Assembly (NCBI GenBank): GCA_021292105.1
Contig: CM037861.1
Span: 51,920,920 to 51,984,919 of the forward strand
Source: Anadara kagoshimensis
Taxonomy: Eukaryota; Mollusca; Bivalvia; Arcoida; Arcidae
Direction: 5' to 3'
DNA: 64,000 nt
This document shows positions 1 through 64,000 of this stretch, in pieces. The position numbers were made by a program, and so were the translations under genes. Within the stretch, counting starts at the first letter, position 1. Every line of letters starts with the position of its first letter. The notes under the pieces were generated by a model. That model ran no database searches. It saw only the letters and a program-made list of their open reading frames with translations, and was not told the DNA's origin.

Positions 1-98
1 GCCCGTTTTAGATTACAAATAATTTCATGAATTGCATTACCAGATTTGTTTATAAAAAATACATGAATGACCATATGCATACTTGCAAATCTTAAGTT

Positions 99-1891
99 TT
101 ACATACCTTTCTCTGGAACAAATTCAATTTCATCAAAATCTTTGCCTTTGTACTTTGCAATGGTGCCATTGTTAATGCTGTGCAAAATCTTTGTAACTTT
201 GGCTGCTTGTGATGCATTTTCAGGCAGGCGATAAAATTCTCTGTGAACCCTGATGTCGTGGCCTTGAAATGTAGCTAAAATATCTTGAGAATTTTCACTC
301 AAATTAAGAACCTGTGCTAATGTTGCCAACTGTTTCCTCAATTTTGTGGATGTTAATGATGAAGGATGTTCCACCCCTGCCTCCTTTGACAATTTCCTAA
401 GACAATCAGAACCTCTGTATGGTTTTGTGAATTCTCCTGGCCTTGCAAATAAGTATGGCTGTTTGACATTTGCTTTGTTCCTATTATCAATCAATACTTC
501 AATTTGTTGTCTCATCTTGTCAGTGAGAAGTACTGGGACCTTCCTGCCTCTTTTTCCTCTGATTTCAACTCTTGTATGCGATGTGCAGAGACGTTTTTCA
601 AATTCTGTCAGTGTACTCATCACTACAGGATCAGGTCTACCACTGCCATTTTTAATGGCATCATTAAATCCTTCAAGCAACATTCTTTCTGCTTCGCCAC
701 TTCTTCTCCTATTAAATAAAATGACTTGTGTCAGGAGAACTTGAGATAGTTTAGAGTATAAATCAGGGTTGTTTCCAATCTTCTTGCAAAGACTGTTCGC
801 GGTAGATTCCAAGTACTTGTTCAGCTTGACAACATCATCTGTCAATGGGAGCATTTGAGTTTTATTGTACTTCTGATTATCAAGCGAGTTTAAGGCTACA
901 GAAGAAACATCATCCTTCCAATCACTTGTATACAGGCACAGAAAATCTTCAGCTTCTTTCTGTTTACATTTGTTGTTTTCTTTTATTGCATCTGAACGTT
1001 TATATCGAGCACATTTTTCGAGGCTCTGTCCTATTTTTAGGGCTAGAGATGGAGTTTTAAACATCTGACTCTGTTCATCATACCCAGCTACAATTTTTAT
1101 ACATTTTATTAATACATCCCAGTTGCAGCTTTTAAGCACATCATCAACTGACTTTACATTAGATACGGATTTGCAGCAAACAACAAGTCGACCAAGTTCA
1201 CGTAGTTTCTGAGATATGTACTGTATCTTATGCTCTTGTGGGCCATGTTTCTTGAGTAATCTTTCTCCAAAGTTTATAATGCGTTTGTCTTGTTCAACAG
1301 TAAGTTTGACATCATCATTTTGCATTTTCAAAAAGACTTTGTCTGCTAGTATTTTACTACTGCTGTTACATGGAAGCAATGAACTACCATTTTTAATATG
1401 TTCTCTATCACTGTCTTTTGGATCTTTAGCAACACAGGAAGACTGGTGTTTCCACAAGTCACTTTTTTTGTACAATGCTTTGCAATGAAAACAAGGAACA
1501 AAATCTGTTACTTTCACACTATCATCATTTTGCCTGTATTTGGGAATGATCATTCCATGCCCCTTTTCTATTACAGCATAATTATGAGCAAAGTCTCCAC
1601 GGTTAACAAGTTCTTCCCAGCATTTTCTTCGGTTCATACTTCTCTTTGGCAGAGCAAGAATTTTAGCCACTTCAATTTCATTTTGGTGCTTTAATGATAA
1701 ATGTCTTGATATGTTTGGCAACACTATTCCACAAAAAACACATGCATGGCATTTATTGGAAAGATTTCCTTTAGAATTTTTATTGGCTGCCTGAATAACA
1801 ATTTTCTTCTCCTGACTGAGCACTGGAAAAATAGCACTTGTTTTATCTTCATTTTCACTATCCGATACATGTACATTTTTGTTGTGAATTG
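99..1891 (-). CDS. Terminal exon: zinc-finger-like clusters plus tyrosine recombinase-like domain
   Basis: This is a long intronless reading frame of about 596 residues. Acceptors at 1891/1892 and at 1824/1825 are in the same phase, so both give the same protein downstream. Residues below are numbered from the GTG codon at 1823. A C2H2-like cluster uses C28, C31, H41, H46; a C2HC-like cluster uses C111, C114, H126, C130. The C-terminal 210 residues match the layout of a tyrosine recombinase core: box I arginine in RRRSGE (R374), a basic beta-hairpin GKRGRKVPV (K424/K428), TKLRKQLATL in the place of HxLRHTxAT (R496, with the first histidine replaced by T493), GHDIRVHREFY with H522, and the putative nucleophile Y531. 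Family knowledge: this fold breaks and rejoins DNA in Cryptons, DIRS elements and integrases. Whether this copy is active is unknown; the first box II histidine is missing. Confidence 0.7.
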
Positions 1892-3639
1892 CTGGAATTC
1901 AAAATTAAACCATAATGTATATATAGAAAACACAAATGTATTGTTTAAATATAGTCAAAAAGTTGATATATAAATGGAATAACAATTTCAAAGGTAATAA
2001 TTTACTGTTCATGTCCCCAAAACATTACTCTTATACATACACATACGTGATATTTACTATATACAACATGTCTTATGTGAATCAATAAGTAACTCAGTGC
2101 TCGCTCTGTTATTGGAAGATCATGGGTTCAAAACCTGACTGAAGTCTGACCTAAGACTGGAAAGTGGGTAGTGACTGTTCTTTTGCCAAGCACTCAGCTT
2201 TACGAAAAGAAAGTCAGTTCTTTCGTATGGAAACTTACAAAAATGAGGTCCTGTGTCAGGGTAGATTTGGCATAAAAAGAACCCTGCTGTGTAATGTCAT
2301 CAGCGCAACAAACAGGCAAAATTTCTGCACCTTCGTCTATAACTGGTGATGTCTCAATATAAGTGAAATATTCTTGACTAGGATGTTAAACACCATTACT
2401 CCAGTCCACTCTTACATGAATCATGGCAATCATTACAACCCATGTTACTGTATGATGTCCAATGTCTGTATTTATAATGTTGTATGCAAGGTCTTCACAC
2501 ACAGTATGCGTGTGATATCTGAAATACTTCATATGCTTCATGTCAGCATACTATGTGTGTGTAATGTGAATCAAGGGCACTACACTTTCAGTCCACTACA
2601 TGTGTTTGGACTTTACAAACCATTAAATGTAGGCAATGTGGATCACAAAAATGCAGGATAATAGTATCAGTGTGAGTACATTTGTATTCATGTTACAAGT
2701 TCCAAGTTGTACAACATTTATAGCGGGAATTATTACTGGTACAGCAGAAAAGGTCACAGTAATAACCTATATGTACATTATATGCAAATTCTTGTATATC
2801 AACATTTTATATCAATATATAAAGTTAAATACTAATAAACATCACAAACGTCAATTGTTTTTAGAAAAGATGCAGGAAGTCAGTAGAATAAGAAAGCAGG
2901 TCACAGATCACTGCCCTATACATAGTTTGTAGTGCAATACATTTATATCAATCTAATGCAAAATGTTTCTAATGCAAGTCAAATATTTTTTTAAACTTTT
3001 AAGAAAAATCAACAAAACACGAAAAGAAGTCAATGTCTATGATCTAACTTTAAAGAAAACCGAGTTAATTTAATCTAAAACAATTATTATGATGATTGTC
3101 ACAATACTTTGATATAAGAACAGATTATGATAGTCTACAGAGGTTGCTCCAAATACATAATTATAATAGTTTCTGATAGTACCATATGAGAGGCATGTAC
3201 CTTTATATTAACACAAAACATAAAATGCTTTCTTAGCATAAAACTACATCAAATTTCCTTAACAGTAAAGGTAAAGGTGAAAAGACAAAGGTTTTAACTT
3301 ATGGTTAAAAATACACTGTAGTAGAAAATTTGCATCTGAAAAACGTGTACATGGCAGCATCAAATGTAACCAAGAATACAAAACACTGCAATACAATATT
3401 CAAAAACAAAGAAAATACAAACACATATAAGGACCAATGATTATATAAGCCCCGACTTTGAACAGCATAGTAGTAAATGTCCAGCAGTGTGGTATAGTAC
3501 TATTGGAGGCCTTAAGCCATCCTACTATTATAACAACCAGTGGTCCACAAATACACACATTTAAAATTAAAAATAAACCTTACCTTTTTCAAAAGAACAA
3601 CCGTTATTTGTTGATGACTGAGTTGGATAGTGTTTATTG

Positions 3640-3672
<33 letters not shown>

Positions 3673-5024
3673 CACATATCCTCTTTCTGAATGAGATCTG
3701 GAAGTAAAGTAGATACATATATTGAGTATTAAAATATGCAAATTTAAGTTTACAATTGACAATCAGCACTTAATTTCACAATATTGTATGATTTGACAAG
3801 TAGCTTATAGCAAGTAAGTCTCTGGTTCCTACATCTTTAAAAGTGGATGTTAATGTCAAGTTACAACAAGTGTATTATAAATTTAACCAAGTAAGGAAAT
3901 CTTCATACATACACATATATTTCAAAATCTTTCTAGATCTCTTACACTCTTACCTTTCTCAGAAGAACTATCATCATCCGTTGATGATTCAGTTGATAAT
4001 TCAGTTGGACAATATTCATCATCATCATCATCATCATCATCATAAAGTCCATCCTCTCTCTGAATAAGATCTGAAAGTAAAGCAGAAAAAATTCATAAAA
4101 ACTCTTAAACTAAATCACAATAACAGTTACAATTACAATGACAGTTACTTCTTTGCTTTATATTTGTAAGAATCTTTAGTGAGGTTTACTTCATTGTTAT
4201 TTGGAATTTGGAACAAAGAAACGTGAAAAACAAGAATACTATTTTTCTGCCTGTGATATACGTGTATGTACAAAAATCATGATAAATTGTCATTTGTGAT
4301 ATCACAATACATATTTGTCCACATCATCATCTCTAATGAATAATGCATCATAGCTATGTGTATTTACTTATGCACTGGGTTGCATGTGTGTCATAGAAAG
4401 TAGCGAGTTGCATGTGTGTGCATGCATTATGCATCATTGCTAGGTACTTATGTACTGGGTTGCATGTGTGTCATAGAAAGTAGTGAGTTGCATGTGTGTG
4501 CATGCATTATTGCTAGGTAATTATGTACTGGGTTGCATGCGTGTCATAGAAAGTAGCGAGTTGCATGTGTGTGCATGCATTATGCATCATTGCTAGGTAC
4601 TTATGTACTGGGTTGCATGTGTGTTCAAGAAAGTAGTTGAATTGAATGTGTGTGCATGAATTATTCATCATGGCTATGTGTACTTACTTCTGTGTCTCAC
4701 AGAAAGTAGTGAATTGCATGTGTGTGTATAGATAATGCCTCGTGACTATTTGTATTTACTTATGTACTGAGTTGCATATATGTGTGTGCATGGATTACAC
4801 ATTATGCTATGTGCATTTACTGATATACATTGGACACCATATCTAAATTTTTTTACACTCTTACCTTTCTCAAAGGAACTATCATCATCAGTTAATTTAG
4901 TTGATACTTTATTTGAACGATCATGAATATTGCCATCAGCATCATCATGCCCATCCTCTTTCTGAGTAAGAACTGGAAGTAAAGCAGAAAATTTGCATAA
5001 AAAATAGGAAATTAAATCACAATA

Positions 5025-5074
<50 letters not shown>

Positions 5075-8000
5075 GTTCAAATAATATGAATAAAGAACAA
5101 TTGGGAAACAACTCTACTGGCCTTTATAAGCAGGTGGCCCTTACATAGAAGTGGCCTTTAGGGCAGGTTGGACTGTATATATATATATATGATTTCTAAA
5201 ATGTAACCTAATGACACTTTTTTGATACTGTAATTTTAAACACCTATCTGTGACTTAACTGCTTAGGGCTAACTGAATTTGAACCTAAAATTCCGGACAT
5301 GATAGGAATCCATTATTAGTGATTACATTTCCCTAACAGCAAATGAAAATGAAAGCAAATAAGTTGCATCATTAGCATTTGGCATTTTGAATCTTATCAT
5401 TTTTATCTTACCCCCCTCCATTTCATCTTCGCTCTCTGATGATGAATCATCATATTCGCTGTCTGATGATGAATAACCACATTCGCTCTCTGATGATGAA
5501 TCATATTCGCTCTCTGATGATGAATCATATTCTCTCTTTGATGATGAAACATCACATTTATCATTGGATGAATTTGGATTACTTTTTGTAGCACTCACTG
5601 CTTTCTTTGGTTGATTTAGTTCAAATGGATCTGAATCTGCAAAAATATTCATAAAATACTAAATAACGAGGAATGACTAAAACCTTAATACCATAGCCAA
5701 TAAGATTTTTAGTACTATATTTCGTCACTTATAACCAACAGTTTTAGACCAAAAATAAAATTTTTAGGAGATACGTGTTGAAAGCGGTCTACAAGAAAAT
5801 TTATCTTGGCCATGTCTGTCATGTATACTGAACATAGGCCACAATCGTCATCAGAAATAATAGATCAGAGTGGTGGATATTTAATTTAATTGTGAAGATT
5901 AATTAGGGTACGGGTTTGCCCTAGGTTGTGTTATAACCAAAAAATATGGTATATGATTATTTAAATACTAGAAATCTTAGTAGCTACAATACAAAAGTTT
6001 TGTTATCTTTACTAAACAATCATCAAAATGAAAAAAAAAAAAAAAACAAAAAAAAAAAACAATATATATATATATATATATTTAACAATGTTTTGACAGG
6101 ACCACTAAAATTCATCTTACCAACTGAGAAAAGCCTGATGAATAAGTTGGCTGAATATTAAAATTGGTATAATTAAAGTTGTGTACATGTAGCTGAGCTA
6201 TATGTGGTTTGACAATGTCATTGACCATTCTAATTATATTCAGAGAGGCTAATAAAATACACGATATCTAGAGATAGACTGATGGCATTTCACACCAGAG
6301 TCAAGATTTTTACTGATGGTCAATTTTGGGATAGAGGAAGAAATGGGTGTACCCAGAGAAAACCACTGAACTTGATTGAGCAAGTTGACATATTTTTTCA
6401 CACTAGGATCTACACAAGGATTATTTGACATATTGTACAATCAGAAAGATTCCTGAAACCATGCTTGGTATGTTTGGAATAAATAGTGGACTAAATATAA
6501 AGCACTAGTATGAGACTGAAAAAAATTCTTAATTTTCAATTCACCAAGATACAAGTAAATGATACCCACATATTAATAAAGAATTGTTTAGTGACAATTA
6601 TCAATTAAGTATATAGTACATTTGGTCTGCTCCGCTAAATTAAGAAAATAACCTACGATCAATGAAAAACATAACATGAACTAAAACAGCATGCTTAAGA
6701 TAACTATCAACAAAATGAACATATGCAAGTCTCATCACCAAATTTGGCTCATGGGCAAACTTTAACAATTTTTTTTAAATAACAAAATAAACAGCAATAA
6801 ACAAATTCACCAACATAGAACAATGTAGAAGCTAGTTTTCACTCAATTAACTGATTTATTGTTCGCCAGCACTAAATATTACTTTACTCTATTCAATTCA
6901 ATTCAATAATAGATACAACTTTGACTATACATAATATGTATCTGTAATGTTTTGATTGGCTCTGATATGAATATGAACTAAAGAAACATCAAGCACTGCT
7001 TGCTAACGAAAAAGTCTAAAAAAAATAATAAGAATTCAAGTGAAAACTGTACATTTACATTGCTATTGACCAATAACAAAAACTGTTACCCGAATCAGAT
7101 TCCACTGGAATTTTATTGCAAGATTTGTTCTGCAAATGTGTAATTTTAAAATTTAAATTTATTGTTCAGACTTTTTATGAGAAATTGCTTGACAATGTTA
7201 TGTATAGATCCAAATTTAGCACATTCCTTGTTTTTTTTCATGTATATTTTCTTACCAATATTTTAAAAAGCAAAAGATGATGTTCAGGAAGCACTGCTTT
7301 GCCTAGTTACTCAGACAAAAGGTTACCAAGTAGTCTTATTCAAATTCCTAGAGCAATTGGTAAGATGTACACCTCCAATCTAAGCATTAATTCCTCATTT
7401 TATTTTCATATCATTCTAACATTAACTTCCCCCTCCCCCATATATTCTACTATCAATTTATAAAAAGTTTAGAGGACACTGATTTTTTTAGATGACCTGT
7501 GAAACACATAAACTTACCAGGTTCCTCCATTCTAAGTTTTTGTCAGCATCGCCATAATCATAACGTATTTCTTGACCTTTAGGAATAGTTTTGGTCGCAT
7601 ACAGACAGAGTCTTGGATAGTTGCTGTTAAAGACTTTAAGCTTCATTTTTGAGTTGCATTTTGCACTTTTAACTGCTGAATCATTCACATAGCGACACAA
7701 CCTGTTATTTGTGTCAGTGGCATCAATACTGACAAAAACAATAATAATAATAATATGTAATTATTATTATTTTTATAATAATAAAAAACATTACCATACA
7801 CAAAATTAAACATTCAATTCCAATTTTTTATATTTACTACATGTACATGTATATTGATAAAAAGATTGAAAACTGGTGCAAAAGAGAAAATGTGGAATAT
7901 TTTCTTGGACAATCTTCTAATGACCAGAGAAATGATAATGCCTTTCCTAGATGAATATAAATACATGTACAACGAGTGCTAGAAAGTACTGAAATCTGCA

Positions 8001-11000
8001 AAACTGAAATAAAACATATGTATGGAGCATCTGAACATGAATTTTGGTGTAAAGATCATTACTTCAATATTTTTTTAATTTGTTTTAAATCTGACAGAGA
8101 CCATAGCAATAGAAACAATTATCAGGAACTGCATGTAGTTCTGTGATTGTTCCTTGGTCATGACCTATCTAAAACAATACTTTTCTTAATTAAGGCCTTA
8201 ATTTTAGTGATTTCTTCAATCTATTAATATCTACATTTTTAAAAATAATTCAAATTTGCATAAACTTGATAAGAATTATATTGAAAATAAACTCCCAATT
8301 TCAGTGCTCCAAGCAGGTTTTGAAAACTGGTAGCCACATGGCTAATAATTCAAAAAATTCAGTAGCCATTTCAAAATTTTTGTCGCCAGGTAAAATTCTT
8401 GGTGGCCAAACCTTATATTATTATTAAATTCTTTCTATCACACCGCCCGTCGCTACTACCGATTGAATGGTTTAGCGAGATCCTCGGATTGGTCCCACCA
8501 TGGTAGGCAACTTTCAAGGCGGAGCGATGAGAAGACAATCAAACTTGATCATTTAGATGAAGTAAAAGTCGTAACAAAACCCAAATCAAAAAGTGATTTT
8601 TGCCGTTTGACTGTCATTAAGCAAAATTAGATCACGGTCAGTTATGCGCTTTAAACTATAAAGTTACCTGCTTTGATTCAAGCGCTTTTAAGATATTATT
8701 GATGGCGAGACTATTTGTCAGGTTGGGTGACGGGTCATGAACAAAATTTTCGGATTTCCCGATTTTTAGTGGCCAAACTCAAAAAAATTATTTGACATAA
8801 TGGCGATCGTCTGACAATTTGTAGTCGCAAAATCCGATTTTTGGTCGCAAATTTCGAGTATTTACTAGGCTACTTGGAGCACTGAATTTGCATCTGGATC
8901 TGCAAATTCATCAGTGTAACACACTTTTTCAATTATTATTATTCTTCACTTTTTATTTAAAATGTACATCTATTATATATACTTACCAACATGTCTTCTC
9001 TCTATATCTAAAATAATACATGTAACATCTGTTGTTTTTCCGTTTTTTCTCTCTCTCAACTGCTTCTTCCAAACTTATTCGTTCACCGACATATTCTAAC
9101 AGGAAATCACCCTTATAAAATGTCTTGGTAGCAAAAACCCCAAACCCTACCAAAATAAATCAAACAGTCTGAATATATTTGTGTGAAAAATGGTTCATAC
9201 AAGTTTTGGGTAAAAAAAATCAAGGAATTTAAAGTGGTTTTTCAGACTACTGTCTAATGTAAGGATTTTCAAGGTCTTTATAAAATAATAAACAGAAAAA
9301 CACTGTAATATCATTTACAATATACCTTTAATTTTTCAATTAATCCAGATAGTTAAGTTGCTGTTCAAGCCTTAAAAGATTTTGTTGAGAATTTAATGTA
9401 TCCAAGACAGGCAAGTCAGGTTCCATTTCTATACCGTATTTCAGGGCTCACACTGCAAATGGCACAAATTGTGACATTTTTTAAAAATAAATTATGACAA
9501 AAAATCGTCTTTAAATAATAAAATGCCCTAGAAGACTTAAAATTTCTACTTTTGTTTAATATTTGCAACTATTTTTTTTATGTCAGCGTGTACCCTGTAT
9601 TTAATCTATCTGGTTTTAAATAACAGATTTGGCATTTGTGTACACAAATAACTCCTAATTGTTTCAATATTAATCCATGAAATGATTGTTAGTAGTGCTC
9701 ATTTTTCAGACATTTCAAGTGAAACTTATCAGATTATTATCCCTTCCAATCATAATGTAACCATTAACATGTATCTTGACGTATGAAAACATGATGAGAA
9801 CTTTAGCAGTTTTAAAATTGGTACAAATGCGCAATTCAATTTGTTTCACTTCTCTTACCAATGTACTGATTGATAAACATTTTGCAGAAGCCATCCTGGT
9901 CCAACCCACTTTCACACCAATAATGGTCACTACTGAGACTATCAATTCTAGGCACCTACAATCATAAATGTCAATATCTAAAAATCGCTGTATTTCAAAT
10001 ATAAACTGGTCTATGTATACATTTTACAGCACTTGCATTCTATAAATTGTGAGACAATAGAATATTATGGTCAGATGATTAGAAACTCATGGACTACTGG
10101 AAAGTTTCAAATTTCCTGTCAGTATTTCCTGTAATTGTTCACACCATAGTAAAGTGAGTTTCTTTTGCAATAAAATAGCTGTGTCAATCTAGCATAAGTT
10201 TAAAACAATTGTGTTAAACTAGTTCAGTGTTGATGTAATTGATGATTGATTGATTAATTAATGGTGTTTAACGTCCCAGTCAAGAATATTTCACTTATAT
10301 CGAGAGGTTGCCAGCTATAGGCGAAGGTGCAGAAATTTTGCCTGTTCGTTGTGCTGATGGCATTATACAGCAGGGTTCTTTATCGTGCCGAGCCTACCAA
10401 GACATGGGACCTCATTTATTTTAAGTTCCCATCCGAAAGAACCGTGACTTTCATTTCGTATTGCTGAGTGCTTGGCGAAAGAACAGTCACTACCCACTTT
10501 TAAGTCTTGGATCAGACGTGGCCCGGGTTCAAACCCACGACCTTCCACATACGGAGCGAGCACTTTACCAACTTAGCTACCGCAGTGGTCTGTAGTTGAT
10601 GAGAATAGAACTGATACACTGAGAGGTTGCAACATCATATTTATAAAAGTAAATGACTTGAAAATTGGCTTTGTCATGACCTAAATGGAAATAAATTAAA
10701 AAAAAAAACCAATACACATATTTCACAATAAAAGAAAAAAGATATATTGTACATGTATGTTGTTTGCATTTGCCTACTTACTTTGGCTAATGTTTGACCT
10801 GATATGCTTGCTCTAAGCTGAAATGTAAATAAAAGAATATGTAAATTTTATTCATTTCAGATTGGTATATTGTATGTATCAAAAATACATGAAAATTCTT
10901 TAAGCTCTTGCATGCATGATTGTGGGATATATGTAAGGATTAAGCATCATCGCTATGTGTATTAACATGTACCTTGCATGCATTTCATAGAAAGTAGTGA

Positions 11001-12655
11001 GTTGCCTATGTTTCCATTCCTGGTAGCCAAAATTGCCATTGGCTACTAATTTCTGAGGAATTCTTTTAAAAAGTAACCTATTTTAGCAAATTTGTGGGGA
11101 AATACTTTAAAAAGGACTATATTTTCACAAATTTTGGAAATTTGGCTACTAATTATTTTAAATTTATCATTGTATTTCAAGGGGTAATGAAAGATAGTGT
11201 GGCGTGTGCCAAATTCGTTATTTTGAATTTGGCACGCACCACACTATTTTTCATTACCCCTTGAAATACCATGAGCAGAAATGTCATTTCTTATATTTAC
11301 AATTCTTTCTTTTCATAAATAAATTGTATCTTGGCGCTATTTTTTCCATATTTGCTCTTGCGATATAGGGTTTTTAGCCATGCGAGATCAGCGTGTCTCA
11401 CATGATCACGCGACCCCGTGTAGGACATGACATAATATTGTGGGAAAATTGATACACGTCAAGAGTCATGACCCCCATTGTCTTTCATTGGGAATTGAAA
11501 TACAATTGCTTCTGTATGTTTCATCGAAGACAGGTACAGTCATATTGTAAATATTGTTGATTGAAGTTGTTGCATTCCAAACATCAATCTAAACTTCCAT
11601 ACAATTATGTCAAAAAACTTTATTTGGTATGAGTTAATAATAAAAGTTTTATTGAATCATCATCATCATCATCATGGATGTCACTGAATGAATGGAGGTT
11701 TACTTTCATATTGATGAACCAAAGTAACTAAATGGGTTACTATAGTGATAATTTATGCAAACTCTTAATTAGGGACTTTCTAGGTCAGATGAGCCTCCAA
11801 ATATGACAAGAAATGAAAAAGGTGACTTTAAATCAGGATTTGAACCCCAGACATTCCCAATAATAGCAAGATGGTATACCAACTGAAACTATCGAACTAT
11901 GCACAGCACTGCCTTCCCCCGGCAATAGACCTAGCAGATATATTAGATGAATGATTAAACTTTTTCAAACATTAGAACTTTTCTGAATTCAAAATAAAAT
12001 AATTACCAATTATTTCTAGTTGCTGGTTCTTCTGTCTATAGAGGGTTGCTGTTTTTATTTGTTCCCAAAGTGACGGATGTGTACGTGTTATTCTAAAAAC
12101 TGAACAAGAACCGGATCTTGCTTAAAATTCCGGTGGATGTAACCTACGCCATGTGTATGGAAAATATTTCTATTAAATTTAATTCATAATATTACTCCAT
12201 GATTTTAAATGCTGGAATTTTAATTTTGACTGGCATTAAACTAAAATAAAATATTTGGTGCCATAATTAGACGCTATTCAATCTATAGTTTATAACAGCA
12301 ACAGTGGCTGGACTTTTGAGAATATTTCACATTAATCAAGATGTGAATGATAACCAACTGACAGTATCAAGTTGGTCATCAATATTATAACAAATTTTTT
12401 TCAACCCCTCCCCCTTCTATAGTTTATGAAAAATAATTTCAATCTATGATGCTTTAGGCTTTTTTTCACTAATGACATTTAATACAGTATTTACAAAAAA
12501 AAAAAAATAATAATAATAATCTAAAGTTCTATGACCTATGTTTGATGTCATTGATACATTAACAACTATCAAACATATTTGTCATTGTTGAACTTTGGGC
12601 TTGCCAGTGCATTACTTACCATCTTTTTTCCATAGCTTGATGTAAAGCTGGTCAT
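99..12655 (-). CDS. Predicted fusion gene: KMT5A-like SET domain, acidic linker, zinc fingers, tyrosine-recombinase-like core
   Basis: I assembled this model by reading the minus strand. Exons in order: 12655-12620 (coding part), 10817-10782, 9955-9859, 9146-8987, 7728-7518, 7129-7090, 5636-5412, 4972-4865, 4070-3954, 3697-3584, 1891-99. Every junction has GT/AG signals and compatible phase, and the sum is 2,937 nt with one terminal stop (978 residues). The N-terminal third is a SET lysine methyltransferase fold closest to KMT5A (H4K20 monomethyltransferase). The middle is Ser/Asp/Glu-rich, and the C-terminal 600 residues carry zinc-finger-like clusters and a tyrosine-recombinase-like core. 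A nuclear chromatin or DNA-binding role is inferred. It may be a host gene that absorbed a Crypton-type recombinase, or a member of a multicopy family. The last exon also ends at a good donor (AAAG|gtatgt, about 104), so the gene could continue past the left edge. No transcript evidence was available. Confidence 0.72.
1892..3583. other. Intron with a SINE fragment, otherwise nothing recognised
   Basis: This is the intron between the last acidic exon and the recombinase exon. Apart from a SINE copy at about 2090-2395 it is AT-rich sequence with short TATACA-type runs. No exon with both splice signals and suitable phase was seen. Confidence 0.5.
2090..2395 (+). repeat. tRNA-derived SINE (family 1), diverged copy
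   Basis: The tRNA-like head is degraded (gctcgctctgttattggaag, then gttcaaaacctgactg). The body is recognisable: gggtagtgactgttcttttgccaagcactcag, and an ending gaaatattcttgactaggatgttaaacaccattact. It is the same family as the intact copy at 30503. Confidence 0.7.
3584..3697 (-). CDS. Asp-rich tandem exon C (third copy)
   Basis: This 114 nt exon is phase 1 at both ends. It encodes a D-L-I-Q-K-E-D opening, a run of ten Asp from a GAT microsatellite, and an F-E-K-G ending before the donor gtaagg. It is homologous to the exons at 3954-4070 and 4865-4972. The symmetric phase means copies can be gained, lost or skipped without shifting the frame. It lies directly before the recombinase exon. The His-repeat frame on the plus strand is its antisense shadow. 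Confidence 0.65.
3954..4070 (-). CDS. Asp-rich tandem exon B (second copy)
   Basis: This 117 nt exon is phase 1 in and phase 1 out. It opens D-L-I-Q-R-E-D, contains eight consecutive Asp codons, then a Ser/Thr/Glu stretch ending S-S-S-E-K-G at donor gtaaga. It closely matches its neighbour at 3584-3697, including about 15 bp of intron beside each donor and acceptor, so the duplication included flanking intron. Confidence 0.65.
4340..4830. repeat. Tandem array, about six units of 72-81 bp
   Basis: Repeated units share tactgggttgcatgtgtg and catagaaagtag, spaced about 80, 72 and 80 bp, with decayed units on the right. The array lies between acidic exons B and A. A stray related unit is at about 10895-11010. 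Confidence 0.85.
4865..4972 (-). CDS. Acidic tandem exon A (first copy)
   Basis: This 108 nt exon is phase 1 to phase 1. It opens V-L-T-Q-K-E-D and ends D-D-D-S-S-F-E-K-G at donor gtaaga. It is the same unit as the two exons downstream, but the Asp run is broken by His, Ala, Gly and Asn. The opening P-V-L-T-Q-K resembles the P-V-L-S-Q-E start of the recombinase exon, so the last exon may begin with a fused copy of the same unit. Confidence 0.62.
5027..5071. repeat. (AT)n microsatellite
   Basis: About 22 AT dinucleotides lie directly beside a truncated Tc1-type MITE (5071-5175). A second, shorter AT run follows it at about 5176-5190. Confidence 0.95.
5071..5175. mobile_element. Tc1/mariner-type MITE fragment
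   Basis: This is the 3' half of the family described at 17230. It ends ggcaggttggactg followed by TA. Its 5' half is replaced by an AT microsatellite. Confidence 0.7.
5412..5636 (-). CDS. Ser/Glu-repeat linker exon
   Basis: This 225 nt exon has acceptor tttgcag and donor GGGGG|gtaaga. It completes an Asp codon from the previous 40 nt exon. After D-P-F-E-L-N-Q it has four or five imperfect copies of an S-S-S-E-S-E-Y-D unit, then an acidic E-D-E-M-E-G end. The Ser residues sit next to Glu/Asp, as in casein kinase 2 substrates, so phosphorylation is plausible. It is predicted to be disordered and joins the SET domain to the acidic exons. Confidence 0.68.
5653..7089. other. Intron with a diverged SINE; otherwise nothing recognised
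   Basis: It contains an A-rich run at about 6028-6060, an (AT)n at about 6062-6080 and a decayed SINE of family 2 at about 6275-6425 (gatggtcaattttgggatag, cacactaggatct). No gene is seen. Confidence 0.5.
7090..7129 (-). CDS. 40-nt linker microexon
   Basis: Acceptor atttgcag and donor CGG|gtaaca bound 13 codons plus one base: N-K-S-C-N-K-I-P-V-E-S-D-S. It starts in phase 0 and ends in phase 1. That is exactly what is needed to connect the SET exon (phase 0 end) to the Ser/Glu exon (phase 1 start), which otherwise hits a stop within seven codons. Confidence 0.6.
7518..7728 (-). CDS. SET domain, C-terminal half
   Basis: This 211 nt exon encodes the cofactor and catalytic half of the SET domain. 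It starts I-D-A-T-D-T-N-N-R-L, matching VDAT.ETNRLGRL of KMT5A, followed by R-Y-V-N-D-S at the place of the R-L-I-N-H-S motif. It then has Y-A-T-K-T-I-P-K-G-Q-E-I-R-Y-D-Y-G-D, with the catalytic-type Tyr in Y-D-Y-G-D intact. The histidine of the N-H-S motif is Asp here; in KMT5A that pair contacts S-adenosylmethionine. The donor is CTG|gtaagt. Confidence 0.82.
8302..8884. mobile_element. hAT-like non-autonomous transposon carrying an 18S rRNA fragment
   Basis: Termini are CAGTGCTCCAAG at 8302 and its exact inverse CTTGGAGCACTG ending at 8884, flanked on both sides by AATTT, a likely target duplication or part of one. Subterminal sequences (gtggccaaac, gtcgca, ggtagcc) recur in both halves. 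The body holds part of the 18S rRNA gene. CAGTG-type ends suggest the hAT superfamily, but the duplication seen is 5 bp rather than 8, so the class is uncertain. It sits in the intron between the two SET exons. Confidence 0.75.
8439..8577 (+). pseudogene. 18S rRNA 3'-end fragment (captured)
   Basis: The sequence begins CACACCGCCCGTCGCTACTA and runs through GATTGAATGGTTTAGCGAG and CCTCGGATTGGTCCC to AGTAAAAGTCGTAACAA. These are the universally conserved last bases of eukaryotic 18S rRNA. It stops exactly before the normal GGTTTCC end. Several compensation-free differences from consensus, such as TTTAGATGAAG, show that it is not a working rRNA gene. Confidence 0.92.
8987..9146 (-). CDS. SET domain, N-terminal half
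   Basis: This 160 nt exon has acceptor ttttggtag and donor TTG|gtaagt. It encodes G-F-G-V-F-A-T-K-T-F-Y-K-G-D-F-L-L-E-Y-V-G-E, the GxG cofactor loop and first beta strands of a SET domain. A basic helix follows with E-E-A-V-E-R-E-K, then Y-M-Y-Y-F-R-Y. Its last two bases complete a Cys codon with the first base of the exon at 7728. Confidence 0.82.
9859..9955 (-). CDS. Exon preceding the SET core
   Basis: This 97 nt exon begins in phase 0 and ends in phase 1 (donor ATTG|gtaaga). It encodes V-P-R-I-D-S-L then W-C-E-S-G-L-D-Q-D-G-F-C-K-M-F-I-N-Q-Y-I-G. The end aligns with the short strand that leads into the K-G-R-G-V-F motif of KMT5A-type SET domains. The two Cys could be structural; no zinc site can be assigned. 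Confidence 0.62.
10245..10592 (-). repeat. tRNA-derived SINE (family 1), full length
   Basis: On the minus strand it has an A box (TAGCTAAGTTGGTAAAGTG) and a B box (GGGTTTGAACC). The conserved body (GGGTAGTGACTGTTCTTTCG) follows, then the 3' end TATTCTTGACTGGGACGTTA. It is the same family as 30503-30845. Confidence 0.85.
10782..10817 (-). CDS. 36-nt microexon near the N-terminus
   Basis: Acceptor tacatttcag and donor AAA|gtaagt enclose 12 codons (L-R-A-S-I-S-G-Q-T-L-A-K), phase 0 at both ends. It can be included or skipped without frame change. It is supported only by splice signals and phase. Confidence 0.45.
11172..11269. repeat. Near-perfect 45-bp inverted repeat (hairpin)
   Basis: The left arm runs tatttcaaggggtaatgaaa to gtgtgccaaattc and the right arm is its inverse, separated by about 8 bp. 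It is probably a small foldback MITE inside the intron. Confidence 0.9.
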
Positions 12656-12692
12656 TTTTCAGTTTTTAAAACTGAAACATCTGCAATGGGAT
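12620..12692 (-). CDS. Candidate first coding exon
   Basis: This exon has acceptor tttttccag and donor ATG|gtaagt. All three frames are stopped in its 5' half, so that part is untranslated. An ATG at 12655 with A at -3 then reads M-T-S-F-T-S-S-Y-G-K-K-M in phase 0 into the next exon. An alternative is splicing from the upstream exon at about 16690, whose own ATG frame also ends in phase 0. Confidence 0.45.
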
Positions 12693-12739
12693 CTGGAAAA
12701 ATAAGTAAATTTGGACGTTTGAAAAAAACTGATGACAGG

Positions 12740-13080
12740 CAAACTAATGTAACAGGAAAGAGAAAAATGTTGGGTTGGATCATGGATCAAACCCGGGACA
12801 TCCTGCACTATAGACGAGTGCTCTACCACTGAGCTACCCAGACGGCTACATTCCTCACTTCATTATGTTATTCAATTCCTTGAAGTTGAATGGAAATCAC
12901 CAGGTTCCCACCTGCTGGTCGGCCAATTCCCAGGATAGGAAAAGTCCCAAAATATAATGTTCAGGAAAGAGAAAATATGCAGTGCCGGAATGGGGATTGA
13001 AGTCGGGACCTTCCTGCACTATAGGCGATTGCTTCACCACTATTGGCACTAAGCTACGCAGATCGCTACACTAATAACAT
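12740..13080 (-). repeat. Two adjacent tRNA-derived repeats
   Basis: Read on the minus strand, 12850-12765 has GGTAGCTCAGTGGTAGAGCA and GGGTTTGATCC, the A and B boxes of a tRNA. A second diverged copy lies at 13075-12970. Both contain ctatagtgcaggatgtccc-type anticodon-arm sequence. Loss of base pairing argues for SINE heads rather than working tRNAs. Confidence 0.6.
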
Positions 13081-14680
13081 CAGTGCTGATAGACCATGCA
13101 AATTTTTCGTGAGCTTCCTTCAGGGGCGTACGTTTGTACGCAAAAACGTCCACATCCTTTTTGCAAAAAAAAAAACAAAAAAAAACGAGAGAGTGAGAGA
13201 GAGAGAATATAATATATTTCTTATACCAAACCGTTGGTCTTCACCGGAAATGTTATATACGAATTTGGTTTATACCGGACTTGATAGCCTCTGAGGTGCG
13301 GTTCCAGTGTTGTCTTGACTTTGCCGGTGATCTTTTCGCTTTGAATGATGATGAGTTAAGGTTTAAGAATGAACCAGTCCTCAAAAGAACGACAAAAACT
13401 ACCACAGCATAGCATAAAATTATAAGAAAAATTCTGATAAATAGCGCCCTGGAGGGCCAAAAATTCGCATCAGGGCGGCCCCCAAACCCCCTGCCCTCTT
13501 TAGGCGTCCACATCATAAACACCCCGGTACCCCGAAATACCGGATCGGCCCTAATTTACCGGATCGACCATACAATTTACCGGATCGGCGCCGGATCGAC
13601 CCTTATATTGTCACATGGAGTTAAAATGATGGCACCATTAGATTTATATGATATCAATGATGAAAAATATATATTATTTTTAATTGTTTTGATCATGGGT
13701 AATAGAAAATATCATTATTATTTTCAGTACAGGTTCACAGCTGTACAAATCGCCATGTTGAATCATGTCAAACGGCATGTCAAAGCGAAAGGACAGCCTC
13801 CTTAACACTTTAGACCAATCAAATTGAGTTACATAATTGACCACAGCACTCATCACAGGGCTTCGCTATTCGTGTATTGGTGGTAATTAGTGACTTTAAT
13901 TAAAGTATTTACGGCACGCGGCGGCTTATTGTCATTATTATATTTATTTAGTATATTAAAATATTCATTAGATATTAAATAAAGGAAAATCTTAACTATA
14001 AAAATATTTGTTTTAAAGTAAGTTTTAAATTTCATTATTTAAAATTATTATAAAATTTATTCATGAAAGCGATGTTATTTTATATTTTATTTATCCAGCC
14101 CCGATAATGTAAAGATATTAATTCTTAATGACAATCCATCCTTAGCTAATTAGATAATTAATGACCCGTCGTCAAAAAGATCCGTATAGTTAATTATATA
14201 ACCCATGTTATTAATGGCCCGTGATCTTAAAAATTCTTCTCTTTAAATTTTATGTTAAATAAGAGTGTAATTTAGTATTAATAATATTTCTCGGATGTCA
14301 AAAATATTTAAGACAAAATGTATATTAAATAAAAAATATTTAAGACCCAAAGAGTAACTTATTATTAGTTTAATAATACAGTTTTAAGTAATTTAGTTTT
14401 TAATAATTTAAATTTAGCTGAAAGCAATAGTATTTCATAATTTAATTATAATAATTTTAAAGTAAAGTAGTTTTTAATAATATTTCTCAGATAATTGTTA
14501 TAAAATTATATATTTTAATTTTTAATTATATAATTTTTATATTAAATTAAAATATTTAAGACAAAAAATAATTTATTACAAGTTTGGTTGTTTAAAATTC
14601 GTTATTAATTTAGATTAAAAATTTAGGAAAGTTGTAGGTAGAGGTGTTAATAAATCAGCACCACCAATTGCCACAGTTAT

Positions 14681-15202
14681 GTGGACACAATGACATTAAG
14701 ATCTAGTGATCAGTTCGTACCCAATCACTTTGTTCCCCTAATGAAACTTGGTTCTGAGACCACACCGACTGAAACTATCGTTATCAATGATAGCAACGTC
14801 GACTCAAATTGTGACGTAAATACGTCCGGTATCATGCACGTTGACGAAATTTTGGATGACGACAAACAAATTGACGTTGCGCATGATGTAACTCTGGACG
14901 ACGACAAACAAATTGACGTTGTTCCCCTTTACTCTTTTTTATATACTTATGGGTATTTTTAAATTTTATTATGAAACTGGCCCCTGTGGGATGACCGCAC
15001 TGATTCGATGACTGAAGAATTTAATACCGAATACAGTGGGAAACTGACAAACTCTTTTTTAGACACTGACACCTTAGTAACGTTACTGAAATCAGCAAAT
15101 ATAGAATCTGTTTTAGACGACATACCAAACGGTAAAAAAGACAACATATATTTTCTCTATTTTGTATATATATATATGTCACTTGTATTGTCATTTATCT
15201 AA
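14681..15202 (+). CDS. Small unrecognised reading frames inside the 2.8-kb element
   Basis: A 93-residue frame (14681-14962) contains a duplicated acidic unit, L-D-D-D-K-Q-I-D-V, repeated at a 14-residue spacing. A second frame (15008-15202, 64 residues) opens M-T-E-E-F-N-T-E-Y-S. Sequence here is less AT-rich than its surroundings and could be exons of a decayed element protein. No function can be assigned. Confidence 0.25.
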
Positions 15203-15359
15203 AGGTCATAACGGTGCCTTTTCTTGTATTTCTAAAATCAATTCACGAAGTATTTTTACGCAGTTAAAGACGCGCATATAAACCCCGCCAAAATACTAAA
15301 TACGACCTTGATATTGTTTTACGTTATTTTGTATATATTCACTGATTTCTTACATGTAG

Positions 15360-15780
15360 ATATACATGTCCCAGTCAAGGATTCTTTACACTTACATAAA
15401 AATATTGTGTGCTGTTAATGATATTTTGTCTGCCGTGATTATCTTTTGTCTCTGGCCCCGGTTTCTGAGGCCTAGTCTGGTAATATTTTATCTTTATTTT
15501 ATTTGTTCCCTATGTATATATTGTGTGTTTTGTATGTATTTTTATTTGGGTATGGTGATTTTATTTTGTTTTACTTTATTTTGTATATTTTTACTACACA
15601 TGTCCCAGTCAAGGTTTCCTTACACTTTTATCAAAAAGTTGTGTCATGTTAATTAGTTTGATTATCTTTTGTGTAATTCCGATGTATATATTCATCAATT
15701 TATTACATGGAGATATATAAAACCCAGTCAAGATTTCCTTACACTTATATCAAAACGTCGTGTTAATTATATTTTGTCTG
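15360..15780. repeat. Three diverged copies of a cccagtcaagg motif block
   Basis: Blocks at about 15367, 15600 and 15720 share cccagtcaagg or cccagtcaaga, ttcctttacactt-type sequence and a following ttgtgt/ttaat stretch. They lie inside the 2.8-kb element. The motif resembles the tail of SINE family 2. Confidence 0.45.
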
Positions 15781-16689
15781 ATTATAACTTATCTTTCATT
15801 CATGTATTTTATTTGTATTTACTTGTATATATTATTGTGTTTGATTACAGCATTTTGTGTATGATATTAACAGAACACTTAATAATTATTATTAAAAGTG
15901 ACACATTGATTATAATTTATCAATATATAATATAAATCAAAATAGTATAATATTATATACTATTTTAGGTTATTTTATTTATTGATACACACTTCAAACT
16001 GTGTCAATCAATTAATAATAATAATAATAATAATAATAATCTTTATTGGTATCTTGGATTACAGTGTTCACCATACATATAATAAACATATAATATTATG
16101 AATTAGATTTATCTCCCCTTGACTATAATAAGATTTCTTTGATGATTGTGTGTCAATACATCAAAAATAAAATTAAAATAAGATTGATTACACCTTTTAT
16201 TAACGATATCAACATTATAATTATCCAATATTAGCCGTATAACCACATATAAGGGTCGATCCGGCGCCGATCCGGTAAATCGTATGGTCGATCCGGTAAA
16301 TTGGGGCCGATCCGGTATTTCGGGTTACCCTAAACACCCCAGCTACGCCCCTGGCCTTGACCGGGTCATGCTGATATGAACGTATGGCCGGTGGCCTCCT
16401 TCCGTTAATCGATCCAATATATCCAAGTATTTATAAAATATAGTGGACCAGGTATTAATCAACAAAACGTCACAATCGGTAAATTGTTAAGTGGCTGGCT
16501 TAACTATGATCTAACATGTCGACCCGGCGACCAAATTATAAGCAGTGCTTATTTTCAAATAATATTACAAGTTTCTGTGCTGAAAAAACGTCAATACCAA
16601 AATATAGTAATTCTTTGTTATTCAATAAAACACTTATAACAGCATTTTAAAAAAATCAAAATAAATAATGTTAAAATACCGTTGCTTAC

Positions 16690-16771
16690 AGCATTCCTTT
16701 TTCTATCACATGTTGTTGACATTGACGCTCCTGGGAACATGGCCGAATTTTACATGCCCTGCGCATGCGCG
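16690..16771 (-). promoter_or_regulatory. Possible promoter and 5' exon with an NRF1-type palindrome
   Basis: TGCGCATGCGCG at 16760-16771 is the consensus binding palindrome of NRF1, a factor typical of TATA-less promoters. On the minus strand it is followed after about 70 bp by a splice donor (ATGCT|gtaagc at 16690). A short frame in between (M-F-P-G-A-S-M-S) ends in phase 0 and would also fit the exon at 10817. The plus strand also has an ATG here (16740) within about 20 bp of the palindrome, so the direction is not proven. Confidence 0.35.
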
Positions 16772-17012
16772 AGTCCTTGCCGAGTAAAGTGTGTAACTGT
16801 ACAGATCACTGTGGGGATTGCGTGTGAAATTCTACGGGGTTACACCGGAAACCCAAACATGTAAAAATTTTGTATTGTCTGAATAGGATACGGTCTAAAT
16901 AGCATTTTCAGACGAATTTTCAACCCAACACGCGGGTGTATGCACTGGGTTGAAAATATGAAGTCACTTGCACGTGTGTATTCATTTGAGTGTAGTGGGA
17001 AGAAGGCATATA

Positions 17013-17015
<3 letters not shown>

Positions 17016-17048
<33 letters not shown>
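17016..17048. repeat. (CA)n microsatellite
   Basis: About 16 CA dinucleotides, just downstream of the candidate promoter region. Confidence 0.95.
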
Positions 17049-17051
<3 letters not shown>

Positions 17052-17229
17052 TGGTAATGGACTTTTGGTTTCATTTAAATACCAGTGAAAATCGATATGA
17101 TTAACTTATTAAAACTTAAAGATAATTTCTGTATGATGATTATTATTATTATTGGTAATCAATAGCACCATTAGGCTTTTATCTGCGACTCGTATACATC
17201 ACGGTCATGTATACCACTTTTTGAATGTA

Positions 17230-17408
17230 CAGTCAAACCTGTCTATTAAGGTCACCCAAGGGTACCAGTAAAAGTGGCCTTTATGGGCAGGTGACCCTTA
17301 TATACAGGTTTTAATAATATAAATAACAAACAATTGGAAAACAATTCTACTGGCCTTTATAAGCAGGTGGTCCTTATATAAAGGTGGCCTTTATGGCAGA
17401 TTGGACTG
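17230..17408. mobile_element. Tc1/mariner-type MITE, complete (179 bp)
   Basis: It starts CAGTCAAACCTGTCTATTAA and ends with the inverse, GGCAGATTGGACTG, flanked by TA on both sides. Internally it has repeated aggtg(a/g)cc..tttata blocks in both orientations. TA duplication with CAGT ends fits the Tc1/mariner superfamily. Other copies in the window are at about 25378-25559, 30268-30357, 36047-36208, 36355-36514, 52907-53083 and 58517-58605. Confidence 0.85.
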
Positions 17409-17439
17409 TATTTATGATTAAATTCAAAGTGGTATCTGA

Positions 17440-18700
17440 CATGTGTATTAAGTATCAATGTTATATTAATGTGTACCTTCTGTACCACCTCCAGCACATT
17501 GAATTGGGGTTTAAAAATGTTGACTCAACAATGTGAAAAATTGTTGGGGGAAGGGGTTAAACAAAAGTTGAAATCAGGAAAAAATAAATATTTTTAAACC
17601 AGAATTTAATTTCGGGGAGTTACTTCATGTACATCCGTGTAAGTGGACACAATGTATGTCACATATTATTATGAACCAATGCATTGATACAGCAACCGAG
17701 TTACCCGACTGGTATCCATGTTTTTTTCAAACTAAGTGATGGATCTGAGAATACTACCATGTTGAAAATAACAATAAGGAAAAACAAAGGCCGAGAAAAA
17801 ACAGATTAGTTTAACATGTGCTAAAAGCGGAAAAAAGGCCAGCCAAAATATCTTCACAAATGCCAGTGAAAATAAATGTTAATTAAAAATGTTTATAATT
17901 CAATAGTATTTATAATCAGTGGCATCGTTGTTTGTGTTTATCATCGTCTTATGTGCATTAAGTACCAATTATATAATTATTTGTACCTCCGATAATTAAA
18001 TCGAGGTTATCTTAACTGTGATGGCGTGTCAATGTGTAAAAATCAAGGAAGGGATTTAACAAAAAATAAAGTGACTAGCAAAATAATTTATACATTAAAA
18101 CCAGAATTTAAATTATGGGGAGTTGTTTCATGCACATCTGTACAAATGGTATATATTGTATGTCTCACTTCACAGTGATTAAAAATTTTATGAACCAATA
18201 CATTTATATTGAGCAACCAACTGTAGGCGACTCATGTTCATGTTTTAAATATCAAACAAACTGATGGATCCACAGGTATTTTAGTTCAGGTATGATAATT
18301 ATCATATCTTTATTTTATTATTTCATTTTATCCAACATCACTATGAAGTAAACGCATCCAAAATAAATCGATTTAATTGCATTTTAAATATTTCTAGCTT
18401 ATTTAATATATTGATTTAATATTTTTACTGTATAATAATTTATTATACCTGATCAAAGTGCCTGTGGACTTAAAGAAATTAGTTTAAATCTTACCTGAAG
18501 ACATGCTCGCGGACTATACAAGCGGAGATCGATTGCATCAATCTAATAATAGATTCCAGGAGTGCCTTCCCATGTCAAAAATAACAATCGGGAAACCGAT
18601 AGGCCGAGACAAAAATAGATTAGTTTAACGTGTGCCTAATGTTGGAGAAAGGTCAACCAAAAGATCTTAATATTTATTCAATGCGAGTGAAAATCAAGTA
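17440..18700. repeat. Diverged tandem segmental duplication
   Basis: 17440-17880 and 17945-18700 align in order. Shared blocks are a gcattaagtacca start, ccagaattta.. ..gggagtt, tgaaccaat, aaaataacaat..ggaaa and ccgagacaaaaatagattag. The second copy has an extra AT-rich insert at about 18290-18480. No coding potential is seen. Confidence 0.65.
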
Positions 18701-19009
18701 TAATTTCATGAACACATGACGTGTGTAGCTAGCTAAGACCCTAAGTGATTACCCGGTCTCAATTTATTGATTGTAATTGCACATGTTTAGCTAAAGGCAT
18801 TAATAAATTTATTATGAGGCCCTTGGCTTAATATCTTTCCTTTTTAACCCCTATAGGACACATGCTGTCAGTGGCAAGCCACCAATGGATCCAAACTTTG
18901 TGTCGGTACAGCCACCGTAACCAAGAGTTTGGGTTGAGCTTCAATCCTAGGAATTGGATGTATATGTTAGTCTATGAAGAAAACATACTAATCCATGTCA
19001 GAAGTTAAG

Positions 19010-19960
19010 CCGGGTTGTCCAGAAGGAAGGGTAAGCGCCTGCCGTTTAGCTATCCGTACCCGTCTCGTTGAGTAAAAAGAACATGGAACAATGGGACGTC
19101 TGATATATCTAGTGCAATCCTGAACACAGAGACATCAAACTTATCAACAATACTGTGGTGACGGCAATAAAACTTTAAACTTTTTGAGGGCCCGGATAAG
19201 CCTAGGTTTGCAATATTCCTGAGTCAACAATTTATTTGGAAGCAGCTTGTCGTAGTGGGAACAAGCTCTACCATAGCCTTGGTGGCCCCAGTTTCAGTAT
19301 CAATTCTTAACTAAGACTACCCTTAACTTAAATCCGGTATCTAAAAAAATTGAAACTAGTTTTCCTGAAGGTATTCATGGGTTTTATGTGTCATTTTGAA
19401 GATCAACCAAAGCTAATTATATCTACTCTTTAATTTTGTAGCAGTATTTAATTTGTAGTACCATAAATATTGCCAAAATATACCAGATTTAAGTTTGTAG
19501 GGAAAACCTTAGGTAAGAAATGATTGACAATTTTTGGAACTGGAACCTGGATTTAGTTTATACGGAGGCTTGAAATAAGAAACCAAAGTTGTTAACAATC
19601 CTACATAAATTGAAAACAAACAAACTGGTTCATGTCCAAATCATAAAAGCAAAGAATGAATTGTGAAAGCTGAAATTAGTTAAATACATGAATTTTCACC
19701 AAGTGTTCGGGAGAAGGGATGGCTAGCGCCTCCTGCCTAGCTAAGTACACCACAGTCTGTGGAATCAAAAGTACATGTACATGGAACTATGGGACATTCA
19801 CAATATATCCAAGATAATATTTGATATATTGGCATCATACTTGTCAATAATGATTGTGATGACGGCCATACAACTTTTAAAAGGTCTTTAAAATCCTAGG
19901 GTTGCAATATCCCCGAGTAAACAATTTATTTGTATATCTTAGTCAAGTTGTCATTCATTA
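19010..19960. repeat. Second diverged duplication, interrupted by a MITE
   Basis: 19010-19240 and 19700-19960 share aagcgcctgccgtttagcta-like, atggaacaatgggac, tgtgatgacggc and gcaatatccccgagt-like blocks in the same order. The inverted-repeat MITE at 19280-19575 lies between them. No gene is seen. Confidence 0.55.
19280..19575. mobile_element. Inverted-repeat MITE (ccttaacttaaat family), diverged copy
   Basis: Ends ggccccagtttcag and ccttaacttaaat reappear inverted at aaaaccttaggtaagaaatg and ggaactgg. It is the same family as 20416-20682. Confidence 0.6.
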
Positions 19961-20415
19961 TAATCTAGATAGAAGTAAACAAAATATTATGTAATTTCAC
20001 ATTCTAATTTTAATTTTCTTATAAGTAAAATAAAAATTTATATAATAAACATTTGCATCATTAACGGTTCATACATCTATGCATACATACAACATTCATC
20101 TATCATACAGACCATGCAAACTTTGTATGAAAATAAAAAACATGCCAAGTGCATCATACTTGCACATTTTAATCACCATATTAATTTAGTTTGCAGATAT
20201 GTACACACGATTCACAATTTAAGTACACACATTCCCAATTTTAGAATTCTTCTCCACAATGAAAACATTTAACCATGCAAAAACAATATACATGTATATA
20301 TCATTTTCTTGTTTATATGTGATATTTATTCCATAAACTGACAAGGTATCTGTACATCTTGTGCAGTGAAATGGATTAGTGTTCCAAAATAATGGTGATT
20401 AAAACAAAGTACATC

Positions 20416-20682
20416 AGGCCCTGGCCCCAGTTTCACAATCATTCCTTAGCTATGATTTTCCTTAACTTAAATCTCGCAAAAATTCAAATCTTCATAATTT
20501 TGTTAATTTTCAAGATTTTCAGGAATTTAAGGAGTATTTTTAAGATCATCTCAAGCTTAAAACATTTGAATTTAGTTTTGACAAAAATATTCATCAATAT
20601 TTCCAAAAAGAGAATACCAAAATTTGCTAAATTTAAGTTAAGGAAAATCTTAGCTAAGGAATGATTGTGAAACCAGGGCCTG
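20416..20682. mobile_element. Inverted-repeat MITE, best copy
   Basis: The left arm aggccctggccccagtttca through tttccttaacttaaat is matched by its inverse at the right end (atttaagttaaggaaaatc to gaaaccagggcct), about 57 bp per arm. Relatives lie at 19280-19575, 20683-21312 and 59790-60017. Confidence 0.85.
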
Positions 20683-21312
20683 GTTTAATAATAGTTTCTT
20701 AACCACAATTTTTCTTAACCTAAATGTAGCAAATTTAGGCAAATTTTCTCTGGAACCTAGAATAAACATTATTGACAAAACTAAATACAAATGTAAAAAG
20801 CTTGAAGTGATCTTCAAAATGACTCCTTAAATTCCAGACTATCTTATTATTTAACTAAATTTTTACTGTATCAAATTTGCCATATTTATGTTAAAGAAAA
20901 TCTCAGATAATTACATATTATACTTGTGTTAATTTTAAAAGCACTAGACGGCCATTTTGGAATACAATTCCTCGTCATGTTAATTTAAAAGCACTAGACG
21001 GTCATTTCGGAATACAATTCCTGGTCATGTTAATTTAAAAGCACTAGACGGTCATTTCAGAATACTATTCCTCGTCATGTTAATTCAAAAGCACTAGACG
21101 GTCATTTTGGAATACAATTCTTTCTTGTCTTAATTTTCCAACACTATAAAGCCCTTTCAGAATACTGTCCTCATCATATTAATTTTACAACACTAGGTGG
21201 CTGTTTCGGAATACAATTCCTCATCAGTAGTGCTTGCACCAAAAATTTTCAAGGAGTTGAAAAACAATATCTAAAAAATTTTTTAGGAATGATTATGAAA
21301 CTGGGCCTGATG
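20683..21312. mobile_element. Third MITE copy, split by a 50-bp satellite
   Basis: The left part (gggcctggtttaataatag, cttaacctaaat) and right part (aggaatgattatgaaactgg, gcctgatg) are the two ends of the family. The satellite at 20928-21230 separates them. Confidence 0.65.
20928..21230. repeat. 50-bp tandem satellite, about six units
   Basis: gcactagacgg recurs at exact 50 bp steps (20941, 20991, 21041, 21091), each with gaatacaattcct. Two more diverged units follow. Confidence 0.9.
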
Positions 21313-23870
21313 ACTGTAGTTCAGAACATACTTCATGAACACATTATGTCATAATAATGCGGAATTAATTATTCTCCAGTTTTGACTGGCTTTACTATTT
21401 CATTACAATCACAGCAAGAGAATCTATTTCTTATTTCTCATTTTTTTTTTAAATTCAAAGTTCAATACATATACAATGTATTAAAATTATTACGGTAATT
21501 CTGTACATTGAGATAATATATATCAAAATTTAATTTGACATGCTGATTACATAAGTGTTAGTCAAATGTAATATTGTAATAAAGGTTGGCTATACACATT
21601 TTCAGACGATAACATTCAGTGTTAATTCTAGAAGGATCATTAATCCCTTTTTTGCCAAATGAGCCCATCGTTAAGACTTTGGTGGGCAATATTAACATTA
21701 CATTTATTACATTAATGCAAAAAAATCATGTTATGTTGTTTTAGAAGAAAGTGAAAATGACACCTCTGAAAAATCCTAGATTGAACACTGAAAGTAAAAT
21801 TATTTAAAATTTATTAACTTGTTTTTTCCAGATCAAAAGTTGAGAAAAAACAAGTAAATGAGAATGTGAAATGTAGATTATAGGGAAAAAAAAGCACACA
21901 ACATTTTTTAGAACCTGTGACTTTACAAGTTGCATAAGGGAGATAACTCTTGTTAATCTACAAAGAATACTTGAGGAGTTATTTATAACAACCCTAGAGT
22001 CTATACAATAAATATCTGTATTAGAACATGAATTTTGCAAATATTATAATATTTAAAAAAAAAAATTATCACAGCCTACCAAGCTTTTCTAATATTTAGT
22101 TTCTTACAATACATATACCTCAATAAAACCAAAATTATTTGCTACAAGCTACTTCAAAGATAAAACTTAAAAAAATAACACATTCTGCAATCGATCAATA
22201 AGCAAATAAGCTTTACTGGCTTTTACCATTATCATAATTATTACTATTATAAGACTCCTCTGTATAACAAATAAAAAAAATATATAGCAATATATATAAA
22301 TATCACGAAAGAGCTTGTTTTTTTTATTAACATTTTCTTTTCTTTCTTTCTTTCTTTTTTTAAATTATGATATGACATTTATTCTACCATATACTATTAA
22401 TGTATGTTTCTTCTTCCTTTAATTCACAATTTATTTTTTATCTATATTTTATATGCTTAAGTAGCTTTAACAGAATAAATTACAGTGCACAACATTGTAA
22501 ATAAAACGGAAATTTATGTTAAAAATGTGTAAATGATAAAATAAAGATGGAAAAAAATTCAATGTATTTCCACACATAGATAACAAGATATACCTTTACA
22601 ACACTGGAATTGTTACACTTTAGATCCACTGTTATACAAAACTGATTTGTAAATGCTCTTACTTAAATCAGGCAGTAAAAATTGTAGAAAGACTTAATTC
22701 ACAAAATAAAGAAATCCAAATGCCGTGATAACAAAAAAACTATGTTTAACATGTTTGCCAAAGACTTTGAATAATGCAGTAAAAACCATTTCTTCAACAC
22801 TCAAGTATATGTGATATAGAAATTATTTCTTTTAATGCCTTTTGATAAGTAATCATCACAGTATTTTCAAATATGAAGATCTATCTTTTTATAAGTCTCA
22901 CTCGATTTATCATCTTACCACTTTCTAATGCTAAAATGTGGCAGATAATTTAAGTTTTTTCTGTACTTTTCATTTAAAAAATGATAAAAAAGATTGTTTC
23001 TGAGATTAAAAAACACTGCCAAAATTTAAGAAACAGCTTCAAGTATGTAATGGTAACAGCCTCTTGTATGTGTGCTAAACTAGGACAATCGTGTTTATTA
23101 CAGAAGGTGTTAATCCATTTCAACTAAATATCTTAACTATAAATATACAATGATACAAATGATAAATCAAGTGCTAGGTTTATCACATTACTGAAGTAAA
23201 TAAAAAAAAAAAGACAGATCGCTGCTCATGCCAATACATTACTACAAAGGTCTGGCTTACTAGAATTACACACAAAAAGAATGAAAACTTGGCCTGAATT
23301 GTGCCATTTAATGATGTCACTGATGTCAATAGTTGCTGTGCCATTGTTTTGGTACTGTGATTGTGACCAGTGTCGAAACATAAAAGGCATGGCCTGCGAT
23401 ATATAAATTATCTTGATGTGTCAAATATTTGATGATAGTGAATCAAACCCCAGAGACTACATTTGTACATGTAGGGGGGGGGGGGGGGTTACAGTAGGAC
23501 TCATAAGGACAATTGTTGGTAAGCATGTCAATTTAGACTATCAAATAAAATCAGAATCAAGCTTGGTATTTTATCCTGATAAAATTATTTAAGGTTCACC
23601 AGTGTGCAACATGACCCCCCCCCCCCCCCCCATGATTGTTATCTTAACTATTAATTCAAGTTGATACTAGATGTTAACAAACAGGGACTTTTTTCAAAAT
23701 GTTCCATACACAGGTTTTAGGTTACTGACCAAGTGGTAGGCTGGTGAAATGCATAACCTTATGGTTGGTGTTAATATGCATGGCATAGTTATTGTGTAAT
23801 CACAATTTCAAATACTGCACCCCAAGGCAGACGATTTCTACAAGGATACAATGAAAGTCATAAGTCTTTG
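21313..23870. other. AT-rich stretch without a recognisable gene
   Basis: It has homopolymer runs (G run at about 23475-23489, C run at about 23616-23633), a (TTTC) run near 22340, and a repeat at about 21640-21795 related to 39660-39850. It may include the 3' untranslated end of the receptor gene read from 24973 leftward, but no polyadenylation site can be chosen. Confidence 0.4.
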
Positions 23871-23879
23871 CCCTCTTTG

Positions 23880-24850
23880 TCAGCAGTGAAACAGGGTGTT
23901 TACATGTTTAAGATCCTTGTTTGTGAACCAACAACAAAAATTTTCCATCAGGCAGACAGTTACTTCAAAGATACAGTCTTGCCACCAAACAGTAACAGTT
24001 GCAACAGTCTTTGCCCTCTATGTCAGGAGTGAACCAGTGTGTTTCCATTTTCAGCCTCTGGGGTGAACCAAGAACAAAATCTTTCCATCAGGCAGACAGT
24101 TACTTTAAAGATACAGTCTTACCACCAAACAGTGACAGTTGCAACAGTCTTTGCTTTCTTTGTTAGGAGTGAACCAGGGTGGTTCCATCTTTTAGACTCT
24201 TGTTTAGCCTCTGGGGTGAACCAAGAACAAAATCTTTCCATCAGGCCGACAGTTACTTCAAAAATACAGCCTTACCACCTAACAGTGAAAGTTGCAAGAG
24301 TATTTGCCCCTTTTGGCAGGAGTGAACCAGGGTGTTTCCATCTTTTAGACTCTTGTTTAGCCTCTGGGGTGAACCAAGAACAAAATCTTTCCATCAGGCA
24401 GAAAATTACTTCAAAGATATAGCCTTAGCACCTAACAATGACATTTGCAGTCTTTGCCATCTTTGGCAGGAGTGAACTAGTGTTTTCATTGGTTATACTG
24501 TTGTTTGGAGTGAACCGAAGACACTGTGAGTATGAGAGATGATCACGCAAGGACACAGCCTAACAGAGATGATCACCCCAAAAACACAACCTTACCACAG
24601 GGCATTGAAGATCACTCTCAAAGACACAGTCTACCTATTGAACAGTGAAGGTCACCGTCTAAAAACCAGGCAGTGAAGGTCACCCCAAGAACACAGCCTA
24701 ACCACCATGCAATAAAGATCACTCTCGTGGACACAGGCTACTCATTGAACTGTGAGGTCACTGCCTAACCACCAGGTATGGAAGTCTTACACAGCCTAAC
24801 CACCAGGCAGTGGAGGTCACCCCAAGGACAAAGACCAATTACCAGACAGT
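23880..24850. repeat. Degenerate tandem array of about 150-bp units
   Basis: Units contain ttccatcaggcagacagtta, gtgacagttgcaa, ggagtgaaccagg and ctctggggtgaaccaagaac. Three good copies lie in about 23930-24480. They are followed by shorter caggcagtgaaggtcacccc units. The long plus-strand frame across it reflects the repeat, not a protein. Confidence 0.8.
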
Positions 24851-24972
24851 GTAAATTTCTTGGTATCCATAGTATTGTGATAATACCTATATTTGTATTT
24901 TAATTATAATAATTAGTAACAATTCTTATCTTAGTCAACACAAGAGCATTACTTTTCTATAGCTATCTGACG

Positions 24973-25199
24973 TCATCTGAAAGCTGGCTCTGGGGTATCA
25001 GTTCCTGCATTTGGAATATCATGGAATCTATTATAATTGAGCCTAGCAATTGATTCTTCCAGTGGTCTTCTTACTTCAGAGGCCTGAGACTGTGGCTGGG
25101 ACTGTAACTGTGGCTCTGCAGCAGCAACTTCTTCTTGGACACCTGCACCATTCTCAACTCTTCCATTAACTCCATGAAGGTTTCTGGCTGGACTTCCAA
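24973..25199 (-). CDS. Receptor-like gene, last coding exon
   Basis: Acceptor tttttcttag, then 75 codons to TGA. The peptide is Gln/Glu-rich (Q-L-Q-S-Q-P-Q-S-Q-A-S) and ends I-P-N-A-G-T-D-T-P-E-P-A-F-R. It is cytoplasmic by the model; no known signalling motif is seen. Confidence 0.65.
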
Positions 25200-28100
25200 C
25201 TAAGAAAAATCAATAATAATAATAAAAAAATTAACGTAAAGCTCATGTTCATTTGAAATAATTTTTAAACACTACATATCACTAATAGTAATCAAGTGTA
25301 AACGCTAAATGGTTATGAACAAAGAAAGGATTATGACCTTCATCAGATGTCGATATGTTTTTTTAAATATCTGAAATAAAGTCCAACCTGCCTTAAAGGC
25401 CGCCTCTATATGAGGGTCACCTGCTTATAAAGGTCAGTAGAATTTTATCCCAATTGCTCTGTATTTATATCATTTTAGCCTGTACATAAAGGCCATCTGC
25501 CCATAAAGACCACTTTTTCTGGCGCTCTCTTGGGTGCCCTTTATAGACAAGTTTGACTGTACAACTTATTTTTTGGCCACTAGCAAATGGCACAATAAAG
25601 TCTGATTACCATATGTATATATGCAGCTTTTAAGGTGTACTTGTATTTACTGATTGTAAATTAAGTGGAATACCAAGGGGTGCTCCAACAGTACTGTGCT
25701 ACATTGAATAACAACACCACAGGATATTGTTTTGTAATAAAGTCGGCCCCCGATCAGTTGTCCCAATTCATGCCCATTTGTTTTGTAAACTTTTACTGTT
25801 TCATGCTCTTGGTTGCCAAGAACCCTTCAACAGCAAGTTTCTTTCTTTTGATTATGGCATAAACCAAGTGGGTCGACCTGTTTTTAAGTACTGGTACATT
25901 TTATTCAGCCACAATTCCCTATATTTAATACTGAATATCTAATTTCATACAACTGTGTATTTATATTATCAATCTAAAGTAATGAAGGGTAATTTTTAGT
26001 AATGCTACAAGTATTTACCCCTGTCATTATCAGCAGTTTGGTCCACACTATCAGCAGTTTCTCCCAAGGTTTCGCCAGAAATTGTTTTAGCTAGGGTTGG
26101 TTGTTCACCTGTCTCTTCTTCACTTTCATGATCACATTTTTCAGCATCTCCCTTTCCAACATTCAGCATTATCATTTCACTTCTTTCACCTTTTTTACGG
26201 CACGCTAACTTTGCGAATGGTAAAGATAAAATTTTACGACCTCTAGGGTTTAATTTGCACAATAAGCATGTGGTTATTACATGCATTGCAAGTAGTGCAG
26301 CTATTGCAACCATGGAGTAGATAAACCATTCTGAAATATAAAAGAATAAAAATCATAAGCAAATTAAAGTAGAACCAAGTACTTTTGACTCTTTAAAAAC
26401 AAGCAAGAATCGGTCTTTTTTCTGATATGCCTACAATGACACAAGCTGCAGTTTTTAATGTATGTGTAACTCTCATTTCCATGTGCATCATACAGAGTGA
26501 GTATTCTGCCAAATAAGATTCCATGGTATTCTTCCATTTCCTTTCAGTGTGTATGTATATGACAGCATATGGTAGAAATATTTTTCTGTTTAATACAGCC
26601 CCATATCCAAAATTGTGCCAATTTAAAAAGATGTATTATAACTCTGCATGGAATGATGTCAATTAATTGAGAGTTGAGTAATGGTGTTTTGCTTCCGGGT
26701 TAAGACTTGTTCACTTACATTTATATTGAGGTGGTCACTTCTGGGATGGTGGAGGAAACCAGAGTACTTGGAGAAGACCACTTACCTTCAGCAAGGAAAA
26801 TGCCAAACCATCTTACACTAAGGTCAGCCTAAGTGGGGTTCTAACCTAGGCAGTTTAAGGCACTGTGATCTGTAAGCAAACTCTTTAGACCATTTGGCCA
26901 TCAAGGCCCTGTGAACGGAATTTTGAAATCCAAAATAAAATATGAATTAGTATCTACCTGGTACTTACCATATGAGCATGTACTGCTGATCTTTGCCTGG
27001 TCATATTGGTCTGAAACATAACAAATAAATAAATGTACATCTACTACTAATATTATTGATAATACATAAATCATAGGAAGCTATATTGATATTTTTGTAT
27101 AATACTGAAAAATAACAGGTCCAAGGGCCTTATCACTTACCTGATAACATGTTCAATAACTCTTTCAGTAGTTTATAGGCAAAAGTTATAACTTTAAAAT
27201 GGCCTGTCTGCAATGCAAATTAACTCTACTTGACCTTAAAATCAACACTTAGATAATGCTATCTGTACATATTGTTTGTTCATTGTAGGAGATTTTGACT
27301 ATATTACAGGATCCCCCTTTTGGGCCTAGCAAATATCCAGCAGTTTCAGGAGGTGCGTACACAAGATCTGTTTATGTTATGATTCAAGTCCCATAACTCC
27401 CACACAAATAAACAAGCATAAAAACAGCTGTGCAGTGGGAGGCTTCAGAGGAGTTGCAAATACATAAAACACTGGATGAACAAACGGACAGATGCCCACA
27501 ATAACCATGCCCTGCTGTCATTTTGCGGCAGGGGACTGTTGACCATTCAGATCAATAATAAATGCATCTCCTATCACTGTTTATACTGTATACCAAGTTT
27601 TAGAAACTTCCAAAAAAAGTTTAGGAGATTTATTCCAGAAAAGAATTTCCTAATGAAAACTTCACTTCAAAGGGCGAAAACTGAAGAAGAAGAAGAAGGT
27701 CAGATGGATGCAAGATCAATTTACTATCTTACTTTCTTCAACAGGCAGGTTTTTTAAAAAAGTGTAAATTTTCTCAATCTAAACAAGAGGCCCAAGGGCC
27801 TTAATGCTCACCTGAGGCTGAGTACATATCTCATGCAGAGGTTCAATGGTCAATGACATTAATAAAAGAGAATATCAAAATTTTCATCAGTAAGGGCCAA
27901 TAATATGCAAGTATTTTTGCAAATTAATTATAATAATTATTATATAAGAATGCTATATATAACATATCTAAAGTCTAGCTACAATATATTATTTATAAAC
28001 AGCTAAAACATCTATATATTAAAATGTTCATTAGGCCAATACCTACAATATTCTAATATACATGCCTATACAAAAAGTTTATAGTTTTTGAGATAATTAA

Positions 28101-29945
28101 CCATTTAAGTATTCATTTGTGTCTTTGACCTTGACCTTTGAACCTATGACCTTCATTCATATATCAAAATGATTGTTAGGCCAATACCTACAATATTCTA
28201 ATATACATGTCTATACAAAACATTTATAGTTTTTGAGATAATTAATCATTTTAGTTTTCGTTTCATCTATGACCTTGACCTTTGAGCCTATGACCTTCAT
28301 TCATATATCAAAATAATCGCTATGCAAATGCCTACAACATTCTAATATACATGCCTATACAAAAACTTTATAGTTTTTGAGATAATCAACCATTTAAGTA
28401 CTTGTTCGCGTCTATGACCGTAACCTTTGAACCTATGACCTTCATTCATATATCAAAATGATCGTTAGGCCAACACCTACAATATTCCAGTATACATGCC
28501 TATACAAAAAGTTTGTAGTTTTTGAGATAATTAACCATTTCAGTATTCGTTTGATCTATGACCTTGACCTTTGAGCCTATAACCTTCATTCATATATCAA
28601 AATGATCATTATGTAAATGCCTACAATATTCTAATATACATGCCTATACAAAAAGTTTATAGTTTTTGAGATAATCAACCATTTAAGTATTCATTCGTGT
28701 CTTTGACCTTGACCTTTGAACCTATGACCTTCATTTATATATCAAAATGATCGTTAAGCCAATACCTACAATATTCTAATATACATGCCTATACAAAAAG
28801 TTTATAGTTTTTGAGATAATTAACCATTTCAGTATCCCTTTGCATCTATGACCTTTAACCTTTGAAACTATGACCTTCATTCATACATCAAAATGATCGT
28901 TATGCCAATACCTACAATATTCTAATATACATGCCTATACAAAAAGTTTATAGTTTTTGAGATAATTAACCATTTAAGTATTTATGCGCGTCTTTGACCG
29001 TGACCATTGAACCTATGACCTTCATTCATATATCAAAATGGTCGTTAGGCCAATACCTACAATATTCCAGTATACATGCCTATACAAAAAGTTTATAGTT
29101 TTTGAGATAATTAACCATTTCAGTATTCGTTTGCATCTATGACCTTGATCTTTGAACCTATGACCTTCATTCTTATATCAAAATGATCGTTGTGCAAATG
29201 CCTACAATATTCTAATATACATGCCTATACAAAAAGTTTATAGTTTTCAAGATATATCGACAAATACATTAATTTTAGCAATTTCCCCCTTAAGTACCTT
29301 GCCATTTCCGCATTTTGGCCCCAACAGTTACCATTTGTGCAAATCTGAAACTAAGTGCCCTAAGTATGTTTCACATGAAATATCTAAGCTATATCTCTTG
29401 TAAGTTTAGAGGAGATGATTTTTAAAGATTTTCACAATTTTCCCCTTTATGGGGCCCCAAGGGGACAAAATCCTTTCATTTGTGCAAATCTGAAAGCCCC
29501 TCACCCAGAGTTCATTACTGCCAAATATCATCTAATTTGGCTTTGTAGTTTTGGAGGAGTTGATTAAAATGTGAAAAGTTTACACACGACGCACTATGGA
29601 CAATGCACGACGGACGAAGATAGATAGCAATAGCTCATCTGAGCCTATGGCTCAGGTGAGCTAAAAAGCAGAAGGCAGTTGTTGAAAAAGTTAACATTAC
29701 CATATGTAGTAGCAAAATCACTGGACGATCTAAAAACAACTATATCATATACAACTATATCTTATTACCGTAGCAGTATTTAGTGCAGCCAGGATGATAG
29801 TCCCCAACTACACATTGTTTAATACTGTAACTACATGGTTTACAGGTCATAAAGTCTATATCTCCATTCCCTGATGGGTCATCACAGTATGCGACATACT
29901 TGTTGCAAAGGTCGTTTCCACATACAAATTTATTTGCTGGTAAAG
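24973..29945 (-). CDS. Predicted cysteine-rich type I membrane receptor (TNF-receptor-like)
   Basis: Exons on the minus strand: 29945-29769, 27010-26969, 26330-26019, 25199-24973. Every junction is phase 1 and has GT/AG signals, and the model ends at TGA (24973-24975). The order is a 59-residue module with nine Cys (CGNDLC, YC, TCKPC, QC, GC, YC), a 14-residue stalk with one Cys, one hydrophobic span (W-F-I-Y-S-M-V-A-I-A-A-L-L-A), a basic stop-transfer segment, and a tail of about 150 residues rich in Glu, Thr, Gln and Ser. Cys spacing resembles a TNF-receptor-type repeat, but the identity is tentative. No death domain is seen. The signal peptide either lies in an upstream exon or is read directly from an ATG at 30006 (M-S-G-H-N-F-W-I-S-I-N-L). 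Confidence 0.65.
25378..25559. mobile_element. Tc1/mariner-type MITE
   Basis: The left end is degenerate (gtccaacctgccttaaaggc), the right end is good (agacaagtttgactg followed by TA). It lies in the last intron of the receptor-like gene. Confidence 0.75.
26019..26330 (-). CDS. Receptor-like gene, transmembrane exon
   Basis: This 312 nt exon has acceptor tatatttcag and donor AGGG|gtaaat. It starts E-W-F-I-Y-S-M-V-A-I-A-A-L-L-A, continues to T-T-C-L-L-C-K-L, and then has basic K-L-N-P-R-G-R-K. One helix-length hydrophobic span followed by positive charges fits an N-out, C-in topology. The tail is acidic and Thr/Glu-rich. Confidence 0.72.
26685..26915 (-). repeat. tRNA-derived SINE (family 2)
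   Basis: Read on the minus strand, the head is a tRNA-Leu/Ser-like A box (TTGATGGCCAAATGGTCTAA), followed by a B-box region and a body ending in ggtggtcacttctgggatgg (plus-strand sense). Other copies lie at about 37575-37665, 39470-39605, 40110-40360 (plus), 41260-41575, 49175-49370 and 53985-54180 (plus). Confidence 0.7.
26969..27010 (-). CDS. Receptor-like gene, stalk microexon
   Basis: This 42 nt exon has acceptor atgtttcag and donor TATG|gtaagt. It reads Q-Y-D-Q-A-K-I-S-S-T-C-S-Y in the only frame that fits both neighbours. Confidence 0.6.
27781..29665 (-). mobile_element. Tandem-core non-autonomous element (pearl/Helitron-like), copy A
   Basis: One end has a GC-rich hairpin (GGCCCAAGGGCC, beside acaag at 27783). 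The other has inverted subterminal tracts (tagctcatctgagcc, ggctcaggtgagcta). The core is about 8.5 tandem units of 142-147 bp between 28020 and 29240. This layout is known from bivalve pearl elements and Helentron-associated elements, and class membership is inferred. It fills the intron behind the receptor's cysteine-rich exon. A truncated relative is at 42416-42650 and an inverse copy is at 62441-63996. Confidence 0.75.
28020..29240. repeat. ~145-bp tandem units with clustered AGGTCA half-sites
   Basis: cctacaatattctaatatac recurs near 28043, 28185, 28330, 28474, 28618, 28763, 28908, 29052 and 29199. Most units contain, on the minus strand, GGTTCAAAGGTCAAGGTCA or a one- or two-base variant, plus a further AGGTCA just upstream. 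Confidence 0.9.
29769..29945 (-). CDS. Receptor-like gene, cysteine-rich exon
   Basis: This 177 nt exon has acceptor attgtatttcag and donor TACG|gtaata. It has nine Cys in 59 residues with a C-K-P-C pair and an H-P-G-C-T-K-Y-C end. It is phase 1 on both sides, as is usual for extracellular modules that spread by exon shuffling. Confidence 0.7.
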
Positions 29946-30267
29946 CTGAAATACAATAAAAACAGTAGTATAAGTTAATACTGATCCAGAAGTTGTGACC
30001 ACTCAATGATGGCAGTGTTTGATAACAAAAATTATACGTTCATGTAGGCAGTTCTTCAGTTCAAATTTGCACTTTTTTCCGTTTTTAAAACTCAACAAAT
30101 GTTGACCTTTGATCCATGGTCACATGGCATGGTGATGTCATTTCACCTTGCAAAGTCATGTCCTACAATTTGATACCTCAGTCTCTTTACTTTAAAAAAT
30201 ATAAAGAGTTCCAAAATAAAGAGCACATATGACCTGTAAAATTTACCAAATTTGCCTGAACTGCAAA

Positions 30268-30357
30268 GGGTTAATGACCACCTCTATATACAGGACACCT
30301 ACCTATAATGACCACTCTTACTGGTTCCATTGAGTGTCTTTCATAGATAGGTGACTT
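30268..30357. mobile_element. Tc1/mariner-type MITE fragment
   Basis: ccacctctatatacaggaca and acctataatgaccactctta blocks belong to the family at 17230, ending gataggtgactttac. The termini are decayed. Confidence 0.55.
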
Positions 30358-30502
30358 TACTTACAAAAAGTACCAAGTGATACTAATCTTTATTATTATG
30401 ACACACTTTTCACTTGTCCCATTAGAAATGACTTTCCCATGTCAATTGCCAGATTCATGTTAAAAAAAAGAGTTTCTTTTGTCTCATCAATAAATCATTC
30501 TT

Positions 30503-30845
30503 AACCACTGCGGTAGCTCAGTTGGTAGAGTGCTCGCTCCGTAAGTGGAAGGTCGTGGGTTCGATCCCCGGCCGGGTCTGACCCAAGACTTGAAAGTGGG
30601 TAGTGACTGTTCTTTCGCCAAGCACTCGGCATTAAGAAATGAAAGTCACAGTTCTTTCGGATGGAAACTTAAAATAAACGAGGTCCCGTTTCACGATGGG
30701 CTTGGCACGCTAAAGAACCCTGCTGTATAATGCCATCAGCGCAACGCACAGCCAAAATTTCTGCACCTTCACCTATAGCTGGCGACGTCTCGATATAAGT
30801 GAAATATTCTTGACTGGGACGTTAAACACCATTACTCAACTCAAT
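30503..30845 (+). repeat. tRNA-derived SINE (family 1), best copy
   Basis: The head has a good A box (TAGCTCAGTTGGTAGAGTGC) and B box (GTGGGTTCGATCC). The body has gggtagtgactgttctttcg and gccaagcactcgg, and the 3' end tattcttgactgggacgtta is followed by an actcaactcaa tail. RNA polymerase III promoter function is likely by homology. Confidence 0.9.
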
Positions 30846-31069
30846 AAATCATTCTTGCTACAGTTCTATTTACACATTAACAGAATAATTAAGCAATAAC
30901 TTTATCAAGTAAACAATTGTCTAAGAGGATATAAGAGGTGGGGGGGGGATACAAGCTTTTAAAATCATTGGGAAATGTGGTTTTGATTCCTGAAAGTTTC
31001 ATAATCAAGATATGGTGCTGAATGTATTTATATGTGGGGTTTGGTGGAGGGAGATCATAAATATATATA

Positions 31070-31295
31070 TCCTCGACCGTCCGTGATTCGAGACTCTAAT
31101 AGAAAACGAACTAAATTTGCTAACGCAACAAGAATTTGAGAGCTGAAAAATAGACAACTGATTTTTCTGGATAGTTTCTAAATTTTGTCTTTAATGCATG
31201 AAATCGTCACTGCAGAGACGATACTCGCGTATAATAACTGAAAACAAAAATGGCCTCGAATCTTAGGACGCTCTCGATTTTAGGACGGTAGACGA
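31070..31295. mobile_element. TA-targeting MITE (TCCTCGACCGTCC ends), copy 1
   Basis: It starts TCCTCGACCGTCC and ends GGACGGTAGACGA, with TA on both sides. It is nearly identical to the nested copy at 56631-56868 apart from a 12 bp stretch absent here, which implies recent mobility. Confidence 0.9.
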
Positions 31296-31978
31296 TATAT
31301 ATATATATATATATGCATAAATGCTTGAGAGTAAAATTAAAAAAAAACCACTTGTTACACTTCTTATCACTTTAGACTGTATATTGTTACTTGTTATTCA
31401 ATCAAAATTGGCATCATCAATTATCAACAATAAATAAAAAAAATTCGATCTAGACCTGGAATTTAAAATTTGTTTGTAATCATGTAGCTAATTAAAATCA
31501 TTATGTGAAAACATTGCCAAGTGTATAAATAAAATAATATTCTCTACATGTATGTATGAATCACAAAGTTTTGTGGGTTTCCTTATTTCCAAGTATCTTT
31601 ATACTAGATTAGCTAATATGTATACATTACCCATTATTTCGGGGTTCCGTTTAAAAATGAAATGTTACAGTGTTAAATGATTTGGGGATTTTCAATAGAA
31701 CAGTCTAGACGTTCTATAAAAAGACATGACTAAATCAGTCTTTAAAGATGATGAAATATATTATTTTGGGGAATCACCTTTTTATTCCAAATTGTCAACT
31801 CGCATCCACCAATGTTTACCAAATTATACCGTGTCATTGGTGGAATCATGTTTATGAAATAAAAAAAACCCACTGATATTTACACTCAACACGAACCAGC
31901 GGAAGAGCAGGAACCGGAAATGCTGAAACGAAAGTAGAAAACATTGGTGACTGGGTCCCTTCGTGTAACAGTTATTTT

Positions 31979-32270
31979 AATTATTTCCTTACCTCGCTCT
32001 TGTTGACAACATGAAACACTTCCTAAAACATTATTCTACCGATCCATGCTTAATTTTTAATTAAAATCCATCGATATCGGTAGAAATACAAGGTTTTCTG
32101 ATGTCTCTTCAGCTCTCTGTCACTTTCACATCGTGAAGACATTACTAATTTGCATTGACCAATCAGATCGCGCGTTGCATTTGGATGGTGAAACTCGCAG
32201 TTCTATCTTTAGAAAGCACATGGTGATGTTTATTTACATTGGTAATTCGCGTTATTAAGGATGTTTTACA
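31979..32270 (-). promoter_or_regulatory. Left arm of a 280-bp inverted repeat with promoter-like motifs
   Basis: On the minus strand it carries CCAAT-type ATTGG (32159-32163), an overlapping octamer ATGCAAAT (32148-32155), and about 150 bp later ATGTTGTCAACAAGAGCGAG followed by gtaagg, a strong splice donor. It faces the receptor-like gene. The matching arm is at 33638-33910. Confidence 0.45.
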
Positions 32271-32738
32271 TGGTGTTTAATACATGTACTTACAAAAGGT
32301 AACATTGAAATGTATTCAAAATATTTAGAATTTATATGTAGACTTTCAAATAGAGTAGTCGCGATCTTCTCTATATTTTTATATTCTTGACCCCTCTCAT
32401 TTTTCTGAACTGGTATCCTAGAAATATTATTCCGGTAATTTTGGAGAGAAAAAATTAAGCACCTCACTGTATATATGTATGTTCACGCAAAATACAGTTA
32501 AAATTGAACCCTATGACAAAATTTACAGTGTGGTCGGGATGAATATAAGGGAATTAATTTTAATGACCTTGCGGACATGTACTCTTTTGTTAAACTTTAT
32601 ATATTACAATTGGTTTAAAAACTTATAATTCTACGATCTACAAAATATTGGACAAAACTTAACAGCATTTCAGGAGAACATGCAAGTCCCAGATATGATA
32701 GAATATTACCCAATTTGAAAGAAAAAATAATTTAGATC

Positions 32739-33428
32739 ATAGGCGTAGGAGGGTTTTTAATAGGGGGGGGGGGCAAACCGAAGCTATGTCTATGTCGTGC
32801 CGCAGGGAGAGTATGGGTGCTAAACTCCTCGCATAGGGGGGAGGGGGGGGGGTCCAGTGGGCCTTCCCCGGAAAATTTTCAAAACTAACCCCTGTCTAGA
32901 CGCATCGTCAATGTATTTTGCAGTGTTTTGATAGGTTAAAATACATGATATCAAGGCAAGATTAAAAACAATAACCGTATGACACAAGTTCCATAATCAA
33001 CCCTCTCATTGGAGATGGATATGGGGGTACCCCAGAAAATTTTGCAGCGTTCTGAGTGAGAGACTGAAAATCAGTGAAATATTAAGACAAAATTGTACAA
33101 ATAACTGCATGACATAATTAAGTCCAATGATTAATTTTCAAACGTACAGTACTCAACTCACGACTTCTGGCTACATGGAGATTAAGAGGGTTTGGTGCAC
33201 ACCAATCTACATTTACCATTGATGTACATCATTAAGTTGGCCATGGGCCTAGCATTGATATAATTCTCAACCCCCCCCCCCCCTTTCAAAAAATCCTGGA
33301 TCCGCCCCTGCCATTGGAGATGCTGTGAGCCGTTTCTAAGGGTGAATTTCAAGACGCCCTTTTACAAGTATAATGATGAAATTGATAATTGATTGGTTAC
33401 CAGATGGACATTTCCTGTTAAAGCTCTT

Positions 33429-33461
<33 letters not shown>

Positions 33462-33540
33462 CACTTACACTATAAACATAAACTATGATACAAAATTTCA
33501 CACAATATATTGCGGGGGCCTGCCCCTACGCCTATGTAGA
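32739..33540. mobile_element. Possible nested element with GGCGTAGG ends and long G/C runs
   Basis: ATAGGCGTAGGAGG at the left and CCCCTACGCCTAT at the right form short inverted ends inside the large inverted repeat. The interior has G runs, C runs and a T run at about 33431-33459. No target duplication was identified. Confidence 0.4.
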
Positions 33541-33637
33541 TATAAACGAGAAAAAAACATGAGAAATCTTCACTGCAATTAGTACACGTGTCTTCACATG
33601 GTATTGATAAAAATAAAATAATATGTTATACGCGTGA

Positions 33638-33910
33638 AAACATCATTAATAATGCGAATCGTTAATGTAAATAAACATCGCCGTGTGCTTTCTAAAGATA
33701 GAACTGCGAGTTTCACCATCCAAATGCAACGCGCGATCTGATTGGTCAATGCAAATTAGTAATGTCTTCACGATGTGAAAGTGACAGAGAGCTGAAGAGA
33801 CATTTTCTACCGATATCGATGGATTTTAATTAAAAATTAAGCATGGATCGGTAGAATAATGTTTTAGGAAGTGTTTCATGTTGTCAACAAGAGCGAGGTA
33901 AGGAAATAAT
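33638..33910 (+). promoter_or_regulatory. Right arm of the inverted repeat, promoter-like, facing the transporter gene
   Basis: This is the inverse of 31979-32270, with ATTGG at 33741-33745, ATGCAAAT at 33749-33756, and GAGCGAG|gtaagg at 33891-33899. It points towards the SLC15-like gene that begins coding at 36933. It lacks about 13 bp present in the left arm. Confidence 0.45.
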
Positions 33911-36040
33911 GGAAATTATCGACGCGTGTTTTCGTTTCTGCCGTTTTCGCCAGAAATTTCAAGAATTCAATAATGGAAGCTGTCAGACCACAAACCTCCA
34001 AAAAGTCAAAAAATTAAAATGGGGGTTTAGTGGGCTGATTAGTCGGACTAGTTACATAGGCGACTCTGCCCCCTTTGCACTGCTCTATGACGTTGACCAT
34101 ATAAATATCTTTTAATTTTTTAAAATTAATTTGTCATACAAGGTGTAAACTATTTTCCCCAACACGTGTATTTTTGCACAATTTCCTTTAAAAAATGCAA
34201 CAAATATTTTAAGAACTCTTAAATTATCAATTTCTAATTTATTTTTATTTATAAATCTTCACACTTGTGTAGGTAATTTCATAATTATATACCCATCTTT
34301 CATGCTTTTTAACCAAATGTTTTTCACTTGAATTTTCCTACTTAAATGACCCTTAATATCAGAAATTTAATATACATGCTCACCACACTCAGGCACTTGT
34401 TTCCGATATTAAAAAAATAACACTATATACTTTTTTGATATCAGAAACAAGTGCCTGTGATGCTCACTACCACATATATCCAATATTGTTCACTGGATGG
34501 TAGTTTTCAGGCTATTTGATTTCGAATCTTTTCCGATGTACTCTGTAATGTAAATGCTGGTTACAAAGAAATAAATTTAAAAAAATACTTACCCCGACAC
34601 CAGGAATCGAACATGGGCCACCGGTTTGTAAAGCGAGCACTCTACCGTTTTGCCTAAAAAGTACCCAATAGGTGAGACAGTAGTTAATGTCTCTTAACCT
34701 GTACATAGTACATACCATACCATGTAGGTTTATCGCTACATATTATGTATAAATGCACTGGCACACATTATAACTAATTATATAAATTATTTACTTCTAC
34801 AGTTAATTTCCCATTTTGGCCTTACAGATTTGTCATTTTATAACTTTATGTTGGGTACCAAACTAGGTCAAGGTGACTTAGGGTTGAAAAGGTCTTAAAA
34901 GTCTTTTGAAATAAATTTATAAAATTCTGACTTCTCTGCGGTCATTAGCCTATAGTTTTCACGAAATTCTGTATGCATTTCTTGTTTAAATTTTGAAAAA
35001 AATCAAAAGACATGTCCATGATCTTTTGGGAAATAAACTCTTGACCCAGTTGTAAAGGTTTTGTCATGCGGTTTTTAAGATTTTCTACCTTCAAAATGAA
35101 GTCACAGTCAAAGAAAGGGAAATGACCTAAATTTTGACTTCTGTACTAAAGCTACTATTTTTAACTATTTTTGGAAACATTTCAATCTTTTTCGTATTAA
35201 GGTAAATTTCTCAGAGTTGTGCCCCTTTGAAATCAATCACATAATTTTGTAATCTTTACCATTACTGTTTGATAGCAAAAAATTTAAGTGGCTTAACTTA
35301 TTTAACCTTGCAATGCACTTGTTCATTATTGCTGATTTAAAACCTTGGGGTTAGGGGTTGGTGTCAGATGAACTTTCTTATACCAACTCTTGTGTAAAGT
35401 GCTTTGAAACAAGTGTTCTGCTTGAAAATAATATACAATCATATATGTTTTAGATAATTAAAAAACTGAAGATGGGCCTGGCCAAAAAGAACACAATGAC
35501 CAAAGAAAACAGAAAAAAAGATCCTCTCCAACTTTAAAGCGAAGTTTATGGATGAAGAAATTTCTGATGCAGAGGATTTAGATAAATGGGAAGAACTCTT
35601 CAAATGGGGTTTAAGATCTAATATGAGATAAAGTGGATACATTTCAGCATATAGCAAAAAAAGTTTAAAAGTGGAGGGGCCAAAATTTATATTCACAAAA
35701 ATTATGAATCAAAAGAAAGAAGGTATTCATTGTTACTGAATATTTTTTGATGAAAAATATTTTGCCACATGATTTCATTACTTTATGAGTTTAATATTTT
35801 ATCAATCTACATCAAATGCAATAAAGTGAATTTTATTTTGGCATTTCATTTAGCCATGATTTATTTGGTGAGCATATCATGCCCATTTTATAGAGTAGTA
35901 AGACTTTTGTCTTTTTATTAGAATATGTACACATGAAGTATGCATGGTTATTCCTGATAACTCCTCTTACAGTGTTAATGCCAGGGTTTTTATAAATATA
36001 TTGCTGAAGTGGATGATTATAAATATGATTGTACATTTAT
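33911..36040. other. Intergenic stretch: one tRNA-like repeat and a coding-like fragment
   Basis: 34590-34690 on the minus strand resembles a tRNA-derived repeat head (ggtagagtgctcgctttaca, then gttcgattcctgg). 34390-34460 has a short inverted pair around cacttgtttc and gaaacaagtgcctg. The rest is AT-rich without recognisable genes, apart from the fragment at 35472. Confidence 0.45.
35472..35631 (+). pseudogene. Frameshifted coding-like fragment, unrecognised
   Basis: A Lys-rich frame (K-M-G-L-A-K-K-N-T-M-T-K-E-N-R-K-K) changes frame at an A run near 35515. It continues as S-N-F-K-A-K-F-M-D-E-E-I-S-D-A-E-D-L-D-K and W-E-E-L-F-K-W-G-L-R to a stop at 35629-35631. The protein-like composition across a single shift suggests a pseudogene or a transposon remnant. 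No family was recognised. Confidence 0.3.
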
Positions 36041-36046
36041 TTTATA

Positions 36047-36514
36047 CAGTCAAACTTGCTTTGAAAGTCACCTCTATATAAGGACCACCTACTTTTAAGG
36101 ACCAGTAAATTTTCCCAATCATTCTTTACTCAGGTTATGAGAGCCACATGCCTGTTTAAGCCACTTTTACAAGTTCCCTTGTTTGACCTAGATAGACATG
36201 TTTTACTGTGTTATATATATATAAGATGAGATTTTGATTGAAAATTCAGAGTGAGATTGACAACTCAAGGAACATAAGATTTCAATCCTGATTTCTAGCA
36301 TGTCTAGATCTAGCATTGTCATACTATAAATGTTAATTTAGGTTTGACTGTATAAGATGGAACTAGTTAAATGGCATTTATTTACAGGTACCTTTATTTA
36401 CAGTTTTCAAATAACATAAATAAACATCAGGTGGGATAAAATTTCACCGGCCTTTAAAAGCAGGTGGCCTTTATCATGTTTATATAGCGACAACCTTTAA
36501 AGCAGGTTTCACTG
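36047..36514. mobile_element. Two diverged Tc1/mariner-type MITEs
   Basis: 36047-36208 starts CAGTCAAACTTGC after TA. 36355-36514 ends caggtttcactg before TA. An isolated end (ggtttgactgta) is at about 36341. Confidence 0.65.
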
Positions 36515-36932
36515 TACAACATTTGTTTATCAAAACTTGAAATGTAATCCTTTGATGATAATTTACATTTTCATTTCAATGGTCTAGGTACGTCTAGGAA
36601 TGTCTGCATTTACAAGTGGTCCAGTTTCCCACTACACTGCTCCTATACTTAACACAAGATAGATAGTTTGGAATCTGAGTTAGTATGGTATGTCAATTAT
36701 ATACATTTTACTTCTGTTTGCTTTTGTCATTTCATAGTCCCCATATCATAGTAATTAAACATGCTAACCTCTAATAACTGAATAAGTAGTGTGTATTTTG
36801 ATTTATAAAATAAAATTCATTTTGGTCTTGGATTAAATATAAGTTAACAGCCAGATTGACAAACTTTGGATTTTATTTTTTTTTTGGATATTACTTTTTA
36901 AATTGTTGTAATTCATATTGTATATTTAAAAC

Positions 36933-37131
36933 ATGAAATCTATTAAGAAAAAGGAGACTGATTCACCTGGATTAAAGAGGGAGGACTTGTTTATTGTGAC
37001 ATGTATTTTATTTTCAGAACTATTTGAGAATTTAGCATACTATAGTGTAACTGCTAATATGGTACTTTTTTGTACTTCAGAACTTCAGCTGCCAAGTACT
37101 GATGCTGCCACTGTTAGTCTAGTGTTCATAG
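36933..37131 (+). CDS. SLC15-like paralogue 1, exon 1
   Basis: It encodes a Lys-rich N-terminus and TM1 with E-L-F-E-N-L-A-Y-Y-S, ending S-L-V-F-I-G in phase 1 (donor ATAG|gtacta). A decayed copy of its 3' half lies 160 bp downstream in the intron. Confidence 0.82.
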
Positions 37132-37142
37132 GTACTAACTCC

Positions 37143-37177
<35 letters not shown>

Positions 37178-40100
37178 TTTCAAAACAGAGTTTTGCATAC
37201 TAAAGTGAAACAGCTAACATGGTGCATAATGTATTGAACTTTAGAATGTCACTGCTAAGTATTATGAATGCTGGCTTTATTAGTCATGTTTTCATAGGAG
37301 ATATTATGCAAATTCATCTCTCTCTCTCTCTCTCTCTTCAATGCTTTCAATAATTATACTCTGAAGTTACCAGCTGAAACCCTAACTTGTTTGCCAATCC
37401 ATCAATTTTAATTATCTGTATATTTTGTTATTTTGTGAAAATTTGTCTTTATTTCTTAAAGTTACATTTAAGGGTTTTTGAAATTTTCTATGTGTTTTAG
37501 ACAATTAGAGGATGACATAATTACCTTTTGCATGTTACAGGACATGATGTGAATTAGAGGAGTGGATTAATGGTGTGATTTTTTCACTTATAGTCAGTTT
37601 TTGGATGGTGAAGGAAACCAGAGTGCCTGGAGAATACAAACAAACTGTGGATTGACAAATTTTATCACACTAGTTGTGATTAAGATTTATCATGAAAACT
37701 TATTGAAATATGTCATCATTTTTTTTTGCATTCTACCCATAGCATCAAAATTAAGATTAAGGTTTTTGCAAATTTGACATGTAATAGATGTACACTTGTA
37801 CATGTTGTATTTAAAAAAAAAAAAAAAAAAAAAGACACGTCACAAATTGATTTACAGAAGCATGTAGTCTTTATATACTATACAGTCTATATATATGCTG
37901 TAGGAAGGTAAACTGCATGCTGAGGAAAAAAATTGTAGACTAATTATTATAGATGGACTTTATACAGAGGTATATTTTACAGTGGGTGAATTATTGTATT
38001 TATGATTTCAGGAACTGTGATGGTAGCACCTGTTGTAGGAGGTTATGTGTCGGATTCTGTGACTGGAAAAATTAACGCTGTATTAGGTGGAGGACTTATC
38101 TACTTACTAGGTTAGAAATTTTTTTCACCTTGTATTCTAGGCCTGGTGTTTACTGTAACAGAACTTTATTCCAAGCTGGCAAAAAATGTTTAAGATTTAT
38201 TGATTGACCGATTGAGTTGGGGTTTTATATCTCAGTCAAAAATATTTCACATATATTGAGACATCACCAGCTATAGGTGAAGTGGCAGAAATCTGGACAG
38301 TTGCAGTGTGCACAGGGCAATGTACAGGATGGGTTCTTTAGTGTGACATGTCTACTATGACATCTAAGGTTTCTTCTAAAGGAATACCAAATGCTTGCTG
38401 AAAGAACAGTATCCACAAATTTTCAATTCTTGGTTGAACCCTGACCTACCACATACGAAACGAGCACTCTACTATTTGAGCTACCATCTTTGTACAAAGG
38501 TATTAGAACAAATTATATCATGCTATTAATATCACGGCCCAAATAAAAATATGAATATGAGTATATGATTTTTGTCCACTTAAATATATGAAACAGCTAT
38601 TGTTCAGATATTAAATTTAATTTTGTATTTGAGATGTGAAGGACACAGAGGGTGAATGTTTTAAATCATGCCCATAACCATGATAACTCATTGCTATTTT
38701 GCAGACATTTCATGCAAATGATCTCCATCATGGAATGGTGTTATGACAGTTTATGATGGCACACAGGGCATTATTTTTTCACAGACAAAATTTTTAGTAG
38801 AATTTGATTTAGAAAAAGAATATTATAAAATGCTTTGTGGCAAGCCTAAATGAGAAAAATTTCATTTTAAACCTTAAATTTACAAGATACACAAAAATGA
38901 GCTAAATGTCCTAATATTTTCTATCCAGGTGTGTTTTTGTTACCTGTTGCAGCTGCTGATTATAGTAATTGGTTTGAGGGAGAAGATGATACATCATCTG
39001 ATTTAAGTGTGGTAAGTATGCTTTTTACTTAAATGGTTTAAAGGATTTCAATGGAACTTGTGATGAATGTTGATTGCATTCAAAAGATGTCCAGAGCATA
39101 ATAATGCTGAAAGAGAAGCAATTAGTAATACATGTTAAGGACCATGTTAATATTATTAGTATAACATCAATATACAGTGACAACAATAGAAAACAAGTTG
39201 ATTTCCCTGAAAGAAAATGCTATTTCTATGGAGATTTTTCATGTTGGACCTTTAATTTGAAGAGCTTTTTAGATCCCCAGTATATCAAAACTTCCATGAT
39301 AAACACATCAATTTTCAACATGTAAAATTCCCGCAGATGGCGTACTAGTATTTTGTTTTCTACAAGGATATTGTATGGCAATCAAAGATGCATATAGGGC
39401 TTATATGTGGTGGCTATCTGCTTTTGTATGATATCAAACTTTATACAAGTTTATTTGATTCATTATGATTGAAGTGGAGTTATAGTGTTAAGAGTAATAG
39501 AGTACCAGGAGATAACCACCAACTTTTGGCAAGCGAACTGTCAAACTTTCGCACACTGGGATCTGCCCCAATTGAACTTAGGCACTTCAGACCATTCTGC
39601 CACTGAGGCACTGGATTATTATGAAAAATTTGCATGAGTGTCACAGTAACTTCTTATATGGGGGCAGTGATGTTTCTTTCAAAATGGGGCCATTGAGCCC
39701 TTATTTTGTCAAATGACTTCATTGGTAAGGCCATAATCATCCCTATTTAACATTACATGAAAAACATTGATGTCATAGTGTTTTAGAGGAAAGTTTTTAA
39801 AAATGATCCCTCTAGAAAAATCTTAGATTGAGCACTGGGGCAGTTCAATTACAAATTTATAATGGAAATCTGTAACAATTTTAAAAGAATCAAATCATTA
39901 AAACATTGCCTTTTTAACTTTTCAGGGAACTAGAAAGCTGTATTACTTTCTTGGTTTGGGATTCATTGTTTTGGGATGTGCCGGGGTCAAGGCCAACATT
40001 GGTCCACTTGGTGCTCAGCAAATAGAACATCTAGGATCAGAAGCTGTGCAGACTTTCTTTAACTGGTTTGTAAAATGTTTTATTGTATATGAAACCAGTC

Positions 40101-43100
40101 TGTCCTAAACTTACAGGCTCACCAGGTGTCTTTGTGACTGAGTGGTCTAAAACTTGCACTTACCGATCGCAGTGTCTCTCACTGCCTGGGTTGACAGAAC
40201 CTAGTGTGAGAAAGTTTGTCAGTGTGTATGCCAAAAGTTTGTGGTTATCTGCAGACAGTCCAGTTTCCTGCACCATCCCCGAAATAACCAACTTTATATA
40301 CATGTACTTATTAATTGAAAGAATCTTTACTGGGGCATAAAACTCCATTCCACTCTATGGACTCATTAAGCTGTTGCTTATAACCTTGTGTTTATTATTA
40401 TTATTTCTGTGGTGTGACTTTTAAGAGTGCAAGATCCCCTTTGGATGGGACACTTTCCATCACGATTAACTACAGCATTTCTGCTGGCACATGCTCCTTT
40501 ATCAACATAGTAGAATGAAGCAATGTAGAATTGAATGTCTGGTTCAAGGACATATCATAATGTGGGGGTATTTTGGTAGGTTTAAAATTTGGCTGTTTTG
40601 CGTAAAAAGTTCAGATTTAAATTTTGGCACTTAAAGTTAAAATTTTATGCACATCTCATATATCACCTTAATCAAAACTTGATATTGAAATTGAAATGGC
40701 CCATAGGTATAGAATAACCCAATTGCTACATATTTAATAGTGATCAAACTGGATGAACAACTCCACTAAAACTAGTGATACTGAGATTTTTTATAACATA
40801 CTATAAATGTATAAAATTTTATAGCGCAAATTTGGTTAAAATTCACATGAACTTGAATGTCTGAGCATAAAGTTCATGGATCATCTTGTTCACTATGATC
40901 TCATTTAATTTGGTATTGTATTTGAATTAACACCACTGTATCATTTCACAAATTGCTTAAATTAGTACACCGCTAAAATTAATACATTTTTGTTATCAAA
41001 AAATTTTGCTCTTGTATTTTGTTATATGTGGTTTTTGTTGTACATCAAATATTATTTTTCTTTATAGGTTATACTGGTTTATAAATGTAGGATTTTGTTT
41101 GGCGTATTCAGCAGTGGCATATATACAACAAAACTTAGGATTCCAATATGGCTACCTGGTATCACTACTGAGCATGCTCATATCTGTTTTGATATATGCG
41201 GTTTTGAAATACAAGTGTACTTATAAGCCACCTGAAGGTATGTTGTATATATAGGGATTACTCGTAGGAAGTGGAGTGGAATTATGGAGATTTATGCCCC
41301 AGTCAAGATTCTTTCACTTATATTGAGGGGGTCAATTCTAGGATGATGGCAGAAAACTAGAGTATCAAGAGAAAACCACTGACAGGACTCTCAACTGACC
41401 CCCAACTGGAAATTCTACATATGACCCACAAAATAATAAATCAGTGACTGACCTTTGGCAAGCAAACTGACAAACTTTCTCACACTAGGATCTGTAAAGA
41501 GTGGGATTCAAACCTAAGCAGTTAGACCCTGTAATCCATAAGCATGCAATTTAGACCACTTGGCAACTAAGGGGTTATAGGATTATCTGTCAGTGTTTGT
41601 ATTGGATCACCTTATACATGTAATTGTCAAACTACTTTGAAACTTCAGTAACTTGAAATAAAAATTAAAATACATGCACATTAGAATTAGACCTCCTTTT
41701 TTACTTTGAGCTGTTTTGTAATGTTAACAAGGAAGGTTGAATTATAGTAACACCTTATGATACCCCCATTGATGCTTAACTTATAACAGTATTAACTACT
41801 TTGTTACTATTTGTGATTTTTGCAATTTTCAATCAGTCACAAAAAAACTCCACTATGTAAATTAAATGTCAATATGTTCCTACCTTACATCATCATGTAC
41901 GGCAGAAGTTAATAGCAGAGTGAAAATGTTTTTGATTCTAAAATTTAAAATTTATCATTGATTACACCATTGAATACATCTTCTAAGTTTAGTTTCACAA
42001 TGTTTGTCTAAACACTACTAATGTGTAATTATATTCAAAAATGGCCACCTAGTGCTTTAAATATTCACACTGGTATAACATGTTATTTATATGTTTTTAT
42101 TTTTGAACAGGAAGCATACTAAAAGATGTCTTTGGTGTTTGTTGTGCTACAAAGTGTAAAGGGTTCAAACAAGCTCGTAACAATGCCGGTGGAAAGTATA
42201 GCAATGAGTTGATTGACGGTGTTGTTGCTTTACTGAATGTACTGCCTATTTTCGGACTATTTATCATATTCTGGGCTGTATACTCCCAGGTTTGTATAGT
42301 TAATATTTCCTCCTTGTAATAAAAAACTTTTATGAAATAGAAACTTTAAATCAATCAGTACAGTAAAACCTTTATAGTCTACATAAACTGTGAAGACAAA
42401 AATTCATTGTGCACTTTTTAGGTCACCTGAGCTATTATGATGGTTCGCCATTCGTTGTCTGTTGTGCACCATCTGTCATCCGTCGTGCATGAACATTTCA
42501 CTTGTTAATCATCTTCTCCAAAACTGCTGGGCCAAATTGAAGAAACTTACTGACCATCATGCCTGAGTTAATGGCTTTCAAATTTGCACAAATGAAGGAG
42601 TTACGTACCCTTGGGGCCCCAACTCAAAGTTGTCATTAGGTCCATTGTTATGTATTCTTTGTCACATTTTCTTTCACTTTATAATCTATATAAAATTTAT
42701 ATAATTTTCAGATGTCAACAACATTTTATTTACAAACAGAGAGATTAAATATCCGAGTGGGTGGTGTAAACTTACCAGTAGCAGCATTAAACATATTTAA
42801 CACTCTGATCATACTTATCTTGATACCAATAATGGATAGAATTGTGTACCCATTCTTAACAAAATACAATAGAAAACCAACACAGCTTCAACGGATAGGT
42901 TTGTATAGTCAAAACAACATTGACCTGTCCACTTGACCTTTAATTAAAATTTTATTATGGTACATTTATGTAAAAGGTGACACAGGTGGTTACCGTACAG
43001 CGGGTTATTTTGGAGGCGCTAAATTTCGTTAAGAAAAGGTCAGTGGCATATTTTGGCATTTTTATTTTGGCAATTAGACAAAATGCCAAGTCTTTATTTT

Positions 43101-46100
43101 GGCAATTAGAAAGTATACAGATCCAGGAGTTGAATTGCCGACATTATTTGGACTTCAATTTTTCGAACATTTTCGTTCATTTCCTGCAAAGAAGCCAGTC
43201 CATAAATTTCAGCTATGGCACTTTGTTCCTCTGGCAGAATTTGTTTTGGCTTCGGAAATTTTAAAATAGACATTTTGATAAAACTTGAAATCAAAAGTCT
43301 ATTCACATTGCAGTCAGTATTATAAAATGACCATGTTACTGTTAATAAGTAATAGTTCAATACTAACTGCTAACTGAAAACAACTTGCTCGCTCAATCAC
43401 CGTTGACCAATCAGTACATACAATTATGGTGTTCCATTATGCCATTAAATGACCTGGTATTTGCAAATACTTGATACCCAAATTGTTATCAAACAGAATT
43501 ATTTTGTTTTTAAACTTATTCATCATCCTTCAGTGAAATTTCTTGCATAATAATCAGTTAACCAGCAAGGTTACATCGACCTACCGGTATGATCATAAAT
43601 CTACCAGGGTACATCAGTGTACACAACATCTAGCAGTATAAGGGAAGTAACTCACACAGTGTAGTATTGTGGGGGGTGGGGGATTGGAAACCACAATAGT
43701 AAATTTTTTAATGAATTTATTGATTCAGTATCAATTTTTTTGTAGGTGTTGGCATGGTTTTTGCAGCACTCTCTGTAGTAACGGCTGGGGTTTTAGAAAT
43801 TTACCGTAAAGAAGAAATAGCACACTCTGGTGTTAGAAAACAGATACTAGATGGCGCTGTTTTCAGTGCTTCCTCATTATCAATGTTTTTACAAGTACCA
43901 CAGTTTATACTCATGGGTATAAGTGAGGTATTTTTCAGCATTTCAGGTAATATAATACGAAGTATAAATAAAAAAATTATTTTAACTCGACTAGTTTTTC
44001 TTACATTTTAAGAAATTCAGAATTATGTCATTGGGAAAAGGCCCTAGACTAAAAATTGGGAAAAACTATCAACTTTTTGCTCATTTTGGGAAAACTTTGA
44101 CATATTTTTGATGCCATTAATGATTAAATCTAATGCTTTTAGTGTATTGAGTTGATTGAAGATTGAGAAAAGCAGCCACATTTATGGCCAGACTTCAGCT
44201 ATGTATCTGGTACGATTTTCTAATTGGGAATTTTTTCAGCCCATTTTAGGTAAAAATCAATGTTTTTCTATTTGGAATGGGGCCGAATTTCGACCCTAAA
44301 TAGGCCCTTGATAAATCCCTGTATACAATTGTCCATTAATAAGATTTTTGTTGGACTAGATACACAGATGAGCTACATTGCTCTCAAGATAGCTCTTTTT
44401 TGTTAAAAAGTTATTTCTACTGAACGGTTTTCTAAGTAAGCATTTTCTCCTGGTAGGTTTTCTACTGGAATGATTTCTTCAGATGAGTATTTTAGGAAAA
44501 CAGGAACTGGTGATGAAAGTTACTAAATTAGGGTAGATGCCTGCATGCTGGTGAAGAACCTTGTCATTTAACGGTCATTCAAAAATGGAGAAAAGTGACA
44601 AATAACCTCATGATAAGAGCATAGTAACAGATAATCATCTACAGAGGCCCCTGGCAGTGTCAAGATTACTCATGTATGTGCAATGTACATACCAGTATAT
44701 TCATTTACTTCAAGTGTTAGTTTAGCACTAAGCACCATTTTCTATTCAGGGAGTAGTATTCAGTATCATAAAGCTAGACTCCTTATATTGCCATGGTTAC
44801 TGATTTGTGTTTGGTGTATTTGTTTATTTTCAGCTCTAGAGTTTGCCTATAGCCAGGCACCAGAGTCCATGCAAGGAGTGGTATTTGGTCTAAATTTAAT
44901 GGTTGGAGGATTAGGGAATTATGTGGCAGAATTAATACTCAAGATAATAGAAAAAGTGACATATAAAGGTATATTTATATGAATGAACAGTATAAAAAGT
45001 AGATACATGTATATACTGTAAACCGTGTTTTTTAGCAGCAGTTTTATTTTAGCGCAATTGGCGATAAGAGTGTCAGCGCTAAAATAAAACTGCCGCTAAA
45101 ATTACAACAAAAAAAGTTCAGTACTGTACATCGCTGCTGTGACTATGAATGTGTATGGACGCACGTTAAATGGTTATATAGCCAGTGTTAAAATAATAAT
45201 AGTTCTGAATGACAGTGGTATGGCTTCCATAGATATACTCGCATCTGATAAGTAATTAGGGATTAATTACCCAGACCCGGTAGACTGACCTCCGACAAAT
45301 GATGGAACACTGGCATAGCTGTTAGTCAGTTAATTACTGGCCATTGTATGTGATACGTCTCCTTTTCAGGTAATTAATTTTAATTTACCAGTAGTTGGCT
45401 TCAAACATTAAAATATTAACAATTATATCAACAAATTAGACCCGTTATGCGAAAATTGTTTATTTTTTCTGTGATGTCGGCAACATATTATAAATCCTAA
45501 TTATTGACCTCTATAATGATCTAAGCGGCTGTTATCGGGGATACATCACAATGTGTCGAAACATTTGTATTTAAAAAAACAGTTGGTATTTAAATGAATA
45601 AAAACAAAATATGTTATTATTGATTTAAATATTTATTCAGTAAAATGTCTAATCGATGAGAGGGCCAAATGTCTGTCTAGTGACTTCTGGGTCAGTTACG
45701 GAGGTTTTCTCTCAGTAAAAGTCAAACAAATTAAAACACAATTACATAGTTATTTTTATTATTTTCTTGTAACCTGGCATCCCTTCTCAAATTTAATTTT
45801 TTTGGCAGAAAGTTGTGGGTTTTAGGCGAGAAAATACGGTAATATAAAGAGGTATTAAACAGTTCAGACTGGAATTGATTACGCTAAAATTAAACTGCAC
45901 TAATATGTTTACCAGTCATCAATCGCAAAAATAAGTATGCGCCAATATAAAGCGGTTTACAGTAACCATTCATCCTATGTAACCAGACACATGAGACAGT
46001 TTACATGAGAATTTTGTTTTCACTTATTAAAATACATGTAAGGTGTTATTTTCACCAAATATTTTGGCACTTTATCTTTTAAAACATCTATGCCAAAGTG

Positions 46101-48572
46101 AATGATACTTGTGAAAAATTATTGTTTTATGTACATTCAAAATTTGTCTCTGTCATGGCTGCCAAGAATTCAATATGAAAAAATAAAAGTCATAATTCTT
46201 TTGGATTGGAACTTAAAACAAACAAGGTCCTATGTCAGGGTAGGCAAGGCACAGTAAAGAATTCTGCTGTATAATGCGCAACGCACCGGCAAAATTTCTG
46301 CACCATTGCCTATAGTTGGCGACGTCTTAATACAAGTGAAATATTCTTGACTGGGACGTTAAACACAATTACTTAACTCAAGAATTCATTTGAGTCGTAC
46401 TGGACTGATGTTTGTTATGGACATACATGTATAGTATTTACTTCTTTTCTTCCCTGAACATTTTGTCCACCATTTTTCTTGAAAACTATTTAACAGATAT
46501 ATACATTTATTACCACTTTGGTAAAATACTTACAATCTGATTGGTTAAAATCGTATTTATACTATCCCATATATTTAATTTTCCAAGGTAATACGGTCGC
46601 CTGAACGGGTAATACGGATACCACGTGATCGGGTAATACGGAGCTTCAAACCTGTCGGGTTATGGCCGCCCCCATTGTCCGCTTCAAGTATTGCGGTATA
46701 TTTCTTACCTGTTGGTTTTCAAAAAATTATTAAAAGTAACAAACGATTTTTAATTTTATAAATTACAGAATATTTTAAAATTAAAATTTTGTGTCTGACG
46801 TTTAGAAAATAAGATTCTAAATTCGAGAGTTAAAAGTTCGTATCTGCGGCTAAAGGGGAACAACTCGCATAGAAACGCCGTTTGCAAAAAGATCACTACC
46901 CTTGTATAAGTGATGACGATTTAGGGAAATTATATATTCTAACATTCACATGAATCCAAATACGCCCACGGGACTGTTTAATAAAGTACATTTTGAATAA
47001 CGTTTATATTTATGTCGTCGGGGTGGTGAAAACATTCCTGAAATGTCGAAATCTACTTTTTCTTTGGCTACAGATCGCTCTACAGGGCCAGGGGCCAAAT
47101 TTGTGAAGAAAACTGTAGATGAGTTAACATAAAAATCGTCGCGAAAATGAAAAGGAGAGATACACGGGAATAATGCCTGCTGACAACACGCCAATGTGTC
47201 CTGTAGCTTCCTACGAAAAGTACATGTCCGTTTACTCTGCTGGAGAGAAAGGAACAATGCTAATATTTCAAAGATTTGAATGACACGGTTAAAAATCAAT
47301 TAATCATTTACTTACATGGGGCGAGTCGGTCGTTACTAACTATCCTAATTTCGATCTAGTCCATACATTATACATTGTAGCTCCTTTAATACACCAAAAC
47401 ATATTTTGGATCGGTGTTTACAATGCCAATGGTAAAAATTTTGACAAAATGGCAGTGTCTTTCGTGTGACGTAATGATGACGGAGGAATGTATTCTTTAC
47501 GTAGGTGCGCAAGGGGTACAATGAAGGGTAGCTCCAGTTTAAAGAGTTATAATTTTTAATCGGATAAATGACATTTTTTAAACTTACTTATCTCAGAAAT
47601 GTTTAATAAATTTAATATTTCCGTATTTTAATTAATTAAAATTTGATAGAAAAGATTAACTTGTTGAGTTGTTCTAATTTAATTATTTTTTACTAATATT
47701 TTAAACCACATTACACGGCAATATTCCAGTAACTGCAGCATAAGCTTAAATTTTCAAATGTTGATCGAGATCAAACCAAAGTGGTAATAAATTCGTTATT
47801 CGAGATTTTCCCGGGGTATACGGGATGGTATGACCGTCTTGGGTTTAGTATTTCCTTCGGCTGTGCCTCAGGAAATACGAAACCCAAGACGGTCATACCA
47901 TCCCGTATACCCCGGGAAAATCTCGAATAACTAATAGTATTTATAAAACTTCATAAGAACAATTTTTTGGACTAGACAATTACAGAAGCACTGCAGTAAC
48001 CACAAGGCATTGGGACTTCATATATCCTCTAGTATATGTGATTTAGTTATCTGATGTTTTTATCTCCTGTCTGTCGAAAAAAGATGGGATTATTAAATTC
48101 AGTTTCCGTCCGTCCTTCCTTCTGTTTGGAATTCTTGTCTGCACAAATTCTCCAAAACTATGAATCACTATTTCATGTTAGGAGACGCCCATATGGTTAA
48201 CATGGTTAACCCAAGTTGGTTTGCTCATTTTCCTGGGAGTTATAGCCCTTTGAACATAAGTGCAAATCACAAAAAAGAACCTGCTGTCAGGGATCCTAAT
48301 TTACAGAATTTACCTGTTTAATTTCAGATCCCTGGTTTCCTGATGAGATCAATAACGGACATGCTGATTATGTGTTCTTTTTATTTGGAGGACTAATGAT
48401 GTTTAACCTCTTTATATACATATTGGTAGCCAGAAGATATAAATATAGAAGTAATGTGACTGGAAGTGATCATGTGACAAATGAAGATAAAGAAGACAAA
48501 TCACATGACAACCATCTAAAACCTGGAATTATAAATGCATTTGAAATAAATGATAATGATATGGCAATATGA
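36933..48572 (+). CDS. SLC15A4-like proton-coupled oligopeptide/histidine transporter, paralogue 1 (complete)
   Basis: Ten exons: 36933-37131, 38012-38110, 38929-39011, 39926-40065, 41068-41237, 42111-42289, 42712-42898, 43746-43946, 44834-44968, 48328-48572. All junctions are phase-consistent, giving 545 residues (human SLC15A4 is 577). POT-family hallmarks include Y-Y-S-V-T-A-N-M-V-L-F in TM1, P-V-V-G-G-Y-V-S-D-S in TM2, G-V-K-A-N-I-G-P-L-G-A-Q-Q, Q-M-S-T-T-F-Y-L-Q in TM7, and E-F-A-Y-S-Q-A-P-E-S-M-Q-G-V in the C-terminal half. Members move di/tripeptides or histidine with protons across endolysosomal or plasma membranes. Two features differ from the family: the ExxER motif reads E29-L-F-E32-N33, and the N-terminus lacks the dileucine signal of paralogue 2. 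A stop codon lies two codons upstream of the ATG. Confidence 0.88.
37143..37338. repeat. Two (CT)n tracts flanking a pseudo-exon
   Basis: CT-rich runs at about 37143-37176 and 37316-37338 each follow a copy of the exon 1 donor region, showing that the tract was part of the tandem duplication. Confidence 0.85.
37195..37302 (+). pseudogene. Decayed tandem copy of SLC15-like exon 1 (3' half)
   Basis: gcatactaaagtgaaacagc onward aligns with exon 1 gcatactatagtgtaactgc, including the ctgctaagtatt and gttttcatagg ends. The reading frame is destroyed by substitutions and stops. Confidence 0.8.
38012..38110 (+). CDS. SLC15-like paralogue 1, exon 2
   Basis: A 99 nt exon from phase 1 to phase 1 encoding G-T-V-M-V-A-P-V-V-G-G-Y-V-S-D-S, the TM2 segment and following loop. 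Paralogue 2 has a 97 nt version. Confidence 0.88.
38929..39011 (+). CDS. SLC15-like paralogue 1, exon 3
   Basis: An 83 nt exon encoding V-F-L-L-P-V-A-A-A-D-Y and an acidic loop E-G-E-D-D-T-S-S-D, ending in phase 0 (GTG|gtaagt). It aligns with the 86 nt exon at 60966. Confidence 0.85.
39926..40065 (+). CDS. SLC15-like paralogue 1, exon 4
   Basis: A 140 nt exon carrying L-G-C-A-G-V-K-A-N-I-G-P-L-G-A-Q-Q, the PTR2 signature region. The family consensus G-x-G-G-x-K-x-x-V is altered to G-C-A-G-V-K here. It ends in phase 2 before gtttgt. Confidence 0.88.
41068..41237 (+). CDS. SLC15-like paralogue 1, exon 5
   Basis: A 170 nt exon completing Trp and reading L-Y-W-F-I-N-V-G-F, two membrane segments and K-P-P-E-G. 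Donor GAAG|gtatgt. Confidence 0.85.
42111..42289 (+). CDS. SLC15-like paralogue 1, exon 6
   Basis: A 179 nt exon with a cytoplasmic loop containing C-C-A-T-K-C and basic residues, then P-I-F-G-L-F-I-I-F-W-A-V-Y-S-Q, the start of TM7. Phase 0 end. Confidence 0.87.
42416..42650 (+). mobile_element. Truncated end of the tandem-core element
   Basis: tcacctgagctattatgatg, then cgtcgtgcatgaacatttca and ccaaaactgctgggccaaat, match the left part of 62441-62600. The core and hairpin end are absent. Confidence 0.7.
42712..42898 (+). CDS. SLC15-like paralogue 1, exon 7
   Basis: A 187 nt exon opening M-S-T-T-F-Y-L-Q-T-E-R and ending at CGGATAG|gtttgt. A palindromic MITE fragment begins within about 10 bp of this donor. 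Confidence 0.87.
42899..42990. mobile_element. Palindromic MITE fragment abutting the exon 7 donor
   Basis: aacaacattgacctgtccac and acttgacctttaat match the arms of the elements at 52010-52537. It starts about 8 bp inside intron 7. Confidence 0.6.
43746..43946 (+). CDS. SLC15-like paralogue 1, exon 8
   Basis: A 201 nt exon encoding a membrane helix, the polar loop E-I-Y-R-K-E-E-I-A, and the next helix Q-F-I-L-M-G-I-S-E-V-F-F-S, a conserved POT segment with a membrane-embedded Glu. Confidence 0.87.
44834..44968 (+). CDS. SLC15-like paralogue 1, exon 9
   Basis: A 135 nt exon encoding A-L-E-F-A-Y-S-Q-A-P-E-S-M-Q-G and the following helix. This is the most conserved C-terminal POT motif. Confidence 0.9.
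45016..45962. mobile_element. 947-bp element with CTGTAAACCG ends and TA duplication
   Basis: It starts CTGTAAACCG after TA and ends CGGTTTACAG before TA. It has an internal hairpin near the left end (agcagttttattttagcgc and its inverse). No transposase frame is seen. It lies in intron 9 of paralogue 1. Confidence 0.75.
46190..46385 (+). repeat. SINE family 1, 3' half
   Basis: aaaacaaacaaggtcctatg to tattcttgactgggacgtta; the tRNA-like head is missing (5' truncation). Confidence 0.75.
46507..47793. mobile_element. 1.28-kb element with TTTATTACCACTTTGGT inverted ends
   Basis: TTTATTACCACTTTGGT at about 46507 reappears inverted, ending at about 47793. The interior contains a 117-codon minus-strand frame (46946-47299) of unrecognised sequence and repeated gggtaatacgg blocks near 46600. 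No transposase was recognised. Confidence 0.55.
47795..47931. repeat. 137-bp hairpin, about 60-bp arms
   Basis: GTTATTCGAGATTTTCCCGG through gaccgtcttggg to aggaaatac; the right half is the inverse with almost no mismatch and a loop of about 14 bp. It immediately follows the 46507-47793 element. Confidence 0.92.
48328..48572 (+). CDS. SLC15-like paralogue 1, exon 10 and stop
   Basis: Acceptor taatttcag, then D-P-W-F-P-D-E-I-N-N-G, the last membrane helix and a hydrophilic tail ending D-N-D-M-A-I and TGA. The 3.36 kb intron before it holds three kinds of inserted elements. Confidence 0.87.
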
Positions 48573-48898
48573 TCATGATGATCTGGAGATCTGCTTGATT
48601 GAATTAGGGATAGTAATGGACTTTAGACTATTTGAAGATACTTGTACAGTAAAACTGTTCACATGAGGTTGGTGACAACATTAGAATATTTGTTGATGTC
48701 AATTTTTTATCATAAAACAAACTATTGACTAAAAACATTCAGTACTCTTATGTTGAACATCAAACGTTCATGCCAGTAACAAATGCAAAGAAGGGATGAA
48801 TTATACATTAAAGTCCCTGTAGCACCTGTCAACTCGGTGTGACATTCATTATATCTGTTATGTTACTTTAATTAAAATCAGGTCTTAATTTTGTGATC

Positions 48899-48904
48899 AA
48901 TAAA
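48899..48904 (+). terminator. Candidate polyadenylation signal of paralogue 1
   Basis: AATAAA lies about 330 bp after the stop codon, followed by AT-rich sequence. It is the first canonical hexamer noticed downstream. Confidence 0.45.
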
Positions 48905-50815
48905 ACTTGAGTTTTAATTATCGATATTTACATGTATGTATTTGGTTTTATTTATAGGGCAAATATTTGTCTTTTCATCATTTTTATATCCTCCATCTTT
49001 CAATCCCCAAATCCTAGGGCAAAATCTTTTGTTCAGTCTCGGGTTATGTCTGCCAGTCATCAATTTAGCCAATTGCTAATTTTCATCATTTTTGGCTCCA
49101 AAAAAAGCTAATAGCTTTTGGCTAATAATTTTTCTCCAAAATTTTTTATCAATTTTTTTTATGATGCGTTTAGCGTGGAATGGAGTAATGGTGTTTTATG
49201 CTCCAGTCAAGATTCCTTCACTTATTATCATGGTGGTCAATTCTGGGATGGTGGAGAAAACTGGAGTGTCTGGAGTAAATCAACTACCATCGGCAAGCAA
49301 ACTTGTCACATTAGTATATACCCCGAGTGTTATTCAAAGCTAGGCAGTGAGAGGTACTGTATTCCGTAAACTGACATATGTCTAAACTTCACAAACTCTC
49401 TTTGACTGCTAGATATTACTATTAATCAACTATTGTTCTGAACTATGGGTTTGTGTAAGTCTAGACTTGGAAAAGCTGTATTTAAAGTACCTGGCCGCCT
49501 CACTTCCCTGGTGAAAGTTCACATGTTTAATCTGATTTGACAGTTATAAAGTTTTTACTTTAATTCTGGGTTGTGATTTGGTCATGGATTCATAGGTTTG
49601 TTTTTCATTTGCACTTTTGTTAGCAAGTTACTCAACAATATGACATAAAACTGTTTACAAAAAATTGGGATGGTTACAAGTCTATATAAAAAGAACTATC
49701 ACAATTGTAAAGTACCAGTTGGTACTTCTAACAACATGCAATTTTATGTACAAATGTTTTTAAATGGTAAAAAATAGGTAAACTAGTGATGAGAATTGGA
49801 TTAGTTTTCATAATTGATGATCGCAGCTGAACAAGTAGCTAATAATCGGAAATAAGGGATTATGTAACAAATATATAAGAAATGAACATTAAAATTTGTC
49901 CATCATCAAGTACAAAATATGGAATTTCAGAAATTAGATTTACTATTTCTTTGAACTGGCATTTTCCATTAAATTTATCAACCGGTAATTTTAATTTTGT
50001 TACTTGTATTCATACTTTGGACAAAAATATAGCAATACCCTGCATCAAAGGAACATGAATAGCCCTACAATGAGCAGAGCAGAGGCAATGATTTTGGTAT
50101 TTCTTGTTTTCTGCTGGTAGTTTCTTTCCACTAAAAAAGGAAACCAATTATCGATTATCAATATTTAAATCGAGCACTTAAAATCTGATCATGATCAAAT
50201 ATTGATTATTTGTTATAATAGATCAGCAGAATATCACTAAATATAATGTAAACTGTAACAATTTAATGTCATTTCAAATAGTTATGGATAGAATTGGTTT
50301 GTCCTACATATGGGGCAGCACTATGTTTTAAATCATGATAATTTTCCTTTCTAATGTTTTCTTTTTAGCAAATTTCATAAAAATTCTTTATTTATATATG
50401 TGTTACAGTTAATTTTTTGTTTATTTGCAAAAATTATTGCATAGAAAAGTTACTTACGGAGTATATACTTTTTAAAGTATATGTGTTTGGTACATTATGT
50501 CTGTATTAAAATGACACATTATAATAATGTTGCTTTGGGAAATGGGGGTTTTGTTCCAAGTGTTCCAACATTTTATTTTCATTTGTCCATTTTATGCAGA
50601 TCAAAGTTTCACTTACATTAAATATTTTTATTGGACAAAGCCTTCTTGGTGAAGCTTATTAGTTTAAAAATATTTGTCCCTCAGTTGCATTATTTTGGAT
50701 AGTTTTTTTTAGTAAAGCTGCCAACAGAAGTGATACTTAAGTTCAATATCTTGTTACATCCGTTTTCTATTTGTCTATAATTGGCAAAAGTTCACAACTG
50801 ACAAGAGCATTGCCA
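48905..50815. other. Intergenic, one SINE copy, otherwise nothing recognised
   Basis: SINE family 2 is at about 49175-49370 (minus). The rest is AT-rich without splice-consistent coding signals. Confidence 0.5.
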
Positions 50816-50819
50816 CCAT

Positions 50820-51410
50820 CTCAGCCATAAACAGAGTCAATGTTACAAACAACCTCAGCCATTTGCGTTCCCAACACTAATCAGTCACTTAATCAGTCAC
50901 TTAAACCACCAACTATAGTCATTAACATCATCAACACCAACCACAATCACCAACAACAACTACTTACATCGCCAACACCAACCACTTGCATCTCAGACCC
51001 CAATACCATCACAGTCACAACCAACACTTGCCACACCACTACCACCAACACTAACCACAAAACTGACCATATCACCACCACCAACATCAACAGCAACCAT
51101 TAACAGAACCACCACCCACCACAATCACCTTATCATCAGTACCAACCACTTACATCATGGACACCAACAACATCACAATCACCACCAACACTTACCACAA
51201 CATCATAAACACCAACCACAACCATCATATATACAAAACACAACCACAATCACCACCACAACTTTTTACATCACCAACAACAAATGCAATCACCATAGCA
51301 GTCAGAAACATGACACACACCATCATCACCACCAATACCACTCCCCATCACCAACATTTATCACTACAACCAACACTAGCCCAACACCAACAACAAAAAA
51401 TAATGATTAT
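50820..51410. repeat. G-poor CAC/AAC/ATC-rich low-complexity tract
   Basis: About 590 bp of interrupted accaac, catcac and accacc units, with almost no G on the plus strand. The plus-strand frames rich in Asn, His and Thr are by-products of the repeat. Confidence 0.9.
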
Positions 51411-52009
51411 AAAAATCAAGTATTTACAGAAATGTATTGGTTCCTCTAATAGCAGTTTGACTTAGCTTGAATTCTTCAAACAATGTAATTTCAAGATTAC
51501 ATTGTTTGCTGCAAGAACCTGAAAGGGTAATTATGTTTAGTTTTTATTTTACATACAAATTAATATTACTGGGATTTTAAGGGTGGATTAGGGTTGCGGG
51601 TTATTCCCTAGTGTGGGTTTTAATCCAGAAAAATATGGTACATGCTAAATTTTCTGAAATTGATTCTTTGAAATGTCAAAACTTTTCAGATATTGAGCTT
51701 TGCACAAATGGGACCTTATTTCTTAGGCTCCCAAGAGTGGTCTTTATACACAGGTGTTACAGTAATCACCTTTGGTCTGTTGCTCTGTAGAAGACTTAAA
51801 GCTTCAATCTGGGTTTTCACACTGAGGTTTGGAGCATTAAAAGATGCAGTTCATTGACAACTTAATTAACAGGCCTTTATCATCTTAGTGCGCATTTAAA
51901 TTCTTTATCTATGTAGTGAATTTGATATCATATTGATAAACATTATACCGGTACATATGCTACATCATGCAGTATCATTTATTAAAAATGAATAGAAACC
52001 AGGTCAGTA

Positions 52010-52537
52010 ATATAGCTAAACAACATTGACCTGTCTGCTTGACCTTTCATCAGTAATATTGTTCCGTCACTAATCTAATACTTAGGTAGTGTAAAGATAA
52101 GCAGGTAACACAATAAAATTGCACATCTGTCATAATGTACCGTAGGTGAAATAAATGTCTGTGTACCTTATATGTAAATTTACTGGCCACTAATAAATAT
52201 TTTAAGTAAAGGTCAACTGGACGGGTCATTGCTGTTTGTCTATATAATATGTTTACAATACAGAAGATGACCCAGTTGTAACTTATAGGTAAACAACTTT
52301 GACCTGTCCCTTTGACCTTTAATTTTAAATATTTATCATGGACTGCATTTATGTATAGGAATAACACAGGTTTATTTTGTATACACGATGAGAACACTGA
52401 TCACTTATCTAATGTATGCAGTATTAACCGCACATCTTACTACTACCTATTTAAAGGATGGACTCTTCTTTATATGACTATTTCTAATGAAAGGTCAAAA
52501 CGGACAGGTCAAAGTTGTTTACCTTTACCTGTATAGC
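52010..52537. mobile_element. Two adjacent palindromic MITEs
   Basis: 52284-52537 has inverted ends of about 37 bp (ataggtaaacaactttgacc and its inverse at 52500-52537). 52010-52270 is a more diverged relative with gacctgtctgcttgaccttt and aaaggtcaactggacgggtc. Confidence 0.75.
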
Positions 52538-52906
52538 ATGTGATATAAATAGTCACATGTTCTAGTTTTTCACTTTTTTTAAATACTTAATTACTCAATA
52601 TATTTACAGGAGAATTTATATATGTGTATATGGATTATATATATGTGGCAATGTCTGAAATTTAAATTATGAAATTTTGACTGGAAAATCAGATGAAAAC
52701 ATAAATTCTTCAAGGTTAGATATTTTGTTATACATAATTGTTTATATTTCATTGTTTTTTTAAATACTTTACATGCAGGGGTGCTTAAGCTTTGGGGGGG
52801 GGGGTTACATGATTGTGTAAGAGTTAAAAATTTTGATTTCATAGTTTATTAAATAAATCAAATTATAGGTATCATTTTGATAAATATTGTAAAAATAACA
52901 CTTTTA

Positions 52907-53083
52907 CAGTTGAAACCTGCCTTAAAGGCCACCTCTATGTAAAGACCACCCGCTTATAAATGTCAGTAGCATTGTATACCTGCAGTTGTTCTTTATTCAT
53001 ATTATTTAAACTTGTATATAAAGATCACCTGCCCATAAAGACCAATTTTACCTGTTCCCTCCCTTTATAGACAGGTTTGACTG
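52907..53083. mobile_element. Tc1/mariner-type MITE, complete
   Basis: CAGTTGAAACCTGCC after TA to ATAGACAGGTTTGACTG before TA, 177 bp; same family as 17230-17408. Confidence 0.85.
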
Positions 53084-53174
53084 TAAATTTTACATGAGAT
53101 AAATATATATTATTTTTACTGATAACAGTAAGTAAAACAATACAAGTGGATAGTTAAGTTTTGAATCCCTGAAT

Positions 53175-53211
<37 letters not shown>
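53175..53211. repeat. (CA)n microsatellite
   Basis: About 18 CA dinucleotides. Confidence 0.95.
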
Positions 53212-53214
<3 letters not shown>

Positions 53215-53219
53215 TTGAA

Positions 53220-54560
53220 GATAAAAAAGATGAGAGAAAAAAATGACAAAATTATTTTAATACATTAATGGTATCAGTTAAAGGGGAATAACTCATGAAG
53301 GCACCTGTTTGTATTTAATCGTTTGATATGTACACTGTAGTTTATATCACACCACTGCTTATTAGATCAATATAAACTTGAACAGTTACCATAGGATTTA
53401 CTTCACATGCTTCATAAAATTGTTATTAAATCTTTTAACATAAAATATTTTCCATTTAAGAATTGTGTTGAGTTAATTGATTTATGTAAACAGACTGCTT
53501 TAAAGATATTAAAGAGACCTGACTACCATTTTTCGATTGTGATACACAAAGTATATAATTATATAATTCAATCTTGTATATATAGAGACCAATTCTTACA
53601 AAGACCACTTTTGTCTTATATATATGTCTAATATATAATCATAATTAACTGAAATTTAGAATATACAAAACTAAAAATATAAATTTTATAGACCTAGAAA
53701 AAAGAAAATCTTTGGAAAGTTAAATGAATAATGGTTGTAAAATGACATTTCACTTCATCTGATTGCAATAATAGGTGGCATAACTCTAGTCTTTAAGTTC
53801 ATGTTATGTAAAAAAATAAAATTGAATATTTTTGTGGTGCAGATTAAACCTTTCCCAAATTCAAAACATTGCACAATATGATGTGCCACATCTTAACCTC
53901 ATTATTATTATTTAAGGGTATATTTACTTATCTTCTACACATATATATATATATATATATTTTATTTAGTCTCTTTTAAGGATTTGAATTTGGAGGGGTG
54001 GGTGGCCTCTTTTTAGACCTAATGTTAGAAAGTTTGTCAATGGGCTTGCCAAAGTTCGGTTGTTTTCTCTGGGCAATCCAGTTTCCTCCACCTTATCAGA
54101 AGGGAACTCCTCATTGTAAGTGAATGAATGTTGACTGGGGTGTAAAAGACCATTACTCTTCTCCACTCTGCTCTATTAGAATAGGTGCAAGTCTTTTACA
54201 AAAAATAAGTACAGACCTGCTAGTTGTCATTTGTTTTGGTTGTTATTAACACATATCATTTCTTTATGAAATATTATGTATAGAAATTATAAAACCTATC
54301 AGATGAATTTATTTATCCTGATTAAAATATAATGATGTATTATTTATATACTTATATCTGGTACACAATTTAACCTTATCTGGTACCCCATACCAGTGCT
54401 GTTGGGAAACACAAATTTCTTTGACTTCATAACATCCAGTGCATCTATGTTTTGACCAGAGATAAAGTTTATTTACTTTTAACTTATAACATATAAGTCT
54501 ATTTAAAAATGTCAATCTTTTCTTATCAGAAACCACCCATGTATATAAAGACCCTGCCGA
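53220..54560. other. Upstream region of paralogue 2
   Basis: It contains an (AT)n at about 53941-53960 and a plus-strand SINE family 2 copy at 53985-54180. A TATATAAAG at about 54542 lies 26 bp before the ATG, too close for a usual TATA box. No other gene is seen. Confidence 0.4.
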
Positions 54561-54567
54561 TAACACC

Positions 54568-54877
54568 ATGGCTCAGTTTGATCGGGAAAGAGAAGAACGC
54601 ACACCATTGCTTGAACCAGTTCAAAGCGACATGGAGAAGTCAAATTTGGATTTGGAGTCAAATGAAAAATCACAAAATGGATTTAATAAAACTCCTGGTC
54701 AAAAAAGAGAAGCTAAAATTACAGGAAAAAAATTACTGGTGGTTGGTTGTATTTTAACGACTGAATTATGTGAAAGACTAACTTATTACAGTGTTGTTGC
54801 TAATCTAGTCTTGTATTGTACATCTGTTCTACAGCTAACGAGTTCCACAGCAGCTACGGTCAGTCTAGTGTTCTCAG
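54568..54877 (+). CDS. SLC15-like paralogue 2, exon 1
   Basis: The ATG at 54568 has a good context (acaccATGG). A charged N-terminus of about 50 residues is followed by TM1 and S-L-V-F-S-G at donor TCAG|gtaaaa, phase 1. Confidence 0.85.
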
Positions 54878-57800
54878 GTAAAATACATTAACATTATTAT
54901 TTTTTGTGCAGTTGGTTGATGATTTGTATTAATTATTTGAGATTGTTATGTTTTTATGTTTACCCACACACACACACAGTATAAAGCTACAATCTATTGT
55001 AATGAACTAAGTTTGACTACAAACCAATTGCAATGAGTTCAAATACAATATAAAATATACACAATACACAATTAATACAATACAATACAATTCACAATAC
55101 AATACAATGAAATACAATACCATAAAATACAATACAATACAATGCAATGCATTACAATAAAATGTAATACAATACAATGAAATATGATGCATTATAATAC
55201 ATTACACATAAATTATACAATGAAATACAAGTGCAATACAATTACATGTACAATACAATACAATACAATTTATTTCAATAAAATGTAATACAATACAATG
55301 AAATACAATGCATAATAATACATTACAGTAATAAATAATACAATGAAATACAAATGCAATACAATTACTTGTACAATACAATACAATGCAATACAATTCA
55401 TTACAATAAACTGTAATACAATACAATGAAATACGATGCATAATAATACATAACACTAATAAATTATACAATGAAATACAAGTGCAATACAATTACTTAC
55501 ATATACAATACAATACCATGCAATAAACATAAAACAAAACAATACAATTAATACATTGTACATGTACAACGAAATACATGTACAGTGCAATACAGTATAG
55601 TACGGTACACTAATTGTTATGCAATACAATACAATACAGTGAAGTACACTTCAATACAATAATATACAATAATTGCCCTCTAGGTATGTGGACATCCAGA
55701 ATTGTCACTCGACAGAAGGGTTGTCACCCGAGGGCATCGACCGAGGGTGAAAACCTTTCTGAAGGGTGACAATTCTGAATGTCCACATACCTAGAGGGCA
55801 ATTATTATTTTATTTTACCGAAACAAAGCTTAGCTTGTCAAATGACACAAACAATATCTAAATTTTAAATTAAATTAAATGCTGCCAGTTTACACTTTCA
55901 ACCATCGGGGGGGGGGGGGGGGGGGGGGGTTACACTCGTCTGCATACTTTAGATTCTGTAGAATCTAGGTTTACCTCTCTTTCCATTTCTATCAATATAT
56001 TTCCAGTATTTTCACTGAAGCTTGGCTGATCCTTTTTGTGTTTTCTTCATCTTTGTTATGCATAATAAATAACAAGTCGGCTTCCGACGAAATGCAAAAA
56101 ACGACCGACCGCCATTGTTATTGTTTACCAAATGACAACACAGTTCTGTTGTACAAGTTATTTCCCTTGTACCGGGTTATCACCGGGTGATAATAGTATT
56201 ATCACATGGCTGTGAGAGGTTATTACATGGCAGTGAGAGGTTGTCACACGCTGACAGTGATTCTGTGGGAAATACCTCATTTATTACATGTCATGTGATA
56301 GGAAAACATCCAATGAAAAGTGTTTTAATATATGTTTGAAGTTCGTCGGGAGCGGACTTGTTATTAATTATGTATGACAAAGATGCAGAAAACACAAAAA
56401 AAGGTCACCGAAGCTTCAGTGAAAATATTGGAAATGTATTGGATGGAAACGGAAAGAGAGGTAAACCTAGATTCTGCGGAATCTAAAGTATGAGCCCCCC
56501 CCCTCTTCCTGGATTGTTCAAAGTGTAAACTGGCAGCATTGAATTTAATTTAAAATTTAGATATTGTTTGCGTCAATTTACATGGTAAGTTTTGTTTCGG
56601 TATAATAAAATAAGAATTGCCCTCTAGGTATCCTCGACCGTCCGTGATTCGAGACTCTAATAGAAAACGAACTAAATTTGCTATCGCAACAAGAATTTTA
56701 GACCTGAAAAATAGACAACTGATTTTTCTGGATAGTTTCACAGTAAATACCTAAATTTTGTCTTTAATGCATGAATTCGTCACTGCAAAGACGATATTCG
56801 CGTATAATAACTGAAAACAAAAATGGCCTCGAATCTTAGGACGCTCTCGATTTTAGGACGGTCGACGATATGTGGTCATCCAGAATTGTCACCCTTCAGA
56901 AGGGTTTTCACCCTCGGGCAATGCCCTAGGGTGACAACCCTTCTGTCGGGTGACAATTCTGGATGTCCACATACCTAGAGGGCAATTACTGTATAATGTT
57001 GATTGTTGAAAAATCTTATCAATTTTGCTATGTGCATTTTGTTTTACAGACTAATGCTTTCAAATCTAGAAATATTTGTACTATCTTGTGGAATAGTTTT
57101 ATCATTAAAATGTTTACGATATCATTTATCCTGGCGTATTTTGACTCCTTTAAAGACTGTTTAATCAAAAACAAACATACCAAACCCGATGATGTCCAAA
57201 TCACAATCCTATCCAATTCTATTTACCTAACAGTAAATGCAATATGGCATTCATGCAGAGGCATGCTATTATTTACCTTATATTATACATATAGACATGA
57301 TATAGGTATCAATGTAATGGTTAAATTCTCATACAGAATAATTTATCAGACTAAGAAGTTAATGTTTTACTTATCCAATGAATGAACAAAGCTGTAACAG
57401 AAATTTTTCAACATCCTTTGTTATATTCCCTGCAAACAAAGCTGGGGGATATAGGAATCAACTTGTCCTTCTGTCTGGCCGTCTGTTCATCTGTCCATCT
57501 GACTGTAGATGGATTGTTTTTCTGACAGTAACTTCAGAAATATTTGACCAATTTTATTTATATTGGGTATGTAGCTTAATTGTGTGAAGATGAATATTGG
57601 GTTGGATTTTGGTGTAATTTTATTAATTTTCACCGGAGTTTTTGTCCTTTGATCATTAGATTTTAAAAACTCTTTTTCTTAAAAAGCTCTTAGGCAAAAA
57701 CTGACTTGATATTTAATTGGCTTCTGTAGCGTCTTAAGTATGCAGTTTATCAATTACACAAATTTTCCTTAGATAAATAGGTTATGCGTTTTTTGCATTT

Positions 57801-60800
57801 AGTTTCTATAAGGAATAACATTGACAAATTCCTTTCAGGACAATAACATAAGAAATATTTGACCAATTTTAATTACCTATATTTGGTATGTAGATTCATA
57901 TTGTATGAAGATAAATGTTGATTTTGATTTCTGTATCATTTTATAAATTTTTACATGAGTTATTGCCCTTTGATAATAAATTTAAAAATCTTTTTCTTAA
58001 AAGCGAAGCTAAAGGCAAAATCTTATTTAATATTTGGTATCTGTGTTGTCCATAAGCATGCAGTTTCTTAATGTCAAGAATTTTTTATGAAAAATAGGCG
58101 ACACATTTTTAGTGTTAGTTTCTTAGAGTTTCTTTTATGTATTTTTTCTTTATCAGACAGGTATGTAAAAGTTCATAATATATTTATTATTTGCTATGCA
58201 AAATAGTATATGAAAAATTTGCCTGTTGTTTTCCAGATGGGTTGGTGGGGTGGGGGATATTAATTTCCTTTAGTAACAGCTCTAATATTTATAATGTATT
58301 GAGGATTTAAATTTAAGTTGTAAATTATGAATTTACATGAAAAGTTGTAAATTATGAATTTACATGAAAAAGTTGTAAATTATGAATTTACATTAAATTA
58401 CACTCACACACAAAATCTGAATAGCATGTTAATGTTTGTACAAATGTAATACTTCTGATGTGATATTAAGTGCATTTGTGAAACAAGAGACATATGTATA
58501 TTTATACTAGTATATACAGTAAAACCTGCTATAGTGACTACCTCTATAAAACAGCTGTCTAAAGTAAAACTTGCTGTAGCAACCACCTCTGAATTGATGA
58601 GACTTATCATCATCATCATTAATTTTAATCACAATTTTATGCCACTAAAACAGTGTATAAGCATTGGCTGGATGACTGTAGGCTTTGAACAGAACATATG
58701 CTGTGACACAGACATCAGTTTAAAAGTCTCTTCCATAGGACCTCATACATAAGTTCCAAGTGGTTGGCAAAAGACATAATCATTTGTGTATTCTCAGGCA
58801 ATTCAGTGCTACTTTAAACAATGTAAAATTGATTGAATGGTTTTATGTGTCACAATGTATAGGCACTGGCTGGACGAGTGTCAAGCTCTGAACAGAAATA
58901 TAATCCAGAGCTTCCTGGATCCTAAGTGGCTTGTATAGAGAGATATCCTTAAAGGCATGTTTGACTGTATGATATTAACTAAAACACAATAACATAAATT
59001 ATATCTATATATTTATATGCTACATTTAGTTATCATTTAGAGGTGATATATGTCTGTAGATAACCCTGGTATTTTGTGCGATATATTCAATATATATTTA
59101 CATTGCAACTCGGCGTTATTTATATAATAAGATTATGGTATAGATATCTTATGTGGGGTGTTTTATTTTACTAAGTTGTTAGGATCTTTTACTCTAAATA
59201 ATTATACACAGAGTTCCTGGGTTGCATAGCTATTTAGTATTTTACCCTAGATAACTTTAATTTGCACTTGTGATGTAGCTACCGGTATACTTATTTTGTG
59301 AGCTGTGCTGATTTTTATCTCCGATTTTTAGATCTAAACAAAATTTAACAACAGTTTATGATAGGGATTTGCATAAAAATATTTTGGGAATATATTTGAT
59401 ATGTTACTCAACATGGTCTATTATCTATCTTACACAAAGAATGATAGTAAAAAATACCTTTTTTTTAAAAAAAAATATCAGTGAGATTTATTTCTGAAAT
59501 GTCTGAAAGGTATTTAAAGATAAAGTTTATATACATAATGTTTATAAAAGAAGAAACTCAAATCAATAATATTAAATTTTAATTCAGCTTTCCTGAATAT
59601 TTAGATAGTTAAGCATCTGTGTTCAAAATTCTATATTTAATTCTGCTGTTTATTTGATACATAAAGGTTACCTAAGGGAACCATAAAATTTAGAGGCGAA
59701 ACTCACAGGCCTTAAATATCAATGCCTCGGCTGTGTCATAGTAGGCTTGGAATTAAAATAACCCTCCCTACATTATACATATTTACCTGGCTCTAGTTTC
59801 ACAATAATTTCTTAACTAAGATTTCCTTAACTTAATTAAATCTAAAAATTTGAAATCTAAATACAAGATATACCTGAATTTAAAATGTCACTAATTGAAG
59901 CTCACTCTGAGCTTATTAAATCCATTAGATTTTAGTGTGATAAAAGATGCACCAAATTTGCCAGATATAAGTTATGGAAAATCATAGTTAAGGAATGATT
60001 GTGAACTGGAGCCTTGGCACACTGCAAAGATACTCACCTATAGCTGGTGATATCCTAAATATAGGTGAAATATTCTTGACTTGGATGTAAAAACCCCATT
60101 CAATTAAATCCACCAATTTATTAGTCAGTGTTGTGAAATTGCACCCTTTCAGCACATGATTGGAAATCAGATTCCTTAATAAAGGCCTATATCTTAATCT
60201 TTTAAATACATATCTTAAGAAGGTGTTGATGGTTATTTTTAGTTTCATAAATTCACTGTTATTGATAAATTAAAACAAGGATTATAAGATAAGTTGAGAC
60301 TTAGCAAGCACAATTTCATACATTGTTAAAATTTTAAAAAGTCAAAGTTGAAATTTGTTTAACCATTTTAGATTTTTTATTTTTCATTACAGGTACTGTT
60401 TACATAATTCCTGTAGTTGGTGGTTATATAGCTGATTCCATAGCTGGAAATATAATACCATCCTCGGCTCGGGTTTAATATAGTACTGGGTAAGTTAATT
60501 TACAAATTGAAAATTGGTATAATTCATAGAAATTTAAATAAAATTTAACATAACCATAGTATGATAAATGATATTGATATGTAAATTACAACTTGTCTAA
60601 GTGCCATGATGAATGAAGCTGAATTTGTTAAATGGTAAAAAAGTGGTTAGACACTGCATCTGAAATACATGGTCATAATCTGGTTGATGAGGTTTACCTG
60701 TTCCTAATGATGGCTTGTGATTCTACTGGATTCTAAATTCCATGATATCCTCTATCACTACTATGGAGAGAACTATCTTAGAGATTTAATCTTTTTTCAT

Positions 60801-62035
60801 ATATTTTTGTAAGATTTTTTTTTAATTTGGTTGAATTGATCTGATATCATTTATTGATATGACATTGAAATTATGACCAGTTCAGTTTAGACTGGTTTTA
60901 GATTATTATTTTTATATTTTTTTCTGTTAACAAGTAAATACATGTATATATATATGTTTTTTTAGGTTTATTTTTACTTCCCGCATCAGCAACAGATTTT
61001 AAAGAATGGTTTGGAACTGATGATGAGGGGGCAGCTTATGATCTTAATGTTGTAAGTTATCTCCCCTTGTCCAACAGGAGACTAGGGTCCCATTCTAAGA
61101 CACATTTATAATGATATATAATAATATAATTAATAACGTATCAAAAATTAAAACAAAATGTGACTTACATGTATTTGCAAAACAGTTTCCTAAGTGCAAC
61201 ACCCAAGTTATACAGATAAATTACACTTTATGAATACAAGTTTTTCCTCAGTGAAAAAAACCTTATATTGTTGAAAGGTTAAGGTTGAAGCTAATTTCAC
61301 TTATATCGAGATGTCACAGGCTTTAGCTGAATTGGCAGGAGTTTTGACCTTTGGAGTGCTCTCGGGGCAATGTGCAGTTAGGTTTCTGTAGCATGCTATG
61401 CTTTCCATGACATGAGAAATTGGTCTCTTCTGAAGGACCCAGTGACTTTCATTTCGAAATGCTGATTGCTTCGCAAAAGAACAGTCTCTTCCTATTTTTA
61501 AGTTTTGGCGAGAGTTAGCCAAGGTTCAAACCCACCACCTCCCTCACATGGAGCCAACAGGTAGGGGTTGTCTGTTTTCATAGATTTTACTGTATACATT
61601 TTTACATTTACTTAGTTATTGAGCTAGATGTACCCCAAATTAGCCCCAAACTAATTTGGGAGGAGGGAGCCATATTGGGTTTACTCTATTTCTTCCTCCA
61701 ACATTTTGTCCACCAACTTTCTCAAAAATTATGTAACAGATTTTTGTGAAACTTCACAAGAACATTCTTTGGGTGGAGTAAATGTTCCATTGGCTATTTA
61801 ACCATATGCATGCCCAGTCCAGTTTTCCAGCATCTAATTTCATTTATAACATTTTTCTGTTTTAATATTTTGTATAACTAAAATTTGTTCTTTAGGACAC
61901 CAGAAAATTATATTTTTTTATGGGAATGACATTTGTTGCCATAGGAACAGGTGGCATCAAAGCAAATGTTGGACCATTTGGTGCACAGCAAGTTGATGAT
62001 TTGGGCCCTGAAGCAGTTCAGTCATTTTTCAACTG
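54568..62035 (+). CDS. SLC15A4-like transporter, paralogue 2 (partial, runs off the window)
   Basis: Exons: 54568-54877, 60393-60489, 60966-61051, 61896-62035, then beyond 64000. Exon order and boundary phases match paralogue 1. The 103-residue first exon has an acidic dileucine signal E-R-T-P-L-L (residues 10-15), like the lysosomal sorting motif of SLC15A4, and E66-L-C-E69-R70, the proton-coupling ExxER motif. Exon 4 has I-G-T-G-G-I-K-A-N-V-G-P-F-G-A-Q-Q, a full PTR2 signature. The second exon is 2 nt shorter than its counterpart and goes out of frame, so as read the gene would be truncated. Either the assembly has two small deletions or the gene is damaged. Intron 1 is 5.5 kb and packed with repeats. 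Confidence 0.82.
55020..55670. repeat. TACAA-type satellite with higher-order units of 121-129 bp
   Basis: It is built of aatac/acaat steps. aatgtaatacaatacaatga recurs at 55161, 55282 and about 55411, giving a longer period. Minus-strand frames rich in Cys, Ile and Tyr come from the repeat. Confidence 0.85.
55671..56987. mobile_element. 1.3-kb foldback element with nested palindromic ends
   Basis: Both ends carry AATTGCCCTCTAGGTATGTG or its inverse. Each end is itself a hairpin (55671-55804; 56615-56987 after removing the nested MITE). Inside these lie long inverted arms (about 55805-56080 and 56345-56614) with aagcttagcttgtc/gaagcttcagtg and tctgtagaatctaggtttac-type blocks. The left arm has a 23-G run (55907-55929) and the right arm a C run. 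No transposase frame is seen. Confidence 0.85.
56631..56868. mobile_element. TA-targeting MITE nested in the foldback arm, copy 2
   Basis: TCCTCGACCGTCC start and GGACGGTCGACGA end, with TA at 56629-56630 and 56869-56870. Removing it restores the ggTAtgtgg of the intact end at 55681-55690, proving a TA target duplication. Confidence 0.95.
57050..57385 (+). CDS. Unrecognised exon-like reading frame, possibly a membrane-protein remnant
   Basis: An acceptor-like tgttttacag at 57050 opens a frame of about 111 codons to TGA at 57385. It has two hydrophobic segments (I-K-M-F-T-I-S-F-I-L-A and G-M-L-L-F-T-L-Y-Y-T-Y) joined by a polar loop. The layout recalls the last helices of a seven-helix receptor, but no diagnostic motif is present. 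It lies in intron 1 of paralogue 2. Confidence 0.25.
   Translation, partial: TNAFKSRNICTILWNSFIIKMFTISFILAYFDSFKDCLIKNKHTKPDDVQITILSNSIYLTVNAIWHSCRGMLLFTLYYTYRHDIGINVMVKFSYRIIYQTKKLMFYLSNE
57525..58110. repeat. Diverged tandem duplication, about 307-bp unit
   Basis: 57535-57800 and 57840-58105 share agaaatatttgaccaatttt, ggtatgtag, cctttgat..taaatttaaaaa, tctttttcttaaaa and gcatgcagttt in order. Confidence 0.75.
58316..58396. repeat. 27-bp tandem repeat, three units
   Basis: gttgtaaattatgaatttac repeated at about 58317, 58344 and 58372. Confidence 0.95.
58397..60392. other. Intron 1 remainder: MITE pieces and SINE end
   Basis: Tc1-type MITE pieces lie at about 58517-58605 and 58900-58975, an inverted-repeat MITE at 59790-60017, and a SINE family 1 3' end at about 60005-60100. 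Nothing else is recognised. Confidence 0.5.
60393..60489 (+). pseudogene. SLC15-like paralogue 2, exon 2 with two 1-nt deletions
   Basis: It reads G-T-V-Y-I-I-P-V-V-G-G-Y-I-A-D-S-I-A-G correctly, then loses the frame and meets TAA at about 60477. Compared with the 99 nt exon at 38012, one base is missing in the Lys codon after the Gly and one in the Tyr codon near the end. Splice sites are intact. Confidence 0.78.
60966..61051 (+). CDS. SLC15-like paralogue 2, exon 3
   Basis: Acceptor after a T run; encodes L-F-L-L-P-A-S-A-T-D-F-K-E-W-F-G and an acidic loop; phase 0 end at GTT|gtaagt. Confidence 0.83.
61275..61560 (-). repeat. SINE family 1, diverged copy
   Basis: Minus-strand body with GACTGTTCTTTTGCGAAGCA and cactgggtccttcagaagag; the tRNA head is decayed. 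It lies in intron 3 of paralogue 2. Confidence 0.7.
61896..62035 (+). CDS. SLC15-like paralogue 2, exon 4
   Basis: A 140 nt exon, the same length and phases as paralogue 1 exon 4, with the intact PTR2 signature and F-F-N-W end at gtaaga. Confidence 0.87.
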
Positions 62036-62440
62036 GTAAGACAATTAATTTGGAGCACATATGGTGACATGTTTAAAAAATTTATTTCAGAATAGAATTT
62101 CATTTATTTTACAACACCTAGTTATTTTGTATCTTCAAAATACTAATTCAAAATTTAAAATACTGTTTCACAGTACTACGGTACTTTGAAAATCCAAAAT
62201 AGCTATTTAGTGAACATAAAATAACTTTTATAAATAAACAAATTAACTTTTCCAATGTTATGGAAAAACCATTGAGAATATACAAAATACTATTTTAAAT
62301 ATTTAGAATGAAGTATTATTTTGAAATTACAAAATCACCTAATTTTTTACACATGTCATCTTACACACATTGTAAATGGTATTTGTAAAAAATTATATTT
62401 TGTCAAATTGTATTAAATTTAATTTTAAGGTTAAAAGTTT

Positions 62441-63996
62441 TTTAGCTCACCTGAGCCAAAAGGCTCAGTTGAGCTATTGCAATCTATCACCGTCCGTCGT
62501 CCGTCGTGAGTTGTCCGTCGTGTGTAAACTTTACATTTTAATCATCTCCTCCAAAACTACTGGGCCAAATTTGATGAAACTTGATGATTATCATGCCTGG
62601 GTAACAAGCTTTTAAAATTGTGTTTGGGGTTTGTCCACGCCCCAACAATATGGCTGCCGTTACTATAAATAGCCAAAAAACAAAAAAATCTTCATCTCTG
62701 AAACCAAAAAGTGCAGACAAATTTTGATTAGATATTTGGATTCAGGATGCCTAGTACCATTAAAATTGTGTTTTTTATGAAAATTGGATGAAAATAGGTT
62801 ACGCGCTTTTTGCGTAAAATTACATAATTTTTAAAAGACATATATTGTTATAACTTCATAACGACTGAAGATATTTGTATAGAGTTTTCACTGTTGATCT
62901 TGTCTTGCGATTTTCTTCCAATTGATGTCAAGGTCAAAGGTCAAGGTCATGCCCCAGTTTTTGACCTTTGATAAAAAATGTTATTTTTTAAACATTTCTG
63001 GTGATAATGGCATAGGATTTTCAGTTAGTTGTAGGTATTGACATGACCATCATTTTGATACATAGATCAAGGTCATGGGTTCAAAGGTCAAGGTCACAGA
63101 TGTACAAATATACCAAAGTAGTTAATTATCTGCAAAACTATGAACTTTTTGTATAGGCATGTATATTAGAATATTGTAGGTAATGGCACAATGGTCATTT
63201 TGATATATGAATAAAGGTCACGGGTTCAAAGGTCAAGGTCACAGATGCAAACAAGTTCTCAAATGGTATAATTGTCTTAAGAACTATAAACATTTTGTAT
63301 AGGCATGTATATTAGAATATTGTAGGTATGAGCCTAACAACCATTTTGATATATGAATGAAGGTTATGGGTTAAAAGGTCAAGGTCACAGATGCAAATGA
63401 ATTCTGAAATAGTTAATTTTCTGCAAAACTATTAACTTTTTGTATAGGCATGTATATTAGAATATTGTAGGTAACGGCACAATGGTCATTTTGATATATA
63501 AATAAAGGTCACGGGTTCAAAGGTCAAGGTCACAGATGCAAACAAGTTCTCAAATGGTATAATTGTCTTAAGAACTATAAACATTTTCTATAGGCATGTA
63601 TATTAGAATATTGTAGGTATGAGCCTAACAACCATTTTGATATATGAATGAAGGTTATGGGTTAAAAGGTCAAGGTCACAGATGCAAATGAATTCTGAAA
63701 TAGTTAATTTTCTGCAAAACTATTAACTTTTTGTATAGGCATGTATATTAGAATATTGTAGGTAATGACACAATGGTCATTTTGATATATGAATGAACAG
63801 CATAGGTTCAAAGGTCAAGGTCACAGATACAAACAAGTACTGAAATGAATATTTATCTTTATAAATATAAACATTTGGTATAGGCATGATGTATATCAGA
63901 ATATTGGCCTATTTACCATTTTAATATGTGAATGAAGCTCATGGGTTCAAAGGTCAAGGTCAGAGGTGAGCGTTAAGGCCCATGGGCCTCTTGTTT
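62441..63996 (+). mobile_element. Tandem-core element (pearl/Helitron-like), copy B
   Basis: It starts TTTAGCTCACCTGAGCC with an inverted partner ggctcagttgagcta, and ends in the hairpin GGCCCATGGGCC followed by tcttg at about 63994. The core has about six 145 bp units (gtataggcat at 63151, 63297, 63442, 63588, 63733, 63878), each with GGTCAAGGTCA. Alternate units are more alike, giving a dimer period of about 291 bp. It is in inverse orientation to copy A and lies in the last visible intron of paralogue 2. Confidence 0.78.
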
Positions 63997-64000
63997 GTTT

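Follow-up and report, generated by a model that had tools for sequence, protein, structure and literature searches.

A multi-copy DNA element of Anadara kagoshimensis with GT-tract ends and a predicted gene joining SET and tyrosine recombinase-like domains

SETMAR is a host gene in which a SET domain is fused to a mariner transposase. The locus of the bivalve Anadara kagoshimensis that we describe here likewise appears to fuse a SET domain to an enzyme of transposition, but it is itself mobile and would use a tyrosine recombinase (YR)-like domain. No SET-YR element was found in the literature searched in full text; the sections of PMC5753468 and PMC12477816 that were available contained nothing on such elements either.

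Several described systems share some of these features. Cryptons are YR DNA transposons for which a circular intermediate has been proposed and non-autonomous derivatives are described (Kojima and Jurka, 2011; PMC3212892). In the sections of that work used here, the animal Cryptons (CryptonA) have neither a domain after the YR nor terminal repeats, and their YRs are DUF3504-like. Like Cryptons, the present element has non-autonomous derivatives, and a YR-like domain is the only recombinase recognised in it. Unlike CryptonA as portrayed there, it is ~25 kb long with GT-tract ends, contains introns and a SET domain, is predicted to continue for three exons (12-14) after the YR, and gives no DUF3504 hit: the Pfam matches listed up to E<=10, with HMMER filters on, do not include it, whereas PMC3212892 applied this criterion by PSI-BLAST. 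HarbingerS and MuDR transposons of Phytophthora are, in the parts of PMC12730594 consulted, transposon lineages that also carry genes for SET methyltransferases, but their hosts are oomycetes and their transposases belong to other families, while here the host is an animal, the recombinase a YR, and the SET domain apparently lies in the same protein. Finally, YRs of endogenous nimaviruses have a C2H2 zinc-binding domain and are linked to insertion in telomere repeats, according to the portions of PMC10871703 available. The element shares with them the combination of a YR with a C2H2 zinc-binding domain and insertion in a short tandem repeat; nimaviruses have large viral genomes, however, and here Pfam searches with the predicted gene and four further reading frames recognised no viral gene.

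A predicted fourteen-exon gene

The window is a stretch of 64,000 nucleotides (assembly GCA_021292105.1, contig CM037861.1, positions 51,920,920 to 51,984,919); negative coordinates refer to the genome adjoining it on the left (L009). An earlier note on this DNA had joined eleven minus-strand exons into one frame, and this model was reproduced exactly, with ten GT/AG junctions, matched phases and a length of 2,937 nt that is free of internal stops. The end that it gave to the gene, position 99, had to be abandoned: it very probably lies in an intron, exon 11 ending at 107 in a splice donor (GAAAG/GTATGT). Three more in-phase exons lie to the left of the window, followed by a stop at window coordinate -2711. 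The full gene model is thus predicted to have 14 exons, 3,315 nt and 1104 aa (Table 1), and its predicted product consists, in order, of a SET domain, an acidic linker, two zinc fingers, a YR-like domain and a conserved C-terminus. The exon set is more than a product of chance, because the SET match extends across exons 3-5 (Pfam, 3.8e-18) and the stop-free frame of exon 11 (599 aa) far exceeds the longest one (176 aa) found among 30 random 64-kb sequences generated by an order-1 Markov model. Exons 8, 9 and 10 are diverged duplicates of one another. A SINE-like repeat with relatives elsewhere in the window occurs inside introns at 10259-10570 and 2096-2401, in opposite orientations.

Table 1. 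Features of the element and its predicted gene, in window coordinates
Feature	Position	Strand	Basis or remark
(GT)n tract at element 5' end	17016..17050	-	Element proper starts TTTGTATATGCC at ~17016
Mobile element, part within the window	1..17016	-	Continues leftward to about -10894
Sub-terminal inverted repeat near 5' end	16917..16956	-	TTTTCAACCC .. GGGTTGAAAA
2.8 kb insert, foreign to the element	13526..16329		83-nt terminal inverted repeats (96% complementary)
Exon 1 (ATG)	12620..12655	-	Splice model; start codon predicted only
Exon 2	10782..10817	-	Splice model
Exon 3, pre-SET part	9859..9955	-	Splice model
Exon 4, SET domain N-half	8987..9146	-	PDB and Pfam matches
Exon 5, SET domain C-half	7518..7728	-	PDB and Pfam matches; YVNDS versus KMT5A INHS; YDYGD retained
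Exon 6	7090..7129	-	Splice model
Exon 7, Ser/Glu-rich	5412..5636	-	Splice model
Exon 8, acidic	4865..4972	-	Splice model
Exon 9, acidic, diverged duplicate of exons 8 and 10	3954..4070	-	Splice model
Exon 10, acidic	3584..3697	-	Splice model
Exon 11, two zinc-finger motifs, helical region, YR-like domain	107..1891	-	GTATGT donor adjoins
Putative YR active site	231..704	-	R 702-704, K 552-554, T for H 345-347, R 336-338, H 258-260, Y 231-233
Exons 12-14, outside the window	-785..-895, -1976..-2035, -2497..-2711		In phase with exon 11

A fold search had been proposed for both domains, and only the SET domain matched a structure of the expected kind, that of KMT5A; no YR structure was matched. 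By structure and profile searches alike, KMT5A (SET8, PR-Set7) is the closest SET type, and it provides the nearest solved structures (PDB, 1.2e-24; next other chain, 1.5e-13). Unlike KMT5A, the predicted protein has Asp in place of H299, joins its SET domain to other domains and is encoded in many copies. In numbering derived from alignment to the KMT5A structure, the NHS motif (N298-H299-S300) is absent from all members compared, which read NDS, NDA, NDE or NDD, and the H299 position is Asp in the window, in 5/5 other subfamilies aligned and in the L022/L023 type. YDYGD is retained in all five SET subfamilies aligned, and L022/L023 read YNYGS. The literature searched on SET8 expansion and on H299A offered nothing helpful.

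Exon 11 carries a C2H2 and a C2HC zinc finger whose ligands are invariant in 9/9 members. The Pfam profile Phage_integrase matches its residues 436-523 (5.7e-6, 26.7 bits, just below the cut-off of 27.1) and is found at E<=0.01 in five of nine family members, with no match in the other four. All eight full-length members share R396, K446, R518, H544 and Y553 of exon 11 (positions 778, 828, 900, 926 and 935 in the complete protein), and in all eight Thr (Thr515 of exon 11) replaces the histidine of the HxxR motif. With hhalign, the LR and GH motifs were paired with those of XerD, XerC and lambda Int, but weakly (E 0.09, probability 0.6%). Solved-structure searches with exon 11 and with the family profile found no YR structure, and a single-sequence structure model of the YR was useless for the fold (pLDDT 36). 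We therefore base the YR assignment, weak in absolute score, on the Pfam match, the order of the residues and the behaviour of the element rather than on a fold. Scans of IMG/VR and GTDB with the YR, part of which used one short pattern, found no relative, nor did the phage records examined, and the matches in PHROGs look like chance. The C-terminus encoded after the YR by exons 12-14 is conserved in L022/L023 and has no credible Pfam match. Similar C-termini presumably occur in fish proteins, and we take it that unannotated fish proteins of the SET-YR kind exist as well; the family is thus probably wider than this genome.

Discrete copies between GT tracts

Searches of the host genome, which has 1.115 Gb in 36 contigs, gave at least 78 matches to the YR exon (73 of 332 candidates scored) and, for the SET profile (PF00856), at least 150 scored among 350 candidates, many of them in equal-score sets. 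The YR proteins are 100% identical over 596 aa at four loci (C1, C15, C17 and the window locus on C5), and in several other copies of the window type the YR frame is broken or incomplete. A copy on C3 is co-linear with window 1196-12000 in four blocks of 96-99% identity and lacks window 8302-8884, and the copies L016 and L017 are 99.2% alike over 9.9 kb, introns included. The retention of introns argues against an RNA intermediate of the DIRS or Ngaro kind.

The copies also have common ends. From a query of window 12001-32000, eight other copies match as far as window 17041-17051 and no further, and all 11 of the 5' ends that were read (these eight plus C2, C7 and that of the window) show, in this order, unrelated flanking sequence, (GT)n and TTTGTAT. 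At the 3' end, a query of L010:8000-10000 found at least 38 other places that stop within 12 bp of each other (L010 9081-9092; 40 of 4173 candidates scored in all), seven of them at 100% (rounded) over ~915 bp and 31 at 96-99% over ~547 bp. Where these stop, the window copy reads ..GCGTA(TG)9, and among the five 3' ends read directly, those of C2, C7 and L022/L023 end in the same way. At the 5' end the motif CCCACTACAC is ~18 bp away, and at the 3' end GTGTAGTGGG is at a distance of ~28 bp; the score of an end-to-end alignment of the element ends was reached by 3/1000 shuffles. On its 5' side, the C10 copy adjoins the 3' end of an L022-type element. The earlier note had called for a count of copies with flanking repeats, and the copies whose 5' ends were read do have GT tracts there and unrelated sequence beyond them. 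The breaks seen in types L011, L014 and L018 are without a GT tract, so that GT targeting is documented for the window and L022 types only.

An empty site completes this picture. L046 (C5:51501900-51504900) is a paralogue of the window flanks, ~420 kb away and without the element; its sequence as far as base 1060 matches the 5' flank (95.7%) and from base 1061 onward the 3' flank (96.0%), with only a GT tract at the join. Used as a query, the 3' flank matches this place plus short pieces beside it. The element thus has precise ends, prefers GT tracts as its sites in these two types, and has spread as a discrete, multi-copy, intron-containing unit of DNA.

Between its two GT tracts, the window copy measures 27,910 bp including the 2.8 kb insert, which is missing from the eight other copies aligned there and is a separate DNA element inserted into this copy. 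End coordinates give lengths of 25.3-25.5 kb for the copies on C1, C15, C17, C12 and at C3:61.5 Mb, and of ~29 kb for those on C8 and C10. A second form, read in the C2 copy (17,171 bp), lacks everything from window 1765 in exon 11 to L009 ~7499 in exon 14, and with it the YR. The two blocks at its 3' side adjoin at 26 places, and the breakpoint at 1765 is common to 9/9 copies matched, the junction itself being read in C2. The C2 copy has stops in exons 1 and 3, the latter also present in C7, and exon 6 was not located in it. This form has spread although it lacks a YR of its own and although the SET gene is broken in those copies that were read; movement in trans would be the simplest explanation. 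The C2 copy also lacks ~5.9 kb that the window copy has at L009 ~1067-6938 (window -8933 to -3062). This stretch may be native to the long form, as L009 1-4418 is 94% like two adjoining stretches of C12 near 14.2 Mb that share the element's 3' end.

Merging the YR matches gave 63 loci, of which 36 have a SET domain upstream on the same strand within ~32 kb among the SET matches listed (~0.13 expected by chance); one has it downstream, none on the opposite strand, and 26 have none among those matches. Of the 36, one (C10:35925137) is paired with the SET of a neighbouring element and another has its SET 31.5 kb off. The SET matches listed do miss true pairs, since the 26 include the YR of the window itself. 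Eleven (L011-L021) of the fourteen SET regions examined hold intron-split relatives of exons 4 and 5. A YR-like fragment in L018/L019 lies on the strand opposite to their SET and was set aside as debris of another element. A satellite-like array with ~30-bp spacing was also seen near another SET gene of the family (L020 ~6583-8802, L021 ~7148-8885).

Constraint, mechanism and alternative readings

Between subfamilies, SET domains differ by pS 0.69-0.88 and pN 0.16-0.40 (106-117 codons) and YRs differ from that of the window by pS 0.75-0.80 and pN 0.23-0.44 (550-560 codons); many dS values are saturated at this distance, and ratios are therefore not given. The SET domains of the window and the deletion form have a dN/dS of 0.23 (122 codons). 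These codon comparisons show clear constraint on SET, roughly equal to that on the YR. The L022/L023 SET is only 28% like that of the window, whereas YRs near SETs of the same type, assigned at these three loci by score and frame length only (C3:29080392, C19:15714494 and C19:48481775), are 40-75% like the window's in pieces. Such a diverged SET beside less diverged YRs suggests that SET modules were exchanged or that this SET evolves fast. In bootstrap draws, the SET of subfamily E was nearer to that of D than to the window's in 94%, and its YR nearer to the window's in 100%.

We consider it probable that the locus is a recently active DNA transposon of ~25 kb (28 kb here with its insert) with one predicted 14-exon SET-YR gene; it has the discrete ends, many sites and empty site of such elements. 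The earlier note had left open whether this was a mobile element carrying a chromatin writer or an unusual domesticated gene, and copy number, shared ends, unrelated flanks, the empty site and the deletion derivative support the former. A KMT5A-like host gene that captured a YR and now serves its host would account for a predicted frame that is open over 14 exons and for constraint on both domains, but the dispersed near-identical copies and the evidence just listed contradict it at the window locus unless the copies are artefacts, and we rejected it as very improbable. That segmental duplication or faulty assembly spread an ordinary gene is harder still to believe and was likewise rejected: the flanking region does have a paralogue ~420 kb away, but that paralogue is without the element, the flanks read differ, and matches end at nearly one base, in eight other places on the 5' side and at least 38 on the 3' side.

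Within a transposon, SET and YR might still belong to two neighbouring genes, the former ending in the acidic exons and the latter starting between 3584 and 1891. The 1.7 kb intron before exon 11 and the 26 of 63 YR loci without a SET among the matches listed would suit this arrangement, which we nevertheless regard as unlikely. The first Met of exon 11 comes no earlier than residue 85, beyond the first zinc finger, and an in-frame stop lies directly upstream of the exon, so that a separate YR gene would need its own first exon, and none was found; moreover, exons 8-11 all begin in phase 1 and have lengths that are multiples of 3. Order and strand are kept at 36/37 paired loci, although this is compatible with both models. 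We thus favour the single SET-YR protein of the earlier note on its splice sites and co-linearity, with the YR half of that proposal resting on a sequence-based assignment of weak score. As to what its SET domain does, constraint leads us to judge an action on, or binding to, the chromatin of the element or its target the most likely role, at somewhat better than even chances. A SET without enzymatic role, weakened by H299D and kept as a nucleosome- or DNA-binding fold, is rather doubtful: Asp at H299 in every subfamily compared would fit it, but strong constraint on SET and the YDYGD kept in five aligned subfamilies, though YNYGS in L022/L023, speak against it.

For the transposon with a single SET-YR gene, we propose that the YR would excise the element, probably as a circle, and insert it by recombining its GT-tract joint with genomic (GT)n. 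The zinc fingers and the C-terminus would bind the GTGTAGTGGG sites near the element ends, SET would modify or bind chromatin at donor or target copies and so aid expression or insertion, and copies that lost the YR would have moved in trans. More speculatively, and at somewhat less than even chances, the element could be the founding member of a distinct superfamily of YR transposons in animals, one with a fused lysine methyltransferase whose methyl mark takes part in the transposition cycle and with SET modules exchanged among lineages; the mark might then serve licensing, replication timing or keeping copies expressible. Whether a transposon may write chromatin marks with the very protein that moves it could be tested on this element. 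It also points to an animal YR with specificity for (GT)n, and a single genome contains its full-length copies and defective derivatives together with an empty site. The element bears on how mobile elements escape silencing and on the origin of transposase-chromatin fusions.

Elsewhere in the window, 43724-44982 on the plus strand holds exons of a POT-family (PTR2) transporter, with 43724-44011 above the Pfam cut-off and 44635-44982 below it. A repeat at 27780-29667 contains a tandem array of a 145-bp unit (28014-29254) and has ~90% identical relatives at many places.
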